Positions 1 to 64,000 of a DNA stretch of 64,000 bases are shown piece after piece (position 1 is the stretch's first letter; every line of letters begins with the position of its first letter). Made by a program: the position numbers and the translations under genes. The DNA comes from an uncultured Roseovarius sp. Lineage in GTDB: Bacteria > Pseudomonadota > Alphaproteobacteria > Rhodobacterales > Rhodobacteraceae. The stretch spans positions 1 to 64,000 of the forward strand of contig NZ_CANLER010000012.1 of the NCBI RefSeq assembly GCF_947489715.1, in the 5' to 3' direction. The notes beneath the pieces are model-generated. The model saw only the letters and a program-made list of their open reading frames with translations. It did no database searches and was not told the DNA's origin.

Positions 1-2
1 GC

Positions 3-197
3 GTGACCCGGATGAGTGACAATGGACCTGCGAAAAACAAGGAAAATGAGCTTGACCCAATCGCCCAATTAGAGAAGTTGCTGTTGGCCGAAGGACTCCG
101 GCGCGCCCGTCGTTTCGGACGTTCTCTGCCAATTGCGCGAATGTCAGATCTTTATCGCGAAGCCGAACTTAGTTCCAGCGAAACCAATGTCAGTTAG
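3..197 (+). CDS. Small hypothetical protein, possibly part of the mobile module
   Basis: A 64-codon frame begins at a GTG two bases from the window edge; an ATG at 12 would give 61 residues. The product is charged and probably helical (IAQLEKLLLAEGLRRARR), with no motif I recognise. It may be the tail of a longer gene cut by the edge. It reads in the same direction as the DUF3489, DUF2924 and recombinase genes that follow, so it may belong to that element. Coding status is uncertain. Confidence 0.3.
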   Translation: MTRMSDNGPAKNKENELDPIAQLEKLLLAEGLRRARRFGRSLPIARMSDLYREAELSSSETNVS

Positions 198-301
198 TTG
201 CCCTTTTAGCCCACTTTCCACTGGACATTTTACCTGCCGCAAGCGTGACTGCGGGTGTCTCGAATGGTCTGCCCGGAACTCCGGGTTCTGGTCAGTACGG
301 G

Positions 302-320
302 GGGCTGGATCGGCCAGCCC
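302..320. other. Perfect 7-bp hairpin before the DUF3489 gene
   Basis: GGGCTGG and CCAGCCC pair perfectly around the five-base loop ATCGG, about 20 bases before the start codon at 342. No T-run follows, so it is not a classical terminator. It may be a leader structure in the recombinase-module transcript or simply a chance palindrome. Confidence 0.35.
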
Positions 321-341
321 TGGTATTGAAAGGACCAGAAT

Positions 342-605
342 ATGGCGAGTAAATCCAAGCAAAACCACGCCACGAACAATGCGACTGATCGAAACGCGCC
401 AGTGACGAAGAAGCAACGTCTACAGGCCTTGTTGCGTCGGAAAGGTGGCGCAAGCCTTGATGCGCTTCAGAAGGAATTCGGCTGGCAACCGCATACCGTG
501 CGCGCCGCGGTATCGGGGGTGCGTAAGGCCGGAAACACGGTTGTGTGCGTCACGGGCAAATCCGGTTCGGTTTACAGGATTGTCGCCACAAAGGCTGCGC
601 AATGA
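342..605 (+). CDS. DUF3489 family protein of a serine-recombinase module
   Basis: The 87-residue basic protein has a low-complexity N-terminus, then a winged-helix-like segment (KKQRLQALLRRKGGASLDAL, then FGWQPHTVRAAVSGVRKAG) that I recognise as DUF3489. Such proteins are small putative DNA-binding factors that in alphaproteobacteria often sit directly before a DUF2924 gene and a large serine recombinase, as here. The stop overlaps the next start as ATGA at 602-605, so the genes are translationally coupled. Unlike its two neighbours this frame is intact. The molecular role is unknown; regulation of, or assistance to, the recombinase is inference from context. Confidence 0.75.
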   Translation: MASKSKQNHATNNATDRNAPVTKKQRLQALLRRKGGASLDALQKEFGWQPHTVRAAVSGVRKAGNTVVCVTGKSGSVYRIVATKAAQ

Positions 606-1042
606 GCGTGCGTAAGCCGAAAACAGATCTCCCGGAGCTTCTTCGGGAGGTTGCAGAGCTGAGCTGTACCGAATGACAACTGACCTGGATCAAAGCCTTC
701 AGGAACGATCCACCCAAGTACTTGTCCGTTTCTTTCATGCGGCGGGTTTTGGCGCATGATCTGCAATGCCGAAAACTCGGCGGGCATTCGGCAGCAACAA
801 AGCGCACGCTGAAGTTGGTTCTGGCGCGCAGAGGCGGCTCCGTATCCTCCCAGACTGCCATTGATGGTCCCACACTGGTCCGGGAATGGAATGGCCGGAT
901 CTATCGTGTCGATGTGTCCCCGGAAGGCTATGCATTGGACGGCAAGAGCTATGGTTCCGTGAGCGCTGTTGCACGGCACATCACTGGAGCGCATTGGAGT
1001 GGACCACGGTTTTTCGGCCTGAGCGAGAAACGGAGGGCTTGA
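602..1042 (+). pseudogene. DUF2924 gene interrupted by an in-frame TGA
   Basis: The reading frame from ATG 602 runs 24 codons, meets TGA at 674-676 and then continues open in the same frame to 1042. The downstream part has the DUF2924 hallmarks: FMRRVLAHDLQCRKLGG, LVREWNGRIYRV, GSVSAVARHITG and the near-terminal WSGPRFFGL. The stop falls just before the conserved stretch ending LTWIKAFRNDPPKYLS, so the product would lose its N-terminus unless translation restarts, for example at TTG 722. DUF2924 proteins are uncharacterised partners of large serine recombinases. One base separates its stop from the recombinase ATG. A sequencing error is possible, but the recombinase also has a premature stop, which favours real decay. 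Confidence 0.8.
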
Positions 1043-1043
1043 G

Positions 1044-2669
1044 ATGCGCCGGATACGCTGCGCCATTTACACCCGCAAATCTACCGAGGAGGGACTTGAG
1101 CAGGAGTTCAACTCCCTCAATGCACAAAGAGAGGCCTGTGAAGCCTACATCGCAAGTCAGAAGCACGAGGGCTGGGAACTCATCGACCGGGCCTATGATG
1201 ATGGCGTCATATCCGGTGGCCATCTGGACCGCCCCGCCCTGCAGAGGCTGATGCAGGACGTGGACTACAAGCAGGTTGACCAGATTGTTGTTTGCAAGAT
1301 CAATCGTCTTATGAGATCGCTTGCCGATTTTGCAAAGCTGGTGGACCGGCTGGATGCGGCAGAAGCGTCCTTTGTCTCCGTGACCCAGTGCTTCAACACG
1401 GCAACCAGCATGGGGCGGCTCACTCTGAATGTGCTCCTCAGCTTCGCTCAGTTCGGGCACGAGGTTACAGCGGAACGGATTCGGGACAAGATCGCGGCAT
1501 CCAAGCGTAAGGGGTTGTGGATGGGTGGCAATGTGCCGCTGGGATATGATGCGGATGGCCAGACACTGAAGATCAATACGGAAGAAGCCGAAGCTGTGGC
1601 GACGATCTACGATCTCTACGAGACCCATGGGGCATCGAACATCGTGGCCGAAGAGGCAGCGAAAAGCGGCATTCGATCTCGCAAGCGCCGAACAAAGACG
1701 GGAGATTGTCGCGGTGGGAATGTGCTGTCGCGTGGTCATATCCATTACATCCTGACCAGTCCGATCTATGCCGGACGCATTCCGCACAAAGGCAAGACCT
1801 ATGCAGGTCAGCATCCGGCCATCATTGATCCAGCGCGCTGGCAGTGCATTCAGGACCAGCTTCTTGCCAGATCGCCAGCACCCGGATCGCAGGCAACACG
1901 AAAGACCAGGGCCTCTCCGTTACTGGGCAAACTGTTCGATGAAAACGGTGCGCGTCTTTCCCCGAGCCACAGTCGGAAGCGGGCCAGGCGGTATCGTTAC
2001 TACATCTCGCGTGGATATGTCACCGGCTGCAAAGACAGACTGAAGGGCAGGGGGTGGCGCTTGCCTGCTGATCCGCTGGAGCAGGTTGTGGCTCAGGCAA
2101 TCCGCAACTATCTGTCAAGCTCAGAGATGGCTGCTCTCGTCCCGAATGCGCAGGTCGAAACTCTGAAGCGGCTGCATAACCTGCAAGATGCAGAGCAAAA
2201 CTAGCCGTTTGAATTGCTGTCACGCGCCGTTCTCAATGAGGGCTTTCTGTCGCTGCAGCTGGATGCTGATGTTTTGGTCAGGACCATCGATGTCGATCCT
2301 TCGGAGCTGAACGCAGAGCTGCTTAGCTTCGATATTCCATTCACGTGCAGACGTCGCGGGGTGGAAACCCGGGTCGTCATGGCGAGCACTTCAACAAAAA
2401 CAGATGACACGCTCATCGCCAACATCGCCCGGGCGCATGATTGGCTGGAGCGCATTAAACGTGTTGAGACTCTGGGCGAGATTGCATGTGCCGAGGCGAC
2501 AACGAAGAAACGCGTTCAACAAATCTTGGAATTTGCCTTCCTCGCTCCCGACATCGTACGCGATGTTCTTGCCGGAAATCAGCCACTCGGACTGACGACG
2601 ACACGGATCGCGACACACACGATTCCAACCGATTGGGTCGATCAGCGCGAACTGTTCTCCACACTCTGA
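1044..2669 (+). pseudogene. Large serine recombinase with an in-frame TAG
   Basis: Codons 1-386 encode a serine recombinase: an N-terminal resolvase domain with the YTRKSTEEG nucleophile motif (Ser13) and the helix ending AERIRDKIAASK, a recombinase domain at about 165-270 (GNVPLGYDADG, HIHYILTSPIYAGRI), and the zinc-ribbon-like start LLGKLFDENG. TAG at 2202-2204 ends this part. The same frame stays open for 154 more codons to 2669 and encodes the usual C-terminal region of this family (LIANIARAHDWLERIKR, LEFAFLAPDIVRDVLAG, DWVDQREL). The intact ancestor was therefore about 541 residues. The catalytic domain survives, so partial activity cannot be excluded, but with the broken DUF2924 gene the module looks inactivated. 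Confidence 0.85.
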
Positions 2670-2840
2670 TCGCTCCTCCGCAAACTGGAAAGACGAAAAT
2701 CGCCGACAGAGACATTGGGTCATTTCGGGGCGGGCCTGTCTCCCTCACGGTGTCTCTGCAGTACGCAGGTCTTCGCAAGCCTTTGAAACCACGCACTTAA
2801 TGGCAAGGTAAACGAGAAGCTGCAGTTTGGCGGAAGTGAA

Positions 2841-2915
2841 TGGCAGCCCGTAGGGGAATCGAACCCCTCTTTCCAGGTTGAAAACCTGGCGTCCTAACCG
2901 ATAGACGAACGGGCC
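2841..2915 (-). tRNA. tRNA-Glu (anticodon TTC)
   Basis: The reverse strand folds as a complete 75-base tRNA with encoded CCA. The acceptor arm is GGCCCGT with ACGGGCT, including a G-U first pair. The anticodon arm is CCAGG-TTTTCAA-CCTGG, giving anticodon TTC, and the T arm is GAGGGGTTCGATTCCCCT. The discriminator base is G, usual for Glu. The 3' end points left, toward the decayed recombinase module, the usual geometry when a tRNA 3' end serves as an integration site. Confidence 0.95.
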
Positions 2916-3039
2916 ATGCCTTGGCGTGAGGCGTTCTCTAGGCAAAACCGGGGGCCGACGCAAGGGGCATTTTGCAAAAAAGTGCAACAGATGGGCAACT
3001 GTCCGCATCCTGCACTCCTGTTACGGGACAGCGGTGAAT

Positions 3040-4782
3040 TCAGCCGGCCCGCGCGGCATCTTCGAGGCGGAGCTGCACCGTCTTGCGGCCACCCCAGCTG
3101 TTGATGTCCAACCGGCCCGCCAGATGAAAACGTGCGCCGCCATGGGCCTCCAGCGCCGGGCCCAAGGGGCCGTCAAAGGCGCCAAAAGCAATCGCGTCCA
3201 TCTGCGCACCGATGCCGTCACTGAACCGCAGTTTCAGGTGGCTGTCGCCGATCCGCTTGGCGAAACTCACTGCCATGTCGGGAAAAACATAGCGTGGTCC
3301 TGGGGCTCCGGCGCCGAAGGGACCGGCGGCCTCGATCTGCTCGACCAGTTCTACGGTGGTGGCGTCCGGCATGAGCAAGCCGTCAAGGCGCAGGTCTGAC
3401 GGGCCGGCTTCGGCGGCGCCTTGACGTTCCAGCAATTCGGACAGTCGGGCCATCGACGCCTCAAGCTGATCGCGCGCCACAGTCAGCCCTGCCGCCATCC
3501 TGTGCCCGCCTCCCTTGATCAGCAAACCCTCGGCCGCCAATCGCTGTATCGATGCACCCAGATCAATGCCACTGATCGACCGACCCGAGCCTTTGCCCTC
3601 GTCGCCGTCCAGCCCGATCACCACGGCAGGGCGGTTTGTGGCCTCTTTCAATCGACTTGCAACGATGCCCACGACGCCGGGATGCCAGCCTTCGCCCGCG
3701 GCCCAGACCAGTGGCGCGTCCAGCCCGCGCGTCTCGGCCTGTTCCATGGCTGCGGCGCGTACCGATGCCTCGACCTCGCGGCGTTCAGCGTTGAGCTGGT
3801 CCAGTCGCTCTGCAAGACTGCGGGCCTCGTTAGGATCGTTGGTAGACAATAATCGTGCGCCCAGATCGGCCTTGCCGATACGCCCCCCGGCATTCACCCG
3901 CGGTCCAAGAACAAAGCCCAGGTGATAGGCCGCAGGCGCAGTATCCAGCCTGGCCACGTCCGATAAGGCGACAAGCCCAGGCCGGTTGCGCCGGGCCATG
4001 ACCTTGAGACCCTGGCGCACGAAGGCGCGGTTCACACCCTTCAGCGGGGCCACGTCGGCCACCGTGGCCAGCGCCACCAGATCCAGCAGGGCCATCAGGT
4101 CGGGGCCCTTGCGACCGGCCTCGCGCAGCTGCCGTCCGGCCTCGACCAGCATCAGGAACACCACGGCAGCGGCACAGAGATGCGCCAGGTCGCCACCTTC
4201 GTCCTGCCGGTTCGGGTTCACCACGGCCAGCGCGCCCGGCAGGGTTTCACCGCCCAGGTGATGATCGAGGATGATCACATCGGCGCCTCGTGCCGCCGCC
4301 ACCGGACCATGGCTGAGCGTGCCGCAATCGACGCAGATGATCAGATCGTGCGCCGCGGCTAGGTCGGCCATTGCGGGTTCGTTCGGGCCATAACCCTCGT
4401 CGATCCGGTCGGGCACATAAAGCGTGGCCGTCAGCCCCATCTGCCGCAGCCAGTCGAGCAGCAGCGCCGCCGAACTGCCGCCATCCACATCGTAATCGGC
4501 AAAAATCGCGATCTTTTCGCGTCGTTCGACAGCCTGCAAATACCGGGTGGCGGCGCGTTCCATATCCTTCAGCCCGCGCGGATCGGGTAACAGGTCACGC
4601 AGCTGGGGTGTCAGGTAGGTCTGCGCGTCCCCGGTCGCGACCTCCAGCCGGGCCAGGGTCTGGCACAGGGGGGCGGGCAGGGCGGTCTGTTGCGCCATCG
4701 CCTCAGCAAAACGTTCCACTTCGGGGGCGGGGCCAAGCCAGCGGCGCCCGGTCAGCGATGTCTCTATGCCGAGAAAGCTCAT
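3040..4782 (-). CDS. recJ: Single-stranded-DNA-specific exonuclease RecJ
   Basis: RecJ degrades single-stranded DNA 5' to 3' in recombinational and base-excision repair in the cytoplasm. The 580-residue protein, normal for the family, shows the DHH phosphoesterase motifs in order: FADYDVDGGSS (about 95-104), VDCG (151-154) and LDHHLGG (172-178). The DHHA1 domain has GGGHRMAAG near 415, and an OB-fold-like C-terminus follows. The metal-binding Asp and His residues are all present. The start overlaps the end of the isochorismatase-type gene as ATGA (4779-4782), so both are probably translated from one message with glpX and hom upstream. Confidence 0.95.
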   Translation of the reverse strand: MSFLGIETSLTGRRWLGPAPEVERFAEAMAQQTALPAPLCQTLARLEVATGDAQTYLTPQLRDLLPDPRGLKDMERAATRYLQAVERREKIAIFADYDVDGGSSAALLLDWLRQMGLTATLYVPDRIDEGYGPNEPAMADLAAAHDLIICVDCGTLSHGPVAAARGADVIILDHHLGGETLPGALAVVNPNRQDEGGDLAHLCAAAVVFLMLVEAGRQLREAGRKGPDLMALLDLVALATVADVAPLKGVNRAFVRQGLKVMARRNRPGLVALSDVARLDTAPAAYHLGFVLGPRVNAGGRIGKADLGARLLSTNDPNEARSLAERLDQLNAERREVEASVRAAAMEQAETRGLDAPLVWAAGEGWHPGVVGIVASRLKEATNRPAVVIGLDGDEGKGSGRSISGIDLGASIQRLAAEGLLIKGGGHRMAAGLTVARDQLEASMARLSELLERQGAAEAGPSDLRLDGLLMPDATTVELVEQIEAAGPFGAGAPGPRYVFPDMAVSFAKRIGDSHLKLRFSDGIGAQMDAIAFGAFDGPLGPALEAHGGARFHLAGRLDINSWGGRKTVQLRLEDAARAG

Positions 4783-5342
4783 GCCATGCCGGTCAGGATA
4801 TCGGCGGTAGCCCGGGCATCGGCAAATTCGCCATGCAGGTGCGACACGGCCGTCACATGGATGGCGTCGGCGCTCATCGTGGGCAGATCATCGGCCCAAC
4901 CAGTATCGGCATTGGCGGTGAAGGCGGCGCAGGCATCATGGGCCAGCGTCACGCGGAACCCCAGATTGGCGGCCATGCGGATGGTGGTCGATACGCAATG
5001 CGGGGTGGTCAGGCCGCAGATTACCAGGTCAGTCACGCCTACGCTCCGCAGGTGCGCTTCGAGCCCGGTGCCGATGAAGGCGGAGTTGACCGATTTTTCA
5101 AAGATCGCCTCACCGTCAAGCGGTGCCACCAGGTCGTTGAATTCGGTGCCGCCCGTGTCCGGGCCCAGCGGGCTGCCGGGCTCAACACTGACATGGCGAA
5201 TATGGCAAATAGGTCGCCCCGCGCCGCGCCATGCCGCCAGCAGGCGCGCCGCGTTCTCTTCGGCGCCCGGGTTGTTGCGCGTGCCCCAAACCGGATGATC
5301 GAAACCGGTCTGGATGTCGATCAGGACAAGCGCTTCGGTCAC
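4779..5342 (-). CDS. Isochorismatase-family cysteine hydrolase
   Basis: This 187-residue cytosolic protein has the full cysteine-hydrolase triad of the isochorismatase superfamily: Asp9 in VLIDIQTGF, Lys83 in FEKSVNSAF and Cys116 in GLTTPHCVSTT. Relatives hydrolyse isochorismate, nicotinamide, ureidoacrylate, N-carbamoylsarcosine or similar amides, and the substrate cannot be read from sequence. It lies between glpX (4-base gap) and recJ (4-base overlap), so it belongs to that transcription unit. Its presence between genes for gluconeogenesis and repair gives no functional clue. Confidence 0.88.
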   Translation of the reverse strand: MTEALVLIDIQTGFDHPVWGTRNNPGAEENAARLLAAWRGAGRPICHIRHVSVEPGSPLGPDTGGTEFNDLVAPLDGEAIFEKSVNSAFIGTGLEAHLRSVGVTDLVICGLTTPHCVSTTIRMAANLGFRVTLAHDACAAFTANADTGWADDLPTMSADAIHVTAVSHLHGEFADARATADILTGMA

Positions 5343-5346
5343 GGGG

Positions 5347-6312
5347 TTACTTGACCGGGTTGCGGTAGATCATCCGCCGCAGCGATCCGGTTTTCGACCG
5401 CATCAGCACGGTTTCGGTTTCGACATAGCCCGGGCGACTTTTGACACCCGACACGATCGAGCCGTCCGTCACGCCGGTGGCGGCAAAGATCACATCGTCG
5501 GTGACCATCTCGTCGCGGCTGTAGATGCGATCGAAATCGGTGATGCCGGCCTTGCGGGCGCGGCCCCGTTCATCGTCGTTGCGGAACAGAAGGCGACCCC
5601 AGATCTGCCCGCCCATGCATTTCAGCGCACTCGCGGCCAGCACACCCTCGGGGGCGCCGCCTGATCCCATGTACATGTCGATACCGGTCCGTTCGGCCTC
5701 GGCGCAGTGAATGACACCGGCCACGTCACCATCGGTGATCATATAGACCGACGCGCCTGTCCCACGTACTTCGGCGATCATGTCCTGGTGGCGCGGGCGT
5801 TCCAGGATGCAGACGGTGATGTCGCTGGTCTTGCAGCCTTGCGCCTTGGCCAGTGCCTCCACCCGTTCGCGTGGGCTCATCTCAAGCGAGACGACGTCCT
5901 TGGCATATCCCGGACCGATGGCCAGCTTGTCCATATAGGTATCCGGCGCGTGCAGCAGGGTGCCGCGCGGCGCCATGGCAATGACGGTCAGCGCGTTCGG
6001 CATCGCCTTGGCGGTCAGCGTAGTCCCTTCCAGCGGGTCAAGCGCGATATCGACGCCGGGGCCTTCACCGCTGCCGACTTCCTCACCGATGTAAAGCATC
6101 GGTGCTTCGTCGCGTTCACCTTCGCCGATCACCACCACGCCCTGAATGTTCAGCATGTTCAACTGTTCGCGCATGGCGTTCACGGCGGCCTGATCCGCGG
6201 CTTTCTCGTCACCGCGCCCGATCATGTCGGCGCAGGCAAGGGCCGCGGCCTCGGACACACGCGCCAACCCCAATGAGAGCATGCGGTCGTTGAAATCAAC
6301 AGTGGCGGACAT
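5347..6312 (-). CDS. glpX: Class II fructose-1,6-bisphosphatase GlpX
   Basis: GlpX dephosphorylates fructose 1,6-bisphosphate in gluconeogenesis. The 321-residue product carries the class II motifs GEGERDEAPMLYIGEEVG (about 55-75), VDIALDPLEGTTLTAKAMPN (metal-binding Asp and Glu), and the later YMITDGDVAGV and GSGGAPEGVLAA segments. I chose ATG 6312 (MSATVDFNDRML) because AAGGAA lies seven bases before it; a start at 6348 would add twelve residues rich in Lys and Arg that are atypical. It lies 69 bases downstream of hom. The hom-glpX-recJ order is common in alphaproteobacteria. Confidence 0.94.
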   Translation of the reverse strand: MSATVDFNDRMLSLGLARVSEAAALACADMIGRGDEKAADQAAVNAMREQLNMLNIQGVVVIGEGERDEAPMLYIGEEVGSGEGPGVDIALDPLEGTTLTAKAMPNALTVIAMAPRGTLLHAPDTYMDKLAIGPGYAKDVVSLEMSPRERVEALAKAQGCKTSDITVCILERPRHQDMIAEVRGTGASVYMITDGDVAGVIHCAEAERTGIDMYMGSGGAPEGVLAASALKCMGGQIWGRLLFRNDDERGRARKAGITDFDRIYSRDEMVTDDVIFAATGVTDGSIVSGVKSRPGYVETETVLMRSKTGSLRRMIYRNPVK

Positions 6313-6381
6313 CGGCAATTCCTTACGTTTCTTTGGTCTGACCAGCATTATCTGGCGTATCTGATTGGCGCAAGCGCGGCC

Positions 6382-7668
6382 TCAGACGGTTTCAATCCTC
6401 AGCGCGACGGGCTCACCCGCCAGAACATCAAGCGCGGACATGGCCGTCAGCGCGTCATCAAGGGCGCTGCGGGTGGTCTTGTGGGTGACGATCAACACCG
6501 GCGCGGTGGTATCTTCGTGTTGATACTGACGCATCCGGTCGATCGAAACGCCCGCTTCCCCCAGAACCTTCGCCACCTTGGCCAGCGCGCCGGGCTTGTC
6601 CTCAAGCGCAAGGCGCAGGTAGTAGGGCGCAGGGGTCACGGCCTTGGCCGGTTTCGCGGGGCTGAGGCCCGCCGCCGGCTGCCCGAAGGTCGAGATACGG
6701 AAACCCCGCGCGATATCCATTACGTCGCCCATCACCGCGCTGGCGGTAGGGCCTTCGCCTGCACCGGGTCCGCGCAGCACGATCTGTTCCACATTGTCGC
6801 CTTCCAGTACGCACATGTTGGTGCCACCCTCCAGCTGTCCCAACGGGCTGGTTTCGGGGACAAGGCAGGGCGACATGCGCTGTTCCAGCCCCCGGCCGGT
6901 CATCTGGCAGACGCCCAAAAGCTTGATGCGATATCCCATATCGGCGGCCTGATGGATGTCGTCGATGGTGATCCGCTCGATCCCCTCCAACTCGACACCG
7001 TCGAAATTGACCTGCGTGCCGAAGGCGACCGAGGCCAGAAGCGAGAGCTTGTGCCCGGCGTCGATCCCGCCCACATCCAGCGTCGGGTCAGCTTCGAGGT
7101 AGCCCAGCTGGTTCGCCTCTTCGAACACTTCCGCATAGGGTAGACCGGCCGATTGCATCCGGGTCAGGATATAATTGCAGGTGCCGTTCATCACGCCCAT
7201 GACGCGGGTGATATCATTGCCCGCCAGCCCCTCGGTCAGCGCCTTGACCACCGGGATGCCACCCGCGACGGCGGCCTCGAACCGGACCACGCGGCCCGCG
7301 GCTTCGGCGGCCTCGGCCAGTGCCTGACCATGATGGGCCAGCATCGCCTTGTTGGCGGTGACGACATCCTTGCCATGGGCAATCGCCGCTTCGGTCGCGG
7401 CCTTGGCCGGGCCGTCGCTGCCGCCCATCAGTTCCACGAACACATCCACATCGTCGCGTTTGGCCAGCGCGACTGGATCGTCCTCCCAGGCATAGTCCGA
7501 GATGTTTACGCCGCGATCCTTGTCGCGCGTGCGCGCTGACACGGCGGTGATCATCACCGGGCGCCCGGCGCGGTTGGCCAGCAGGTTGGCCTTTTGCCGG
7601 ACGATCTTGACGACTCCGGTGCCGACGGTGCCCAAACCGGCGATGCCAAGGCGCAGGGGTGTTGTCAT
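6382..7668 (-). CDS. hom: Homoserine dehydrogenase
   Basis: This enzyme reduces aspartate semialdehyde to homoserine, the branch leading to threonine and methionine. The 428-residue monofunctional form shows an N-terminal NAD(P)-binding GLGTVGTGVV, the catalytic region with GIPVVKALTEGLAGN, GVMNGTCNYILTRM and EADPTLDVGGIDAGHKLSLLA split by linkers, and a C-terminal ACT domain (about 345-428, LEDKPGALAKVAKVLGEAG) that usually mediates threonine feedback. The aspartokinase acting two steps earlier, lysC, is at 56124. It is the first gene of the hom-glpX-hydrolase-recJ unit. Confidence 0.95.
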   Translation of the reverse strand: MTTPLRLGIAGLGTVGTGVVKIVRQKANLLANRAGRPVMITAVSARTRDKDRGVNISDYAWEDDPVALAKRDDVDVFVELMGGSDGPAKAATEAAIAHGKDVVTANKAMLAHHGQALAEAAEAAGRVVRFEAAVAGGIPVVKALTEGLAGNDITRVMGVMNGTCNYILTRMQSAGLPYAEVFEEANQLGYLEADPTLDVGGIDAGHKLSLLASVAFGTQVNFDGVELEGIERITIDDIHQAADMGYRIKLLGVCQMTGRGLEQRMSPCLVPETSPLGQLEGGTNMCVLEGDNVEQIVLRGPGAGEGPTASAVMGDVMDIARGFRISTFGQPAAGLSPAKPAKAVTPAPYYLRLALEDKPGALAKVAKVLGEAGVSIDRMRQYQHEDTTAPVLIVTHKTTRSALDDALTAMSALDVLAGEPVALRIETV

Positions 7669-7723
7669 AGGGCTCTCCGATCACGGTTCACGAAATGGGT
7701 CTGGGGCTGCGATGTAACGGGTT

Positions 7724-7749
7724 CCCGCGCCCCTTGCAACGCGGGTTTT
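7724..7749. terminator. Stem-loop with T-run between hom and the lipoprotein gene
   Basis: CCCGCG (7724-7729) pairs with CGCGGG (7740-7745) around a ten-base loop, followed on the plus strand by TTTT. Read on the minus strand it lies just after the lipoprotein stop at 7764 and before hom, with the A-run on its 5' side. It may end the lipoprotein message or act in both directions. Confidence 0.4.
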
Positions 7750-7763
7750 GACGTCGGGACGGC

Positions 7764-8063
7764 CTATTCCGATCCGGGCTCGATTCCTGCCTTCATCCGC
7801 TCCTGCGTGGCCTCGTCGACAACGGCACCTCTCAGGCCATTGGCGCGCTTCTTCAACCGTTCGACGCGATCCTCAAGATCCTCTTCTGTCTTCGGTTCGA
7901 TCTGAGTCTCGGGCACAGCCGCTTTGATCGTCTCGATGGGGACCAGATCAGTGTAGCCTACCGCCTGTGCGTCGCTGTCGACCGTATGATCCAGCTCGGG
8001 AAACTGGTTGCAGGCGCCAAGCAGCGCGACCAGGGCTGGCAACATGAAAAGGGTCAGGCGCAT
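7764..8063 (-). CDS. Small putative lipoprotein
   Basis: The 99-residue product begins with a lipoprotein signal peptide: MRLTLFMLPALVALL followed by the lipobox LLGAC, predicting lipidation at Cys18. The mature part is hydrophilic and charged, with a helical, possibly coiled segment (TEEDLEDRVERLKKRANGLRG). I do not recognise a family. It is divergent from the TetR gene and upstream of hom on the same strand, 95 bases apart with a stem-loop between. An envelope role is inferred only from the signal. Confidence 0.7.
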   Translation of the reverse strand: MRLTLFMLPALVALLGACNQFPELDHTVDSDAQAVGYTDLVPIETIKAAVPETQIEPKTEEDLEDRVERLKKRANGLRGAVVDEATQERMKAGIEPGSE

Positions 8064-8143
8064 AAGGTTTGCGATCCGTTACAAGTGTATCTGCCACACT
8101 TCATGCCATTTATTCATCCACCTGGGCAAGCAGGGGATTGATT

Positions 8144-8157
8144 TGAACGCCTGTTCA
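8144..8157. promoter_or_regulatory. Operator-like palindrome before the TetR gene
   Basis: TGAAC-GCCT-GTTCA is a perfect inverted repeat with five-base arms, 14 bases upstream of the TetR-family start at 8172 and in the divergent intergenic gap. TetR regulators commonly bind such palindromes to repress themselves and a divergent gene. The size and position fit an operator, but binding is inference. Confidence 0.45.
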
Positions 8158-8171
8158 GTTAAATCTTGCGC

Positions 8172-8759
8172 ATGGCACGTACCCAAGGTTCCCATTCCGA
8201 TATCACCGGCCCGCGCGTCCGCGAGGCGGCGCTGACGCTCTTTGCGCGCCACGGGTATGCGGCGGTTTCGATGCGCCAGATTGCGGGCGAGGTGGGGGTG
8301 CAGGCCGGTGCGCTCTACAACTATACACCCGACAAGCAATCGCTGCTGTTTGACCTGATGAAAGGCCATATGGATGAATTGCTGGCCGCCTGGGCAACCC
8401 AGCCCAAGACATCCAACCCCTTGGCGGCGCTTGAGCAGTTCACCCGCTTCCACATCCGCTTTCATTCAAAACGCCCGGAGGCCGTGTTCATCTCGTATAT
8501 GGAACTACGCAACCTGAGCCCCGGAAATTTCACCGTGGTCGAAAAACTGCGCCGCACCTACGAGGATGCGCTGGCCGATATCCTCCGCGCGGGGGTCGCC
8601 AATGGGGCGTTCAATGTGCCGGAACCAAAGGTTGCGGCGATGGCGGTCATTGCCATGCTCACGGGTGTCAACACCTGGTACCGCGAGGCAGGTCGGCTGA
8701 GCCTGTCGGAGGTTGAAGAGATCTATTGGGCGATGGTGCGCAAATCGGTCACGGCCTGA
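8172..8759 (+). CDS. TetR/AcrR-family transcriptional regulator
   Basis: The 195-residue protein has an N-terminal TetR helix-turn-helix (about 12-58: VREAALTLFARHGYAAVSMR, then QIAGEVGVQAGALYNYTPDK) followed by a helical ligand-binding domain. I chose ATG 8172; a TTG at 8166 in the same frame would add two residues. Its ligand and targets cannot be read from sequence. It stands alone, divergent from the small lipoprotein gene, and a palindrome suggests autoregulation. No obvious catabolic or efflux operon is adjacent, as a 435-base gap follows. Confidence 0.88.
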   Translation: MARTQGSHSDITGPRVREAALTLFARHGYAAVSMRQIAGEVGVQAGALYNYTPDKQSLLFDLMKGHMDELLAAWATQPKTSNPLAALEQFTRFHIRFHSKRPEAVFISYMELRNLSPGNFTVVEKLRRTYEDALADILRAGVANGAFNVPEPKVAAMAVIAMLTGVNTWYREAGRLSLSEVEEIYWAMVRKSVTA

Positions 8760-8844
8760 GCTTGCAGATTTTGAAATTTCCCTCTCAGGTCCCGATCGGC
8801 AAGGAATCGGCGTTAACGCGCTGAAAATGCTGAAAAATGCAAAT

Positions 8845-8894
8845 CGGTAACACGTCGGTATTACGTCGGTATCGCGTCGGTATATGGATCGGTC
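8845..8894 (+). repeat. Iterated CGTCGGTAT motif, 11-bp period (copy 1)
   Basis: CGTCGGTAT occurs at 8853, 8864 and 8875, exactly 11 bases apart. Partial units flank it at 8845 (CGGTA) and 8890 (CGGTC). The same array, in the same orientation and period, recurs at 53158-53188 in another intergenic gap. Phasing at about one helical turn suggests a protein-binding array or a dispersed noncoding repeat. Confidence 0.75.
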
Positions 8895-9040
8895 ATCTGC
8901 AGGACTAACAGGGCGCACGGGTGGCATCGCGGCATTCTACTTACCGGAGGCCGCAGCGCGTATCGGTGAGGGGGGGCGCTTTGGCAAGTGGATTTGAAAG
9001 GATGAAATGAGGGTAGCCCGTCAACCAGGGACGAGACGGC

Positions 9041-9084
9041 GGGGTTTGGGGTGGAACCCCAGGGGCTGCGCGCCCTGAGCGCAG
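9041..9084. other. Two adjacent GC-rich hairpins
   Basis: GGGGTT (9041-9046) pairs with AACCCC (9055-9060), and five bases later CTGCGC (9066-9071) pairs with GCGCAG (9079-9084) around a seven-base loop. No T-run follows either stem. The pair could be part of a structured RNA or an incidental GC-rich fold. Confidence 0.35.
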
Positions 9085-9194
9085 AACTCAAATGAGTGAG
9101 CGTCCGCGAACTCCTTTCAGGAACCCTTGCCCTTGCCTGAAGAGCGCGCGGGGGGTTTAACCTATCTTAGGCTGACGTAATCAGAAGTCCGGAC

Positions 9195-10415
9195 ATGGCT
9201 CAGCATTTCACAGATACCGAATGGGCGCAGATCAATGCGCATCTGGATACAGATCCGGCCCGCTATGGCCTGCCCGAGCGTCGCGATGGATCGGTCGTGA
9301 TGCTTAGCTGGAACATCCGCAAATTCGGGGCGCTGATGGCGGGCAGCAAACCCAAAAAATCCCCGGGTGCTTTCGATATGATCACCCGGGTCTGCCGTCA
9401 GGCCGACCTGATCGCGCTACAGGAAGTGCAGCGCAATTCCGAAAGCGTCTATGCGCTGCGCGACCGGCTGAACGCGGATGGCCCGCGCTATGATGTCGTG
9501 CTGACGGATGTGACCGGCATGAGCCCGGGCTACAAGGGCATGGCCGAACGGATGGCGTTTCTTTACCGCACCGACAAGGTGCGGCGCGGCGATCTGGCCT
9601 CGGACCTGTCGTTCGACCGCACCGCCGTTCTGGACCATGTCAACGCAGCAATGGCGCAGGTGATCGGCAAGAAGATCGAGCTGGCCGGACAACAGGGTTT
9701 CTGGGCGCAGCTGACAAGCTGGCTGAGTGGCCAGGCGCGGCTGACCGGCGAAAAGCTCAAGCCGTTCCTGCCCTTCAAGGATTTCGTTCAGTTCATTCGC
9801 ACGCCGCATATCGTGGAATTCGTGATCGACGGGCCAGGTGGCGCCTATGAACTTTATTGCGTCAATGCGCATCTGGTTTCGGGCAAAAGCAAATCCGAGC
9901 GTGAGCAGGAGTTTTTCGCGCTGTTGGAATGGTTACTGCTCGATAGCCGCACGACCGTGGCGAAAGACGGCAAAACCTTTGTGCTGATGGCCGATCTGAA
10001 CCTTGATTTTCAGTCGAATGTCGACAAGCGAAAACAGGCGTTCGAGGATTACATGATCTCGATCAACGCTGAAAAAGGGCTGACCGCAAAGGTGAATTTC
10101 CCGTTTCTCGACGGCGGTTACCTGACCAATGCCCGGCAAAGCGAAACCTTTGACCACATTGCCTGGATCACCGGTGACACCCGCCTGCCGCGCGGGCGTC
10201 ATAACCATCTGGCCGGCACCTTGGGGCCGGATGAATATGATTACGGCATGTTCAATTTCGTCGAGGCGTTCCGGGATGCGGGCCCCGGCAGGGCCGCGGA
10301 TGGCACACCTGATTACGCGCGCTTCACCCATGATTTCACCGATCACATGCCGATCTGGGTGCGCCTGCCTAGCCCGCATGATGGCCAGCACGATTTTACC
10401 GTTGCCGATCGCTGA
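9195..10415 (+). CDS. Endonuclease/exonuclease/phosphatase-fold protein
   Basis: The 406-residue protein shows the motifs of the metal-dependent EEP fold: LSWNIRKFG near 36 (Asn), IALQEVQ near 76 (catalytic Glu), LYCVNAHLVSG and VLMADLNLDFQ in the middle (Asp and Asn), and FTDHMPIWVRLP near 385 (terminal Asp-His pair). Relatives include DNases, sphingomyelinases and phosphoinositide phosphatases, so the substrate is open. There is no signal peptide, so a cytosolic location is likely. It is the first gene after a long noncoding gap and is followed 84 bases later by a dehydrogenase gene on the same strand. Confidence 0.85.
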   Translation: MAQHFTDTEWAQINAHLDTDPARYGLPERRDGSVVMLSWNIRKFGALMAGSKPKKSPGAFDMITRVCRQADLIALQEVQRNSESVYALRDRLNADGPRYDVVLTDVTGMSPGYKGMAERMAFLYRTDKVRRGDLASDLSFDRTAVLDHVNAAMAQVIGKKIELAGQQGFWAQLTSWLSGQARLTGEKLKPFLPFKDFVQFIRTPHIVEFVIDGPGGAYELYCVNAHLVSGKSKSEREQEFFALLEWLLLDSRTTVAKDGKTFVLMADLNLDFQSNVDKRKQAFEDYMISINAEKGLTAKVNFPFLDGGYLTNARQSETFDHIAWITGDTRLPRGRHNHLAGTLGPDEYDYGMFNFVEAFRDAGPGRAADGTPDYARFTHDFTDHMPIWVRLPSPHDGQHDFTVADR

Positions 10416-10499
10416 GGTCGGTTTGCGCCACATCTGTCGCAGGCGCGATAGTCGGCCCTGATCTGCACGCTCAGAATTTCCCAAACAGACAAGGGAGAA

Positions 10500-11450
10500 A
10501 TGCGCGTGAAAATCGGATTTATCGGATTGGGGAATGTCGGCGGCAAACTTTCAGGAAGCCTATTGCGCAACCGGGTGGACATCACCGCGCATGATCTGAA
10601 TGCCGATCTGGTGCAGGCGTTTGTCGACAAGGGTGGCAAGGCCGCCAGCGGCCCGTCCCAGCTGATGCGCGACTGCGATGCGGTCATCACCTGTCTGCCC
10701 AGTCCTACCGCCAGCGATGCGGTGATGCAGCAGATGCTGCCCGAAATTGGCTCCGGCAAAATCTGGATGGAGATGTCCACCACCGACGAGGCCGAGGTCA
10801 AACGTCTGGGCGGACAGGTCATCGAACGCGGTGGTGCTGCGGTGGATTGTCCGGTCTCGGGGGGCTGTCACCGCGCTGATACCGGCAATATCAGCATCTT
10901 CGCAGGCTGTGACCGCGCCACGTTTGAACGCATTCTGCCGCTCTTGACGATCATGGGACGCCGGGTGTTGCACACCGGCGATCTGGGTAGCGCGTCGATC
11001 CTCAAGGTGGTCACGAACTATCTGGCAACCGCCAACCTTGTCAGCTGTGCCGAGGCGCTGACCGTCTCGAAGGCGGCCGGCATGGACCTCAACGTGGCCT
11101 ACGAGGCGATCAAGATCAGTTCCGGCACCTCTTTCGTGCATGAGACCGAAAGCCAGGTCATTCTGAATGGCAGTCGCGACATTTCCTTCACGATGGATCT
11201 GGTGGCCAAGGATATCGGCCTTTTCCAGGAGGTGGCGGACCGGGCCAATGTGCCCCTGGAACTCAGCCCGCTGCTGATCGACATCTTCCGAGACGGGATC
11301 GAACGCTTCGGTCCACGTGAACTGAGCCCCAACATCATCAAACGGCTGGAAGAGGCGACAGGTCTGGATATCACTGCGCCGGGTTTCCCACCCGAGATGA
11401 CAGATGACGAGCCCGAAGAGCCGGGCGCCGAGGTGCGCCCCGGGATCTGA
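10500..11450 (+). CDS. NAD(P)-dependent beta-hydroxyacid dehydrogenase family protein
   Basis: The 316-residue product resembles 3-hydroxyisobutyrate dehydrogenase and tartronate semialdehyde reductase. Its N-terminal Rossmann motif is GFIGLGNVGGKLSGSLL; it also has the substrate-binding CPVSGGCHRADTGN near 121 and the catalytic-lysine helix ILKVVTNYLATANLVSCAEA near 167. The C-terminus has an acidic tail (EMTDDEPEEPGAE). The first codon is ATG at 10500, after an AGGGAGAA ribosome-binding site. The precise substrate is not readable. Confidence 0.87.
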   Translation: MRVKIGFIGLGNVGGKLSGSLLRNRVDITAHDLNADLVQAFVDKGGKAASGPSQLMRDCDAVITCLPSPTASDAVMQQMLPEIGSGKIWMEMSTTDEAEVKRLGGQVIERGGAAVDCPVSGGCHRADTGNISIFAGCDRATFERILPLLTIMGRRVLHTGDLGSASILKVVTNYLATANLVSCAEALTVSKAAGMDLNVAYEAIKISSGTSFVHETESQVILNGSRDISFTMDLVAKDIGLFQEVADRANVPLELSPLLIDIFRDGIERFGPRELSPNIIKRLEEATGLDITAPGFPPEMTDDEPEEPGAEVRPGI

Positions 11451-11515
11451 TCTGCCGAGGCCCTCGCATCTGCCCGGCAAACCCGTTAAGGGCAGGTGCA
11501 AAAGGAGAGGGCGCA

Positions 11516-12007
11516 ATGGACGACGATATTCTGGCCACGATCACCGCTTCGGCGCCGCGCCGCGTGTTTGGTGTGGGTGTTCTGGGCCTGCTGGGGCTGA
11601 TGCTGATCACCGTTGCCCTGTCTAAACCGCCGTCAAACCCGGCCTGGGCCGTCTTTTTGCTGGGGCTGGGGGCAGGGGCGTTCTGGATGGCCTACCGGAT
11701 GTGGGATGTGACGCAACACCGGCTGGAGCTGACCGAAACGCAGTTGCGCAGCACCGATGGCACGGTTTTGGCGCAGGTGTCCGATATTCAATCAATGGAT
11801 CGCGGCATGTTCGCCTTCAAGCCCTCGAACGGTTTCATGCTGAAGCTGAACAGCAAAACCACGCGCCGCTGGCGGCCGGGGTTCTGGTGGTCATTGGGGG
11901 GGCGTGTCGGGGTGGGTGGTGTCACCTCAGCCCCGCAGACCAAGGCCATGGCCGAGATCATCTCGGCCATGATCGCGCAGCGTCAGGTTGACGGCGGTGC
12001 GGCCTGA
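11516..12007 (+). CDS. Hypothetical two-helix membrane protein
   Basis: The 163-residue protein has two hydrophobic segments near 17-36 (FGVGVLGLLGLMLITVAL) and 43-62 (WAVFLLGLGAGAFWMAYRMW). A soluble domain of alternating strands follows (LELTETQLRSTDGTVLAQVS) that looks like a PH-type membrane-anchored fold. No enzyme motif is visible. A strong AAGGAGAGG lies before ATG 11516. Its end overlaps the 3' end of the opposite-strand pilus gene by 25 bases. Confidence 0.7.
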   Translation: MDDDILATITASAPRRVFGVGVLGLLGLMLITVALSKPPSNPAWAVFLLGLGAGAFWMAYRMWDVTQHRLELTETQLRSTDGTVLAQVSDIQSMDRGMFAFKPSNGFMLKLNSKTTRRWRPGFWWSLGGRVGVGGVTSAPQTKAMAEIISAMIAQRQVDGGAA

Positions 12008-12585
12008 GGCGGTTGATAGCAGGATGACCCTTCAAAGCAGATCTGCCCGGTAAAGCGGGGCTTGGTAAAGATCCGTGTGGTGATTGTCACGCCGCTGCCC
12101 AGCCCGACCTTGAAGGTCGGTTTGTAATCGGATTCCGATTCCACCAGGATCAGGTCTTCGCCGTCACCCAGAATGGGCAGGATGGAATGGGCGGTCGCCA
12201 CATCGGTATCGGTAAGGTCGGTATAGCTACCGGCACCACGGGTTTCCGACCAGCGGATGTAATATTCATTCTTGGCGGCGTCGAAACGCACCACCGACAC
12301 CCGAATCTGGTTCGCACCGTCGTCATTGGTGATCCCGTCAAAGAGTTTCATCGCGTTGTCGATATAGGTGTCCGTGATCCCCGGCGTTTCGCGCGAGATC
12401 ATGTCGGCGATGGTATAGGTCGCCTTTTCGCGGGCACTTTTATAGCGATGTACCTCGTAGAATTCCCAGGTCGCCACCAGTCCCAGGACCAGCAGGGGCA
12501 GGCAGATCACGGTTTCCACCATGACCGAGCCGTCACGCTCGCCGCAGAACCTGCGCATAACTCGTTTCATAAAGGACTGTTTCAT
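11983..12585 (-). CDS. TadE-like pseudopilin or minor pilus protein
   Basis: The 200-residue product has a short basic N-terminus (FMKRVMRRFCGERDG), then the class-III-signal-like stretch SVMVETVICLPLLVLGLVAT with the conserved Glu and one hydrophobic helix, and a periplasmic domain. This is the architecture of TadE/TadF minor pilins of Flp (type IVb) pili. I chose ATG 12585, two bases after the previous stop, because AGGAG lies ten bases before it; TTG 12606 is the alternative. It is third in the operon. Two cysteines near the C-terminus (ICFEGSSCYQ) may form a disulfide. Confidence 0.8.
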   Translation of the reverse strand: MKQSFMKRVMRRFCGERDGSVMVETVICLPLLVLGLVATWEFYEVHRYKSAREKATYTIADMISRETPGITDTYIDNAMKLFDGITNDDGANQIRVSVVRFDAAKNEYYIRWSETRGAGSYTDLTDTDVATAHSILPILGDGEDLILVESESDYKPTFKVGLGSGVTITTRIFTKPRFTGQICFEGSSCYQPPQAAPPST

Positions 12586-12586
12586 C

Positions 12587-13132
12587 TTATGAGGGCTCCT
12601 GAACAAAGGCGGACATCGTTACAATCGCCGTTTTACCGTAATCGTCCTTTTGCAATGCTCTGCCCATCATTTCGTCCGGGAAGATCGGGTCGTAGAGGAA
12701 GCAGGCGCGCAGGACCATCAATTCGTTCACGCCCCCGAAAACGAATTCCTTTTTCAGAACGGCCGGTTCAACCGGCTGCGAATTCTCGATGCACTTGGGT
12801 TTGGCATCCAGCGACGAATAGGCCCGCAGGTCGACCGGCTGCATCTCCAGGCGCAGCTCGGTTTCGCAATTGGCCAGGATCGGCGCGTTGTCGCAGATCA
12901 CTTCCTTGATCTCTTCATAGGTGCTGGGTTCGCCCGTTCCCAGGCGGATCTGACGCACCGCGATATCAAGGCCGCGTTCCAGCATGGTGTGACGGATGGT
13001 CACGAAACCCAGTTCGATCGACATGGTCATCAGCATGATGAAGGTCGGAACGATGATGACAAACTCTACCGAGGCATTACCCGCTTCGTCGCCTTTCAGA
13101 CGCCGGAAATATTTACCGAACAGATGTCTCAT
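12587..13132 (-). CDS. TadE-family pilus assembly protein
   Basis: The 181-residue protein carries the TadE signature near 18-50: GNASVEFVIIVPTFIMLMTM, with the conserved Glu in the first part of the single helix, then a periplasmic region with several cysteines (VICDNAPILANCE, PKCIEN, RACFLYD). TadE proteins are minor pseudopilins processed by a TadV-type prepilin peptidase. Its start overlaps the TadG-like stop by four bases (13129-13132), and its stop is two bases before the next start, so all three are coupled. Confidence 0.86.
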   Translation of the reverse strand: MRHLFGKYFRRLKGDEAGNASVEFVIIVPTFIMLMTMSIELGFVTIRHTMLERGLDIAVRQIRLGTGEPSTYEEIKEVICDNAPILANCETELRLEMQPVDLRAYSSLDAKPKCIENSQPVEPAVLKKEFVFGGVNELMVLRACFLYDPIFPDEMMGRALQKDDYGKTAIVTMSAFVQEPS

Positions 13133-14931
13133 TGTGTCAACCTCAGGTTCTGGATATTGGTCGCGATCGAATTGAAGGCACCTTTGATCTTTTCGCCTTC
13201 AGCGCGATAGTATTTCGAGAACTCCGTGGCGCAGTTTTTCAGCTCGGTTTCAGCCGTACCACCTTCGTCGATTTCGAACCCGATTGTATAGATGACCACT
13301 TTCTTGTCCGCAGCCTTGGCTGCCGTACAGGCCGCCGCCATCCGGGTGTTCTTCATCGAACCAGAGACATTATTGTCGTATTTATATTCGCTATAGGCAT
13401 CTGAACCGGTGATGTCCGAGTGGTAGTCCGGTGACATCAGGCCCCAGGCCTCTTCCCAATCCAGCGGTCCGGCAGAAATAAGCAGCGGCAGAGGATCGCC
13501 ATTCGGATCAACGTTGTCTTCCAGCGCCTGTTTGTAGGCCGCGAATTCAGCCGGGGTCATCCAGTCTTCATTGGAGATGTCCCAGAAACGGTCGTCGTTC
13601 TCATCATAGAGGAAGTAGGTCGACAGGTCCGCGTCACTGGCTTTGTAGTAGCACTTCCACCGCGACCGGCTGCACTTTGCCGGATCATTCGACTTTTTCG
13701 AAGGCTTGTACCTGTGCTGGGCATAGTCGAACTCTTCGTCCTTGTACTTCACCTCATGCAAATCGGAATTCGGCCCACGGTAATCCGAGCTTGCGTGGGT
13801 TTCCGCCGTGTCCGGGTTCAGTAGACCGTTGGGGTCCTTGAAATAGTAGGAGGTGGTGTTCTTACCATCACCCATCATCACGATGACCTTCTGGGTTTCC
13901 AGCTCGTTATACTTGGCCGGGAAATTCGTCAGGTCGGGATTTACGGCTTTTGCAACATCGTCAAATGCCGGGTCCAGCAGGGCGGCCCCCCATTTGATGC
14001 CCAGATGGCCGGACGTATTGCCATCGGCCTGCAACGCTTCGATCGCATTATGCAGATCGGTCTTGCTGCTTGAATAGGGCAGGAAGCGGAAATAGTCATC
14101 GTCATAGCACGACCGCCAGGATGCATTCAGCGTGTTGAAATCGCCGTTGATGTCATAGCGCGAGGTATAGATTTGCTGCGCATAGGTCACATCGGGATCA
14201 ATCGCCGTGTCGCTGAAATCAGCTTCGGAGAAGACCAGGCAGGTCGAGTTATCATGTGTTTCGTCGACGGTCAGTGCTTCGTAGACAACGTCGGGGGGGG
14301 TCACGCCAAAGCTGAACGGCACGACGGAAATCACCGCATCACCCGGATCGGCGCTGTCGATGATCTTGGTCACAAAGCTTTTGGCGGCTTTCTTCATCTC
14401 GGTCAGTTTCGACCCTCTCATCGAGCCCGAGACGTCCAGAACCAGCGAAATTTCCAGCTTGGGGATGCGCTTTTCAGCGGTTGAATCGGCTTCGGCGCTC
14501 AGGGTTTCAACGCCCATCACCCGCATCAGGTAGGTTTCGACATCAATGGATGTATTCACGGTTACCTTCGAGGTGTTCAGCGTGATCTGAATATCGTCCT
14601 CACCGAACGCATCCAGATACTCCCGCATGCCGATCTTGTCGAAGTAATCCTCGACCACGGCCTTGGCAGCGGTGTTGTCGGCGGCGGCGGCGCCAGCCAG
14701 TGAGGCCGCGTCGGCGACAGCAGCCAGGCGCGTGCGCTCCATCTCGTGTCGCATCGTGTCAATGCCGATCCCGGCCATAAGCATGAAGACCAGGAACATA
14801 TATAAGGTGAACGCGACAACGGCGCCGTCTTCCTCGTTGCGGAAGCGGTTCAGCCGAGGCGCCAAATATCGCCGCAAAGCGGATTTGCGGAGCGATTGCA
14901 CCGTGAAATTTGAAATCGTATTATTACTCAT
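13129..14931 (-). CDS. TadG-like protein with a von Willebrand A domain
   Basis: The 600-residue protein has an N-terminal TadE/G-type helix (DGAVVAFTLYMFLVFMLMAG, about 36-56) and a pseudopilin-like segment. A vWA domain from about 160 carries the metal-site motif LDVSGSMRGSK (Asp166, Ser168, Ser170) and later MMGDGKNTTSY. A long acidic, Tyr-rich insertion lies between the vWA parts (about 330-500). Such proteins help assemble or anchor Flp pili at the envelope. I chose ATG 14931 (MSNNTISNF) with GAGGTGAC before it. A CtrA-type box lies about 100 bases upstream. The pilus motor and secretin genes are not in this window. Confidence 0.84.
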   Translation of the reverse strand: MSNNTISNFTVQSLRKSALRRYLAPRLNRFRNEEDGAVVAFTLYMFLVFMLMAGIGIDTMRHEMERTRLAAVADAASLAGAAAADNTAAKAVVEDYFDKIGMREYLDAFGEDDIQITLNTSKVTVNTSIDVETYLMRVMGVETLSAEADSTAEKRIPKLEISLVLDVSGSMRGSKLTEMKKAAKSFVTKIIDSADPGDAVISVVPFSFGVTPPDVVYEALTVDETHDNSTCLVFSEADFSDTAIDPDVTYAQQIYTSRYDINGDFNTLNASWRSCYDDDYFRFLPYSSSKTDLHNAIEALQADGNTSGHLGIKWGAALLDPAFDDVAKAVNPDLTNFPAKYNELETQKVIVMMGDGKNTTSYYFKDPNGLLNPDTAETHASSDYRGPNSDLHEVKYKDEEFDYAQHRYKPSKKSNDPAKCSRSRWKCYYKASDADLSTYFLYDENDDRFWDISNEDWMTPAEFAAYKQALEDNVDPNGDPLPLLISAGPLDWEEAWGLMSPDYHSDITGSDAYSEYKYDNNVSGSMKNTRMAAACTAAKAADKKVVIYTIGFEIDEGGTAETELKNCATEFSKYYRAEGEKIKGAFNSIATNIQNLRLTQ

Positions 14932-14989
14932 GTCGTCACCTCTTTGGGCTAGCAGACGCCCGGCAGTACACAATGCACCACCTTTTTGA

Positions 14990-15198
14990 TTAACGATTTC
15001 TGTGGCGAGATTATGGCGCTGAACCTAAAATTAACCCTTAATTAACATCGAATTAGCGTCAAATTTTCAACAATATCAGCACGATCTGCGGATTGTAGTT
15101 CATCTGTTAACGATTGCGTCGGGAGGCCCTGGATCGCACCGGTCCCAAGGGTTCCGCAAAACCGTGGGTGGACAAAATTGTCGCATGGTTTAACGATT
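14990..15198 (+). repeat. Three TTAACGATT nonamers in the tad-gdh interval
   Basis: TTAACGATT occurs at 14990-14998, 15107-15115 and 15190-15198, all on the plus strand, spaced 117 and 83 bases. It resembles the TTAACCAT half-site described for CtrA but differs at one position. Three exact copies of a nonamer in about 210 bases is unlikely by chance. Confidence 0.5.
15031..15045. promoter_or_regulatory. CtrA-type box TTAA-N7-TTAA
   Basis: The stretch TTAACCCTTAATTAA matches exactly the TTAA-N7-TTAA consensus bound by the response regulator CtrA in alphaproteobacteria. It lies 100 bases upstream of the TadG-like start at 14931. CtrA is known to control Flp pili in Caulobacter and motility genes in roseobacters, so control of the tad genes is the natural inference. 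Confidence 0.6.
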
Positions 15199-15267
15199 GG
15201 GTTACTTCGGGCGGGTTAAAGACAGCGCCCCAATAACCCCGTTTTAGCAATTTCAGGGAGATATATC

Positions 15268-16698
15268 ATGAATGCACCCAAAGAGCCGAGTTTCCGCGAA
15301 AGCGTCGATCTGATGTTCAACCGCGCGGTGGCGCTGATGGATCTCCCGCCCGGTCTTGAAGAGAAAATCCGCGTTTGCAACGCCACTTACACGGTTCGTT
15401 TCGGCGTGCGTCTGCGGGGTCAGATTCATACTTTTACCGGCTATCGCTCGGTGCATTCGGAACATATGGAACCGGTCAAGGGCGGCATCCGCTTTGCCAT
15501 GGGCGTGAACCAGGATGAGGTCGAGGCGCTTGCGGCGCTGATGACCTATAAATGCGCGCTGGTCGAAGCGCCGTTTGGCGGCTCCAAGGGCGGTCTGCGC
15601 ATTGATCCGCGCGAATGGGACGCGCATGAGCTGGAACAGATCACCCGTCGTTTCGCTTATGAGCTGGCCAAGCGCGACCTGATCCATCCCTCGCAGAACG
15701 TGCCTGCGCCCGACATGGGCACCGGCGAGCGCGAGATGGCGTGGATCGCCGATCAGTACAAGCGCATGAACACCACCGATATCAACAGCCGCGCCTGTGT
15801 CACCGGCAAGCCGATCAACGCGGGCGGCATCCAGGGCCGGACCGAGGCGACGGGCCGCGGTGTGCAATACGCGTTGCAGGAGTTTTTCCGTCACCCCGAA
15901 GATATCGCCAAGGCGGGCCTGTCGGGATCGCTGGATGGCAAGCGCGTGATCGTGCAGGGGTTGGGGAATGTGGGCTACCACGCTGCCAAGTTTCTTCAGG
16001 AGGAAGATGGCTGCAAGGTCACCGCGATCATCGAACGCGATGGCGGCCTGATGGATGAGGACGGTCTTGACGTCGAGGCCATTCGCAACTGGATCGCCAA
16101 ACATGGTGGTGTCGATGGTTATCCCAAGGGCAAGTTCATCCGCGACGGCTCTAAATATCTTGAGAACGAATGCGACATCCTGATCCCGGCGGCGCTGGAG
16201 GGTGTGATCAACATGTCCAACGCGGCCGATATCAAGGCCCCGCTGATCATCGAGGCTGCGAATGGTCCGGTCACTGCCGGCGCGGATCAGATCCTGCGCG
16301 AAAAGGGCTGCGTGATCATTCCTGACATGTATGCCAACGCGGGCGGTGTGACCGTGTCCTATTTCGAATGGGTCAAGAACCTCAGCCATATCCGTTTCGG
16401 CCGCCTGGGCCGCCGCCAGGAAGAGGCGCGGCACCAGTTGATCGTGGACGAGCTGCACAAGCTTGACGAACACCTGGGTGAGAAATGGTCGATGTCGCCG
16501 GACTTCAAGCAGAAATACCTGCGTGGCGCGGGCGAGCTTGAGCTTGTGCGCTCGGGTCTGGATGACACCATGCGCGCGGCCTACCAGTCGATGCGCGAGA
16601 CATGGCACAGCGGCGAAAATGTCGATGACCTGCGCACCGCCGCCTATCTGGTGTCGATCGGTAAGGTGGCCGACAGCTACCGCGCCCTGGGCCTGTGA
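15268..16698 (+). CDS. Glu/Leu/Phe/Val-type glutamate dehydrogenase
   Basis: The 476-residue enzyme should interconvert glutamate and 2-oxoglutarate plus ammonia. Visible motifs include the substrate region VKGGIRFAMGVNQDEVEALA, the glycine- and lysine-containing APFGGSKGGL near 105, PAPDMGTGEREMAWIADQY near 143, and the nucleotide-binding VIVQGLGNVGYHAAKFL near 230. Length and motifs fit the NAD-type hexameric enzyme. AGGGAGA precedes ATG 15268. The next gene starts on its stop codon (TGATG), so the two are co-translated. Confidence 0.93.
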   Translation: MNAPKEPSFRESVDLMFNRAVALMDLPPGLEEKIRVCNATYTVRFGVRLRGQIHTFTGYRSVHSEHMEPVKGGIRFAMGVNQDEVEALAALMTYKCALVEAPFGGSKGGLRIDPREWDAHELEQITRRFAYELAKRDLIHPSQNVPAPDMGTGEREMAWIADQYKRMNTTDINSRACVTGKPINAGGIQGRTEATGRGVQYALQEFFRHPEDIAKAGLSGSLDGKRVIVQGLGNVGYHAAKFLQEEDGCKVTAIIERDGGLMDEDGLDVEAIRNWIAKHGGVDGYPKGKFIRDGSKYLENECDILIPAALEGVINMSNAADIKAPLIIEAANGPVTAGADQILREKGCVIIPDMYANAGGVTVSYFEWVKNLSHIRFGRLGRRQEEARHQLIVDELHKLDEHLGEKWSMSPDFKQKYLRGAGELELVRSGLDDTMRAAYQSMRETWHSGENVDDLRTAAYLVSIGKVADSYRALGL

Positions 16699-17321
16699 TG
16701 CGCGGCGCCGCAGCGGGTGTGTTCCGACACGCCTGCCGCTGCGGCCGCACCAAAATGACCATAGATGTGCCCGCCCCCTCGGCGGGCACACGCCTTCGGT
16801 GCTACTGTGGCGACTGCCAGACAGCGGCGCAGCTGCATGACCCGGATCAGGACCTTCTGTCGCCCGCAGGCGGCACCGATATCTGGCACACCACCCCGGA
16901 TCTGATCAGCATCGACGCCGGGGCAGAAACGCTGAAAATCTCGCGCCTGTCGCCGCGTGGCGGATGCCGCTGGTATGCGGGCTGCTGCGGCACGCTGATG
17001 TTCAGCACCGCCCGCAATCTGAAAATTCCCTTTATCAGCGTGACCCTGCGCCAGCCGGAACTGACCGGGACTGACCCGTTGCTGGGCCCGGTCCGGTGCC
17101 ATGCCTTCACCGCGTCGGCGCGGCCCGATGCCAAGGCTCCGAAGGCCGACAAGGGGATGCGCCGGGTAGGCACGCTGGCGCTGAAACGCGCCTTTCTGGC
17201 CTGGCTCAGCGGGCGGTCGAAGGCCAATCCGTTGCGTGGACCCGACGGAGCCCCCATCGCCCCGGTCGAGGTCATCTCGCTTGAGGCGCGCAAGGCCGCC
17301 CGACCGGATCATCTGCCATAG
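16698..17321 (+). CDS. DUF6151/GFA-like cysteine-rich protein
   Basis: The 207-residue protein has paired cysteine motifs resembling the zinc-binding GFA fold: ACRCGRT near 15, RCYCGDCQ near 36, and GGCRWYAGCCGTLMF near 97. This pattern fits the DUF6151 family. GFA-fold relatives bind glutathione-formaldehyde adducts or zinc, but no activity is established for this group. ATG 16698 overlaps the dehydrogenase stop, suggesting coupled expression. The following sarcosine oxidase operon produces formaldehyde equivalents, so a link is possible but speculative. Confidence 0.7.
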   Translation: MRGAAAGVFRHACRCGRTKMTIDVPAPSAGTRLRCYCGDCQTAAQLHDPDQDLLSPAGGTDIWHTTPDLISIDAGAETLKISRLSPRGGCRWYAGCCGTLMFSTARNLKIPFISVTLRQPELTGTDPLLGPVRCHAFTASARPDAKAPKADKGMRRVGTLALKRAFLAWLSGRSKANPLRGPDGAPIAPVEVISLEARKAARPDHLP

Positions 17322-17445
17322 CCGGCCGGTTCAATCTGGTCGCGCGCTGACGCGGAAATGTCGGGGAAACCGGCGGCATCATCCACACCATTGCTATTCT
17401 GTCAACGATTTGTTCATTTGCGGCGACCAACAGAGAGGATCACAG

Positions 17446-18699
17446 ATGCGGTTTTCGGGCCTGCGTGTTCTGAAAGAGGGCTTGACCGGCAACAAGGGCT
17501 GGGCGCCGCACTGGCGCGACGCCAGCCCCAAAGACGCCTATGACGTGGTGATCATCGGTGGCGGCGGGCACGGGCTGGCCACCGCCTATTACCTGGCCAA
17601 GAACCACGGGATCACCAATATCGCGGTGCTGGAAAAGGGCTATCTGGGCGGCGGCAACATTGGCCGCAACACCACCATCGTGCGGGCCAATTACATGCTG
17701 CCCGGCAATGCCGAATTCTACAGCCACTCGCTGAAACTGTGGGAAGGGCTGGAGGAGGAGCTGAATTATAACGTGATGATGTCGCAGCGTGGCCAGATCG
17801 TGCTGTTTCATTCCGACGGGCAGCGCGACGCGCTGGCGCGCAAGGGCAACGCCATGCGAAACCAGGGCGACGACGCGGAGATGCTGGACCGCGAGGGCGT
17901 GCGCAAACATCTGCCCTATCTCGATTTCGACAATGCGCGTTTTCCGGTCTATGGCGGCATCCTGCAACGCCGCGCCGGCACCGCGCGTCACGATGCGGTG
18001 GCCTGGGGTTTTGCCCGGGGTGCCAGCGACAGGGGCGTGGACCTTGTTCAGAATTGCGAGGTCACCGGCATCGACATAGAAAATGGTGTCGCGACCGGGG
18101 TACAGACCACGCGCGGGGCGATCCGGGCGAAGAAAGTGGCGATGATCGTGGCTGGGCGCTCGTCTCAGGTGGCGGCCATGGCGGGCATGCGCCTGCCGAT
18201 CGAAAGCCACGTGTTGCAGGCCTTTGTCAGCGAAGGGCTGAAGCCTGTCATCAATCACGTGGTCAGCTTCGGGATGGAGCATTTCTATATCAGCCAGTCC
18301 GACAAGGGCGGGCTGGTCTTTGGCGGCCATCTGGACATGTATGCCAGCTATGCCGCGCGCGGCAACCTGCCGGGGGTCGAACATGTGATGGAGGCGGGCA
18401 TGGCGCTGATGCCGATGATCGGCAAGGCAAAGATGCTGCGCAGCTGGGGCGGGATCATGGACATGTCGCCCGATGGCTCGCCTATTATCGACAAGACGCC
18501 GACCCAAGGGCTCTACCTGAATTGTGGCTGGAACTACGGTGGCTTCAAGGCTGTTCCTGCCTCGGGCTGGGCCACGGCGCATCTGGTGGCGACGGATACC
18601 CCCCATGACACCGCCGCGAGGTTCCGGCTGGACCGGTTCCGCACCGGGCAAGGGCTGATGGATGAGGAGGCGACCGGCGCGCAGCATAACCTGCATTGA
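17446..18699 (+). CDS. soxB: Sarcosine oxidase subunit beta
   Basis: The 417-residue flavoprotein is the catalytic beta subunit of heterotetrameric sarcosine oxidase, which demethylates sarcosine to glycine with transfer of the methyl carbon to tetrahydrofolate. It has the FAD-binding VVIIGGGGHGLATAYYLAKN near 30-50, the GNIGRNTTIVRANY region, and the C-terminal GLYLNCGWNYGGFKAVPASG. I chose ATG 17446 (MRFSGLRVLKEG) with GAGAGGA before it; in-frame sequence further upstream is not conserved-looking. It is the first gene in the order beta, delta, alpha, gamma. Confidence 0.95.
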   Translation: MRFSGLRVLKEGLTGNKGWAPHWRDASPKDAYDVVIIGGGGHGLATAYYLAKNHGITNIAVLEKGYLGGGNIGRNTTIVRANYMLPGNAEFYSHSLKLWEGLEEELNYNVMMSQRGQIVLFHSDGQRDALARKGNAMRNQGDDAEMLDREGVRKHLPYLDFDNARFPVYGGILQRRAGTARHDAVAWGFARGASDRGVDLVQNCEVTGIDIENGVATGVQTTRGAIRAKKVAMIVAGRSSQVAAMAGMRLPIESHVLQAFVSEGLKPVINHVVSFGMEHFYISQSDKGGLVFGGHLDMYASYAARGNLPGVEHVMEAGMALMPMIGKAKMLRSWGGIMDMSPDGSPIIDKTPTQGLYLNCGWNYGGFKAVPASGWATAHLVATDTPHDTAARFRLDRFRTGQGLMDEEATGAQHNLH

Positions 18700-18762
18700 C
18701 GCGCTGTCCGGAAAGGTTGGGCTTTTGAGTATTTTTGCCAAGAAGAAGATGGGGCGCGCGAC

Positions 18763-19041
18763 ATGAGGATAACCTGCCCGAATTGCGGCGACCGCGACCG
18801 GCGCGAGTTTTACTATACCGGTGCTGCGACTTTTCTGGACCGCCCGGCGCCGGATGCCGGGGGGGCGGCGTGGGATGATTACCTGCACAACCGCGACAAC
18901 CCGGCGGGGGTGACCCGGGACCTGTGGTATCACGAGACCGGCTGCGCGGCGTGGCTGGTGGTGACCCGCAATACGCTTACCCATGAGGTGCTCAAGACCG
19001 AGCTGGCGGCGGATGTGAAAGGGCAGCGCAATGCGGGTTGA
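18763..19041 (+). CDS. soxD: Sarcosine oxidase subunit delta
   Basis: The 92-residue protein begins MRITCPNCGDRDRREF, the zinc-binding start of the delta subunit; later His and Cys residues (YHETGCAAW) complete the site. It helps assemble the heterotetramer. It lies 63 bases after soxB and overlaps soxA by 11 bases. The 63-base gap contains the string TTGAGTATTTTTGCCAAG, an AT-rich patch unusual for such a tight operon. Confidence 0.93.
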   Translation: MRITCPNCGDRDRREFYYTGAATFLDRPAPDAGGAAWDDYLHNRDNPAGVTRDLWYHETGCAAWLVVTRNTLTHEVLKTELAADVKGQRNAG

Positions 19042-21961
19042 GGGCGCAGGGCTGATCGACCGCACCAAACGGATCGGATTTTCCTTTGACGGGCATCAGT
19101 ACGAAGGCTTTGCCGGCGACACGCTGGCCTCGGCGCTGCTGGCCAATGACATCACGCTGGTGGGGCGGTCTTTCAAATACCACCGTCCGCGCGGCATCCT
19201 GACCGCGGGCAGCGAAGAACCCAACGCGCTGGTTATGCTGGGGCTTGAGGCCGGGCAGGAACCCAATGTGCGCGCCACCACCGCAGAGCTGTTCGAGGGT
19301 ATGCTGGCACGCAGTCAGAACCGCTGGCCCACGCTTGCTTTCGATCTGATGGCCGCAAATGACCTGGTCGCGCCGTTCCTGGGGGCCGGTTTCTATTACA
19401 AGACCTTCATGTGGCCCAGGGTGTTCTGGGAAAAGCTGTATGAGCCTATCATCCGCCGTGCGGCAGGGTTGGGCGCGCTGTCGGGCCAGCACAATGCCGA
19501 CAAATACGAAAAGGCTTTTGCCCATTGCGACCTGTTGGTCATTGGCGGCGGTCCTGCCGGGTTGATGGCGGCGCGGGCGGCGGCACAGGCGGGGGCGGAT
19601 GTGATCCTTTGTGACGAAGACACCCGCACCGGCGGGCGGCTCAATGCCGAAACGCTTGAGGTGGATGGCAGGCCCGGTCACCACTGGGCGGCGGAACTGA
19701 CCGCCGATCTGGTGGCGATGGACAATGTCCGGGTGATGACTCGCACCACTGTCATGGGCACCTATGATCAGGGCACCTATGGCGCGATTGAAAAACTGTC
19801 GCCTGACTTGGCGATGCGTGCCGGTGCGCCGCGTGAATGTTTCTGGCGCATTGCCGCCAAACGCGCCGTACTGGCAGCGGGTGCGCTGGAACGCCCCGTC
19901 GCCTTTGCCAATAATGACCGGCCCGGCGTGATGATGGCGGGCGCGGTGCGGGCCTATCTCAATCGGTGGCGGGTGAGCCCGGGCAAGAATGCCGTTGTTT
20001 TCGGCAATACCGACAGCGCGCACCGTACGGCGGCGGATCTGCTGGCGGCGGGGGTGCATGTGTCGGCGCTTATAGATTCGCGCCATCATGCCACCTGCGA
20101 TCTGGACATCCCCTTCCATGCCGGGGCCAGAATTTGCGAGGCGCATGGTCGCAAGGGCCTTGAGGCGGTTTCTGTCGCATCGGTCAGCGGTATCGATAAG
20201 ATCCAGGCCGATTGTCTGGCCATGTCCGGCGGCTGGAACCCGTCGCTGCACCTGACCTGCCACAGGGGTGCCAAACCGGTCTGGAGCCCGGATCACGAGG
20301 CGTTTCTGCCGGTGGATGGTGCCCTTCCCGGGCTTGAGACTGCCGGCGCCTGCCGCGGTGATTTCTCGACCCGCGCCTGTCTCGAAGGCGGTGTGGCCGC
20401 CGCCAATCGCGCGCTTGAGGATATGGGCCTTAAACCGGCCAAGCCCGAGATCCCGAAAGCCGAGGACAGCGCCTATGACATCGCCGCGCTCTGGGCCGTG
20501 CCGGGCAAGGGCCGCGCCTGGCTGGATTTCCAGAACGATGTAACCGTCAAGGATATCAAACAGTCAGCCACTGAAAACTTCCGCTCGGTCGAGCATATGA
20601 AGCGCTACACCACGCAGGGCATGGCCACCGATCAGGGCAAGAACTCGAACGTGGCAGCACTTGCGGTGTTGGCCGACGCCACCGGGCAAGGCATTGTCGA
20701 AACCGGCACGACCACCTTTCGTCCGCCCTATGTGCCGGTATCCATCGCGGCGATGGGCGCGGGTAGTCAGGGCACGGGGTTCGCGCCGCAGCGTTACATG
20801 ACCTCGCACCGTGCCAGTGTCGAACGTGGCGCGCCAATGATCGAAGTGGGCCTCTGGTACCGCCCCAGTATCTTTCCGCGCGCCGATGAAACCCACTGGC
20901 GGCAATCCTGCGACCGCGAGGTCGACATGGTGCGCGGGTCGGTGGGCATCGCCGATGTCTCGACCCTGGGCAAGATCGACATTCAGGGGCCGGATGCGGC
21001 GCAATTCCTTGATTTCGTCTACACCAACACCTTTTCGACCCTGCAAAAAGGCCGGGTGCGGTATGGGCTGATGCTGCGCGAAGATGGCCATGTGATGGAT
21101 GATGGCACCACCGCGCGTCTAAGCGGTAAACACTACCTGATGACCACGACGACCGCCGCCGCCGGAGAGGTGATGCGGCATCTGGAGTTTGTGCACCAGT
21201 GCCTGTGCCCGCAGCTTGATGTACGGTTCATCTCGGTCACCGAACAATGGGCGCAATTTGCCGTCGCCGGGCCGAAATCGCGCGACCTGCTGAACGCCTT
21301 GCTGGATCAGCCCATCGACAACGAAAGCTGGCCTTTCATGTCCTGTGGCAATGTCGCCATCGGCGGCACCGCGGCACGGCTTTTCCGCATCTCGTTTTCG
21401 GGCGAGCAGGGCTATGAGCTGGCCGTGCCCGCGCGCCACGGCGACAGTCTTTTCCGTGAACTCGTCTCTCGTGCCGAGGCGCTGGAGGGCGGCGCCTACG
21501 GGATGGAGGCGCTCAATATTCTGCGGATCGAAAAGGGCTTTATCACCCATGCCGAAATCCACGGCCGCGTTACCGCTTTTGACATCGGCATGGACCGCAT
21601 GATCAGCGCCAAGAAGGATTGCATCGGCAAGACCGCCGCGCAACGCCCGGGGCTTAGGGATGAAAACCGCGAACAACTGGTGGGCCTGAAACCCGTGGGC
21701 GCGGTCAAGGAACTGCTGGCAGGCGCCCATCTTTTCAACCCCGAGGATGAGGCGATCAGCGCCCATGATCAGGGCTACATCACCTCGGTCGGATATTCGC
21801 CCACTCTGGGACATGCGCTGGGGCTGGGCTTTCTCAAGCGCGGTCGCGCCCGCCTGGGGGAAAAACTGCGCATGGTCGATCACTTACGCGGCTCGGAAAC
21901 CCTGTGCGAGGTGATTGACCCGGTCCAGTTCGATCCAGAGGGAGGACGCCTGCGTGGTTGA
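19031..21961 (+). CDS. soxA: Sarcosine oxidase subunit alpha
   Basis: The 976-residue subunit has an N-terminal ferredoxin-like domain (FSFDGHQYEGFAGDTLASAL), a central NAD-binding domain with LLVIGGGPAGLMAARAAA near 170, and a C-terminal aminomethyltransferase-like, folate-binding half from about 580 (RASVERGAPMIEVGLWYRPS, SGEQGYELAVPA). It binds NAD and tetrahydrofolate and channels the methylene group. It overlaps soxD at its start and soxG at its end. Confidence 0.95.
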   Translation: MRVEGAGLIDRTKRIGFSFDGHQYEGFAGDTLASALLANDITLVGRSFKYHRPRGILTAGSEEPNALVMLGLEAGQEPNVRATTAELFEGMLARSQNRWPTLAFDLMAANDLVAPFLGAGFYYKTFMWPRVFWEKLYEPIIRRAAGLGALSGQHNADKYEKAFAHCDLLVIGGGPAGLMAARAAAQAGADVILCDEDTRTGGRLNAETLEVDGRPGHHWAAELTADLVAMDNVRVMTRTTVMGTYDQGTYGAIEKLSPDLAMRAGAPRECFWRIAAKRAVLAAGALERPVAFANNDRPGVMMAGAVRAYLNRWRVSPGKNAVVFGNTDSAHRTAADLLAAGVHVSALIDSRHHATCDLDIPFHAGARICEAHGRKGLEAVSVASVSGIDKIQADCLAMSGGWNPSLHLTCHRGAKPVWSPDHEAFLPVDGALPGLETAGACRGDFSTRACLEGGVAAANRALEDMGLKPAKPEIPKAEDSAYDIAALWAVPGKGRAWLDFQNDVTVKDIKQSATENFRSVEHMKRYTTQGMATDQGKNSNVAALAVLADATGQGIVETGTTTFRPPYVPVSIAAMGAGSQGTGFAPQRYMTSHRASVERGAPMIEVGLWYRPSIFPRADETHWRQSCDREVDMVRGSVGIADVSTLGKIDIQGPDAAQFLDFVYTNTFSTLQKGRVRYGLMLREDGHVMDDGTTARLSGKHYLMTTTTAAAGEVMRHLEFVHQCLCPQLDVRFISVTEQWAQFAVAGPKSRDLLNALLDQPIDNESWPFMSCGNVAIGGTAARLFRISFSGEQGYELAVPARHGDSLFRELVSRAEALEGGAYGMEALNILRIEKGFITHAEIHGRVTAFDIGMDRMISAKKDCIGKTAAQRPGLRDENREQLVGLKPVGAVKELLAGAHLFNPEDEAISAHDQGYITSVGYSPTLGHALGLGFLKRGRARLGEKLRMVDHLRGSETLCEVIDPVQFDPEGGRLRG

Positions 21962-22499
21962 TCTGAGTGCAAATTCCCCCTGTGCCGGGCTCTTGCCCCT
22001 TACCATCGGCAGCGTCACCCTGTCCGAGGCCACACCCGGCACATTGACCAGCATCGCGCCCTATAATGGGCAGGACAAGGCCCTGTCGGCTGCGCTTAAA
22101 TCCCTGCACGGCATGGCCGCACCGGCCCCCAATCGTGCGACCGGCAAAGAGGGCGCGCGCGCGATCTGGTTCGGCCAGCGCATGATCCTGCTGCAAGGCC
22201 CGCCACCGGATCCCGGCCTGGCAAAACACGCGGCCCTCACCGATCAGTCCGATGCCTGGGCCGTGGTGCGCCTGGAAGGGGCCGGGGCCGCCGACACGCT
22301 TGCGCGCCTGACGCCCATTGACCTGCGCGACAGCCAGTTCAAGCGGGGTCACACGGCGCGCACGGAACTGAGGCACATGATGTCAGGCATCACCCGCCTG
22401 GGGCCGAATAGCTATCAGATCATGGTGTTTCGTGGCTTTGCCCAGACCCTCGTGCATGACCTCAAGACCGCCATGCAAGGCGTTGCCGCCAGAGGCTGA
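21954..22499 (+). CDS. soxG: Sarcosine oxidase subunit gamma
   Basis: The 181-residue gamma subunit shows the family features AWAVVRLEGAGAADTLARL, LTPIDLRDSQFKRGHTART and the terminal YQIMVFRGFAQTLVHDL region. I chose GTG 21954 because GGAGG lies eight bases before it (21941-21945) and it overlaps the soxA stop by eight bases. It is the last gene of the operon; a strong stem-loop follows four bases after its stop. Confidence 0.9.
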   Translation: MVDLSANSPCAGLLPLTIGSVTLSEATPGTLTSIAPYNGQDKALSAALKSLHGMAAPAPNRATGKEGARAIWFGQRMILLQGPPPDPGLAKHAALTDQSDAWAVVRLEGAGAADTLARLTPIDLRDSQFKRGHTARTELRHMMSGITRLGPNSYQIMVFRGFAQTLVHDLKTAMQGVAARG

Positions 22500-22502
22500 A
22501 TT

Positions 22503-22549
22503 TGACTGTGGCTGCCCGAAAATCCCTCGGCAAGCTTCCGCCACAGTCA
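22503..22549 (+). terminator. Long stem-loop at the 3' end of the sox operon
   Basis: TGACTGTGGC (22503-22512) pairs perfectly over ten bases with GCCACAGTCA (22540-22549). Inside the loop TGCC-C-GA pairs with TCGGCA with one bulge, extending the fold. It begins four bases after the soxG stop. No T-run follows, so a factor-dependent end, a processing site or mRNA stabiliser fits better than intrinsic termination. Confidence 0.5.
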
Positions 22550-22638
22550 CAATTTGCGGAAAATTCCCCCTATGTCTGCCTGACATCCAGCCTCAGATAA
22601 GGTAGGGACCGACCAGTCAAGAAATTCACGAGGCTCAA

Positions 22639-22941
22639 ATGCTACGTATCATCGCTCTTTTCACCATCCTCGCCACCCCTGTGGCCGCGCAGGATGCGGC
22701 GCAGGACAAGGAATTGCTTTGCAATACATCCGGTGAGATTGTCGGCGCCGGTGTGGCCGAACGTCTGGGCGGGGCCGATGAAGAAACCGCGATCAAGGCG
22801 GTGCAGGACTGGCTGACCGAAGACAAGGCCAAATTCAAACCGGCTGTCGAACCTCTGGTGCAATGGGTCTACACGCTGGAAGCCGACCAACTGACCGAAG
22901 AGGCCGCGAAATCCTACGTGCTAGCCTGCCTGACGCAATAG
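22639..22941 (+). CDS. Small secreted protein of unknown function
   Basis: The 100-residue product has a clear signal peptide (MLRIIALFTILATPVAAQDA, cleavage after AAA/VAA-type site near 18). A helical acidic mature domain with two cysteines (LLCNTSGEI and the near-terminal VLACLTQ) may form a disulfide. I recognise no family. It probably lies in the periplasm. It stands alone between the sox operon and dnaG, with its own short leader. Confidence 0.7.
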   Translation: MLRIIALFTILATPVAAQDAAQDKELLCNTSGEIVGAGVAERLGGADEETAIKAVQDWLTEDKAKFKPAVEPLVQWVYTLEADQLTEEAAKSYVLACLTQ

Positions 22942-23006
22942 ACTTACCCCCAACTTATTCTTTTCGGTAACTAGACTCGGACGCGCATGCGCCCGATATA
23001 TGAAAT

Positions 23007-24971
23007 ATGAGTCTACCACCCGGTTTTTTGGATGAATTACGCACCCGCACCTCGCTCAGCCAGGTGGTCGGGCGCAAGGTCATGTGGGACACGCGCAAAT
23101 CCAATCAGGGCAAGGGCGATATGTGGTCGCCATGCCCGTTCCATCAGGAAAAAACCGCCAGCTTCCATGTCGATGACAGGAAAGGCTTCTATTATTGTTT
23201 CGGGTGTCACGCCAAAGGCGACGCGATCAGCTTTGTCCGTGAAACCGAGAATGTCGATTTCATGGAAGCGATTAAAATTCTGGCTGCCGAAGCCGGGATG
23301 ACGATGCCCGAACGCGACCCGCAGGCGCAGGCCAAGGCCGACAAACGCACCGAACTGGCCGATGTCATGGAAATCGCTGTCCAGTTTTTCAGGCTGCAAC
23401 TGAAAACTGCCGCCGGGTCCGCCGCGCGCGAATACCTCGACCGGCGCGGTCTGAAAGAAGCCACGCAGGATCGGTTCGAAATCGGGTTTGCGCCCGATGC
23501 CTGGCAGGGCCTCTGGGATCACCTGAAGGCGAAGAATGTCGCCGATGATCTGATCCTCGGCGCGGGGCTGGCCAAGCCATCGACCAAGGGCGGCAAGCCA
23601 TATGACACGTTCCGGGGTCGCATCATGTTCCCGATCCGCGACGCGCGCGGGCGCTGCATCGCCTTTGGTGGCCGGGCGATGGACCCGAACGACAACGCCA
23701 AATACCTGAACTCGCCCGAAACCGAGCTCTTTGACAAATCCCGCACCCTCTACAACCACGGTCCCGCGCGCGAAGCGGCGGGTAAGGGTCAGCCGCTGAT
23801 CGTGGCCGAAGGGTACATGGACGTGATCGCGCTGGCCGAAGGCGGCTTTGGTGCTGCAGTGGCCCCACTGGGCACGGCTGTGACCGAAACCCAACTTCAG
23901 ATGATGTGGCGCGTGGCCGATGAACCGGTGATCGCGCTCGATGGGGACACGGCGGGCCTGCGCGCTGCACACCGGGTGATCGACCTGGCGCTGCCGCTGC
24001 TTGAGGCGGGCAAATCCCTGCGTTTCGCCCTGATGCCCGAGGGCAAAGACCCCGACGATCTGATCCGCGCCGAAGGCAAGGCGGCGCTGCAAAAGCTGGT
24101 CGATAACGCCTTGCCGATGGTTCAACTGCTCTGGCAACGCGAGACCGAGGCGCGCAATTTCGACAGCCCCGAACGCAAGGCGGCGCTGGACAAGGCCCTG
24201 CGTGAAAAGATCAAACTGATCCGCGATCCGTCGATCCGCAGCCATTACGGGCAGGCGATCAAGGACATGCGGTGGGAGCTTTTCAACCCGCGTCGTGCCA
24301 ATGCCGGTGCCGTCGGCACCCGTCGCCGAACGGGCAGTGGCAAATGGCAACCGCCACCCGCCAGCGCCATGCCCTCGACCAAATCCTCGTTGCTGGTGGC
24401 GGCAGGGGACGATGCCCAGATGCAATTGCGCCTGGGGGTTATCCTGGCCTCGCTGGTTGCCACCCCGCAGGTCTGCGAGGAATTCGAGGTCGCGCTTGAA
24501 AATCTTGAATGTGCCAATCCCGATCATGCCCGTCTGCGCGACCTGATCCTGCGTCATGCCGATGCCGGAACCGAGACGCTGAATGCCCATATCGGCACCG
24601 AAATCGGCGAGGCCGCCCTTGAAAAGCTGATGGCGCTGCCCCATGTGGCCTTAGCACCACCGGTGCGCAATCCGGGGGATGCGGACATCGCCCGCATGAC
24701 AATTGCCGAAGAACTTGCCAAGATCGACGCCGAACGCGGCCTGAACGCGGAACTTGTTGAGGCCGCAGAAGACATTGTCGGCATCGCCGACGAGGCCGTA
24801 ACCTGGCGGTTGGGCCAGGCCGCCGAGGCCCGCAACCGGGCGATCCGCAGCCAGCAGGAGGATAAGGCCGAATACGACTTAGGCGAGAATGGTGCCAGAA
24901 TTAATCGCGGCGAACGCGAGCAATTTGATGCGCTCCTCGACAAAATCAAATTCTCCAAACCAGGCCGCTAA
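23007..24971 (+). CDS. dnaG: DNA primase DnaG
   Basis: The 654-residue primase makes RNA primers at the replication fork. It has the N-terminal zinc finger (CPFHQEKTASFHV through YYCFGCHAKGD, about 43-75), the primase core, the Toprim motifs VAEGYMDVIALAEGGFGAAV and VIALDGDTAGLRAAHRV near 270-320, and a helicase-binding C-terminal region. Length and motifs are normal. It is followed 120 bases later by rpoD, the usual macromolecular-synthesis gene order. Confidence 0.96.
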   Translation: MSLPPGFLDELRTRTSLSQVVGRKVMWDTRKSNQGKGDMWSPCPFHQEKTASFHVDDRKGFYYCFGCHAKGDAISFVRETENVDFMEAIKILAAEAGMTMPERDPQAQAKADKRTELADVMEIAVQFFRLQLKTAAGSAAREYLDRRGLKEATQDRFEIGFAPDAWQGLWDHLKAKNVADDLILGAGLAKPSTKGGKPYDTFRGRIMFPIRDARGRCIAFGGRAMDPNDNAKYLNSPETELFDKSRTLYNHGPAREAAGKGQPLIVAEGYMDVIALAEGGFGAAVAPLGTAVTETQLQMMWRVADEPVIALDGDTAGLRAAHRVIDLALPLLEAGKSLRFALMPEGKDPDDLIRAEGKAALQKLVDNALPMVQLLWQRETEARNFDSPERKAALDKALREKIKLIRDPSIRSHYGQAIKDMRWELFNPRRANAGAVGTRRRTGSGKWQPPPASAMPSTKSSLLVAAGDDAQMQLRLGVILASLVATPQVCEEFEVALENLECANPDHARLRDLILRHADAGTETLNAHIGTEIGEAALEKLMALPHVALAPPVRNPGDADIARMTIAEELAKIDAERGLNAELVEAAEDIVGIADEAVTWRLGQAAEARNRAIRSQQEDKAEYDLGENGARINRGEREQFDALLDKIKFSKPGR

Positions 24972-25017
24972 GGGATTTTGGTGAGGAATAGGTAAAGAAA
25001 ACAGGGTAAACGGGAGT

Positions 25018-25061
25018 GCGAATCACTCTGATTCGCGTTAATGATTCGATCAAACGAATCA
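25018..25061. promoter_or_regulatory. Two tandem palindromes containing four GANTC sites before rpoD
   Basis: GCGAATCA (25018-25025) and TGATTCGC (25029-25036) form a perfect palindrome with a three-base centre. Five bases later TGATTCG (25042-25048) and CGAATCA (25055-25061) form another. Each arm contains GAATC or GATTC, the GANTC target of the alphaproteobacterial CcrM methyltransferase. The array ends 30 bases before the rpoD start codon. A role in transcription or methylation-linked control is inference. Confidence 0.55.
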
Positions 25062-25091
25062 CCCCGCCGCCCCGCTGAGCAGGAGACCTTC

Positions 25092-27071
25092 ATGGCCGCC
25101 AAAGATAACGACGACCAAAAGACCGAAGATCAAGACGGCGAAATGTCCCTCGACATGAGCCAGGCTGCGGTCAAGAAGATGATCGCCGAGGCGCGCGAAA
25201 AAGGCTTTATTACCTACGATCAGCTCAACAATGTTCTGCCGCCCGACCAGGTCAGCAGTGAGCAGATCGAAGACGTGATGTCGATGCTTTCGGAAATGGG
25301 CATCAACATCATCGAAGCCGAAGAAGCCGAGGAAGAAGAGCAGAAATCAACCGCGCTGGCCGAAACCAGCAAACGCGGTGAGATCACGCTTGGCTCGGGC
25401 AAGGAAGAGAAACTGGATCGCACCGACGATCCGGTGCGCATGTACCTGCGCGAGATGGGCAGCGTCGAACTGCTCAGCCGTGAGGGCGAGATCGCGATCG
25501 CCAAACGCATCGAGGCCGGTCGCAACACGATGATCGCAGGCCTCTGCGAAAGCCCGCTGACCTTTCAGGCGATCACCATCTGGCGCGACGAACTTGTCAG
25601 CGAAGACATTCTTCTGCGCGATGTGATCGACCTTGAAACCACCTTTGGCAATCAGCTTGGCGAGGACGAAGAGGAAGAGACCCCCGTCGTGGCCAATGTC
25701 GCCTCGGCCCCGTCCGAGAACAAGGCAGACGAGCCCGAGCTTGACGCCGATGGCAACCCGATTGCCACGGATGACGACGATGACGAGGACGAACAGGCCA
25801 ACATGAGCCTTGCCGCGATGGAGGCCGCGCTGAAACCGCGCGTGCTGGAAACGCTGGACCGCATCGCCGACGATTACGTGAAGCTTTCGGAAATGCAGGA
25901 CAGCCGGATTTCGGCCACCCTGAACGAAGACGGCTCGTTCTCGAAAAAGCAGGAAGACACCTACCAGAAGCTACGCTCGGAAATCGTTGAGCTGGTGAAC
26001 GAGTTGCACCTGCACAACAACCGGATCGAAGCGCTGATCGACCAGCTTTATGGCATCAACCGCCGGATCATGCAGATCGATGGCGCGATGGTCAAACTCG
26101 CCGACCAGGCCCGGATTAATCGCCGCGAATTCATCGACGAATATCGCGGGCGTGAGCTGGACCCGAACTGGCTGGATGACATGGCCAAGAAATCCGGTCG
26201 TGGCTGGCAGATGTTCATGGAACGCTCGCCCGAAAAGGTCGAGGAATTGCGCGCCGACATGGCCCAGGTCGGCCAGTATGTCGGCCTTGATATTCCTGAA
26301 TTCCGCCGCATCGTCCAGCAGGTGCAGAAGGGCGAAAAAGAAGCCCGCAGCGCGAAAAAGGAAATGGTCGAGGCGAACCTGCGCCTGGTGATTTCGATCG
26401 CCAAGAAATACACCAATCGCGGCCTGCAATTCCTGGATCTCATTCAGGAAGGTAACATTGGCCTGATGAAGGCGGTCGACAAGTTCGAATACCGCCGTGG
26501 CTACAAGTTCTCGACCTACGCCACCTGGTGGATCCGTCAGGCGATCACCCGCTCGATCGCCGATCAGGCGCGCACGATCCGCATCCCGGTCCACATGATC
26601 GAAACGATCAACAAGCTGGTCCGTACCGGTCGTCAGATGCTGCACGAGATTGGCCGTGAACCCACGCCCGAGGAACTGGCCGAAAAGCTGCAAATGCCGC
26701 TTGAGAAGGTCCGCAAGGTGATGAAAATCGCCAAGGAGCCGATCAGCCTTGAAACCCCGATTGGCGACGAGGAAGACAGCCAGCTGGGCGATTTCATCGA
26801 GGACAAGAATGTGGTTCTGCCCCTCGACAGCGCCATTCAGGACAACCTCAAGGAAACCACCACGCGCGTGCTCTCCAGCCTGACACCGCGTGAAGAACGG
26901 GTGCTGCGCATGCGTTTTGGTATCGGCATGAACACCGATCACACGCTCGAAGAAGTGGGCCAGCAGTTTTCCGTTACCCGCGAACGTATCCGCCAGATCG
27001 AGGCGAAAGCCCTGCGCAAGCTGAAACACCCCAGCCGGTCGCGCAAATTGCGGTCTTTCCTGGATCAATAA
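25092..27071 (+). CDS. rpoD: Primary sigma factor RpoD (sigma-70)
   Basis: The 659-residue protein is the housekeeping sigma factor. Region 1.1 is followed by region 1.2 ([20 protein letters not shown] near 113), a nonconserved region with a very acidic patch ([13 protein letters not shown] near 235), region 2 ([20 protein letters not shown] and [20 protein letters not shown] near 445-495), region 3, and region 4 with the helix-turn-helix [20 protein letters not shown] near 620. I chose ATG 25092 (MAAKDNDDQ) with CAGGAGACC before it. Palindromes with GANTC sites lie just upstream. Confidence 0.97.
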
Positions 27072-27458
27072 CACGCGCCACGCTCGGCCCATCGCGACAT
27101 TCCTGTCAATGGTGGCCTGCTAGGGCACCTTGTGGGCCAACGCCGCCCTGGGCGCACTTGGCATCGCCGTTGTCACTCACCTCCGGTATCCGGGCCGCGA
27201 CCATCGTTGGCTTTGCTCTTTTGGCGGTGACTGCGCTGTGGCTCTGGGAGCAAATCCGGCACAATCCCGCCAACCACCGCCGATTAGAGCGGATTTGTGC
27301 ACAATTTTAAGAGCTTTTCGCGCGGGGGTTGTCGGCGTCAATCAGGGCGGGTAGCACAGTGGCCTGATCTGGCTTACAGCCTGCAACCTATGCGCGAAAT
27401 ATTGCCGATACTTCTCGCAAGGCTTGTCAGATTCCATACGACTGCGTAGGTGGTCGCC
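27072..27458. other. 387-base interval between rpoD and the antitoxin gene
   Basis: No firm gene is visible. One short frame at 27158-27310 could encode a small membrane peptide and is listed separately. The rest shows no motif or repeat that I can support. Confidence 0.5.
27158..27310 (+). CDS. Possible small single-helix membrane peptide
   Basis: From TTG 27158 a 50-codon frame encodes a short lead, the hydrophobic helix AATIVGFALLAVTALWLW, then a basic tail (EQIRHNPANHRRLERICAQF) ending at TAA 27310; TTG 27170 is an alternative start. The helix followed by positive charge looks like a real small membrane protein. However, no ATG or good ribosome-binding site is present, so it may be a gene remnant or chance. 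Confidence 0.22.
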   Translation: MASPLSLTSGIRAATIVGFALLAVTALWLWEQIRHNPANHRRLERICAQF

Positions 27459-27725
27459 ATGAAACAGGCAAAATTATCCGATCTGCGCAGAAATCTATCC
27501 TCCATGCTGAATGCCGTGAACAATGATCACGAGCCGCTGATCGTGACCCGCAGGCGCGGCAAACCCGTCGTAATGATGTCACTCGAGGATTTTCAGGCGA
27601 TGGATCGTCCTGCCCCCCGTTTCGCCACTTCGCCCAGCATGGACCGGTTGATCAACTCCTTCGCCGAAGTGGACGAGATCGCGTTTCTGCCCCATGCGCT
27701 GGAAGACAGTAAAAAAAGCCAATAG
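27459..27725 (+). CDS. Phd/YefM-family antitoxin without an adjacent toxin
   Basis: The 88-residue protein has the Phd/YefM N-terminal DNA-binding fold (MKQAKLSDLRRNLSSMLNAV, then HEPLIVTRRRGKPVVMMSLE) and a variable C-terminus that would normally bind a RelE- or Doc-type toxin. No toxin frame lies within 250 bases on either side. I chose ATG 27459; a GTG at 27450 would add three residues. It may be a solitary antitoxin acting as a repressor, or a remnant of a toxin-antitoxin pair. Confidence 0.75.
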   Translation: MKQAKLSDLRRNLSSMLNAVNNDHEPLIVTRRRGKPVVMMSLEDFQAMDRPAPRFATSPSMDRLINSFAEVDEIAFLPHALEDSKKSQ

Positions 27726-27877
27726 CAAATAGCGACTGCGTTTAACCTGATCCTCACTCGTATCACTGCGTCACCAACGCCTGCTGGGGATAGGATTGGC
27801 CCTGTCCGCTGCGCGGGATGGATCGGATTTTTGATCTGTTACACCGGGGGTCCGCATCCGGCCTGACGCCGGGGCGA

Positions 27878-27913
27878 GTTTACACAATCCGCGTACACAG
27901 TTTACACAGTTGC
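27878..27913 (+). repeat. 36-bp dispersed element (copy 1)
   Basis: The element starts GTTTACACAATCCGCGTACA and ends TACACAGTTGC. It matches 33 of 36 positions of the reverse complement of 61971-62006. It contains three TACACA or TTACACA units in direct orientation. It lies about 65 bases before the YjbQ gene, so it could act in that promoter, but the second copy sits between convergent gene ends. Confidence 0.7.
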
Positions 27914-27978
27914 AACTTTCCGGGCTGCGGTCGGGGGCTTGTGGCGCGTGCCCGATTGCAGCAATCATGCGGCCCATG

Positions 27979-28398
27979 ATGCAGACGGTTTTCTCTCTCC
28001 AGACCCGCGGTCAGGGTCTTTATGAATTTACGCCGCAGGTCTCGGCATGGCTGCGCGATGCCAAGGCAGATCAGGGTCTGCTGACGCTTTTCATCCGTCA
28101 CACCTCGGCCAGCCTGTTGATTCAGGAAAACGCCGATCCTGAAGTGCAGAGCGACCTTTTGCATTATTTTCAAAGGCTTGTGCCGCCAACCACCGACCCG
28201 TCGATGGCCTACCTGACCCACACCTATGAAGGTCCTGACGATATGCCCGCTCACATCAAGGCCGCGATGATGCCGGTCAACCTCAGCATCCCGGTTTCGG
28301 AAGGGCATATAATGCTGGGTACATGGCAGGGGATTTACCTGTTTGAACACCGAAATGCGCCTCATACCCGCCAGATTGCTGCTCATCTAGCGGTATAA
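27979..28398 (+). CDS. YjbQ/UPF0047 family protein
   Basis: The 139-residue protein matches the YjbQ family throughout: LLTLFIRHTSASLLIQENAD near 35, SEGHIMLGTWQGIYLFEHRN near 110 and the terminal RQIAAHLAV. Family members have weak thiamine-phosphate-synthase activity as reported for E. coli YjbQ, and the conserved His and Asp residues suggest a metal site, but the true role is unsettled. Starts at ATG 27967, 27976 and 27979 are possible; I chose 27979 by resemblance to family N-termini (MQTVFSLQTRGQGLYEF). Confidence 0.85.
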   Translation: MQTVFSLQTRGQGLYEFTPQVSAWLRDAKADQGLLTLFIRHTSASLLIQENADPEVQSDLLHYFQRLVPPTTDPSMAYLTHTYEGPDDMPAHIKAAMMPVNLSIPVSEGHIMLGTWQGIYLFEHRNAPHTRQIAAHLAV

Positions 28399-28439
28399 AT
28401 TCCCCTCTACCCAAAACCTTGCGGCTGTCCTATAGTGAC

Positions 28440-28448
28440 TGTGGATAA
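28440..28448 (-). promoter_or_regulatory. Consensus DnaA box before nrdR
   Basis: TGTGGATAA on the plus strand is the reverse complement of the DnaA box TTATCCACA, a perfect match. It lies 52 bases before the nrdR start at 28501. A single box could be chance; DnaA control of ribonucleotide reductase genes is known in E. coli. Confidence 0.4.
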
Positions 28449-28500
28449 CTGGGCAAAAGACCCAAATGACAGGTGGCAGAGAAGAAGAGGGGAACGGCTG

Positions 28501-28983
28501 ATGCGCTGTCCGTTTTGCGGAAATATAGATACACAGGTCAAAGACTCGCGCCCCGCAGAAGACCACGTGTCAATCCGGCGACGCCGTTTCTGCCCGGCTT
28601 GTGGTGGACGTTTCACAACATATGAACGGGTACAGCTGCGTGATCTGGTTGTGGTCAAAACCAACGGCCGGCGCGAAGATTTCGACCGCGACAAGCTTGA
28701 ACGGTCGATCCGTATCGCACTACAGAAACGCCCGATTGAGCCGGAACGGATCGAGCAGATGATCTCAGGCATCGTGCGGCGGCTGGAAAGCATGGGCGAG
28801 ACGGATATCCCGTCCAAGACCGTGGGTGAAATCGTGATGGAAAGCCTGGCACGGATTGATACCGTGGCCTATGTGCGCTTTGCCAGCGTCTATAAGAATT
28901 TTCAGGCGGCGGATGATTTTGACAAATTTGTCAGTGAGTTACGCCCCGATACCTCTGCATCTGAAGACCCTTCGGACGGGTGA
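28501..28983 (+). CDS. nrdR: Transcriptional repressor NrdR
   Basis: The 160-residue repressor senses ATP/dATP and represses ribonucleotide reductase genes. It has the N-terminal zinc ribbon (MRCPFCGN and [14 protein letters not shown], cysteines at 3, 6, 31 and 34) and an ATP-cone domain from about 49 ([20 protein letters not shown]). The start MRCPFCGN is invariant in the family, and GAGGGGAACG precedes it. The ribD start (GTG) overlaps its stop. The nrdR-ribD pairing is widespread. Confidence 0.96.
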
Positions 28984-30074
28984 GCGCCCGCGACGAAAGG
29001 TTTATGTCGCTGGCTCTGATGTTGGGCCGGCGCGGTCAGGGGCGTACTTGGCCGAACCCTGCTGTGGGCTGTGTTATCGTCAAGGATGGTCGGATTGTCG
29101 GTCGGGGTAGGACAGCCGATGGCGGTCGCCCACATGCCGAAACGCAAGCTCTGAAACAGGCTGGTGAATCGGCCCAGGGCGCCACTGCCTATGTCTCGTT
29201 GGAACCTTGTGCCCATCACGGTCAGACGCCCCCATGCGCCGAGGCTTTGGTGACGGCAGGGATCGCGCGTGTGGTGGCCCCGCTGGCTGATAGTGATCCA
29301 CGTGTGGCAGGTCAGGGATTTGCATTTCTGCAAAATGCAGGGGTCGACGTCACGACCGGCGTTTTGGCGGATGAGGCCGCAGGTGATCTTGATGGGTTCT
29401 TCATGCGCACCGAACATGGTCGTCCGCATCTGACCCTGAAGCTTGCCAGTTCCTTTGACGGTCGCATCGCCACGGCCACTGGCCAAAGCCAATGGATTAC
29501 GGGCCCAAGCGCCCGCCGCCACGTCCACAGTCTGCGCGCCCGCCACGATGCTGTCATGGTCGGTGCCGGTACTGCACGCGCTGACGATCCGTCGTTGACG
29601 GTGCGGGACCTTGGCATCATGCAGCAACCGGTGCGGGTGGTCGTTTCTCGCAGGTTGGATTTACCGATGATGTCCAAGCTTGCGCGATCTGCCAAGATCG
29701 CACCACTGTGGCTCTGTCACGGACCCGATGCCGATCCGGCGCTGATTGAGGCATGGCAGGGGATCGGTGCGACGCTGATTTCCTGTGATTTGACGGGACG
29801 GCAGCTTGATGTTCGTTCGGTGCTGCGGCAGCTGGGTGCAAAGGGGCTAACGCGGGTCTTTTGCGAAGGTGGAAGCGGGCTTGCCGCTTCAATCCTGTCG
29901 GCGGATCTTGTGGACGAGCTGGTCGGCTATACTGCAGGGATGACCATCGGTGCCGAGGGGTTGCCCGCAATCGGAGCCTTGGGACTGAGCAATTTGGGTG
30001 ATGCCCCGCGCTTTAAGCTCGCAGAGAGCCGTTTGATCGGCGTTGATATACTGCATCGGTGGGTGCGGGTGTAG
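28980..30074 (+). CDS. ribD: Bifunctional riboflavin deaminase/reductase RibD
   Basis: RibD carries out the second and third steps of riboflavin synthesis. Residues 1-145 are the deaminase with HAETQAL (His-Glu) and [12 protein letters not shown] (zinc cysteines). Residues 150-364 are the reductase, with [40 protein letters not shown] and [16 protein letters not shown] 28980 overlaps the nrdR stop (GTGA). In many relatives ribE follows directly; here an opposite-strand capsule block intervenes and ribE lies 4.8 kb further on. Confidence 0.94.
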
Positions 30075-30093
30075 CCGTACCGCTATTGCCGGT

Positions 30094-32118
30094 TCACCGC
30101 CAGATCCCTGAATAAGAAGCAAAAATCCCTTGTAGTTTGGAGAGTATCCGGTTTGCTGCACCGGGATGAGGGACCGCGCCCGAGGCCAACCTGTCTATGG
30201 CCGTCTCGACCGAGCAGGCGGTGCCGGTGAGCGGATCGAAGTAACGCGGATAGTCAATCAGCGCAGCATGTACCAGCCCTGTCAAACTGGGTTTCGCGGT
30301 ACGGCGACCGGGGACAACGCCAACATCGCGGGTTAGCGCCCAGCCCGCGTAGAACGGCGCGCCAGTAGTGGTCACGGCCACGCCGCGGATCAATGCTTCG
30401 AACCCCATGAGCGAGGTCATGGTCCACACCTCATCCACCTGTTGCAGCAAGGCGGCAGGATCGGCGTGATCCAGTACGAAATCTGCCAGCTCCGCCATTT
30501 CGGCAGGATCGATTTTGCCTGCTCTGAGCCCTGCTTCAACATCTGGGTGCGGTTTGTAGAGAATGATTGATTCTGGGTTCTCAGCCCTCACACGCTCCAG
30601 CAGCGCTTGATTGGTAGAGACCGTGCCTGCGCCAAGGCGGATCGAGGCATCATCCTCGACCTGACCTGGCACCAGAATACGGTGTCCGACCGGTAAATCC
30701 GCTACGCCTTTACCCAGATTGTATTTCGAGAGGCCGAGCCTGATGATGCTTGAAATTAGCCTTTCAGCCCGGATTTCCTGATCGGGGCGCAGGGTGGCCC
30801 GTTTTGCAATCCATTCTTCCAGACGGCTGGGAGAGCTGGGATCATAGTATATGCCTAGATCGTCGCAGACCAGCGATAGTGGCGGAACCAGTTTCGCACC
30901 CAATCCGCGTGAGCGCAGAAATCCGTCTTCGATACGCAGAGCGGCCGGCGGTGCGCGCTCGATCTGGCTGGCCCAAGCCATGATGCGTTTATCCTTGGCG
31001 GGTGTGCCGCTATTGTGAAAAATTACGCGACCGTGTTGACCAAAGAAACGTTGCAAGGGCCTGCGTTTCCATAGTCGCATCCCGTGGGCTGACCAACCTT
31101 GCCGATCCTCGCGCCAGCATCTTACCTGTGCCTCAAGGATGGCCAGGGCATCCTCTATTTCGCACAGACAGTCGCGATGCGGATCGTACCAGGTGGGGTA
31201 AAGGATCATGGCGGCGGCAAAAAGCTGTGCGCGGCTGAGGGGGCGCCCGCGCCGGGCAAGGGACACCGGGTGGCGATCTTCGGTCAGGTTCCAACCGGCA
31301 TAGAAGGGCTGTCCAAAAACTTGTGGTCTGTGACCTGCAAAAATGGCCTCGAAACCCATTTGCGAGCTGACAGTGTAGACCGCGACAGCGCCGTCAAAAA
31401 GCGCCCAGGGGCTGACCCGGTCGGCCAATAGTTCGATGCGGTCTGAAGCATCCTGGGGGCCGAAATATCCGGGCCGGTTGCCATCCGCTGTTTCCGGGTG
31501 CGTTTTGATCAGAACTTTCGCGCCGGGGTGATCTTCCTGCGCATAGTAAAGCATTTCGCGGAAGGTGTTGGCATCCGCCTGCCCGTGGATCACGCTGGCA
31601 TCGCCCTTGGTCTGGTCAATCACCAGAACATAACCGGGATCGGGGCAGGGGGTGGTAGGGTCGAAAGCGTTGTATTTACTCAGATGTGCCTCTTGCAGAT
31701 AAGCAATCGCCCCCCGCGCGCGATCCATCAGAGCGGTGTCATCCAGGGGATGCGTGGCCAGCAGATGCTCCAGATCCGAAGGCTGGCTGCTGTCGAAATG
31801 CACCCCAGTTTGGTCAATCACTAGACCAAGCGGAGGTGTCCCCTCACGGCCAGGATGGACCGAGCGCAAAAACGCGTCTTCTACCCGGATTATCCCCGCG
31901 CCGGTGCTTTCCGCGACCGCTTCGCCACGCTTTGCATAAGGGGAATGGCCCCAAACCGCGATCAGATCGTCAGCAGAGGGTTTGCCGATCTGCAACGGAT
32001 AACCGGCCAATTCCAGCATGCGGCGAACGCGGCGCTGACGCAGAAACCCGGCGTTAAAATAGAAAACCCGCCGGGGTGTCGCAGCCCCGGCGGGAGAACG
32101 CTTTTCGTCATCGGACAT
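30094..32118 (-). CDS. KpsC-like capsule glycosyltransferase
   Basis: The 674-residue protein shows a clear internal duplication typical of KpsC, which builds the beta-Kdo linker on the lipid anchor of exported capsule. Motifs appear twice: RVEDAFLRSVHPG and RIEDGFLRSRGLG; VLIKTHPE and ILYKPHPD; QMGFEAIFAG and LMGFEALIRG; GQPFYAGWNLTED and GAPFYAGWALTRD. Each half is one Kdo transferase domain. I chose ATG 32118, sharing one base with the stop of the export gene upstream (TGATG), and not the longer in-frame extension. It is last in the block kpsS-like, export protein, kpsC-like. Confidence 0.9.
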   Translation of the reverse strand: MSDDEKRSPAGAATPRRVFYFNAGFLRQRRVRRMLELAGYPLQIGKPSADDLIAVWGHSPYAKRGEAVAESTGAGIIRVEDAFLRSVHPGREGTPPLGLVIDQTGVHFDSSQPSDLEHLLATHPLDDTALMDRARGAIAYLQEAHLSKYNAFDPTTPCPDPGYVLVIDQTKGDASVIHGQADANTFREMLYYAQEDHPGAKVLIKTHPETADGNRPGYFGPQDASDRIELLADRVSPWALFDGAVAVYTVSSQMGFEAIFAGHRPQVFGQPFYAGWNLTEDRHPVSLARRGRPLSRAQLFAAAMILYPTWYDPHRDCLCEIEDALAILEAQVRCWREDRQGWSAHGMRLWKRRPLQRFFGQHGRVIFHNSGTPAKDKRIMAWASQIERAPPAALRIEDGFLRSRGLGAKLVPPLSLVCDDLGIYYDPSSPSRLEEWIAKRATLRPDQEIRAERLISSIIRLGLSKYNLGKGVADLPVGHRILVPGQVEDDASIRLGAGTVSTNQALLERVRAENPESIILYKPHPDVEAGLRAGKIDPAEMAELADFVLDHADPAALLQQVDEVWTMTSLMGFEALIRGVAVTTTGAPFYAGWALTRDVGVVPGRRTAKPSLTGLVHAALIDYPRYFDPLTGTACSVETAIDRLASGAVPHPGAANRILSKLQGIFASYSGIWR

Positions 32119-33263
32119 CACAGTCCAAGCGTATCCTCGGCTGTTGAAACCGACCCTACAGCACCAAGTGTGCCGGTAAGGGCTGAGATGACCTTGCTCC
32201 ATTGGGCGAACGGTGCCTCGGTTACGTAGATCGTATCATCATCCCGGATCGCGAAATCACGAGCCATGAACATGCCGTTGGGCTGTGTCAGGTCAAGCAC
32301 ATAGACCAGACGTTGGGCACCGATAAGGTCATCGCGGCCCAGAACCTGATTGGCAATTTCAGCGGGTTCGTTGCGCATGATGAAGACGCCAGTCGGGTCC
32401 GCTGCCCCTGCTGTCAGCCCGCCGACAGTGGCAATCGCTTCGACTGCGCTGAGAGTTTGGGTTTCAAAGGTCACGCGAGCCTGCGATCCGGTTGCCCCAA
32501 GCGCTGTGAAGGCGCGCGTGTCCTGTTCAACGAGGATACGGTCACCGCCGCGCAAGGCGATGTCGAATTCGGGGTTTTTGAATAAGTCCTGGAACCAGAC
32601 CTTCGACTGGTGTTCCCCGCGGATCACGGTGACTTGGGCGACTTCGGGCGGAATGGCGACGCCACCTGCAGCGGCCAGCATCGCAGACAGCCTGCGGGTT
32701 GGTTGTTCGATAGGATAAACACCCTGACCATTAACAGCGCCGACCAGAGATACCGTTGAGCCGTTACCGGCAAGCCTGCGCACCTCGACCTGCGGGTCAG
32801 GCGTTTGTTCGTCCAGCTTGGCAGTGATGATCCGGCGGATCGCCTCGGGCGAGTTGCCAGCGGCGCGGATGCGCCCGGCATAGGGCACGAAGATGAAACC
32901 GGCACCGTCGACCTGAACTTCTTCCAGCACGGTCTGGCTCTGAGCTTCGCCTGCCAGAAGGCCGTCATCGACGTTTTCCCAGATGGTCAGCCCCAGCGTA
33001 TCGCCGGGACGGATGGTATCTGCGCCGATTGACCCGGCTCTCAGAAAACTGTCACTGAAGCCGAGGGCAGGTTGCACCGCTGTCGCGCGGGTCACCCTGT
33101 CATTTACGGATACAACGAAGGCATCGCCGGATTTTTGCACTGATCCCGCATAGATCTCTTTCTTGTTCGGCCCGACGCGGGGAAGCGTGCCACAGGACGC
33201 CACCATGGCCACAACGACGAAAAGGGCGACGGACTTCGCCCAGCGTTTGGATTGGGAGTTCAC
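32118..33263 (-). CDS. Outer-membrane polysaccharide export protein (Wza/KpsD-like)
   Basis: The 381-residue lipoprotein has a signal peptide with lipobox VASC (Cys24), then the polysaccharide biosynthesis/export domain (about 80-170: IRPGDTLGLTIWENVDDGLL, QVDGAGFIFVPYAGRI) and two SLBB-like repeats (VSLVGAVNGQGVYPIE, ARVTFETQTLSAVEAI). It should form the outer-membrane channel for capsule export. The start is GTG 33263, with GAGGAG about ten bases before it. It lies between the two Kdo transferase genes; the ABC transporter KpsMT and KpsE are not in this window. Confidence 0.9.
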   Translation of the reverse strand: MNSQSKRWAKSVALFVVVAMVASCGTLPRVGPNKKEIYAGSVQKSGDAFVVSVNDRVTRATAVQPALGFSDSFLRAGSIGADTIRPGDTLGLTIWENVDDGLLAGEAQSQTVLEEVQVDGAGFIFVPYAGRIRAAGNSPEAIRRIITAKLDEQTPDPQVEVRRLAGNGSTVSLVGAVNGQGVYPIEQPTRRLSAMLAAAGGVAIPPEVAQVTVIRGEHQSKVWFQDLFKNPEFDIALRGGDRILVEQDTRAFTALGATGSQARVTFETQTLSAVEAIATVGGLTAGAADPTGVFIMRNEPAEIANQVLGRDDLIGAQRLVYVLDLTQPNGMFMARDFAIRDDDTIYVTEAPFAQWSKVISALTGTLGAVGSVSTAEDTLGL

Positions 33264-33358
33264 TGCTCGGTCTCCTCGACCTGTTTATACTGCCTCGGTC
33301 TTTTTTAGGTAAGTTAGCGGAATCCCGATGTAAAATCCAGAGATTGTAACGGCGTGGC

Positions 33359-34651
33359 TTAACTGACGACGTGCAACTGTTGCCTTGGGGCCGCGGTGCC
33401 GGATTTCAATGCATCATAGGGATCGTCCGCTGTAAGCAGCATGTCGACCACCTGTCGCATCAATTGGCGACGCCCGCGCGAGGAATAAAACCCGCCCGCG
33501 ATCTGGCTGGTTTCAAGCAGATACCGGCGATAATCTTTATAGGCACGATGATCGGGGCGTTCTGCACCGGCAAAGAAATCGATGAGGGGTTCGGTAGAGA
33601 CGAATTCCGGTTTGTCATAGACGGCCTGGCCAAAGGTTTTGAGCGGAATGCCCCGCCACAGCACTTGTTGCGCTGCGGTAGAGTTCACGGTGACGGCGCT
33701 ACGTGCCTCGTCCAGCAATTTCGCCAGTTTGCCGCCGCGCACGTAATGTACCCGCCCCTCAAGTCCGCGTGCTTTCGCCAACCGCTTCAACTCCCGCCGG
33801 ATCGGCGCGCGGCCGTCTTCCAGCGGATGGGCTTTGACCACCAAATGGTGATGCGGCGGCGCTCCTTTCGCGAAACCGTCGATCACCGTTTCCAGAAACT
33901 CCGCCATGGTTGAGAAAGGTGAATGCGCCTGGAAAGACGCATCGTGTTCCAACTGCAAAAGCGCCAGATGATAGGGGAAACCACCGTATTTGATGCGCAA
34001 GGTAGCAATCCGGCGATCCAATGCCTGCGCGGGCATCAATAGCAGTCGCTGTAGGTAAAGCTTGAATTCCTGAGACACACTCAAGCTGCGATGTGGTTGA
34101 AAGTTTCGGTAGCGGCGGTTCATCAGAAAAACGAAGCCATGATAGACCGCGCCATAAAAGATATGCTCACGCATGTCGCCCCAACTTGCCGGAGGCAACG
34201 GTGCGTCCATATCAGAATTTTCCAAGGCGCTGCGCATGTCGTCGATGCTCATGTCCATCAACCGGGAATGGCCATTGGTTCCGTCACGCTCATATGTCAC
34301 CCAATAAGGGCGCATGTAACCCTCTTCGAAGACGTGGATGCGCAACCCCAGGGCGCGGGCGCGCTGCACAGCCTGCGCGTGGATCGGACGCGTATCGCCA
34401 TATAGGACGATGTCGGTCACGTTCTTCTCGGTAACCAGGTTCGAGAATGCATCGGACCAATCCGCGCTGTCACCTAGATAGGGAATGTAGCTTGCCTTGT
34501 CGCGCCAGAACGCCCGGTCGCCGGCGTTAAATCCGACGCGCCAGACCTCAGCACCGGATTTACGCAACATGCGGCCCAATTTGCTGAAAAACGGCCCGTG
34601 TGGTCCCTGAAGGAACAGAAACACGCGGTCTTTTCCCGTCAGAATTTCCAT
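33359..34651 (-). CDS. KpsS-like capsule glycosyltransferase
   Basis: The 430-residue protein resembles KpsS, the enzyme that adds the first Kdo to phosphatidylglycerol during capsule linker synthesis. Motifs include FLFLQGPHGPFFSKLGRMLR at the start, LYGDTRPIHAQAVQRARALG near 100, IHVFEEGYMRPYWVTYERDG, LVVKAHPLEDGR near 275 and TVNSTAAQQVLWRGIPLKTF near 325. Its upstream region (34652-34835) is shared with the divergent ribE gene. It is the first gene of the three-gene capsule block. Confidence 0.88.
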   Translation of the reverse strand: MEILTGKDRVFLFLQGPHGPFFSKLGRMLRKSGAEVWRVGFNAGDRAFWRDKASYIPYLGDSADWSDAFSNLVTEKNVTDIVLYGDTRPIHAQAVQRARALGLRIHVFEEGYMRPYWVTYERDGTNGHSRLMDMSIDDMRSALENSDMDAPLPPASWGDMREHIFYGAVYHGFVFLMNRRYRNFQPHRSLSVSQEFKLYLQRLLLMPAQALDRRIATLRIKYGGFPYHLALLQLEHDASFQAHSPFSTMAEFLETVIDGFAKGAPPHHHLVVKAHPLEDGRAPIRRELKRLAKARGLEGRVHYVRGGKLAKLLDEARSAVTVNSTAAQQVLWRGIPLKTFGQAVYDKPEFVSTEPLIDFFAGAERPDHRAYKDYRRYLLETSQIAGGFYSSRGRRQLMRQVVDMLLTADDPYDALKSGTAAPRQQLHVVS

Positions 34652-34835
34652 TTACACATCGACCCTTTAACACTTGTGTTCGGATTAAAGCCGAATTTGG
34701 GCGAAATTGTGGCCGAACAATCAGTGCGGCTTGCCAGCTAGCGGAGGCAAGTCTAAAGCGGACATGGTTAAATTTGCATAACCTTATTTGCGTGCGATGC
34801 ATTAGGTGTTGCCGAAATACAAACGGAGGCAAGCG

Positions 34836-35423
34836 ATGTTCACGGGGATTATCACCGATACCGGCAAGGTGAGGCAATTGACGCAGCTTGGTGATTTGCG
34901 CGCCCGTATCGGCACGGCCTACCAGACTGCAGGGATAGAAATCGGTGCGTCTATCGCGTGTGACGGTGTGTGTTTGACCGTAGTTGCATTAGGCGATGAC
35001 TGGTTTGACGCCGATGTTTCTGCGGAAACGCTGTCAAAGACCAACCTGGGCAAGTGGGCCGAGGGGAAGCGCATCAACCTGGAGCGTGCGTTGAAGGTTG
35101 GTGACGAGTTGGGCGGCCACATCGTGTCGGGCCATGTTGATGGTCTGGCTGAAGTCGTCGCTGTCACGGACGAGGGTGACAGCACACGGGTCAAATTGCG
35201 GGCTCCCAAGGACCTAGCGCGTTTCATTGCCCCCAAGGGCTCTGTCGCCTTGAACGGGACATCGCTTACCGTGAATGAAGTCGATGGCCAAGATTTTGGC
35301 ATCAACTTCATCCCACACACTAAACAGGTCACGACCTGGGGTGATGTATCGGTGGGTGATCCGATCAATCTCGAGATCGATACTTTAGCGCGATATGTGG
35401 CACGTCTGGCCGAAACCGCGTGA
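34836..35423 (+). CDS. ribE: Riboflavin synthase alpha chain
   Basis: Riboflavin synthase dismutates 6,7-dimethyl-8-ribityllumazine to riboflavin. The 195-residue protein starts MFTGIITDTGKV, the invariant family N-terminus, and has two lumazine-binding barrels; SIACDGVCLTVV and LNGTSLTVNEV are the matching motifs of the two repeats. ATG 34836 has GGAGG before it. It is separated from ribD by a minus-strand capsule block and ends four bases from the opposite-strand PAP2 gene. I see no FMN riboswitch in the 184-base leader. Confidence 0.95.
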   Translation: MFTGIITDTGKVRQLTQLGDLRARIGTAYQTAGIEIGASIACDGVCLTVVALGDDWFDADVSAETLSKTNLGKWAEGKRINLERALKVGDELGGHIVSGHVDGLAEVVAVTDEGDSTRVKLRAPKDLARFIAPKGSVALNGTSLTVNEVDGQDFGINFIPHTKQVTTWGDVSVGDPINLEIDTLARYVARLAETA

Positions 35424-35426
35424 TCT

Positions 35427-36527
35427 TCAAGCAGCCAACCTTTTTTCAAACCTCTGCTGTAGATTGGCCAGCTGTTTTGCAAGGAGCCAGCAGATGATCG
35501 CGGCAGCAAATCCCAGATAGCCATCGATCGCATAGTGCCAGCCAAGATGCACCGAACTGAGCTGTATCAAAACGGCAAATCCAACCATGAGCCACCCGAA
35601 GGTCTTGTGGAACTGAAACGCATGGAATGCGATGATCCAGGACATCGCCACATGCATGCTGGGCATTGCGGAAATACCTTTCATACCATTGCCGCTCTGA
35701 TACCCGTCCAGCAACATGGTTTGTAGTTCAAGCGCGGTCAGTGGCTGTACATCATTGATATCTTTGAGCATGTTCATGAGCGGCATAAACTGATCGCCAA
35801 AGCCGAATGCCTGGTAATAGACCGGCCCTACCGATGACAGCAGAATGGCAAGGACGGAACCGCTGATAATCCATATCAAAACGAACGCAAAAAGAAATGT
35901 GTTGCGGCGGTGCGGGTTGCCAATATCCATACAGGCGACAAAGGAAAAGAAATGCACCAGAAGTAGCCAGAAGCTATAGGCGCTGTCTGCGAGTTTTGTC
36001 ATCAAAGGGTTACCGAAAATCGGCGCCAGCAAGATATATGGATCAACCCCACCATGAAGAATGCGATCCCATTCTGCAAATGTCGGATCCCACGAAAATG
36101 GGTTCAGATAGGGAATGGTATCTTTGACGAATGAGAATATGGCGGCGAAATAAATGACGCAGGTAACGGCAACCATACCGCTCAAAAGCCTTTGCCGATC
36201 CCGAAAGAAGGTGTCACGCATGTCCGCGGCCAACCAGTTGATCGGTTTTTCGGGGCGGACGTTCATGATCATATTGGCAAAGCGCCAGATGATCATTGAT
36301 CCGATAAAGATCGGTATTGAGGCCAGTAACATCCACTTCATATTTGAAAAGTTGATCGAGTGGATCGGAACCGAAATCGCTAAACTGATGAGCTTGGCCG
36401 CAGCAAAATAGGACAGAACGATGAATATCAATATGCTGTTTTGCGTCAGCGCGGACCGGAACTGGAACTTTTCTGCACCGAACGCTTTCGAACTTGGCTT
36501 GGAAAACACATCAGATTGCATCGTCAT
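35427..36527 (-). CDS. PAP2-family membrane phosphatase
   Basis: The 366-residue integral membrane protein has about six to eight hydrophobic helices. The PAP2 catalytic motifs lie near its C-terminus: SAMPSMHVAMSW (about 287-298) and HLGWHYAIDGYLG (about 325-337), with the nucleophile His. The relatives dephosphorylate phosphatidic acid or polyprenyl diphosphate, or transfer inositol phosphate in sphingolipid synthesis; the substrate is unclear. Convergent with ribE and preceding the capsule block on its strand, it could recycle a lipid carrier, which is inference. Confidence 0.82.
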   Translation of the reverse strand: MTMQSDVFSKPSSKAFGAEKFQFRSALTQNSILIFIVLSYFAAAKLISLAISVPIHSINFSNMKWMLLASIPIFIGSMIIWRFANMIMNVRPEKPINWLAADMRDTFFRDRQRLLSGMVAVTCVIYFAAIFSFVKDTIPYLNPFSWDPTFAEWDRILHGGVDPYILLAPIFGNPLMTKLADSAYSFWLLLVHFFSFVACMDIGNPHRRNTFLFAFVLIWIISGSVLAILLSSVGPVYYQAFGFGDQFMPLMNMLKDINDVQPLTALELQTMLLDGYQSGNGMKGISAMPSMHVAMSWIIAFHAFQFHKTFGWLMVGFAVLIQLSSVHLGWHYAIDGYLGFAAAIICWLLAKQLANLQQRFEKRLAA

Positions 36528-36624
36528 AACAAAGGATCCCCAGAACTAGTTGGAGTTTCCTAGGCGGTAACTTTGGCGTGGCGTTGACTGTATCAAGTCA
36601 ATAATTTGGCAGCGGCAAGTGGCA

Positions 36625-37680
36625 TCAACCCCAGATATCCCCGATTTTGTAGCCCTCTGGGAAAGGATCCGTGGGGTCGAGCATGTAATTGGTTGTGCCA
36701 TAAATCCAGCCTTGGCCCGCCAATGTTGGGATTATGGCGGGGTAGGTACCAACGCTGGTAATCTCTTGGATACGACCAGTAAAAGTGGTTCCCATGGGCC
36801 CAGCGTTGACATAGTCCTGCCCCACTGCCAACTGGCCACGGGCGTGCAGAACAGCCATTTTTGCACAGGTTCCGGTGCCGCAGGGTGACCTATCCAGAGT
36901 ACCCGGCAAAGCGTGTGGACGATTTGGATCAAAGCCACCGGTTGAAAGCGTAATCGCGCCTCGGCCATCGGTATCGGGGGCGACCGGCGCGCCCCAAAGA
37001 TTGGTGATAGTCGGACCGGTGATCTCGGGGTTTTCCGGGTGCACAACGGGCAGTTGTTCTACTGTTGCGGCTCGGATCGCCTCGGAGATTTTGACAATCT
37101 CCGCCCCGTTATCGCCCCCCAGATCAACGCCCAGATGATCGGCATTTGCCAGAACAAAAAACATACCACCCCAGGCAATATCAACGTTGATGTGGCCCAG
37201 GCCGGGCACCTCGACCGAAGCGTCAAGATGCATGGCGAAAGCGGGCACATTGCGGAAGGTCACCCGGGTAACCTTGCCGTTTGCACACTCTGCGCGCACA
37301 GTGATCAATCCGGCGGGGGCTTCCAGTGTCAGCTCGGTCACTGGTTCTTGCATCGGCAAAATGCCGGTCTCAAGCAAGACCGTTACCACGCAGATTGCGT
37401 TTGAGCCGGACATCGGAGGATACTCGGTCTGTTCCATGATGATGAAACCGGCATCGGCGCGCGGATCGCATGGTGGCACGATGACATTACAGCACAGCGC
37501 CGGTTGGCCGCGCGGCTCTCGCAGCATGAGCAAGCGAATGTCGTCCGCATGCGTCTGCATCCATTGCATTTTTTCAAAAACGTTTTTGCCCGGCATATTC
37601 GGGACGCCCGCGGTGATCACTCGGCCCGGCTCACCCTCGGCGTGGGCTTCGACGGCTGTTATCATTCGTGACGTGCGCAT
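36625..37680 (-). CDS. Proline racemase family protein (hydroxyproline epimerase or dehydratase type)
   Basis: The 351-residue protein matches the proline racemase fold, including the second catalytic site DRSPCGTGT (Cys267). The first catalytic cysteine of racemases is replaced by Ser91 in PPMSGSNAICVVT. Cys-Cys members are racemases or 4-hydroxyproline epimerases and Thr-Cys members are trans-3-hydroxyproline dehydratases; the Ser-Cys type has been linked to mixed or weak activities, so substrate is open. A nearby ketoglutarate-semialdehyde-type dehydrogenase supports hydroxyproline catabolism. GAGGGGAT precedes the start. Confidence 0.85.
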   Translation of the reverse strand: MRTSRMITAVEAHAEGEPGRVITAGVPNMPGKNVFEKMQWMQTHADDIRLLMLREPRGQPALCCNVIVPPCDPRADAGFIIMEQTEYPPMSGSNAICVVTVLLETGILPMQEPVTELTLEAPAGLITVRAECANGKVTRVTFRNVPAFAMHLDASVEVPGLGHINVDIAWGGMFFVLANADHLGVDLGGDNGAEIVKISEAIRAATVEQLPVVHPENPEITGPTITNLWGAPVAPDTDGRGAITLSTGGFDPNRPHALPGTLDRSPCGTGTCAKMAVLHARGQLAVGQDYVNAGPMGTTFTGRIQEITSVGTYPAIIPTLAGQGWIYGTTNYMLDPTDPFPEGYKIGDIWG

Positions 37681-37743
37681 GGCTAATCCCCTCGATCAGA
37701 TCAAACCCTAGACCGATGGTATCGGAACCGTCCAGTCGCGAAT

Positions 37744-38613
37744 TCAGCTATCTGTCAAACGCGGAACAGCAGCACGATAGAGATGCCATGTGGCGTGCCC
37801 CAGGATGGGCAAGACGATAATCAGACCCAGGAAGAACGGAATTGACCCCAGAGCCATCAGCAACGCCACGATCAGCCCCCATTTGGCAATCGTCACCGGG
37901 TTTTGCTTGGCAACCTTTACCGATGTTGCGACGGCTACAGGGATGCCTGCGCGCCGATCAATCAGCATCGGAAAGGAAATGACGCTGATCACCAGAACGA
38001 TCGACGCAAAAACCAATCCGACACCCATGCCGATCAGGATCATCATCCACCCCGCTCCGGTCGTCAGCGTATCGACTGCAAAGGCGCTGACCGAAATCGG
38101 CGGCTCGGGACCCAGAGTGAAGCTGTAGATCATGATTGCGGCCATTATCCAAAGCACGAACATTGCAAAAAGATAGATGCCAAGTGCCATCACTGGCCCG
38201 ACGATATGCGCCCGTAGGGCCTGTAAACCGGCGCTCCAGCCGACCTCCTTGCCAGCCTCCCGTTGCTTGCTCATTTCGTAAAGTCCGATTGCAGCGATCG
38301 GACCCAATAGGGCGAACCCCGCAGCAAGCGGAAAGAGTAAAGGTAACAAGGCCAAATCCGATGAGACGACAACCAAGCAGATGCCGATAATCGGATAGAT
38401 TGCCACCAGAAACATCACATCACTACGAAAGTTCTTGAAATCATCTACGCCTTTCCGCAAGGCATTGCGGATTTCCGTATCGCCGATCTGCCGTGTTGGC
38501 GGCGGGATTGTCTCCTGACTTGCCATTGCATCGGCGACTGCCCCAACCGTTCGGCCTGTGCCAAAGACCGCATCAGCGGCCCATGTCAGCGGATTACCAA
38601 TCGTTTTTACCAT
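37744..38613 (-). CDS. DUF2189 integral membrane protein
   Basis: The 289-residue protein has a soluble N-terminus of about 65 residues. About six hydrophobic segments follow (for example VMFLVAIYPIIGICLVVVSS, LLPLLFPLAAGFALLGPIAA, WGLIVALLMALGSIPFFLGL). This fits the DUF2189 family of unknown function. AGGAGG lies before the start. It lies 63 bases upstream of the proline racemase gene on the same strand and 216 bases after the DUF3726 gene, so it may belong to the same transcript. Confidence 0.8.
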   Translation of the reverse strand: MVKTIGNPLTWAADAVFGTGRTVGAVADAMASQETIPPPTRQIGDTEIRNALRKGVDDFKNFRSDVMFLVAIYPIIGICLVVVSSDLALLPLLFPLAAGFALLGPIAAIGLYEMSKQREAGKEVGWSAGLQALRAHIVGPVMALGIYLFAMFVLWIMAAIMIYSFTLGPEPPISVSAFAVDTLTTGAGWMMILIGMGVGLVFASIVLVISVISFPMLIDRRAGIPVAVATSVKVAKQNPVTIAKWGLIVALLMALGSIPFFLGLIIVLPILGHATWHLYRAAVPRLTDS

Positions 38614-38829
38614 GATTTCCTCCTGACGTTCCGCTCAGGAGGACTGTCTTTGCCCATCCCGGGCTGATGTCTGTGTAATTTCTGTCGGATGCGCGCAACC
38701 GGCAGGCTACGGCACCAGTCTAGCAGATTTTGAAGCTACATCGCCTCACGATATTGCGACGCTGTTCGCCGCGGGGAAATAATTTTATAATTCAGTTGTT
38801 TAGTGGGTTTTCGCTACGGGTCCCATTCA

Positions 38830-39480
38830 TCAATCGTTGTCTGTTAGCCCTGCACCAGCGCCTGCAAGACGGCTTTCGGGTGTGTCGGGGGCATAGGTGC
38901 GATGGGCAAATGCACCCAGGACTTTGGCAGTGTCTTCGGGAATTTCGGCACGTAGATGGGCACGTTGTAAATCATTTACCGCAGCATCACTGATGCGCAC
39001 CGAAATGCTATCTGCTTGATCGGTTTGCAGTGTCGCATCTTTGGATAATTCGATTTGTCCGCGAGCGGTGATTGTGGCTTTCGTGCCCGGCCATTTGATT
39101 TCCATAGTTCTTCCTACCAGCTGCGCCGCACCGGCGACAAAGGGTAATAACAACATCGGAAAGGACGTCCGGCCAAGGTCAACGTCACGGCCTGCGGCGA
39201 TATCCGCTGCATGATCGCAGATGACGGCACCTGTGATGAGAGGGCAGAGTTGGCCGCTGTCCGCCGCCCAGATTCCCTGGGTTTCCAAAGGGCAAAGCGA
39301 TTCATAGACCTTGCCGTCATTCTGGGTGAGCAGCGCCGAGAGCATTTCTGGGCCTGGCAGACCTGTGCTGGCCAGCCAGCGAACGGATTTACCGGCCTCT
39401 TCGGCCAGTCCCCAGCTTAGTCCGGAACCGCGCGCCGCCTTGCGTGCCAGCCCTTCAACTTCATTCAATGACCAGCTCAT
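38830..39480 (-). CDS. DUF3726 family protein
   Basis: The 216-residue cytosolic protein begins MSWSLNEVEGLARKAARGSG and matches what I know as DUF3726, a family with no assigned function found mainly in Rhodobacterales. No catalytic motif is clear; the fold looks mixed alpha/beta with a central hydrophobic stretch (RTSFPMLLLPFVAGAAQLVG). I chose ATG 39480, which overlaps the stop of the 565-residue gene by four bases, so the two proteins are made together and may form a complex. It is the last gene of the four-gene unit. Confidence 0.75.
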   Translation of the reverse strand: MSWSLNEVEGLARKAARGSGLSWGLAEEAGKSVRWLASTGLPGPEMLSALLTQNDGKVYESLCPLETQGIWAADSGQLCPLITGAVICDHAADIAAGRDVDLGRTSFPMLLLPFVAGAAQLVGRTMEIKWPGTKATITARGQIELSKDATLQTDQADSISVRISDAAVNDLQRAHLRAEIPEDTAKVLGAFAHRTYAPDTPESRLAGAGAGLTDND

Positions 39481-41174
39481 GCGGATTGGTCCGACAGGTA
39501 GGGATAGGTCCAATCATCAGCGTTTCCGCTGGCTAGCTCATGCGGGAAAGGGGCGTGTTGGAACATGTTGATCCGCACCCAACGGTCGGATCGTGGATCG
39601 AAATGACAGGCTCCAAAGAACGAGAGTTTGGCCCGTAACAAATCAATCGGCATGACATCAGAGCTGATCGTGTTGTCCCGGATTTCCGCATAGGGGTGTT
39701 TTGCAGCAATTTGCGCGCGACGCACCACATGGCGATGTTCAGGATGGCGCAGCAGGAATATGGCAACGGGGCCATCAGCAAAGCCCTTGAGGTCGGCATA
39801 CATGCGCGCGGCATCACGCCCCGGGCAAAGCGGTTGTTCATAGGGTTCGATCGGTTCATCAAATCGTTCACCCATGCGCGGCTCCAGCTTTTCTTCTGAC
39901 ACGTACCAGACCCGCGCCTGCGCGTCGCGGCTGGTCCAGTCGATTTCCAGCGCCCAAGCATAGATATCTTCGATTAACGCCTTCAGCGTGGCTATGCTCA
40001 TTGATCCATCGATGCGGTAGAAATGCGCTTCGTCGGCGGACATGCAGCAGCTAAGCCCGTCGACCAGACCGCCATAGGGTTCCATCAAGATCGAGGCCAG
40101 TTGCTCCTGTCCCTCAACCGAAAGCGCGGTTTCGGCCCAGAGCCATAGGCGGTTCCAGGGAAGGTTGCTGGCCAGATCTGCGGTTTCCAGATGGCTACAC
40201 AGTGTCTCCATATCGGCGCGCAGATGTTTGAGCTTCTCAATTTGTACGGGATGCTCCGACGTCCAATAGTCCGAATGGAGTTGTGCGCGGGCTGCTATCC
40301 GGCGGAATGCAAGGGCCTCGTCATCGGTCGCCGAGGGCAGGGAGCGAATGCGCGCCAGAGCCTCTTCGCGCGCGGAAATCCAATTACTGATCAGGGCCGG
40401 ATGGTTCAGCAAAAAAGGCGCCATGCCCAACCCGGTGGAATTACCGATGCCAAACCGCCGCCGCAGTGCCGGGTCCAGAGCAACTGCTGTATCCGGCGCG
40501 CGCAGTTTCGCCATATGTTCCACCAGGTCCATGACAAAGGCGCGGGTCAGAAAGACCGAGAGCATTTCGATCTGGAACGGGCCCTGGCATTCGGACCGGT
40601 GCGATGATTGTTCACGGTCTGCTGCGCCGAATTTACCAGAGCCATAGACTGCCGTGGTGCGCATCAGATACCCAACGTCCTCGATCTTCTCCAGATCGGG
40701 CTGTTGTCCTTTCGAAAGCATGCCGACGACATAATCCCACAAACGGACAGACCGGTTTGCACGCGAGAGCGACAGTTCTTTTTCGCTGACTCGGCCTGCT
40801 TCCTGTTTGGGAACGTTGCGGGACAAACGGTCGACATCCTCTTCGGTCGGGACCCCGTCGAAAAGCGTAAAGGTCGCGTCCCATTCGGTTGCAATCACAC
40901 GGTCGGAGCGTTTTTCGGGCGGCAGGTCATTGGCAAAAGCCACTAGTGAATAGCTGCGCTCTGGTCCATGGGCCGTATAAACAGCCCTGCCAACGCCACG
41001 TTCGTTGATGTCGAAAACGGAGCGTTCAAACGTCCAGCTCTCTGATTTCAGCCGTCGCAGCAGCACCCGCATAAACGACAGGCGAGATTGGTGAAAAGAA
41101 CCCATGCGTTCAAGCCGCATAACAACATTAGGGTCTCGGGGGGCGATGGTGCGGGTTGGATCAGGGTTTTGCAT
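39477..41174 (-). CDS. Conserved-looking 565-residue protein of unknown function
   Basis: I do not recognise this family. The protein is soluble and charged, rich in Arg and Glu, with no signal peptide, membrane helix, Rossmann motif or P-loop. Stretches that look conserved-like are GNSTGLGMAPFLLNHPALIS near 255, YGSGKFGAADRE near 172 and FFGACHFDPRSDRWVRINMF near 525. AGGAGG lies seven bases before ATG 41174. It overlaps the DUF3726 gene by four bases and follows the M19-like gene by 42, so it acts in the same pathway. It may be an enzyme or the large partner of the DUF3726 protein. Confidence 0.75.
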   Translation of the reverse strand: MQNPDPTRTIAPRDPNVVMRLERMGSFHQSRLSFMRVLLRRLKSESWTFERSVFDINERGVGRAVYTAHGPERSYSLVAFANDLPPEKRSDRVIATEWDATFTLFDGVPTEEDVDRLSRNVPKQEAGRVSEKELSLSRANRSVRLWDYVVGMLSKGQQPDLEKIEDVGYLMRTTAVYGSGKFGAADREQSSHRSECQGPFQIEMLSVFLTRAFVMDLVEHMAKLRAPDTAVALDPALRRRFGIGNSTGLGMAPFLLNHPALISNWISAREEALARIRSLPSATDDEALAFRRIAARAQLHSDYWTSEHPVQIEKLKHLRADMETLCSHLETADLASNLPWNRLWLWAETALSVEGQEQLASILMEPYGGLVDGLSCCMSADEAHFYRIDGSMSIATLKALIEDIYAWALEIDWTSRDAQARVWYVSEEKLEPRMGERFDEPIEPYEQPLCPGRDAARMYADLKGFADGPVAIFLLRHPEHRHVVRRAQIAAKHPYAEIRDNTISSDVMPIDLLRAKLSFFGACHFDPRSDRWVRINMFQHAPFPHELASGNADDWTYPYLSDQSA

Positions 41175-41216
41175 CGTCGGCCTCCTTGGCTTGAATGGGA
41201 TGTAGAACGGTTGAGA

Positions 41217-42203
41217 TCAGATGGTAATTACCGGTGCAAAATTTTCGTCGTAAAAGCGTAACCAGTTGTCACCCATCAGGCCGGCCACTTCGGTTTCGTC
41301 AAAACCGACTTTACGTAGGCCGGCCTCGATATTGCCGAAATCGCGATTGTCTTTGAACCAATCCGGCTGCGGTGGGAAGCCCGGCGCACTAGCCGATCCT
41401 TCGCCATAGTCGATTTCCTTGGACCAGCGACCCACGCGCATCCATTCGACGATACTGTCGGGCTGATCCTGGCAGAGGTCGCTGCCGATGCCAAAATTTT
41501 GTGCACCGAAGGTTTCGGCGGCTGTCGCGATCATTTCGCAGAAACTGTCCAATGTGCAGTCGGACTTACCCTTCAGGTGATGCGGATACATCGAAAAACC
41601 CATCATGCCGCCGTTTTCGATGACCGCGCGCACCACGTCGTCACGCTTGTTGCGCAGGGCGGGCTGCCATGAATGTAGATTGGCGTGGGTAATAGCGATC
41701 GGGCGTTCCGAAATCTCTGCTGTTTCGATGGTCGAGCGATCTGCGGAATGGCTCATGTCCACGACCAGGCCAACCCGGTTCATTTCCTTGATCACCTGCT
41801 TGCCCATGCGGGTGATGCCGGGGTCTTCGGCCTCGTAACACCCGGTCGCAAGCAGCGATTGGTTGTTATAGGTCAGCTGCATGAAACGCGCACCAAGCTT
41901 GTGCACGATTTCAACCAGCCCGATATCATCCTCGATCGGGGCAGGGTTCTGGAAGCCAAAGAAGATCGCCGTGCGACCGGCCTCTTTGGCCTTGCGCACA
42001 TCGTCACCCCATTCGCCCCGGCAGATCAGATCCGGGTATTGTTCGAACCAGCGGTTCCACTGTTCGAGGTTCAGAACCGTTTCGCGGAAATTCTCGTGGT
42101 ACGAAATCGTGACATGGATGGCGTCGACATCTCCTTCGCGCAACTGGCGGAAGATTTTTTCCGACCAGTTGGCATATTGCAGATTGTCGATCCGATACGT
42201 CAT
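41217..42203 (-). CDS. M19 (renal dipeptidase-like) protein with altered metal ligands
   Basis: The 328-residue protein follows the M19 membrane-dipeptidase pattern in its middle and end: RFMQLTYNNQSLLATG, KEMNRVGLVVDMSHSADRST with the zinc His, PIAITHANLHSW with the second zinc His, and a C-terminal GDNWLRFYDENF. The usual HxD motif reads HVT (DAIHVTISYHENF), and the bridging Glu position reads Gln (FFGFQNPAPIED). Metal binding and the reaction may therefore differ from peptide hydrolysis. No signal peptide is present, so it is cytosolic. It overlaps the aldehyde dehydrogenase gene by four bases. Confidence 0.82.
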   Translation of the reverse strand: MTYRIDNLQYANWSEKIFRQLREGDVDAIHVTISYHENFRETVLNLEQWNRWFEQYPDLICRGEWGDDVRKAKEAGRTAIFFGFQNPAPIEDDIGLVEIVHKLGARFMQLTYNNQSLLATGCYEAEDPGITRMGKQVIKEMNRVGLVVDMSHSADRSTIETAEISERPIAITHANLHSWQPALRNKRDDVVRAVIENGGMMGFSMYPHHLKGKSDCTLDSFCEMIATAAETFGAQNFGIGSDLCQDQPDSIVEWMRVGRWSKEIDYGEGSASAPGFPPQPDWFKDNRDFGNIEAGLRKVGFDETEVAGLMGDNWLRFYDENFAPVITI

Positions 42204-43651
42204 GCCGGTGTTCCTGCCGCGATGTAGGCGGTTTTGACCGTGGTGTAGAATTCCTTGGCGTAGGTGCCCTGTTCACGCGGACCGTAAGAGCTGTCGCCGC
42301 GACCGCCGAAGGGCACATGGTAGTCGGTACCAGCGGTGGGCAAGTTTACAGTGACAACACCAGTGCGCGCGTTACGGCGGAAATGTGTGGCGCGGGCCAG
42401 GTTTTGCGTGACGATACCGGCGGTCAGGCCGAAATTGGTGTCATTGACCGTTGCAATCGCTTCGTCATAGCTGTCGACCTTGATGACAGCGGCCAGCGGC
42501 GCAAACATCTCCTCGCGGTTGATCCGCATGTTATTGTTTGTGTTCAGGAAAACGCCGGGGGTCATATAGTAGCCTTCGGTCGCGCGTTCAACACGGGCGC
42601 CACCGCAGGCCAGCTCAGCGCCCTCAGATTTACCTAGATCGACATAGGCCAGGTTTTCGTTGAGTTGCTGTTCGCTGACCACCGGCCCGATCTGTGTACC
42701 TCCTGCCAATGCGTGATCGACCTTCATCGCTTCGGCGCCTTTGATCAGTTTTTCGACAAAGGCGTCATGAACGCCCGCATGCACGATCAGGCGCGACGAG
42801 GCAGTACATTTCTGACCCGAGCCGCCAAAGGCTCCGCCCAGGGCCAGGGTGACGGCCAGATCGACATCGCCATCATCCATCACCGCAAGGGCGTTCTTGC
42901 TGCCCATCTCAAGCTGAACCTTTGTCAGGTTCTGAACGGCGGCAGTGGCGATGCCTTTGCCGACCGGCACAGATCCGGTAAACGAAATTGCATTCACTTT
43001 GGGGCTTTCGACCAGACGCTGCCCCACATCGCGGCCTGCCCCCATGACCAGGCTAAACAGACCCGCAGGAATGTCCTGACGGCTGATGATTTCGGTCAGG
43101 GCTACGGCCGAGGCAGGGGTGACATTGGCAGGCTTCCAGATCACCGCATTGCCATAGGCCAGCGCCGGGGCGATTTTCCAGCTGGCGGTGGCGGTGGGGA
43201 AGTTCCAGGGGCTGATGATCGCAACGGTGCCAATCGGCTCGCGGCGCACATCGACTTCGATGTTCGGGCGTACGCTGTCGGCGTTCTCACCCAACTGACG
43301 CAGGCATTCGGCGGCGTAGTAGGTAAAGAACTGTCCGGCGCGGAATACCTCACCCTTGCCTTCGGCCAGCGGTTTGCCTTCTTCCCGGCTGAGCAGCGTG
43401 CCCAGCTCTTCGGCGCGTGCCATCAGCTCATTACCGATTGACATCAGAACGGCCTGTTTGCGCTCCATGCCATAGCCAGCCCATTCTTTTTGGGCGCTTG
43501 TAGCTGCATCAAGCGCCTGTTCCAACTGGTCGCTGCTTGCCTGGGCATATAGTCCGATCAGATCGCTCAGATCGGATGGGTTACGGTTCTCAACCTCACC
43601 TGTGCCGGCGACCCACTGACCTGCGATGAAATTATGCTGTGATTGGCCCAT
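42200..43651 (-). CDS. Aldehyde dehydrogenase, alpha-ketoglutarate-semialdehyde type
   Basis: The 483-residue enzyme has the aldehyde dehydrogenase motifs: the cofactor region ISPWNFPTATASWKIAPALA, FTGSVPVGKGI, the catalytic Glu in QLEMGSKNALAVMDD and the nucleophile Cys in GGSGQKCTASSRLIVH. Overall it resembles enzymes oxidising 2-oxoglutarate semialdehyde to 2-oxoglutarate, the last step of hydroxyproline and pentose routes; the exact aldehyde is inferred. I chose ATG 43651 (MGQSQHNFIAGQW) with AGGGGAC before it. It heads the four-gene unit, 114 bases after the LysR gene. Confidence 0.88.
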   Translation of the reverse strand: MGQSQHNFIAGQWVAGTGEVENRNPSDLSDLIGLYAQASSDQLEQALDAATSAQKEWAGYGMERKQAVLMSIGNELMARAEELGTLLSREEGKPLAEGKGEVFRAGQFFTYYAAECLRQLGENADSVRPNIEVDVRREPIGTVAIISPWNFPTATASWKIAPALAYGNAVIWKPANVTPASAVALTEIISRQDIPAGLFSLVMGAGRDVGQRLVESPKVNAISFTGSVPVGKGIATAAVQNLTKVQLEMGSKNALAVMDDGDVDLAVTLALGGAFGGSGQKCTASSRLIVHAGVHDAFVEKLIKGAEAMKVDHALAGGTQIGPVVSEQQLNENLAYVDLGKSEGAELACGGARVERATEGYYMTPGVFLNTNNNMRINREEMFAPLAAVIKVDSYDEAIATVNDTNFGLTAGIVTQNLARATHFRRNARTGVVTVNLPTAGTDYHVPFGGRGDSSYGPREQGTYAKEFYTTVKTAYIAAGTPA

Positions 43652-43765
43652 AGGTTGTCCCCTTTTGATGCAGCGTGTCTGGCAAGAATCTTCATCTCTA
43701 TTACCGCACATCGCAACGATTCAGGCAAATGCAAACTTATTAATTAAACTTCAGGAGAATTGAAT

Positions 43766-44647
43766 TTAACTGTGGATGATCGAGATGTCTGCCTGACGGA
43801 TCGCGTTGGCCAATGCCAAGGCCGCTGGCGTCAACATATGCGCGGCGGGCGTCACCATCCAGACCTCGCGCCTGGCGGAGCAATCGGTCAGCGGAAGGAA
43901 TTCAAGATCCAGAAATTCTGGTAGTACAGCAAGCTCGGGCAGGATCGTCACGCCAACACCGGCGCGAACAAGGCTTAGGATCGAGGCTGTGTTAGGCACC
44001 ATAAGCTGCGATGCGTTCAGGATCGGTGCGAAACCTTCGTCGTGTATTCCGTAGCACAGGCCGTTGGCGATGAAGTTTACACCTTCCAGATCCGCCCAGG
44101 TAAGCTCTGACCAATTCTGTGCCAACGGATTATCAACCGGGCAGACGACGCCGAACCGATCCGAAAATATCAACTCCCGGTCGAAACCCGGCATATGTCG
44201 CAATGTGGCCATTCCGATATCTGCGCGTTCGGATGTCAGTTCGCGTTGTACTGATGCGCTGTCGGCATCGCGCATGTCAATCCGAACGCCTGGATGCTTT
44301 TGCATGAACTCTTGCAAGATATTCGGTAACACGGCCTGCGCAACCGATGGTGTCACGGCTAGGCGGACATGTCCCAACTCCGCGCGCGATAGCCCTTCGA
44401 TTGCGGTAACCGTACGCTCAAAGTGTTCAAGCTCGCGCCGGGCCTCAATCAAGACCATTTCGCCCAAAGGTGTCAGGCGGGACTTGCGGGCGCTTTCGAA
44501 GAGAGCGGAGCCGACGTGATCTTCGAATTGACGTAACATCATCGACACCGCCGAAGGCGTGCGCCCGAGTGTCTGTGCCGCATCTGCCAGGCTGCCTTGA
44601 TCGGCAACCGTACGGAAACAACGAAGCATTTCGATCTTGATTGCCAA
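43766..44647 (-). CDS. LysR-family transcriptional regulator
   Basis: The 293-residue protein has a LysR N-terminal winged helix (MLRCFRTVADQGSLADAAQT, then LGRTPSAVSMMLRQFEDHVG, about 6-50) and a substrate-binding domain (LGHVRLAVTPSVAQAVLPNI from about 90). It is encoded directly upstream of and in the same direction as the aldehyde dehydrogenase unit, so it is the likely regulator of that pathway. The inducer is unknown. Its 5' region is shared with the divergent epimerase gene. Confidence 0.9.
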   Translation of the reverse strand: MAIKIEMLRCFRTVADQGSLADAAQTLGRTPSAVSMMLRQFEDHVGSALFESARKSRLTPLGEMVLIEARRELEHFERTVTAIEGLSRAELGHVRLAVTPSVAQAVLPNILQEFMQKHPGVRIDMRDADSASVQRELTSERADIGMATLRHMPGFDRELIFSDRFGVVCPVDNPLAQNWSELTWADLEGVNFIANGLCYGIHDEGFAPILNASQLMVPNTASILSLVRAGVGVTILPELAVLPEFLDLEFLPLTDCSARREVWMVTPAAHMLTPAALALANAIRQADISIIHS

Positions 44648-44805
44648 ATTCAGAGCGCCTTAATTTTCTTGGATGTAAACAAGTACACCTTAACAACGCG
44701 TATATGCCTGTCAATTGTAGGAAATGAATTCCCTGAGCGCCAAGCAGGGTTGTTCCAACTGCATCCTGCCGCTATCGCTTTGATAAACAGTGGGGAATGG
44801 TCGCG

Positions 44806-45819
44806 ATGACGCGTGTTTTCATTACAGGTACGGCCGGCTTTATCGGTTTTCATCTTGCCAGAGTGTTGCTGGATGACAGTTTTGTCGTTCATGGATTTGA
44901 CGGGATGACGGATTACTATGATGTCGTTCTAAAGCAGCGTAGACACCAGATCTTGCTCGAAAATCAGAATTTCGAGGCGACGGAGGCTTTGCTGGAGGAT
45001 GATGCGGCCCTGAGCCAGGCGATAGACGGGTTTGGGCCGGATATAATCGTACATCTCGCGGCTCAGGCCGGTGTTCGGTATTCGCTGGAGCAACCGCGCG
45101 CTTACATTGACGCCAACATCGTCGGGACTTTTAACGTCATGGAGGCCGCGCGCCGCCACGCGGTTCAGCATCTGTTAATGGCTTCAACATCGTCGGTCTA
45201 CGGCGCAAACACCCAAATGCCCTATGCTGAGATACACAAGGCCGACAGTCAGATGACGATCTATGCCGCCACCAAAAAAGCGACCGAGGCGATGGGACAT
45301 TCCTATGCGCATTTGTGGAATCTGCCGACCACAATGTTCCGTTTCTTTACGGTCTATGGGCCATGGGGGCGGCCGGACATGGCGCTATTCAAGTTTGTGG
45401 ATGCCATTCTGGATGGGCGGCCGATAGACATCTACAATCTCGGCGAGATGTATCGCGACTTTACCTATGTTGATGACCTGGTGCGCGGTATACGGCTCTT
45501 GATCGACGCGGTGCCAGTGCGTCCCGACCGGCCTGAGGATATTCCTGAATGGGACAGCCTTTCCCCTGTGGCGCCGTATCGCGTGGTCAATATCGGTAAT
45601 TCCGACAAGGTCCGCCTGGAAGATTTCGTGGACGCGATTGAGGCGGAACTGGGTGTCAAAGCCGATCGGAACTACATGGAGATGCAAAAGGGTGATGTAC
45701 CCGCCACCTGGGCCGACGCCACGCTTTTGAACGAGCTGACAGGCTATCGACCCCAGACAGATGTGCGCGACGGCATCGCGCAGTTCGTAAGCTGGTTCAG
45801 GAATTATTATCAGAAGTGA
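44806..45819 (+). CDS. NAD-dependent sugar-nucleotide epimerase (UDP-glucuronate 4-epimerase-like)
   Basis: The 337-residue short-chain dehydrogenase has the NAD-binding VFITGTAGFIGFHLARVLLD at the start, the catalytic Ser-Thr region ASTSSVYGANTQMPY, YAATKKATEAMGHSYAH with the active Tyr-Lys pair, and RFFTVYGPWGRPDMALFKF, which fits UDP-glucuronate 4-epimerases. Products feed surface polysaccharides, consistent with the capsule genes at 30-35 kb. ATG 44797 is an alternative start; I chose 44806 from spacing to the GGGGA. A stem-loop follows its stop. Confidence 0.88.
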   Translation: MTRVFITGTAGFIGFHLARVLLDDSFVVHGFDGMTDYYDVVLKQRRHQILLENQNFEATEALLEDDAALSQAIDGFGPDIIVHLAAQAGVRYSLEQPRAYIDANIVGTFNVMEAARRHAVQHLLMASTSSVYGANTQMPYAEIHKADSQMTIYAATKKATEAMGHSYAHLWNLPTTMFRFFTVYGPWGRPDMALFKFVDAILDGRPIDIYNLGEMYRDFTYVDDLVRGIRLLIDAVPVRPDRPEDIPEWDSLSPVAPYRVVNIGNSDKVRLEDFVDAIEAELGVKADRNYMEMQKGDVPATWADATLLNELTGYRPQTDVRDGIAQFVSWFRNYYQK

Positions 45820-45829
45820 TGCGGCGGAA

Positions 45830-45865
45830 ACAGCACCCCACCAGGAGGGGGAAGTGGGGCGCTGT
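45830..45865 (+). terminator. Twelve-base stem-loop after the epimerase gene
   Basis: ACAGCACCCCAC (45830-45841) pairs with GTGGGGCGCTGT (45854-45865), with one A-C mismatch, around a 12-base loop, ten bases after the epimerase stop. No T-run follows. Position between two converging genes suggests transcript termination or protection. Confidence 0.5.
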
Positions 45866-45994
45866 AGCCGATCCTCATTGATCGTTGCAAGCAGTGCCGT
45901 ACAATGTCGGCACCTATCTTTTAGGCATATGGAGTTACCAAGAACTTAAAGATAATTTAACTGAAATTTTATCTTGTCAGATATTCGATGGAGA

Positions 45995-46534
45995 TCACTC
46001 GCCGTCGAATTCGCACAGCACATGGACATCCATGCCAAGCGCCTCGATCCGATCGCGCCCGCCCAATTCAGGCAGGTCGATGATGAAAGCGCAGCCGATG
46101 ATTTCACCCCCTAATCGTTCGATCAGCTTGATGCCAGCCTCGGCAGTGCCGCCCGTCGCGAGGAGGTCGTCGACCAGCAAAATCTTTTCGCCAGCGGTTA
46201 TGGCATCGTCGTGGATTTCTACAATAGCCTCGCCATATTCAAGCTGATAATCCTGACTGATCACCGTGCCCGGAAGCTTGCCTTTCTTACGGATGGGAAC
46301 AAAGCCGACGCTAAGCTGGTGGGCAATGGCGCCCCCCAGAATGAATCCTCGTGCCTCAAGCCCGATGACCTTGTCGATTTCGACACCGGCGTAAGGGTGC
46401 AGCATCTGGTCAATCGCCATCCGAAACCCGCGTGGATCAGCAAAGAGCGTTGTGACATCGCGAAACATGATCCCCTCATGCGGGAAATCCACGATTGTGC
46501 GAATGTAATCTTTGACGGATTTTTGTTGTACCAT
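45995..46534 (-). CDS. apt: Adenine phosphoribosyltransferase
   Basis: The 179-residue enzyme converts adenine and PRPP to AMP. It has the characteristic PRPP-binding motif [20 protein letters not shown] (about 120-140) and the family motifs [20 protein letters not shown] and [18 protein letters not shown] chose ATG 46534 ([10 protein letters not shown]) with TGAGGTGC before it. Together with mtnP at 47480, on the same strand, it salvages adenine released from methylthioadenosine. Confidence 0.95.
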
Positions 46535-46851
46535 AATGCACCTCAAGAATTGCCCCCAAAAGGTGTCGCCCATAGACGGCATCTGTGCAAGGGGCGGGAG
46601 CCTCAATTCCCAGCTATCTGATTAGGCAATCGCGAAACTGTTGATCCTGATTTGGGTGCCGAATGCCGGTTGGCCAAGCGTGAACCAAAGATCACAGGCT
46701 GGGTGATCATGCTTCGACAAAGCAATGCCCGGTATCATGCACCAACTGTCGGTTCGCAAATGCAGATTTGCCATCTCAAGACGATAACCCAACACCCAAA
46801 TGCCGGAGTAAAAATCCGCTCACAGCATCAGAATGGGGCCGGGGCCACTGG
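46535..46851. other. 317-base interval between apt and the LysE gene
   Basis: The first 30 bases hold the apt ribosome-binding site and probable promoter. I see no gene, clear repeat or terminator in the remainder; open frames crossing it run into LysE-gene antisense. Confidence 0.5.
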
Positions 46852-47478
46852 TTATGAAGCGCGGCGTAAGGTTGCTGTCATCACTCCCATGCCAACCAAT
46901 GCGACGCCCCCGCTGCGGGTTAGCCATGTAATGACCGACGGGCGCTTGATGGTCATCCGCAGCTTGTCCGCCAATAGCGCGAAGGTCAGTGCATTCAGTG
47001 CGGCCAAGCCCACAAATGTCGCAATCAGAATTGCAAATTGTGGGGCAAGCGGGGCGTTGATCGAAACGAATTGCGGAACAAAGGCGATGAAGAAGGCGAT
47101 GGATTTTGGGTTGAGAGCGGTTACGGCGGCGGTATGTCCGAGAACCTTGCGAGGTGTCGTATCAGAGGTCGCGATCGTGTCCAAACCCTCAGAATGCGGC
47201 GCGCGCAAAAGCTTCAGGCCCATCCATACAAGATAGAGTGCTCCAATCCATTTGAGCACCGTGAACAAGGTTGCTGATGCGAGAACCAGCGCCCCCAACC
47301 CAAGGAGCGAGGCGGTCATGGCAATGAAATCCCCCAATGCGACACCTGTTGCGCTGGCCACCGCAACGCGGCGCCCTTGGCTTAGCGCATAGCTGAGGAC
47401 CAAGAGCACGGTTGGCCCGGGGATCATCAATAGCGCGGTCGAGGCAGCGACAAAGGTCAGCCAGAGTTCAAATGGCAT
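46852..47478 (-). CDS. LysE/RhtB-family amino acid exporter
   Basis: The 208-residue protein has about six hydrophobic segments and the LysE family start: FELWLTFVAASTALLMIPGP, with the conserved PGP motif, followed by TVLLVLSYALSQGRRVAVAS and TALNPKSIAFFIAFVPQFV. Members export amino acids or homoserine lactones; the substrate is unknown. ATG 47478 is two bases before the mtnP stop codon on the same strand, so it is co-transcribed with mtnP. Confidence 0.88.
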   Translation of the reverse strand: MPFELWLTFVAASTALLMIPGPTVLLVLSYALSQGRRVAVASATGVALGDFIAMTASLLGLGALVLASATLFTVLKWIGALYLVWMGLKLLRAPHSEGLDTIATSDTTPRKVLGHTAAVTALNPKSIAFFIAFVPQFVSINAPLAPQFAILIATFVGLAALNALTFALLADKLRMTIKRPSVITWLTRSGGVALVGMGVMTATLRRAS

Positions 47479-47479
47479 T

Positions 47480-48367
47480 CTAAGGCTCCTTGGAGTTGAG
47501 AACACGACCGGCAACGGCATCCAGCTTCCCGATCAGGTCTGAATCGCGGGCGTCAGGCGCGGTCAGGATGGCGTAGTCCAACGCGCGGTCACATCCGTGT
47601 GGACAGGGCGCGCGGTCACTGCCTAAAAGTTGTGGCAGACGAGAGAGCATGTCACGCGCCTTGTCGGCATTACCCATCAGCGTGGCAATGATCTGGGTAA
47701 CATCGACCGCACCGTGATCAGGGTGCCAGCTATCGTAATCGGTGATCATTGCTACCGAGGCATAGCAAAGCTCAGCCTCACGGGCGAGCTTGGCTTCGGG
47801 CATGTTGGTCATGCCGATGACGTCACAGCCCCAAGTCTCCCGATACATTTTGGATTCTGCGAGGGTTGAAAACTGTGGCCCTTCCATCGCCAGATAGGTG
47901 CCGCCCCGATGCACAGTGACACCGGAGTCGCGAGCGGCGGTTTCGCAGGCATCGCCAAGGCGCGGACAGGTGGGGTGGGCAACGCTGACATGAGCGACGC
48001 ACCCGGTGCCAAAAAATGACTTCTCACGCGCAAAGGTGCGGTCGATGAACTGATCGACGATCACGAAATCGCCCGGTGCCATCTCCTCGCGGAACGAACC
48101 ACAGGCCGACACGCTGATCACATCGGTGACGCCAAGGCGTTTCAGCGCGTCGATATTGGCGCGGTAAGGCACCGATGTTGGGGAATGCACATGACCGCGA
48201 CCGTGGCGCGGCAGAAATGCCATGCTGACGCCCTGAAGCGTGCCGGTCAGAATTTCATCCGACGGTGCCCCCCAAGGGCCGGTTACCCGCGTCCATTCAG
48301 CAACTTCCAGCCCGGCGATGTCATAAACACCCGAGCCACCGATTACGCCGATCATCGTCTTGCTCAT
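47480..48367 (-). CDS. mtnP: S-methyl-5'-thioadenosine phosphorylase
   Basis: The enzyme cleaves methylthioadenosine to adenine and methylthioribose phosphate in methionine salvage. The 295-residue protein has the purine nucleoside phosphorylase MTAP-type motifs IGVIGGSGVYDIAGL, FLPRHGRGHVHSPTSVPYRA, ISVSACGSFREEMAPGDFVI, GGTYLAMEGPQFSTLAESKM and GMTNMPEAKLAREAELCYA. Two adjacent ATG codons exist; 48367 has the better spacing to GGAGGA. The adenine product is used by apt nearby. Confidence 0.94.
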   Translation of the reverse strand: MSKTMIGVIGGSGVYDIAGLEVAEWTRVTGPWGAPSDEILTGTLQGVSMAFLPRHGRGHVHSPTSVPYRANIDALKRLGVTDVISVSACGSFREEMAPGDFVIVDQFIDRTFAREKSFFGTGCVAHVSVAHPTCPRLGDACETAARDSGVTVHRGGTYLAMEGPQFSTLAESKMYRETWGCDVIGMTNMPEAKLAREAELCYASVAMITDYDSWHPDHGAVDVTQIIATLMGNADKARDMLSRLPQLLGSDRAPCPHGCDRALDYAILTAPDARDSDLIGKLDAVAGRVLNSKEP

Positions 48368-48553
48368 CATTCCTCCGGTATTGGTCAGGTGGCATTGTTA
48401 GTTATCGCAAGGGTGAAAGGAAATGGTAATTCAATCCATGACACGCGATATGGCTTTTGCGAATGGCGGCATCCCGCAATTGTAGCTGGTCAAATCGCTG
48501 CATTCCCTGTAGAGGACGCGTTCGCGCGCAGACCCGACCAACAGGATATCCCC

Positions 48554-50191
48554 TTGAAACACGCCATTCTGGCAGCTTTTGCCAAACGAATTTCGATGCC
48601 TGATTTGCGGCTTATGCCCGATGAAAGCTTCAGTGTATCCCGGCTGCGTATTGAACTCCTTTCTGGGCTGACCGTTGCCTTGGCCTTGGTGCCCGAGGCC
48701 GTGGCCTTTGCCTTTGTCGCCGGCGTACACCCGCTTGTCGGGTTATATGCGGCTTTTCTGGTCGGTCTGATCACGGCACTGATTGGCGGGCGCCCCGGCA
48801 TGATTTCCGGTGCGACCGGTGCCTTGGCAGTTGTCATGGTGGCGCTGGTGGCGCAGCACGGCGTTGAATATCTGTTTGCGACCGTTGTCCTGATGGGGCT
48901 GTTGCAGATCATTGCCGGCGCCATGCGATGGGGCAAATTCATCCGACTGGTGCCGCACCCGGTGATGCTGGGCTTTGTCAATGGATTGGCAATCGTAATC
49001 TTTCTGGCGCAGCTGGGGCAGTTCAAGGTGCCGGGCAGCATGGAAAACACCGGCCACGGGATGAGCGGCGGTGAATGGCTTTCTGGAGCTGCCCTGGGCA
49101 CGATGCTGGGACTGGTGGCGCTGACGATGGCGATCATCTGGGTCATGCCGCGCCTGACGCGGGTCATTCCTGCCCCTTTGGCCGGGATCGGCGTCGTGGC
49201 TGGGATTGTGATCGCGATGGGCCTGGACGTGCCCCGTGTGGGCGATCTAGCCTCGATTCAGGGTGGGTTACCGGCATTTCACATACCCATGGTGCCGCTG
49301 AGTTTTGAAACCTTCGAGATCATTCTGCCCTATGCGGTGATCCTTGCGGCAATTGGCCTGATCGAAAGCCTGCTGACACTGAACCTGGTCGGGGAAATGA
49401 CCGGGAAACGTGGTGGCGCCAGCCAGGAATGTATCGCGCAGGGGTTGGCCAACACCGTCACCGGCTTTTTCGGTGGTATGGGGGGGTGCGCGATGATCGG
49501 CCAGTCGATGATCAACGTGAAATCCGGCGGTCGCACCCGGATTGCCGGGATAGCAGCGGCACTATTTCTGCTGGTGTTCATCCTGTTCGCGGCCCCGCTG
49601 ATCGAGCAGATCCCGCTGGCGGCACTTGTCGGCGTGATGTTCATGGTGGTGATTGGCACCTTTGCCTGGAACTCTTTGACCATCCTCCGAAAAGTGCCGT
49701 TCAGCGATGCAGCGGTCATCGTTCTGGTCACGGCGGTGACCGTGAAATACGACCTTGCCATCGCCGTCGTCGTGGGCGTGATCGTATCGGCGCTGACCTA
49801 TGCCTGGAACAACGCCACCCGCATTCATGCCATCGAGCGTGAATCCGTCACCGAAACAGGGGCCAAAGTCTATGAAATCCAGGGCCCGCTGTTTTTCGGT
49901 TCGGCCGAAGGGTTTGCCGAGTTGTTCGATATCGCCAAAGATCCAGACATGGTGATCGTCGATTTTGCCGCCAGCCGTGTGGTGGACCAGTCGGCGCTGC
50001 AGGCAATCGAGGCCGTTGCGGGCAAATACGAGACCGCCGGCAAGCGTATCATGCTGCGTCATCTCAGCCGCGATTGTCACCGGTTGCTCAATAAGGCCGG
50101 ACACCTGATGGTCGACAGCGATGACGACCCGGATTATGCCTTGGCTGTAGATTACAGCGTGCGCACCGGGGTTCTTGGCGCGGGTCACTAA
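48554..50191 (+). CDS. SulP-family anion transporter with a STAS domain
   Basis: The protein has about ten or more hydrophobic helices of the SulP fold, beginning with GLTVALALVPEAVAFAFVAG and continuing through GGRPGMISGATGALAVVMVA and GLIESLLTLNLVGEMTGKRG, and a C-terminal STAS domain (about 430-545: VYEIQGPLFFGSAEGFAELF, VIVDFAASRVVDQSALQAIE). The substrate may be sulfate, bicarbonate or a carboxylate. TTG 48554 has AGGAT at good spacing and gives 545 residues; ATG 48596 gives 531. The longer in-frame extension over mtnP is rejected. Confidence 0.87.
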   Translation: MKHAILAAFAKRISMPDLRLMPDESFSVSRLRIELLSGLTVALALVPEAVAFAFVAGVHPLVGLYAAFLVGLITALIGGRPGMISGATGALAVVMVALVAQHGVEYLFATVVLMGLLQIIAGAMRWGKFIRLVPHPVMLGFVNGLAIVIFLAQLGQFKVPGSMENTGHGMSGGEWLSGAALGTMLGLVALTMAIIWVMPRLTRVIPAPLAGIGVVAGIVIAMGLDVPRVGDLASIQGGLPAFHIPMVPLSFETFEIILPYAVILAAIGLIESLLTLNLVGEMTGKRGGASQECIAQGLANTVTGFFGGMGGCAMIGQSMINVKSGGRTRIAGIAAALFLLVFILFAAPLIEQIPLAALVGVMFMVVIGTFAWNSLTILRKVPFSDAAVIVLVTAVTVKYDLAIAVVVGVIVSALTYAWNNATRIHAIERESVTETGAKVYEIQGPLFFGSAEGFAELFDIAKDPDMVIVDFAASRVVDQSALQAIEAVAGKYETAGKRIMLRHLSRDCHRLLNKAGHLMVDSDDDPDYALAVDYSVRTGVLGAGH

Positions 50192-50208
50192 GGCGAAAGG
50201 ACGGGCAG

Positions 50209-51126
50209 GTGGGTTTTGTTTTTCTCACGATCCTCCTTGGCCTGATCCCCAGCTTCCTGATGGTTGCCTTGGGTGGATTGGTACGCAATCGCCTGTCGGT
50301 CAATGCCTGGCAAGGGCTGGATAAGCTCAACTTTGAAATCCTCTTTCCGGCGTTGCTTTTCGTGGCTGCCTCAAGCCGTCAGATTGAGTTGTCGGCGGTG
50401 GGGACAATCGCACCGGCGGTTTGTGCGATCCTCATTTGCGGGTTGGCGTTCGGTTATCTTGCAAGGCGTTTCGGCCCTGACAGTTTTCTGGATTTTGCCG
50501 GTGCCTGGCAGATTTCATGGCGTTTCAATTCGGCGCTTGGTTTCGCTGCGGTCGAAACGCTCAGCTATGCTGATCCAGCCTTGATGGCGGTAGTGATCGG
50601 GCTGGCAGTGCCGGTGGCCAATGTTTTTGCGGTTTCGGCGCTTTCGCGTGGTGGAAGCCTGGGTCTGTGGGGAACCATCCGGAAAGTGGCGATGAACCCG
50701 TTTCTGCTGGCGTCCCTGTCTGGCGTGATGGTCGGGCTTTCGGGTAGCAAGGTCCCCGATCCGATCATGGCACCGTTGTCGATGTTGGCACAGGCCGCCA
50801 TTCCGATCGCGCTTATTTCAATTGGGGCCACGATGAACTGGCATGCGCTGGCGCGTCTGAACCGCTTCAGCGCCACGATCTGCGCAACCAAGCTTTTGGT
50901 CTTGCCTGTGTCGGTTGTCTCCGCCGCCCTTGTCATGGGCTGGTCCGGCCCTGTGGTGGGTGCGCTTGTGGTATTTGCGGCCTTGCCGACGGCGTCGGCG
51001 GCGCATGTTCTTGCGGCGGGATTTGGGGCAGACCGGGAGCTGGTGGCGACGCTGATTGCACAGACAACCTTGCTGAGCGCGGTGACGCTGCCGGTCTGGA
51101 TCAGCCTGGCAGAGCTGCTTTTCTGA
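50209..51126 (+). CDS. AEC-family (auxin efflux carrier) transporter
   Basis: The 305-residue membrane protein has about ten hydrophobic helices in two inverted halves, as in the AEC family: LGLIPSFLMVALGGLVRNRL and LNFEILFPALLFVAASSRQI at the start, then IGATMNWHALARLNRFSATI and PTASAAHVLAAGFGADRELV in the second half. Members move organic acids or other small anions. The start is GTG 50209, 17 bases after the SulP stop. Confidence 0.87.
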   Translation: MGFVFLTILLGLIPSFLMVALGGLVRNRLSVNAWQGLDKLNFEILFPALLFVAASSRQIELSAVGTIAPAVCAILICGLAFGYLARRFGPDSFLDFAGAWQISWRFNSALGFAAVETLSYADPALMAVVIGLAVPVANVFAVSALSRGGSLGLWGTIRKVAMNPFLLASLSGVMVGLSGSKVPDPIMAPLSMLAQAAIPIALISIGATMNWHALARLNRFSATICATKLLVLPVSVVSAALVMGWSGPVVGALVVFAALPTASAAHVLAAGFGADRELVATLIAQTTLLSAVTLPVWISLAELLF

Positions 51127-51127
51127 T

Positions 51128-51733
51128 TTAGTCGCCGGGTCGTGGCATGCTGAAGACCTCGCGGATCACAGAATAGTCCTTGTAGCCCAGCCGCGTCAGC
51201 GGGTTGAAGCGGGTGACGTCGAAAATCCCGTCGACAATGCAATCATCGCGCAGATGAACCCCGATCACTTCGCCAAAGGCCACGAAATTGGCCGCGCCGG
51301 GAAGCTGCACGATCTGGGTCAGTTTGCATTCCAGCGATGCTGGGGCCGCGGCGATACGGGCGCAGGGAATGGTTTCGCAGGTGGCCTTTTCGATCCCGGC
51401 ATCGGCGAATTCATCCACGTCACTGTCCCAGGGACCCGAGCTTTGGTTCATCACGTCGCGCATGGCATATTCGGCGATATTCACACAGAAAACGCCTGTT
51501 TCACGGATATTGGCCATGCTGTCCTTGGTGCCGTCTCGATCAGGCTTGGCGCCGGTCGAGGCAAACATCACCTGCGGCGGCACGTAGGCCACGGCGTTGA
51601 AGAATGAATATGGGGCGAGGTTGTCTGCGCCACCGGGTCCGCGCGTCGATATCCACCCGATGGGACGGGGAGTGACCACCGCGTTGAAGGGGTTGTGGGG
51701 CAGGCCGTGGCCATCTTCGGGTTTGTAGAACAT
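51128..51733 (-). CDS. Flavin reductase family protein
   Basis: The 201-residue protein matches the FMN-binding split-barrel flavin reductase family: NAVVTPRPIGWISTRGPGGA near 17, NLAPYSFFNAVAYVPPQVMF near 38 and ETGVFCVNIAEYAMRDVMNQ near 78. It would bind FMN and may reduce flavin for a partner or act alone. It converges with the AEC gene, leaving one base between stop codons. Confidence 0.88.
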   Translation of the reverse strand: MFYKPEDGHGLPHNPFNAVVTPRPIGWISTRGPGGADNLAPYSFFNAVAYVPPQVMFASTGAKPDRDGTKDSMANIRETGVFCVNIAEYAMRDVMNQSSGPWDSDVDEFADAGIEKATCETIPCARIAAAPASLECKLTQIVQLPGAANFVAFGEVIGVHLRDDCIVDGIFDVTRFNPLTRLGYKDYSVIREVFSMPRPGD

Positions 51734-51812
51734 CTGTTCCTCGCATAGCTGTTTGAACCAGACCTATCGCCGTGCTACGCGCTGTGCCACCTGAATTCGC
51801 AAGGAAATTCGC

Positions 51813-52298
51813 GTGTTAGAGCTGCGGCCTGAAGAAAAAGACGATTGGTGGGAGGTCGAGGCGCTCTATGACCTTTGCTTTGCGCCGGGGCGCGAGGCGT
51901 TGTCGTCGTACCGGTTGCGCGATGGCATCGACCCGGTGCAGGGGTTGAGCCTTGTGGCACGCGATACGGATGGCATCCTGGGCGGCGCGATCCGGTTCTG
52001 GCCGGTTCTGATCTCGGGGCATCAGGCGCTGCTTCTGGGGCCGGTCGCGGTGCACCCGACGCGGCAGGGTGAAGGCCTGGGAGGATCATTGATCCGGGAA
52101 AGCCTTTACCGAGCGGAAAACAGTGGCTGGGAACGGGTCATGCTGGTGGGGGATGCCCCTTATTACAGCCGTTTCGGGTTCGCCCGGCTGGACGGTGTCG
52201 AGATGCCGCCACCGACCAATCCCGAGCGTGTTCTGGGCGTTGATCTGGTGCCGGGGGCATGGGGTGACGTGACCGGGAAAGTTGCCCGTAGCGCTTGA
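51813..52298 (+). CDS. GNAT-family N-acetyltransferase
   Basis: The 161-residue protein has the acetyl-CoA-binding motif LGPVAVHPTRQGEGLGGSLI near 74-93, preceded by a beta strand with GAIRFWPVLISGHQALL and followed by ERVMLVGDAPYYSRFGFARL. This pattern matches the YhbS-like subgroup. The start is GTG 51813. The substrate is unknown. It is the first of three plus-strand genes. Confidence 0.87.
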   Translation: MLELRPEEKDDWWEVEALYDLCFAPGREALSSYRLRDGIDPVQGLSLVARDTDGILGGAIRFWPVLISGHQALLLGPVAVHPTRQGEGLGGSLIRESLYRAENSGWERVMLVGDAPYYSRFGFARLDGVEMPPPTNPERVLGVDLVPGAWGDVTGKVARSA

Positions 52299-52329
52299 AA
52301 ACAAAGGCCGAAGCGCCGATGTTTAGGGT

Positions 52330-53100
52330 ATGGAAATCCTTGAGAACAAACTCACTACAGTGGACACCGAACAGCGGCTTGATGAATTGGCAAAGCGCCA
52401 TGCGGCCGCCGGGAATGTTGGCATACAGATTCTGAACATGGTCGGCGGGCAGGCCGAAGGGTTGCTGGATCGGCTTCCCTCGGGCATTCGGGACCGGATG
52501 GGCGACGGCGCTGAACAGGCGCTGAGACTGGCCATGAACGCCGCGCAACGATCCCGCGGCGTGGTGGGCGAACAACCGGCCTGGCTGACCCGCGTGGTGA
52601 CAACCGCGATGGGCGCGGCGGGTGGATTTGGCGGCCTGCCAAGCGCGATGGCCGAACTGCCGGTGACTACCACGATCCTGCTGCGGGCGATACAGGATGT
52701 TGCCATCGAACACGGATTTAACCCAGAAGAACAAGGCGTTATGTTCGATTGCATCCAGGTGCTGGCCGCCGCTGGACCGTTGGATCACGACGATGGATCG
52801 GACATTGCCTTTCTGAGTACGCGGCTGGCGATGACCGGTGCCACGCTTCAGGCATTGGTTGCCCGTGTCGCACCGCGACTGGCGACGGTTCTGGGGCAGA
52901 AACTGGCGGCGCAGACGGTGCCGGTGCTGGGGGCCGCAGCGGGGGCGGCCACGAACTATGCCTATACCAGCTACTATCAGCAGATGGCGCAAGTGCATTT
53001 CGGCCTCAGACGGCTGGCGATCGAGGCCGACCGGGATCATGCCGAATTGGTCGAAGATTTCCGCAAGCGTGTCGCCCGCGATCCGCTGCACCGCGCCTGA
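52330..53100 (+). CDS. EcsC family protein
   Basis: The 256-residue protein fits the EcsC family: it is alpha-helical with hydrophobic glycine-rich stretches (TTAMGAAGGFGGLPSAMAEL, VPVLGAAAGAATNYAYTSYY) and conserved LPVTTTILLRAIQDVAIEHG. EcsC proteins are peripheral or membrane-associated and of unclear biochemical function. It lies 31 bases after the acetyltransferase gene and is followed by a noncoding repeat array. Confidence 0.83.
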   Translation: MEILENKLTTVDTEQRLDELAKRHAAAGNVGIQILNMVGGQAEGLLDRLPSGIRDRMGDGAEQALRLAMNAAQRSRGVVGEQPAWLTRVVTTAMGAAGGFGGLPSAMAELPVTTTILLRAIQDVAIEHGFNPEEQGVMFDCIQVLAAAGPLDHDDGSDIAFLSTRLAMTGATLQALVARVAPRLATVLGQKLAAQTVPVLGAAAGAATNYAYTSYYQQMAQVHFGLRRLAIEADRDHAELVEDFRKRVARDPLHRA

Positions 53101-53157
53101 TCCACCGAATCACCCCTCAACCCACTGGTTAACAAGCAAAAAACCCAGGCTGTATCG

Positions 53158-53188
53158 CGTCGGTATAACGTCGGTATTACGTCGGTAT
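53158..53188 (+). repeat. Iterated CGTCGGTAT motif, 11-bp period (copy 2)
   Basis: CGTCGGTAT occurs at 53158, 53169 and 53180, exactly 11 bases apart, in the same orientation as the array at 8845-8894. It lies in the 254-base gap between the EcsC and cupin genes. Confidence 0.75.
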
Positions 53189-53354
53189 TTGCACCGAGAG
53201 CGGGTCGGTTTAACAAAGCGCGCGGTGCCTTTGCGCGGGCCGCGCCCAAATTGCGCCGCGCATTTGCAAGGGGGGCTGCCGTATTCGGGCCGTTCCCGTT
53301 GGATGCTGCTGGCTATGCTGAATGCTTTCAACAGACGGGAAAAAGGAGAGTGTG

Positions 53355-53711
53355 ATGCCAGCAATGAAGCATATCTCGGGCAATGTCCTGGAGGAAAAAC
53401 TGCCGAACATGGCCGAGCTTGGGCCACATGCGTTTCTGGATGATTTTGCCACGTCGGATGATGTCGAAAAGCCGATGACGGCGGGCCTTTTCCGGCTCGA
53501 AGCGGGTGAGGCCGTGACCTATGATTACACCTATCACGAATTCAAGCTGATCATTGATGGGGAGTTTCACGTCACGGATGATACCGGGCAGACCGTCAAG
53601 GCGACCAAGGGGGATTTGTTCTATTTTCCCAAGGGGAGCGTGATCACGTTCAGTTCCCCCAGCTTTGGTGTCGGCTATTTCTGCGGTCAGCGGGGCGAGG
53701 GCGAAGCCTGA
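53355..53711 (+). CDS. Cupin-domain protein
   Basis: The 118-residue protein is a single cupin barrel similar to EutQ-like proteins: GLFRLEAGEAVTYDYTYHEF, then KLIIDGEFHVTDDTGQTVKA and KGDLFYFPKGSVITFSSPSF. The usual metal His/Glu set is only partly present (YHEF), so catalysis is uncertain. ATG 53355 has AAGGAG before it. It converges with ptsP, leaving ten bases. Confidence 0.82.
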   Translation: MPAMKHISGNVLEEKLPNMAELGPHAFLDDFATSDDVEKPMTAGLFRLEAGEAVTYDYTYHEFKLIIDGEFHVTDDTGQTVKATKGDLFYFPKGSVITFSSPSFGVGYFCGQRGEGEA

Positions 53712-53721
53712 GACAGGCGCC

Positions 53722-55965
53722 TTAAAGCTTGCCCTTGAGGTATTTCATCACCATGGGGCGGACGGTTTGGTGACCTTCGTCGCGGGCCTCGTGGATGACG
53801 GCACGCAGATCGACCAGATCAATCCGGCGCAGGATGGATTTGACCGGCCCGATCGAGGCCGGGCGCATCGACAGCGCACGCAGACCGATGGCGGCAAAAC
53901 AGGCGGCTTCGACCGGGCGACCGGCATCCTCGCCACAAAACGACAGCGGTGTGCGGGTGGCATCGCAGCGCGCAACGATGTTTTCCAGAAAGCTGAGGAA
54001 GCTGACATTCAGCGTGTCATAGCGCCGGCGGACGCGTTCGTTTTCACGGTCGGCGGCAAAGAAGAACTGCTTGAGGTCATTGCCCCCGATGGAAAGAAAA
54101 TCGACATCCTGATAGAACCTGTGCGGCGCAAAGGCCAGCGACGGGGTTTCCAGCATGGCACCCACCTCGAGCGTTTCGGGGATCGGGTGGCCAAGGATGC
54201 GTTCGCGTTCCAGCGCCTTTTCCATTTCGGCACGGGCGGCCTGAAATTCCTCGCGCTGGGCGACGAAGGGGAACATGATGCTGAGCGAGCGGCCATTGGC
54301 TCCGCGGATCAACGCCTGCAACTGCATGCGCAGGACACCGGGCTTATCCAGGCCAACGCGAATGGCGCGCCAGCCCATCGCCGGGTTGGGCTCGTCCGTG
54401 GCGGTCATGTAGGGCAGCACCTTGTCGGACCCGATGTCGAGCGTGCGGAAAACAACGCGCTTGTCACCCGCCGCGTCCATCACGCGTGAATACTGCTCGG
54501 ACAGTTCCGCGCGTTTGGGCATGTGGCTGCGGATGAGGAACTGCAATTCGGTTCTGAACAGCCCGACCCCGTCCGCCCCCGAACTTACAAGGCTGGGCAG
54601 GTCAGCCATAAGCCCGGCATTCATGGTCAGCGAAATCGTGGTGCCGCAAAGGGTTTCGGCAGGCTTGTCGCGGATCGAGACATAGCGTTCCTGCGCCTGG
54701 GCCTGCATCGCCATCTTGTCGCGAAAGGCGGCCACGACGGTTTCGTCGGGACGCAGGTGCACGATGCCCTGATCGCCATCGACCAGCACCAGATCGCCAT
54801 TCAGCGCCTCGGTGGTGACCCGGTCGGCATGGATCACCAAGGGGATGGCAAGGGCGCGGGCCACGATGGCGGCATGTGACCCGACGGACCCTTCCTCAAG
54901 CACGATCCCCTTCAGCTTGCGGCCATAATCAAGCAGCTCCGCAGGCCCGATATTGCGGGCAACCAGGATCGGGTCGGGGGGCATTTCGGCACCTGTTTCA
55001 CCGCCCTGACCGGTCAGGATGCGCAAAAGGCGATTGCTGAGGTCGTCCAGGTCGTGCAGGCGTTCGCGCAGGTAAGCATCGTTGACCTGTACCATGCGGG
55101 CACGGGCGGCGGATTGCTCTTTTTCGACGGCGGCTTCGGCCGAGAGGCCGCGCGAGATATCCTCCTCCATCCGCCGCATCCAGCCCTTGGAATTGGCGAA
55201 CATGCGGTAGGCCTCGAGCACCTCAAGCTGTTCCTTGTCGCCGGTCGCAGCACTGGAAAGCATGCGGTCCACGCCCACCCGCAACTCTTCGACCGCGTCA
55301 TTCAGACGTTCCATTTCACGATCAGGATCGTCGGCAATCGGGTTGGTGACCACCACGCGAGGTTCGTGCAACCAGACATGGCCCTGCGACGCGCCTTCCT
55401 GTCCAGTCCCGCCGCGGAACAGCACCGGCTGCTGGTGGCGGGCGGACATGGCAGCGCCTTCGCCGATAAACGCGCCCAGTTCGGTCATTTCGGCCAGAAC
55501 CATTGCCACCACTTCGATGGCATAGATCTCTTCTTCGGAATAAAGGCGGGCCTGGCGGGATTGGGCAACAAGCACGCCCAGCTTCTCACCCAGCCGCTGG
55601 ATCGGCACGCCGAGGAACGAGGAATACGCCTCCTCTCCGGTTTCCGGCATGTAGCGGAAGCCCTTGGTCGCGGGCGCGTCGTCGGTGTTGATCACCTCAC
55701 CGGTGCGGGCGACACGGCCCACCAACCCCTCGCCCATGCGCATGCGGGTCTGGTGCACGGCCTCGGCGTTCAGCCCTTGTGTGGCGCAAAGTTCCAATGT
55801 TTCCTCATCGCGAAACAGGTAGATCGAACACACTTCGGTGTGCATCTCGTCGGCGATCAGTTGCGTGATCTGGTCAAGCCGCTGCTGCCCTGCGGCGTCA
55901 TCGGCCATGACATCGCGCAGGCGGCCCAGCAATTTACGGCTGTCTGTCCCTGTTTGACCGTCCAT
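53722..55965 (-). CDS. ptsP: PTS-Ntr enzyme I (phosphoenolpyruvate-protein phosphotransferase)
   Basis: The 747-residue enzyme starts the nitrogen-related phosphotransfer chain by autophosphorylating from phosphoenolpyruvate. An N-terminal GAF domain (about 30-160: CSIYLFRDEETLELCATQGL) precedes the phosphohistidine domain with GSHAAIVARALAIPLVIHAD near 357 and the PEP-binding barrel with the catalytic Cys in SFCGEDAGRPVEAACFAAIG near 690. The GAF domain is the hallmark of the Ntr form. Its upstream neighbour is lysC, a common pairing in alphaproteobacteria. Confidence 0.94.
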   Translation of the reverse strand: MDGQTGTDSRKLLGRLRDVMADDAAGQQRLDQITQLIADEMHTEVCSIYLFRDEETLELCATQGLNAEAVHQTRMRMGEGLVGRVARTGEVINTDDAPATKGFRYMPETGEEAYSSFLGVPIQRLGEKLGVLVAQSRQARLYSEEEIYAIEVVAMVLAEMTELGAFIGEGAAMSARHQQPVLFRGGTGQEGASQGHVWLHEPRVVVTNPIADDPDREMERLNDAVEELRVGVDRMLSSAATGDKEQLEVLEAYRMFANSKGWMRRMEEDISRGLSAEAAVEKEQSAARARMVQVNDAYLRERLHDLDDLSNRLLRILTGQGGETGAEMPPDPILVARNIGPAELLDYGRKLKGIVLEEGSVGSHAAIVARALAIPLVIHADRVTTEALNGDLVLVDGDQGIVHLRPDETVVAAFRDKMAMQAQAQERYVSIRDKPAETLCGTTISLTMNAGLMADLPSLVSSGADGVGLFRTELQFLIRSHMPKRAELSEQYSRVMDAAGDKRVVFRTLDIGSDKVLPYMTATDEPNPAMGWRAIRVGLDKPGVLRMQLQALIRGANGRSLSIMFPFVAQREEFQAARAEMEKALERERILGHPIPETLEVGAMLETPSLAFAPHRFYQDVDFLSIGGNDLKQFFFAADRENERVRRRYDTLNVSFLSFLENIVARCDATRTPLSFCGEDAGRPVEAACFAAIGLRALSMRPASIGPVKSILRRIDLVDLRAVIHEARDEGHQTVRPMVMKYLKGKL

Positions 55966-56123
55966 GCCGGTGCATTACCTCCCTAAAGCACACGCCAGAG
56001 CTATATGCCTTCAGCTTAGAGCATAGTCCGGGCGAAGGTGAAATGCGATTCTAACAACAGTGGATTTCTTACCGTTGTGCGAAGGCACGTGGTGGTTGTA
56101 AAGATGTCTTGAGATTCAGGTGT

Positions 56124-57362
56124 TTACGCGGTCTTGTCCAGCTCGAAAACATCGTGCAGCGCCTGCACTGCCAGCTCCATGTATTTGCGATCGACAAGCA
56201 CGGAAATCTTGATCTCGGATGTGGCGATTACCTTGATGTTGACGCCCTCGTCGCTGAGTGTTTTGAACATCTTGGCGGCGACACCAGACTGGCTGCGCAT
56301 GCCGATGCCGACAGCGGAAATCTTGGCCACGTCGGTGTCGGCGATCAGGTCGTGATAGTTGATCTCGCCGTTGGTTCTGGCGTCGAGCAGCGCCTTTTCG
56401 GCGCGTTTCACCTGATCGGTCGGGCAGGAGAAGGTCATGTCGGTGCGGCCTTCTTCGGCGATGTTCTGAATGATCATGTCGACATTCACGCCCGCATCGC
56501 TGAGCGGGCCGAAGATGGCGGCGGCGATGCCGGGGCGGTCGGCCACGGACACAAGCGTCATTTTCGCCTCGTCGCGGGAATAGGCGATGCCTGAGACAAC
56601 ATTGGATTCCATGATTTCCTCCTCGGCGCAGACCAGCGTGCCCGCGTCATCCGACTGTTCTTCGAAACTGCTGAGCACGCGCAGTTTGACATTATAGCGC
56701 ATCGCCAGCTCGACCGAGCGGGTTTGCAGCACCTTGGCCCCTAGCGAGGCCAGTTCCAGCATTTCCTCGAACGCGATCTTGTCCAGCTTGCGGGCTTTGG
56801 ATGCGATCCGCGGGTCGGTGGTGTAGACGCCATCGACATCGGTGTAGATGTCGCAGCGCTCGGCCTCGAACGCGGCGGCAAAGGCCACGGCGGTGGTGTC
56901 CGAGCCGCCCCGGCCCAGCGTGGTGATGCGCCCGTCGGGTGAGATGCCCTGGAAACCGGCCACCACGGCCACGCGCATGCCCTCGGCGAATTTGGTGTTG
57001 ATATTGTCGGTCGGAATGTCCTCGATCCGGGCGGCGGAATGGGCGCTGGTGGTGATCAGCGGCACCTGCCAGCCCTGCCAGCTACGTGCGGGTACGTCCA
57101 TTTCCTGAAGCGTCAGGGCCATCAGGCCAGCGGTCACATTCTCGCCTGAACTGACGACCGCATCATATTCGCGTGCGTCATAGAGCGGCGAGGTTTCATT
57201 CACGTAGCCCACCAGTTCATTGGTCTTGCCCGCCATGGCGCTGACAATGACGATCACGTCATAGCCCTTCGACACCTCGACGCCCACGCGCTTGGCGGCG
57301 CGGCGGATACGGTCAAGCGTGGCAACCGAAGTGCCACCGAATTTCATCACGAGAACGGGCAT
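56124..57362 (-). CDS. lysC: Aspartate kinase
   Basis: Aspartokinase phosphorylates aspartate as the first step to lysine, threonine and methionine. The 412-residue product starts [19 protein letters not shown], has [20 protein letters not shown] near 155, [15 protein letters not shown] near 180, and two C-terminal ACT domains ([40 protein letters not shown]) used for feedback control. I chose ATG 57362; the in-frame extension to 57500 is not family-like. It precedes ptsP by 158 bases; hom is 50 kb away at 6382. Confidence 0.95.
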
Positions 57363-57585
57363 ATTAGCGTCCTGGCTGGGGTGGGTCGGCGCGGGTTTAT
57401 TCTGATCGTTCCGCAAGGGCAAGGGGCTACTCGGCTTGGATCGAGGGTCTTTGGAGCTTGTGCCGTCGCCCGCTGACGAAATTGTGAGTTGGGTCCGCAC
57501 CGGATTGCTGCGCAGAATTGGCCGACGGATTGGGGATGGATTTTACACCCTGATCCGCCAACGCGTTTTAAATGAGGGCAAGACA

Positions 57586-58182
57586 ATGCATATCCCAACA
57601 ATTTCAGGTATCGCGCTTCTGGTCATGAGTAGTGCTGTGATGGCCGAGACATACGAACTGGATCCCGGTCATACGGAGGTTCGGTTTTATTGGAACCATG
57701 CCGGGCTGACGACGCAAAGCGGCGAATGGACAAAGGTTTCAGGCACGATTGATTTTGACGCCAACGCGGTGAACGCCACCAAAGCGATGATCACGATCGA
57801 CCCGGCAAGCCTGCACACCGGCTATGCCGAGCTGGACAAGCATTTGAAAAGTAGTGATTTCTTCGACGTCGAAACCTATCCCGAGATCACTTTCGTCTCG
57901 ACCGGTGCGGTGCAGACCGGGGCCAGCTCGATGCAGTTGACCGGCGATCTGACGGTCAAGGGACAGGTCAAGCCCGCCGTGCTGAATGTCGACATGACTT
58001 TTCAGGGCACGCATCCGCTGGGCGAGTTTTTTGACTACTACAAAGGCGAATGGATCGGGGCCGAGGCGACCACGACATTGCTGCGCAGCGAATTGGGGGT
58101 CGGCAAGTTCGCCCCCCTGACCAGTGATGTGGTCGAGTTGGAAATCTCCGCCGAGATGCGCGCAGGTGGCTGGCCTCAGTAA
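57586..58182 (+). CDS. YceI-family periplasmic lipid-binding-fold protein
   Basis: The 198-residue protein has a signal peptide (MHIPTISGIALLVMSSAVMA, cleavage before ETYELD) and the YceI barrel pattern: YELDPGHTEVRFYWNHAGLT, GTIDFDANAVNATKAMITID, HLKSSDFFDVETYPEITFVS and GDLTVKGQVKPAVLNVDMTF. Relatives bind polyprenoid lipids such as ubiquinone; the precise role is unknown. I chose ATG 57586, after GAGGGCA. It is divergent from lysC. Confidence 0.88.
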   Translation: MHIPTISGIALLVMSSAVMAETYELDPGHTEVRFYWNHAGLTTQSGEWTKVSGTIDFDANAVNATKAMITIDPASLHTGYAELDKHLKSSDFFDVETYPEITFVSTGAVQTGASSMQLTGDLTVKGQVKPAVLNVDMTFQGTHPLGEFFDYYKGEWIGAEATTTLLRSELGVGKFAPLTSDVVELEISAEMRAGGWPQ

Positions 58183-58234
58183 ACCGGGCGCACGTCAAAA
58201 TGGCCTGTCGATCATGTCGGCCGGACGCAGGGAA

Positions 58235-58648
58235 TTAGTTGGATTTCCGGCTGGGCAGGAAGGGCAGAGGGGCCACCGGCACGCCGTCTTCGATCAGCTT
58301 TCGCGCCTCTTCGGGGCGGGCCTGACCGTAGATTGAGCGTTCCGGCGCGGTCCCGTCATGGATGTCGCGCGCTTCACGGACAAAGTTCATTCCGACATAT
58401 TCGGAATTCTGCTCAACCTGCTTTTTCAGCGCTTTCAGCGCCTGTTCGGTCACCTCGGGCGGTTGTGCTGGCACGCGCGTGCGGCTGTCGCGCACCTTGG
58501 GGGCCATCAGCGCCTTTTCCACCTGGTTCGAGCCGCAGATGATACAGCTGACCATGCCGGCCTTATGCAGCTTGTCGAACGCTTCTGCCGACTTGAACCA
58601 GCTTTCAAACCGGTGGTCATCATCGCATCTGAGTGCAAATTGAATCAT
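58235..58648 (-). CDS. DUF1178 family protein
   Basis: The 137-residue cytosolic protein begins MIQFALRCDDDHRFESWFKS and has a CIICGS pair in GMVSCIICGSNQVEKALMAP, matching DUF1178, which has a Cys-rich N-terminus that may bind zinc. The function is unknown. The C-terminus keeps the family motif YVGMNFVREARDIHDG and RSIYGQARPEEARKLIEDGV. It converges with the YceI gene and is followed upstream by the NUDIX gene. Confidence 0.9.
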   Translation of the reverse strand: MIQFALRCDDDHRFESWFKSAEAFDKLHKAGMVSCIICGSNQVEKALMAPKVRDSRTRVPAQPPEVTEQALKALKKQVEQNSEYVGMNFVREARDIHDGTAPERSIYGQARPEEARKLIEDGVPVAPLPFLPSRKSN

Positions 58649-58734
58649 TACATGTGCTCCAGATCCCTTGGTGCAGAGCTATTCTGATATCCGCGAATTG
58701 CAAGCTTTTTCGGATTGCCCGGCAAAAGGTCCGG

Positions 58735-59205
58735 TCAGAGTTTACCTGGGTCAAACCCTTTCAAAATATAGGCCAGCTCGGGATCGCTTACCCTTTGAGC
58801 CGCCTGTTTCGGGCTGAGCCATTTGCGTTTTCGCTGTCCCGCTTCGGGGAATTCATGGGCCAGATTCTTGACCCTGACCGGATAGACCATCGCGACGCAA
58901 GGCACCTGTTTTTCCTCACCGATGTCACGAGTATAGGAGTAGAGCCCAAGCGAAACCTCATAGGCTTTGCCGGTGACGCCCGCCTCTTCCCAGGCTTCGG
59001 TCAGGGCGGCCTCGCACGGGGTTTTGTTGTCCATCGGCCAGCCGCGCGGGATGATCCAACGGCCCGAACCACGAGAGGTGATCAGAAGAATCTGCGTTTC
59101 GCCATCTTTGATGCGAAAGCAGAGCGCCGCGAATTGGGTCCGCACGTCGGACTTTGCCGCAGATTGGAGGTTGATCGGAGACTGTTTTGATTTGTGCAGC
59201 GTCAT
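58735..59205 (-). CDS. NUDIX hydrolase
   Basis: The 156-residue protein has the Nudix box in the GWPMDNKTPCEAALTEAWEE and AGVTG region (GX5EX7REUXEEXGU pattern in variant form, with AWEEAG), near 55-78. Such enzymes hydrolyse nucleoside diphosphate derivatives linked to another moiety, here unidentified; length and RGSGRWIIPRGWP resemble the diphosphoinositol-polyphosphate type. The Arg of REUXEE is Thr-Glu-Ala-Trp here. It lies 86 bases upstream of the DUF1178 gene. Confidence 0.87.
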   Translation of the reverse strand: MTLHKSKQSPINLQSAAKSDVRTQFAALCFRIKDGETQILLITSRGSGRWIIPRGWPMDNKTPCEAALTEAWEEAGVTGKAYEVSLGLYSYTRDIGEEKQVPCVAMVYPVRVKNLAHEFPEAGQRKRKWLSPKQAAQRVSDPELAYILKGFDPGKL

Positions 59206-59341
59206 GGGTGCTGTTCAATCTTTACTGTGAATGTTGCGCGTTTCGTAGCTTCAATATGGCAATTTTATTTAAATTTAACAAATATTCGCGGCATTTTCAC
59301 GCATTATCCGCCGAAGTCTGGTGGTTTTGTTGGGATTATAC

Positions 59342-59362
59342 ACCACATCTGGCGTGTGTGGT
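59342..59362. other. Hairpin in the modA leader
   Basis: ACCACA (59342-59347) pairs with TGTGGT (59357-59362) around a nine-base loop, about 40 bases before the modA start. I see no match to a known molybdenum-responsive operator or to the molybdenum cofactor riboswitch. Its role, if any, is unknown. Confidence 0.3.
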
Positions 59363-59403
59363 TTGCCTTGCGCTGACAATGGTGCACTGGAATAATCGCC
59401 GCA

Positions 59404-60165
59404 ATGAAACGTATTTTCCACCTATTGCCATTGATTAGCACGCTGCTGTTCCTGCCTCTCGTGGCGACGGCGGGACAGGGGGTGACCGTGTTCGCCGCGG
59501 CATCCCTCCGGGACGCGCTGGAAGATGTTGTGGCGGCCTATGAGGGCGAGGTCGTGATTTCCTATGGCGGCAGCGGGCAGATCGCGCGGCAGGTGGCGCA
59601 GGGGGCGCCGGCGGATGTGGTGATCCTGGCCAATGCTGCGTGGATGGACTGGCTGGAAATTAATGCTTTAGAGAGCGTGAGCAACCGATTGGATTTATTG
59701 GGGAGCCGTCTGGTTTTGATCGGGCCTGAAGGGGCTATTCCGATGCCGGAGGTTAACGCGGACATTCTGGTGGAGCGATTGGCGGGCGGACGGTTGGCAA
59801 TGGGCCAGACACAGGGTGTCCCAGCGGGCATATATGGTCGCCAATGGCTTGAAAACGCTGGTTTTTGGTCCGCTCTGGCCGGGCAATTGGCCGAGACTGA
59901 AAATGTCCGTACAGCGCTTGCCCTTGTGGCCCGTGGCGAGGCGCCTTTGGGGGTGGTCTATGCGACCGATGCAAGGGCAGAGCGTGGTGTCGTCACTTTG
60001 TATGAAATACCTGACGATATGCATGATCCGGTGCGTTATCCGGTCGCTGTTGTCAAGGATAACAATGATCCCGATATAGTTGAATTTATGAGATTTATTC
60101 AATCTGAGAGGGTTCTTGAAATCTTCCGATCGCATGGTTTCATCCCGCTTGTGGAGGCCCGGTAG
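59404..60165 (+). CDS. modA: Molybdate-binding periplasmic protein ModA
   Basis: The 253-residue solute-binding protein has a signal peptide (MKRIFHLLPLISTLLFLPLV, cleaved near ATAG) and the ModA motifs VTVFAAASLRDALEDVVAAY, SYGGSGQIARQVAQGAPADV and VARGEAPLGVVYATDARAER. It delivers molybdate to ModB and ModC, which follow with no gap. No strong ribosome-binding site precedes ATG 59404. I see no Mo-box upstream, so regulation is open. Confidence 0.94.
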   Translation: MKRIFHLLPLISTLLFLPLVATAGQGVTVFAAASLRDALEDVVAAYEGEVVISYGGSGQIARQVAQGAPADVVILANAAWMDWLEINALESVSNRLDLLGSRLVLIGPEGAIPMPEVNADILVERLAGGRLAMGQTQGVPAGIYGRQWLENAGFWSALAGQLAETENVRTALALVARGEAPLGVVYATDARAERGVVTLYEIPDDMHDPVRYPVAVVKDNNDPDIVEFMRFIQSERVLEIFRSHGFIPLVEAR

Positions 60166-60855
60166 ATGGGGTTGCGACCCGAGGAATGGGCGGCGCTGTT
60201 GCTGTCTTTGAAAGTGTCGGTGGTGGCAACATTACTGAGCCTGCCGGTGGCCCTTGCGGTTGCCTGGGTGTTGGCGCGGCGGGAGTTCTGGGGGAAATCA
60301 TTTTTAAGCGCGCTGGTGCATTTACCGCTTGTCCTGCCACCGGTGGTGACAGGATATCTGCTGTTGCTGACCTTTGGGCGCAACGGCGCGGTGGGCGGAT
60401 TTCTGGAGCAGTTCGGCATCGTTCTGGCCTTTCGCTGGACCGGGGCGGCACTGGCGGCGGCGATCATGGGGTTCCCGCTGATGGTGCGCGCAATCCGACT
60501 GGCGATCGAGGCGGTGGACCCGCGTCTGGAACAGGCGGCATCGACCCTTGGAGCCGGGCGCTGGGCCGGATTTATCCTTGTAACACTGCCACTTATCGCA
60601 CCAGGCATTCTAGCGGGGGCAGTGCTGGGCTTTGCCAAAGCGATGGGGGAATTTGGCGCGACGATCACCTTTGTCGCCAATATCCCGGGCCAGACACAGA
60701 CGTTGCCATCGGCGATCTATGCCTTCTTGCAGGTGCCCGGTGGTGAGGGCAGCGCGTTGCGATTGGTTGGGCTGTCGCTGGTGGTGGCGCTGGGGGCGGT
60801 GCTGGTCTCGGAATGGCTGGCGCGGCGGGTCGCGGAAAGGATTGGCCGGGGATGA
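60166..60855 (+). CDS. modB: Molybdate ABC transporter permease ModB
   Basis: The 229-residue permease has about five hydrophobic helices and the binding-protein-dependent transporter loop around ASTLGAGRWAGFILVTLPLI near 125-145, followed by AKAMGEFGATITFVANIPGQ, characteristic of ModB. It follows modA directly (stop TAG then ATG) and overlaps modC by four bases, so the three are made in a fixed ratio. Confidence 0.94.
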   Translation: MGLRPEEWAALLLSLKVSVVATLLSLPVALAVAWVLARREFWGKSFLSALVHLPLVLPPVVTGYLLLLTFGRNGAVGGFLEQFGIVLAFRWTGAALAAAIMGFPLMVRAIRLAIEAVDPRLEQAASTLGAGRWAGFILVTLPLIAPGILAGAVLGFAKAMGEFGATITFVANIPGQTQTLPSAIYAFLQVPGGEGSALRLVGLSLVVALGAVLVSEWLARRVAERIGRG

Positions 60856-61940
60856 GTCTGTCGGTTCGGATCACCCATCAGCTTGGCGATTTCACGCTGG
60901 ACGTGGCGTTTGAAGCCGGGCCCGGTGTGACCGCTTTGTTCGGCCCATCAGGATCGGGAAAGACCAGCGTTGCCAACGGGATAGCGGGGCTTCTTGTTCC
61001 AGATGAGGGGCGTGTGACCTTGCGCGACCAGGTGCTTTTTGACGCAGCGCAGGGTGTCTGTGTGGCCGCCCATAAACGCCGGATCGGCTATGTGTTTCAG
61101 GACGGGCGGCTGTTTCCGCATCTGACGGTTGAGGGCAATATCCGCTTTGGGATGCGCTTTGCCAAAGGGGTGGGAAACCCCGCTGAGGTGGTCGATTTGC
61201 TGGGACTTGAGAGCCTTATGCAGCGGCGTCCCGGGGCGCTGTCGGGGGGGGAGAAGCAGCGGGTGGCACTGGCGCGGGCATTGATGTCAAACCCCGAAAT
61301 TCTACTTATGGACGAACCACTTGCGGCATTGGATGAGCCCCGCAAGGAAGAGATTTTACCCTATCTGGAACGGCTGCGAGATCAGAGCGATATTCCTATC
61401 CTCTATGTCAGCCACTCGGTGGCCGAGGTGGCGCGGCTGGCGGATGATCTGGTGATCCTGCAGGGCGGTAAGGTTGCCTGTCATGGGCCCGCCGAAGAAG
61501 TGCTGAGCGACCCGGCGGCGATGCCGTTTGTGGGCGTACGCGAGGCCGGGTCAATCCTGCGGGCGAAGGTGCTGGAACATGGGCCTGACGGGCTAAGCCG
61601 TCTGGTGATCAGCGGCGGGGAACTGGTGCTGCCCGGGGTCACGGCGGATGAAGGTTCTGTAATAAGAATCAGGGTGTTATCCCAGGATATTCTACTATCG
61701 GTTGAGCGGCCTGCCGGTCTTTCATCCCGAAACATTCTGCCGGTCACGGTGGAGAGCCTGCGATTGGGTGACGGGCCGGGGGCGGCGATATCTTTGTGCG
61801 CCGGAGAGGAGCGGCTGCTGGCGCGGATCACGGCGCAGGCGGCGCGGGAGATGGGGCTGGAACCCGGCACCCGCTGTTTTGCCATCCTCAAGGCCACGGC
61901 AGTCCCCAAAGGTAGCATCGGGGCGGCAAAATCGGCCTGA
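60852..61940 (+). CDS. modC: Molybdate ABC transporter ATPase ModC
   Basis: The 362-residue ATPase has Walker A GPSGSGKTS near 34, the signature LSGGEKQRVALARAL near 130, Walker B ILLMDEPLAALD near 152 and the switch His in YVSHSVAEVA. A C-terminal TOBE domain (from about 290) fits molybdate regulation. I chose ATG 60852, overlapping the modB stop as ATGA. It converges with the oppF-like gene. Confidence 0.94.
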   Translation: MSLSVRITHQLGDFTLDVAFEAGPGVTALFGPSGSGKTSVANGIAGLLVPDEGRVTLRDQVLFDAAQGVCVAAHKRRIGYVFQDGRLFPHLTVEGNIRFGMRFAKGVGNPAEVVDLLGLESLMQRRPGALSGGEKQRVALARALMSNPEILLMDEPLAALDEPRKEEILPYLERLRDQSDIPILYVSHSVAEVARLADDLVILQGGKVACHGPAEEVLSDPAAMPFVGVREAGSILRAKVLEHGPDGLSRLVISGGELVLPGVTADEGSVIRIRVLSQDILLSVERPAGLSSRNILPVTVESLRLGDGPGAAISLCAGEERLLARITAQAAREMGLEPGTRCFAILKATAVPKGSIGAAKSA

Positions 61941-61970
61941 TCGCGCTTGCGGATTTGCGATGGAAAAGGC

Positions 61971-62006
61971 GCAACTGTGTACACAATGTACGCGGATTGT
62001 GTAAAC
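61971..62006 (-). repeat. 36-bp dispersed element (copy 2) with a perfect 8-base inverted repeat
   Basis: On the minus strand it reads GTTTACACAATCCGCGTACA and ends TACACAGTTGC, matching 33 of 36 positions of the copy at 27878. This copy contains TACACAAT and ATTGTGTA (plus-strand 61980-61987 and 61996-62003) as a perfect inverted repeat around eight bases, while the other copy keeps only the first arm. It lies in the 146-base gap between two converging genes, where a promoter role is unlikely. Confidence 0.7.
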
Positions 62007-62086
62007 TTCCGAACATCCGCGCGCTTTATTAACCCTTTGTAAATAAAGGTAAAAGCGCGCGGTGTTTCAACGGGCTTTTAACGGTG

Positions 62087-63051
62087 CTATTCCGCGAAAT
62101 GACAGGCCACTTCGGTGCCGTTGGGCAGCCCGCGCAGCTGTGGGCGTTCCTGACGGCAGCGATCCTGCGCCATGTGGCAGCGGGCGGCGAAGGGGCAGCC
62201 CTTGGGCAGGTTCACGGGATCGGGCAGCTCACCGGGTTGGCGCGGCTTGTCGAACGATCCGCCCTCAAGCTTGGGGATCGCTTCGAGCAGGAGCTGGGTA
62301 TAGGGATGCTTGGGATCGGCGAAGATGGTTTCGGCCGAGGCCAGTTCCATCACCTGACCCAGATACATCACCGCGACCCGGGAGCCGAAATGCTGCACCA
62401 CGCTGAGATCGTGGGTGATGAAGAGGTAGGTCAGCCCGCGTTCCTGCTGCAATTCGGTGAGCAGGTTCAGAATCTGCGCCTGGATCGACACGTCGAGCGC
62501 CGAGATCGGTTCATCCGCGACCACGAAGGCGGGGTTTGTCACCAGCGCGCGGGCGATGGCGATGCGTTGCCGCTGGCCGCCGGAGAACTCATGCGGCAGG
62601 CGGCGCTGCCAGCTTGGGTCGCAGCCGGTTTCGGCCAACACCTCTTCGACGCGGGTGCGAACCTCGGCCGAGGAAAGCTCGGGCATCAGGTGACGCACCG
62701 GTTCAGCCAGGGTTTCGAACACGTTGCGGCGCGGATTGAGCGAGGCATAGGGGTTCTGGAACACCATCTGCATGTCGCGGCGCACGGGTTTGCGGGTTGC
62801 CTCGTCCATCTGGTCAATGCGTTCACCGCGGAAATAAATCTCGCCGGCGGTGGGTGAATTCAGGCCCAGCATGGCGCGGCCAAGGGTGGTCTTGCCACAG
62901 CCGCTTTCGCCCACCACGCAGAAGCTTTCGCCCGGCATGATCGATACGTTGACGGTGTTGAGCGCGTGCAGGACCGGCTTTTCACGGCTGAGGAAGTGCG
63001 TGGGCAGGGGGAAACGGACCTCGACCCCTTTGGTTTCGACAATGGGTTGGG

Positions 63052-63055
<4 letters not shown>
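62087..63055 (-). CDS. Oligopeptide/dipeptide ABC transporter ATPase (OppF/DppF-like)
   Basis: The 322-residue ATPase has Walker A GESGCGKTT near 50, the signature FSGGQRQRIAIARALV near 165, Walker B FVVADEPISALDVS and the switch HDLSVVQHF. The C-terminal cysteine-rich segment of the oligo/dipeptide type (LPDPVNLPKGCPFAARCHMA, CRQERPQLRG) is present and may bind iron-sulfur or zinc. Its start overlaps the OppD-like stop by four bases. The importer could take up peptides or other small solutes. Confidence 0.92.

Positions 63056-64000
<945 letters not shown>

Follow-up and report, generated by a model that had tools for sequence, protein, structure and literature searches.

Which substrate is consumed by a LysR-linked cluster of four genes, two of them encoding proteins without a known function, in a Roseovarius-like genome? 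The window analysed here is the whole stretch of 64,000 nucleotides, and the genes of interest are listed in Table 1. Coordinates and sequence confirm the initial annotation, which had read the cluster as four packed genes with two ATGA overlaps behind a LysR regulator. The overlaps lie at the ALDH/M19 and P565/DUF3726 junctions, the latter being shared by the two unfamiliar proteins as had been described, and a 42-base gap separates the M19 gene from the P565 gene. The ALDH gene likely starts with the ATG at 43651, another ATG being located upstream at 43711, and the DUF3726 gene is read from the ATG at 39480, with a TTG at 39513 as the longer alternative. Scans yielded 2 promoter-like matches against 4.7 expected and 10 terminator-like matches against 8.1 expected.

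Table 1. Genes of the unit and its regulator in the window
Gene product	Coordinates	Strand	Matches
LysR-type regulator	43766-44647	-	PF00126/PF03466
ALDH, alpha-ketoglutarate-semialdehyde-dehydrogenase-like	42200-43651	-	Pfam (499 bits) and NCBIfam
M19-like protein with altered metal site	41217-42203	-	PF01244; nearest PDB entry 2i5g
P565, 565 residues, family without a name	39477-41174	-	Without PDB fold match
DUF3726 protein, 216 aa from ATG	38830-39480	-	PF12525

Conservation of the unit

From 116 P565 loci, 14 were dropped as at least 85% identical to another locus, and genes within 7 kb of P565 were counted in the resulting 102 non-redundant loci and in 20 control regions, with family thresholds that we set ourselves. 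Left out of the counts were L001, L038-L057 and L098-L105 (repeats or short) and L172 (two bases); L165-L171 represent the window's own genome, and L173-L178 were added after counting. An M19 gene was found near P565 in 90 of the 102 loci and a DUF3726 gene in 89, both being absent from the controls (0/20), which exceeds what chance would give. Operon-type ALDH (38/102), full-length Ldh_2 (25/102, often as the next gene), the transporter BCCT (20/102), RidA (13/102), DMGDH-type genes (8/102) and OpuAC (6/102) were likewise each found in 0/20 controls, and a LysR gene of the operon type was present in 28 loci. Among 385 Alphaproteobacteria genomes, P565 was detected in 53 and DUF3726 in 43, every one of the latter having P565 as well; a comparison of the two match tables placed every DUF3726 match directly 3' of P565. 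The two proteins, on whose co-occurrence in other genomes the earlier reading had been made to depend, are thus found together. ALDH, the M19-like protein, P565 and DUF3726 form one conserved unit linked to a LysR gene.

In named relatives, the gene order is LysR, then ALDH-M19-BCCT-P565-DUF3726-Ldh_2; among the named relatives on plasmids, all but Sulfitobacter have a divergently transcribed LysR gene, and in the window this gene reads in the operon direction. BCCT and Ldh genes stand beside the unit in Phaeobacter, Ruegeria sp. TM1040, Tritonibacter, Aliiroseovarius and Alisedimentitalea, and glycine-betaine ABC and Ldh genes in Pararhizobium and Aminobacter. The laboratory strains Phaeobacter inhibens DSM 17395 (PGA1_RS18845-18825) and Ruegeria sp. 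TM1040 (TM1040_RS02320-02345) have the unit on a plasmid. Many Acidimicrobiales loci show M19-P565-DUF3726 alone. Carriers of P565 relatives include Roseobacters, alphaproteobacteria with 1.2-1.4 Mb genomes, a haloarchaeon, gammaproteobacterial and Acidimicrobiales MAGs, and Vibrio and rhizobial plasmid records; a search of virus contigs by two short patterns found no P565 relative.

The P565 and DUF3726 proteins

P565 stayed below every Pfam cut-off (13.6 bits for the best model, which requires 23.5), had no NCBIfam match, and gave a single chance-level match in a sequence search of the PDB (E 0.049). Its structure, predicted for the protein alone, was confident (pLDDT 85), and a Foldseek search of the PDB with this model returned 119 matches up to E 10, the best with E 0.2 and a TMq of about 0.1, and no relative. 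These results bear out its initial description as a protein without known function; with a confident model that resembles no PDB fold, a single experimental structure would give access to a new family. In a conservation alignment covering 94 of the 102 loci (length 500-720), 29 polar or aromatic residues were kept even in distant members, as would suit a ligand site; Arg, His258, Glu270 and Glu431 form an invariant cluster. P565 and DUF3726 might instead serve the maturation of the M19 protein as accessory factors or chaperones, as the tight co-occurrence of the three proteins would allow, and inspection of the P565 sequence by eye revealed no cofactor motif. We consider such a role very unlikely, since besides those kept residues, 12 of the 102 loci, some ended by a contig edge, carry P565 without an M19 gene within 7 kb. 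Because no cofactor motif was seen, an attack of P565 on a ring is something that we infer.

DUF3726 matched its profile PF12525 with 79.2 bits (cut-off 22.1). Foldseek with the model of this protein alone retrieved 17 chains below E 0.001, all of the Ldh_2 type (probability 1.00, best E 1.2e-4), which superposed with a TMq of 0.40-0.55 and a large rmsd. The Ldh_2 profile PF02615 gave no match to the DUF3726 protein at E 0.1, and pairwise hhalign comparison with Ldh_2 gave E 1.1e-4 with a probability of 57% (51-57% over the comparisons), compared with E 0.09-0.5 for unrelated pairs. These comparisons give modest support to the view that DUF3726 resembles a smaller version of the Ldh_2 fold. 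Ldh_2 proteins have about 340 aa, whereas DUF3726 proteins have about 216, and judging from this length the nucleotide-binding part of Ldh_2 is presumably missing. The SHG motif of Ldh_2 is catalytic; it was not found in the aligned DUF3726 proteins or in the partner proteins of L106-L113. DUF3726 instead has a conserved C-terminal tail of its own (SR..GAGAG..DND). On the basis of their obligate adjacency, we propose that P565 and DUF3726 constitute one enzyme, with a large catalytic and an obligate small subunit.

Accompanying enzymes and the candidate substrate

The M19-like protein matched PF01244 with 239 bits (cut-off 26), profile positions 1-28 remaining unmatched, and its nearest PDB entry, described as 'amidohydrolase', was found with E 3.8e-54. 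In an alignment that took in 88 of 90 proteins, Gln85 occupied the position of the bridging Glu in 88/88 relatives, and the N-terminal HxD was absent, its positions being mostly Leu and Tyr/Phe; the protein keeps H152, H173, R184 and D242 (ligand positions are named after renal dipeptidase). The reported change of metal ligands in this dipeptidase relative is real, and in comparison with the ligands of true M19 dipeptidases, three are missing. On these ligands we rejected the M19-like protein as a dipeptidase. The use of peptides or cyclic dipeptides, with this protein as the dipeptidase, would fit the M19 family match and the oligopeptide-ABC-like genes (named from sequence) near the distant L088 copy, but the altered metal site and the betaine transporters among the recurrent neighbours make it barely credible.

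The ALDH resembles alpha-ketoglutarate-semialdehyde enzymes, as had been noted, although its best NCBIfam models, 2,5-dioxovalerate and alpha-ketoglutarate-semialdehyde dehydrogenase (473 bits), lie far under their cut-offs of 750 and 770; with NF042993 (alpha-ketoglutarate-semialdehyde dehydrogenase), the score was 472.7 bits and the equivalog cut-off of 770 was missed. A PDB search limited to E 1e-100, which is too strict to inform, gave no match for it. The operon-linked Ldh_2 of relatives has a delta1-piperideine-2-carboxylate reductase as its nearest PDB relative (E 2.6e-55).

A proline racemase family gene at 36625-37680 had also been drawn on as a nearby gene; a DUF2189 gene separates it from the unit. 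It scored 375.8 bits against NF047722 (trans-3-hydroxy-L-proline dehydratase, T3LHyp), missing the equivalog cut-off of 550, and recurs in just 2 of the 102 loci within 7 kb; we rejected it as a core member, and a hydroxyproline-type substrate is consequently unsupported as well. From the proposed degradation of an imino acid, imine-type chemistry is supported by the Ldh_2 and Rid genes of relatives. Among the loci compared for it, the DUF2189 gene was kept in the window and three close relatives, and a membrane-protein gene downstream of it in the window and two close relatives.

Some transporter was found near P565 in 26-27 of the 102 loci at the thresholds used, and the betaine type of those in relatives (BCCT, OpuAC) makes a quaternary or N-methylated betaine the likelier substrate. 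One such possibility is catabolism of proline betaine, hydroxyproline betaine or N-methylproline, with demethylation elsewhere followed by imine and semialdehyde steps here; delta1-pyrroline-2-carboxylate would be the compound around which Ldh_2 and the proline racemase family protein work. The betaine transporters, the kinship of Ldh_2 and the ALDH type agree with this, as do the proline racemase family gene in the window, L003 and L009 and the DMGDH-, Rieske- and MttB-type genes close to some loci. The rarity of the racemase gene and the sub-threshold dehydratase score weigh against it, and the known hydroxyproline routes are not known to need P565, DUF3726 or M19; we regard it as quite unlikely. 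Unlikely, too, is another N-methylated zwitterion (of the trigonelline, carnitine or gamma-butyrobetaine type, or derived from a methylated polyamine), in which case members of the P565 family would each be adapted to their own substrate. The transporter type does vary by locus (BCCT and OpuA, with Pot-like ABC systems at the distant loci of class II), and GBBH-like, DDAH-like (named from sequence) and DddP genes lie close to single loci, but such neighbours are rare (GBBH 2/102, DddP 2/102) and may mark general osmolyte islands.

We give an even chance to the explanation that the operon degrades an N-methylated betaine, likely of the pyridine or piperidine 2-carboxylate type and most likely homarine; P565-DUF3726 would be the enzyme that attacks the ring. 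Sarcosine-oxidase-family genes and a helix-turn-helix regulator (GlxA/AraC-type in locus L138 by our profile) adjoin the unit in Phaeobacter, TM1040 and Aliiroseovarius. Against this explanation count the SoxA tally (3/102 loci within 7 kb, with models that cannot separate Mgd from sarcosine oxidase), the transporter and ALDH tallies (26-27 and 38 of 102 loci) and the Acidimicrobiales loci reduced to three genes. In the window's genome, the same SoxA type adjoins GMAS-like and Mgs-like genes, and two Ldh_2 relatives (39% identity) and an Mgd-type cluster are present. P565 was present in 14 of at least 24 genomes carrying a SoxA of this kind (at least 60% identity) and in 39 of 361 others, a comparison that ignores kinship; among the matches listed, the 14 represent 7 families and the 10 without P565 represent 8.

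Proposed pathway and comparison with known systems

A conserved pathway for homarine (N-methylpicolinate) in environmental bacteria was reportedly described by Ferrer-Gonzalez et al. in Nat Microbiol in 2026. PMC13390433, which cites this paper, states that Mgd participates in homarine catabolism. R. pomeroyi draws homarine down quickly (PMC12817926), and for this organism homarine is listed with the compounds whose transporters have yet to be confirmed (PMC9723723); the excerpt of PMC10130141 does not mention it. Limited searches found no paper on DUF3726, and none on homarine at the gene level, whether by homarine itself or by Phaeobacter mutant libraries, which cannot show that the operon is unpublished. 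Since the 2026 paper exists, the operon may already have been published as the homarine pathway, so that at the operon level the earlier view of undescribed steps may not hold. Should homarine or a similar betaine prove to be what the unit consumes, the unit would remove a phytoplankton osmolyte, and P565 could be counted in metagenomes as a marker gene.

In the proposed pathway, P565 would carry an arginine-rich active site, possibly completed by the conserved tail of DUF3726, and the pair would attack the cationic ring and open it to an enamine or imine semialdehyde. The ALDH, judging from its family, would oxidise the semialdehyde to the acid, and the M19-like protein, of the amidohydrolase type, would act on a C-N bond of the product. 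In relatives, the remaining imine or enamine would be reduced by Ldh_2 or hydrolysed by a Rid protein, and the N-methyl part would be taken up via an N-methylglutamate-dehydrogenase-type operon; in the window's genome, both steps would be supplied from elsewhere. A bolder version, which we hold to be doubtful, makes P565-DUF3726 the founding pair of a new enzyme fold class, a cofactor-poor and arginine-rich enzyme of two subunits for which opening an N-methylpyridinium ring would require no oxygen. Its small subunit would descend from an imine reductase encoded in this operon; rhizobia would have a second class with a shifted substrate, and a haloarchaeon a related copy.

Several known systems resemble parts of this pathway. 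PDB 2i5g, also of the M19 family, shares Gln at the bridging position with the M19-like protein; we take it to be the product of PA5396, for which a limited literature search together with dimethylglycine found no paper. DpkA-type delta1-piperideine-2-carboxylate reductase is the nearest kin of the Ldh_2 in relatives' operons. Mgd is reported to take part in the conserved homarine pathway, and Sox/Mgd-type genes adjoin the operon in three genera. The trigonelline (Tgn) route of Acinetobacter uses a flavin monooxygenase, whereas the unit holds no such gene. Our working analogy is nevertheless with this route, in which an N-methylpyridinium carboxylate is opened, the aldehyde is oxidised and the C-N bond is hydrolysed.

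The P565-DUF3726 pair and its distribution

The initial annotation had claimed four genes, for an aldehyde dehydrogenase (ALDH), an M19-like protein, a 565-residue protein (P565) and a DUF3726 (PF12525) protein; every one is present and the finding is real, with both claimed ATGA overlaps, ALDH/M19 and P565/DUF3726, read in the sequence. Pfam matches in the region were DUF3726, M19, ALDH and LysR, with DUF2189 and proline racemase downstream. P565 had been called unrecognized, and it indeed reached no Pfam cut-off, returned nothing from NCBIfam and gave only a chance-level match to PDB sequences.

Coordinates of features in the window and at compared loci (L030-L171); the capsule and L171 genes were named by us from sequence
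Location	Position	Feature
Window	38830-43651, minus strand	four-gene unit
Window	43651	ATG, likely ALDH start
Window	39477-41174	P565 gene
Window	39480	ATG, likely DUF3726 start
Window	43766-44647	LysR gene
Window	36625-37680	member of the proline racemase family carrying MSGS; T3LHyp dehydratase is its nearest NCBIfam model, at a score below cut-off
Window	30094-34651	capsule polysaccharide export and modification look-alike genes
Window	17236-22499	soxBDAG-type operon, 16 kb from unit; SoxA 1264 bits, cut-off 1164
Window	15268-16698	glutamate-dehydrogenase-like gene adjoining soxBDAG-type operon
L030	5389-6729, 10388-12001	beside P565: DddP over equivalog cut-off (611 vs 600 bits); Rieske plus glutamate-synthase-domain protein
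L082	10781-12475, 2844-4484	two MttB (trimethylamine-methyltransferase-family) genes, one of two tested, flanking P565 unit; DMGDH-like gene also flanking
L139	8713-19659	distant P565 unit
L142	8953-16684	distant P565 unit
L171 (G000:C3, window's genome)	884-3279	dihydrodipicolinate-synthase-like and ALDH-like genes by the putative N-methylglutamate cluster

A single pattern search with P565 against genome_contigs gave 36 relatives, whose titles name Roseovarius, Nioella, Acidimicrobiales, Granulosicoccaceae, Halieaceae and other MAGs. A profile built from 31 sequences detected P565 in 53 of the 385 Alphaproteobacteria genomes searched, some of them 1.2-1.4 Mb in size; a phylum sample that overlaps this set contained it in 29 of 398 genomes. 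PF12525 was matched in 43 of the 385 genomes, all 43 of which have P565 (Fisher p 9e-48, genomes taken as independent), and comparison of positions between two tables placed the match directly 3' of P565 in each. Ten genomes of the set have P565 without a PF12525 match: G258 and G310, yet their partner was found with our own DUF3726 profile (L062, L077); G057, G074, G122, G338 and G373, with distant P565 members; and G077, G084 and G088, with broken or cut P565 copies. A DUF3726-profile match on the same strand, ending within 1.3 kb downstream of P565, was present at 108 of 116 loci (weakest match counted, E 0.05). The other eight are L034, which stops within P565, and seven distant members; in each of the three inspected (L114, L139, L142), the DUF3726 slot holds an ORF of 240-251 aa. 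Against the possibility raised in the initial annotation that the two proteins do not co-occur, P565 and DUF3726 are an obligate, widespread pair.

Structures and conserved residues

The AlphaFold2 model of P565 (pLDDT 85.1, pTM 0.87) had no Foldseek match below E 0.2 among 350,542 PDB chains. Twenty-nine polar or aromatic residues, many of them Arg, are kept even among distant members; His258, Glu270 and Glu431 are among the residues kept, and no metal or nucleotide motif was seen by eye. The DUF3726 model (pLDDT 91.4) matched enzymes of the imine-reductase-type family Ldh_2 in Foldseek, the best being ureidoglycolate dehydrogenase (E 1.2e-4, prob 1.00), with 17 chains below E 0.001 at TMq 0.40-0.55 and large rmsd, and piperideine-2-carboxylate reductase at E 7e-3. 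Comparing the DUF3726 and Ldh_2 profiles gave weak agreement (over 53 columns, E 1.1e-4 at 57% probability, vs E 0.09-0.5 for four unrelated pairs), and the partners encoded at L106-L113, which come from a different class of Pseudomonadota, link the two (E 3e-12 vs DUF3726; E 1.5e-4, probability 51%, vs Ldh_2). The DUF3726 tail is widely kept, with a GAG-like triplet within the last 26 residues in 87/90 and a DND-like triplet at the end in 56/90.

Gene neighbourhoods of P565

Neighbours within 7 kb were counted, at thresholds set by us for each family, at 102 loci whose P565 proteins are <85% identical to one another. M19 was present at 90 loci and DUF3726 at 89, followed by ALDH (38) and LysR (28) of the unit's type, Ldh_2 (25), BCCT (20), RidA (13), DMGDH-type (8), OpuAC and Rieske (6 each), SoxA, MttB and GlxA (3 each), SoxB, GBBH-like and DddP (2 each), and PotD and DoeA (1 each). 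Each counted family was found in 0 of 20 control regions, taken one per genome from 20 carrier genomes, save Rieske (1/20).

Outside annotation gives the complete layout (LysR, ALDH, membrane dipeptidase, BCCT, hypothetical protein, DUF3726, Ldh family oxidoreductase) on plasmid records of Phaeobacter inhibens 2.10, Ruegeria sp. TM1040 and Tritonibacter; among the genes listed, incompletely, at the unit in P. inhibens DSM 17395, there is no Ldh gene. BCCT is placed after Ldh in Aliiroseovarius and Alisedimentitalea, as is a glycine-betaine ABC transporter in Aminobacter sp. SR38 and Pararhizobium, and the Sulfitobacter unit has BCCT and an upstream RidA gene, with Ldh not among the genes listed. 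The closest PDB entry to the neighbouring Ldh_2 is delta1-piperideine-2-carboxylate reductase (E 2.6e-55).

A second class of P565, at 29-33% identity, occurs in S. meliloti pSymB, Aminobacter aminovorans and Natrinema. Its neighbours in S. meliloti pSymB and A. aminovorans are M19, RidA, a small partner protein and an ABC transporter resembling spermidine/putrescine systems; in Natrinema they are ALDH, BCCT and an adjoining gene without a name, and the annotated stretch there has no M19. These distant units (L139, L142, L114, L140), from rhizobia (S. meliloti pSymB, Aminobacter) and as a haloarchaeon copy, have Pot-like or BCCT transporters.

Substrate of the unit

The initial substrate idea, based on proline racemase, falls, as this family lies within 7 kb of P565 at 2/102 loci. 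The window's family member has MSGS where racemases have MCGH. Judged from the transporters and enzyme families near P565, a betaine is the likely substrate, with imines or enamines as likely intermediates. An N-methylated betaine is the most likely substrate, with homarine (N-methylpicolinate) as first choice. Rapid drawdown of homarine by Ruegeria pomeroyi has been described (PMC12817926). Another source (PMC13390433) has the AraC-type TmaR adjoining mgdABCD in that species and, citing a 2026 paper, places N-methylglutamate dehydrogenase (Mgd) in homarine catabolism.

Next to the unit, Phaeobacter, TM1040 and Aliiroseovarius carry genes of the sarcosine-oxidase family together with a regulator of the helix-turn-helix type, and coordinates place SoxA-type matches 6.6-7.6 kb from P565 in G065, G207 and G297, those of the latter two at 45-46% identity only. 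In the window's genome, the SoxA of G000:C3 is 66% identical to P. inhibens SoxA over 758 aa. It neighbours a glutamine-synthetase-III-like gene (305 bits, under the cut-off of 470) and class II amidotransferase-like and glutamate-synthase-like genes which, as named by us from sequence, would give the make-up expected of a putative N-methylglutamate cluster. P565 was present in 14 of at least 24 genomes with SoxA of this type at >=60% identity and in 39/361 remaining genomes, outside this SoxA-type set, with kinship uncorrected in both counts.

The most interesting remainder is the P565-DUF3726 pair with its unmatched fold. A homarine operon may comprise five genes and a regulator. The operon described here may already be in print as a homarine operon.
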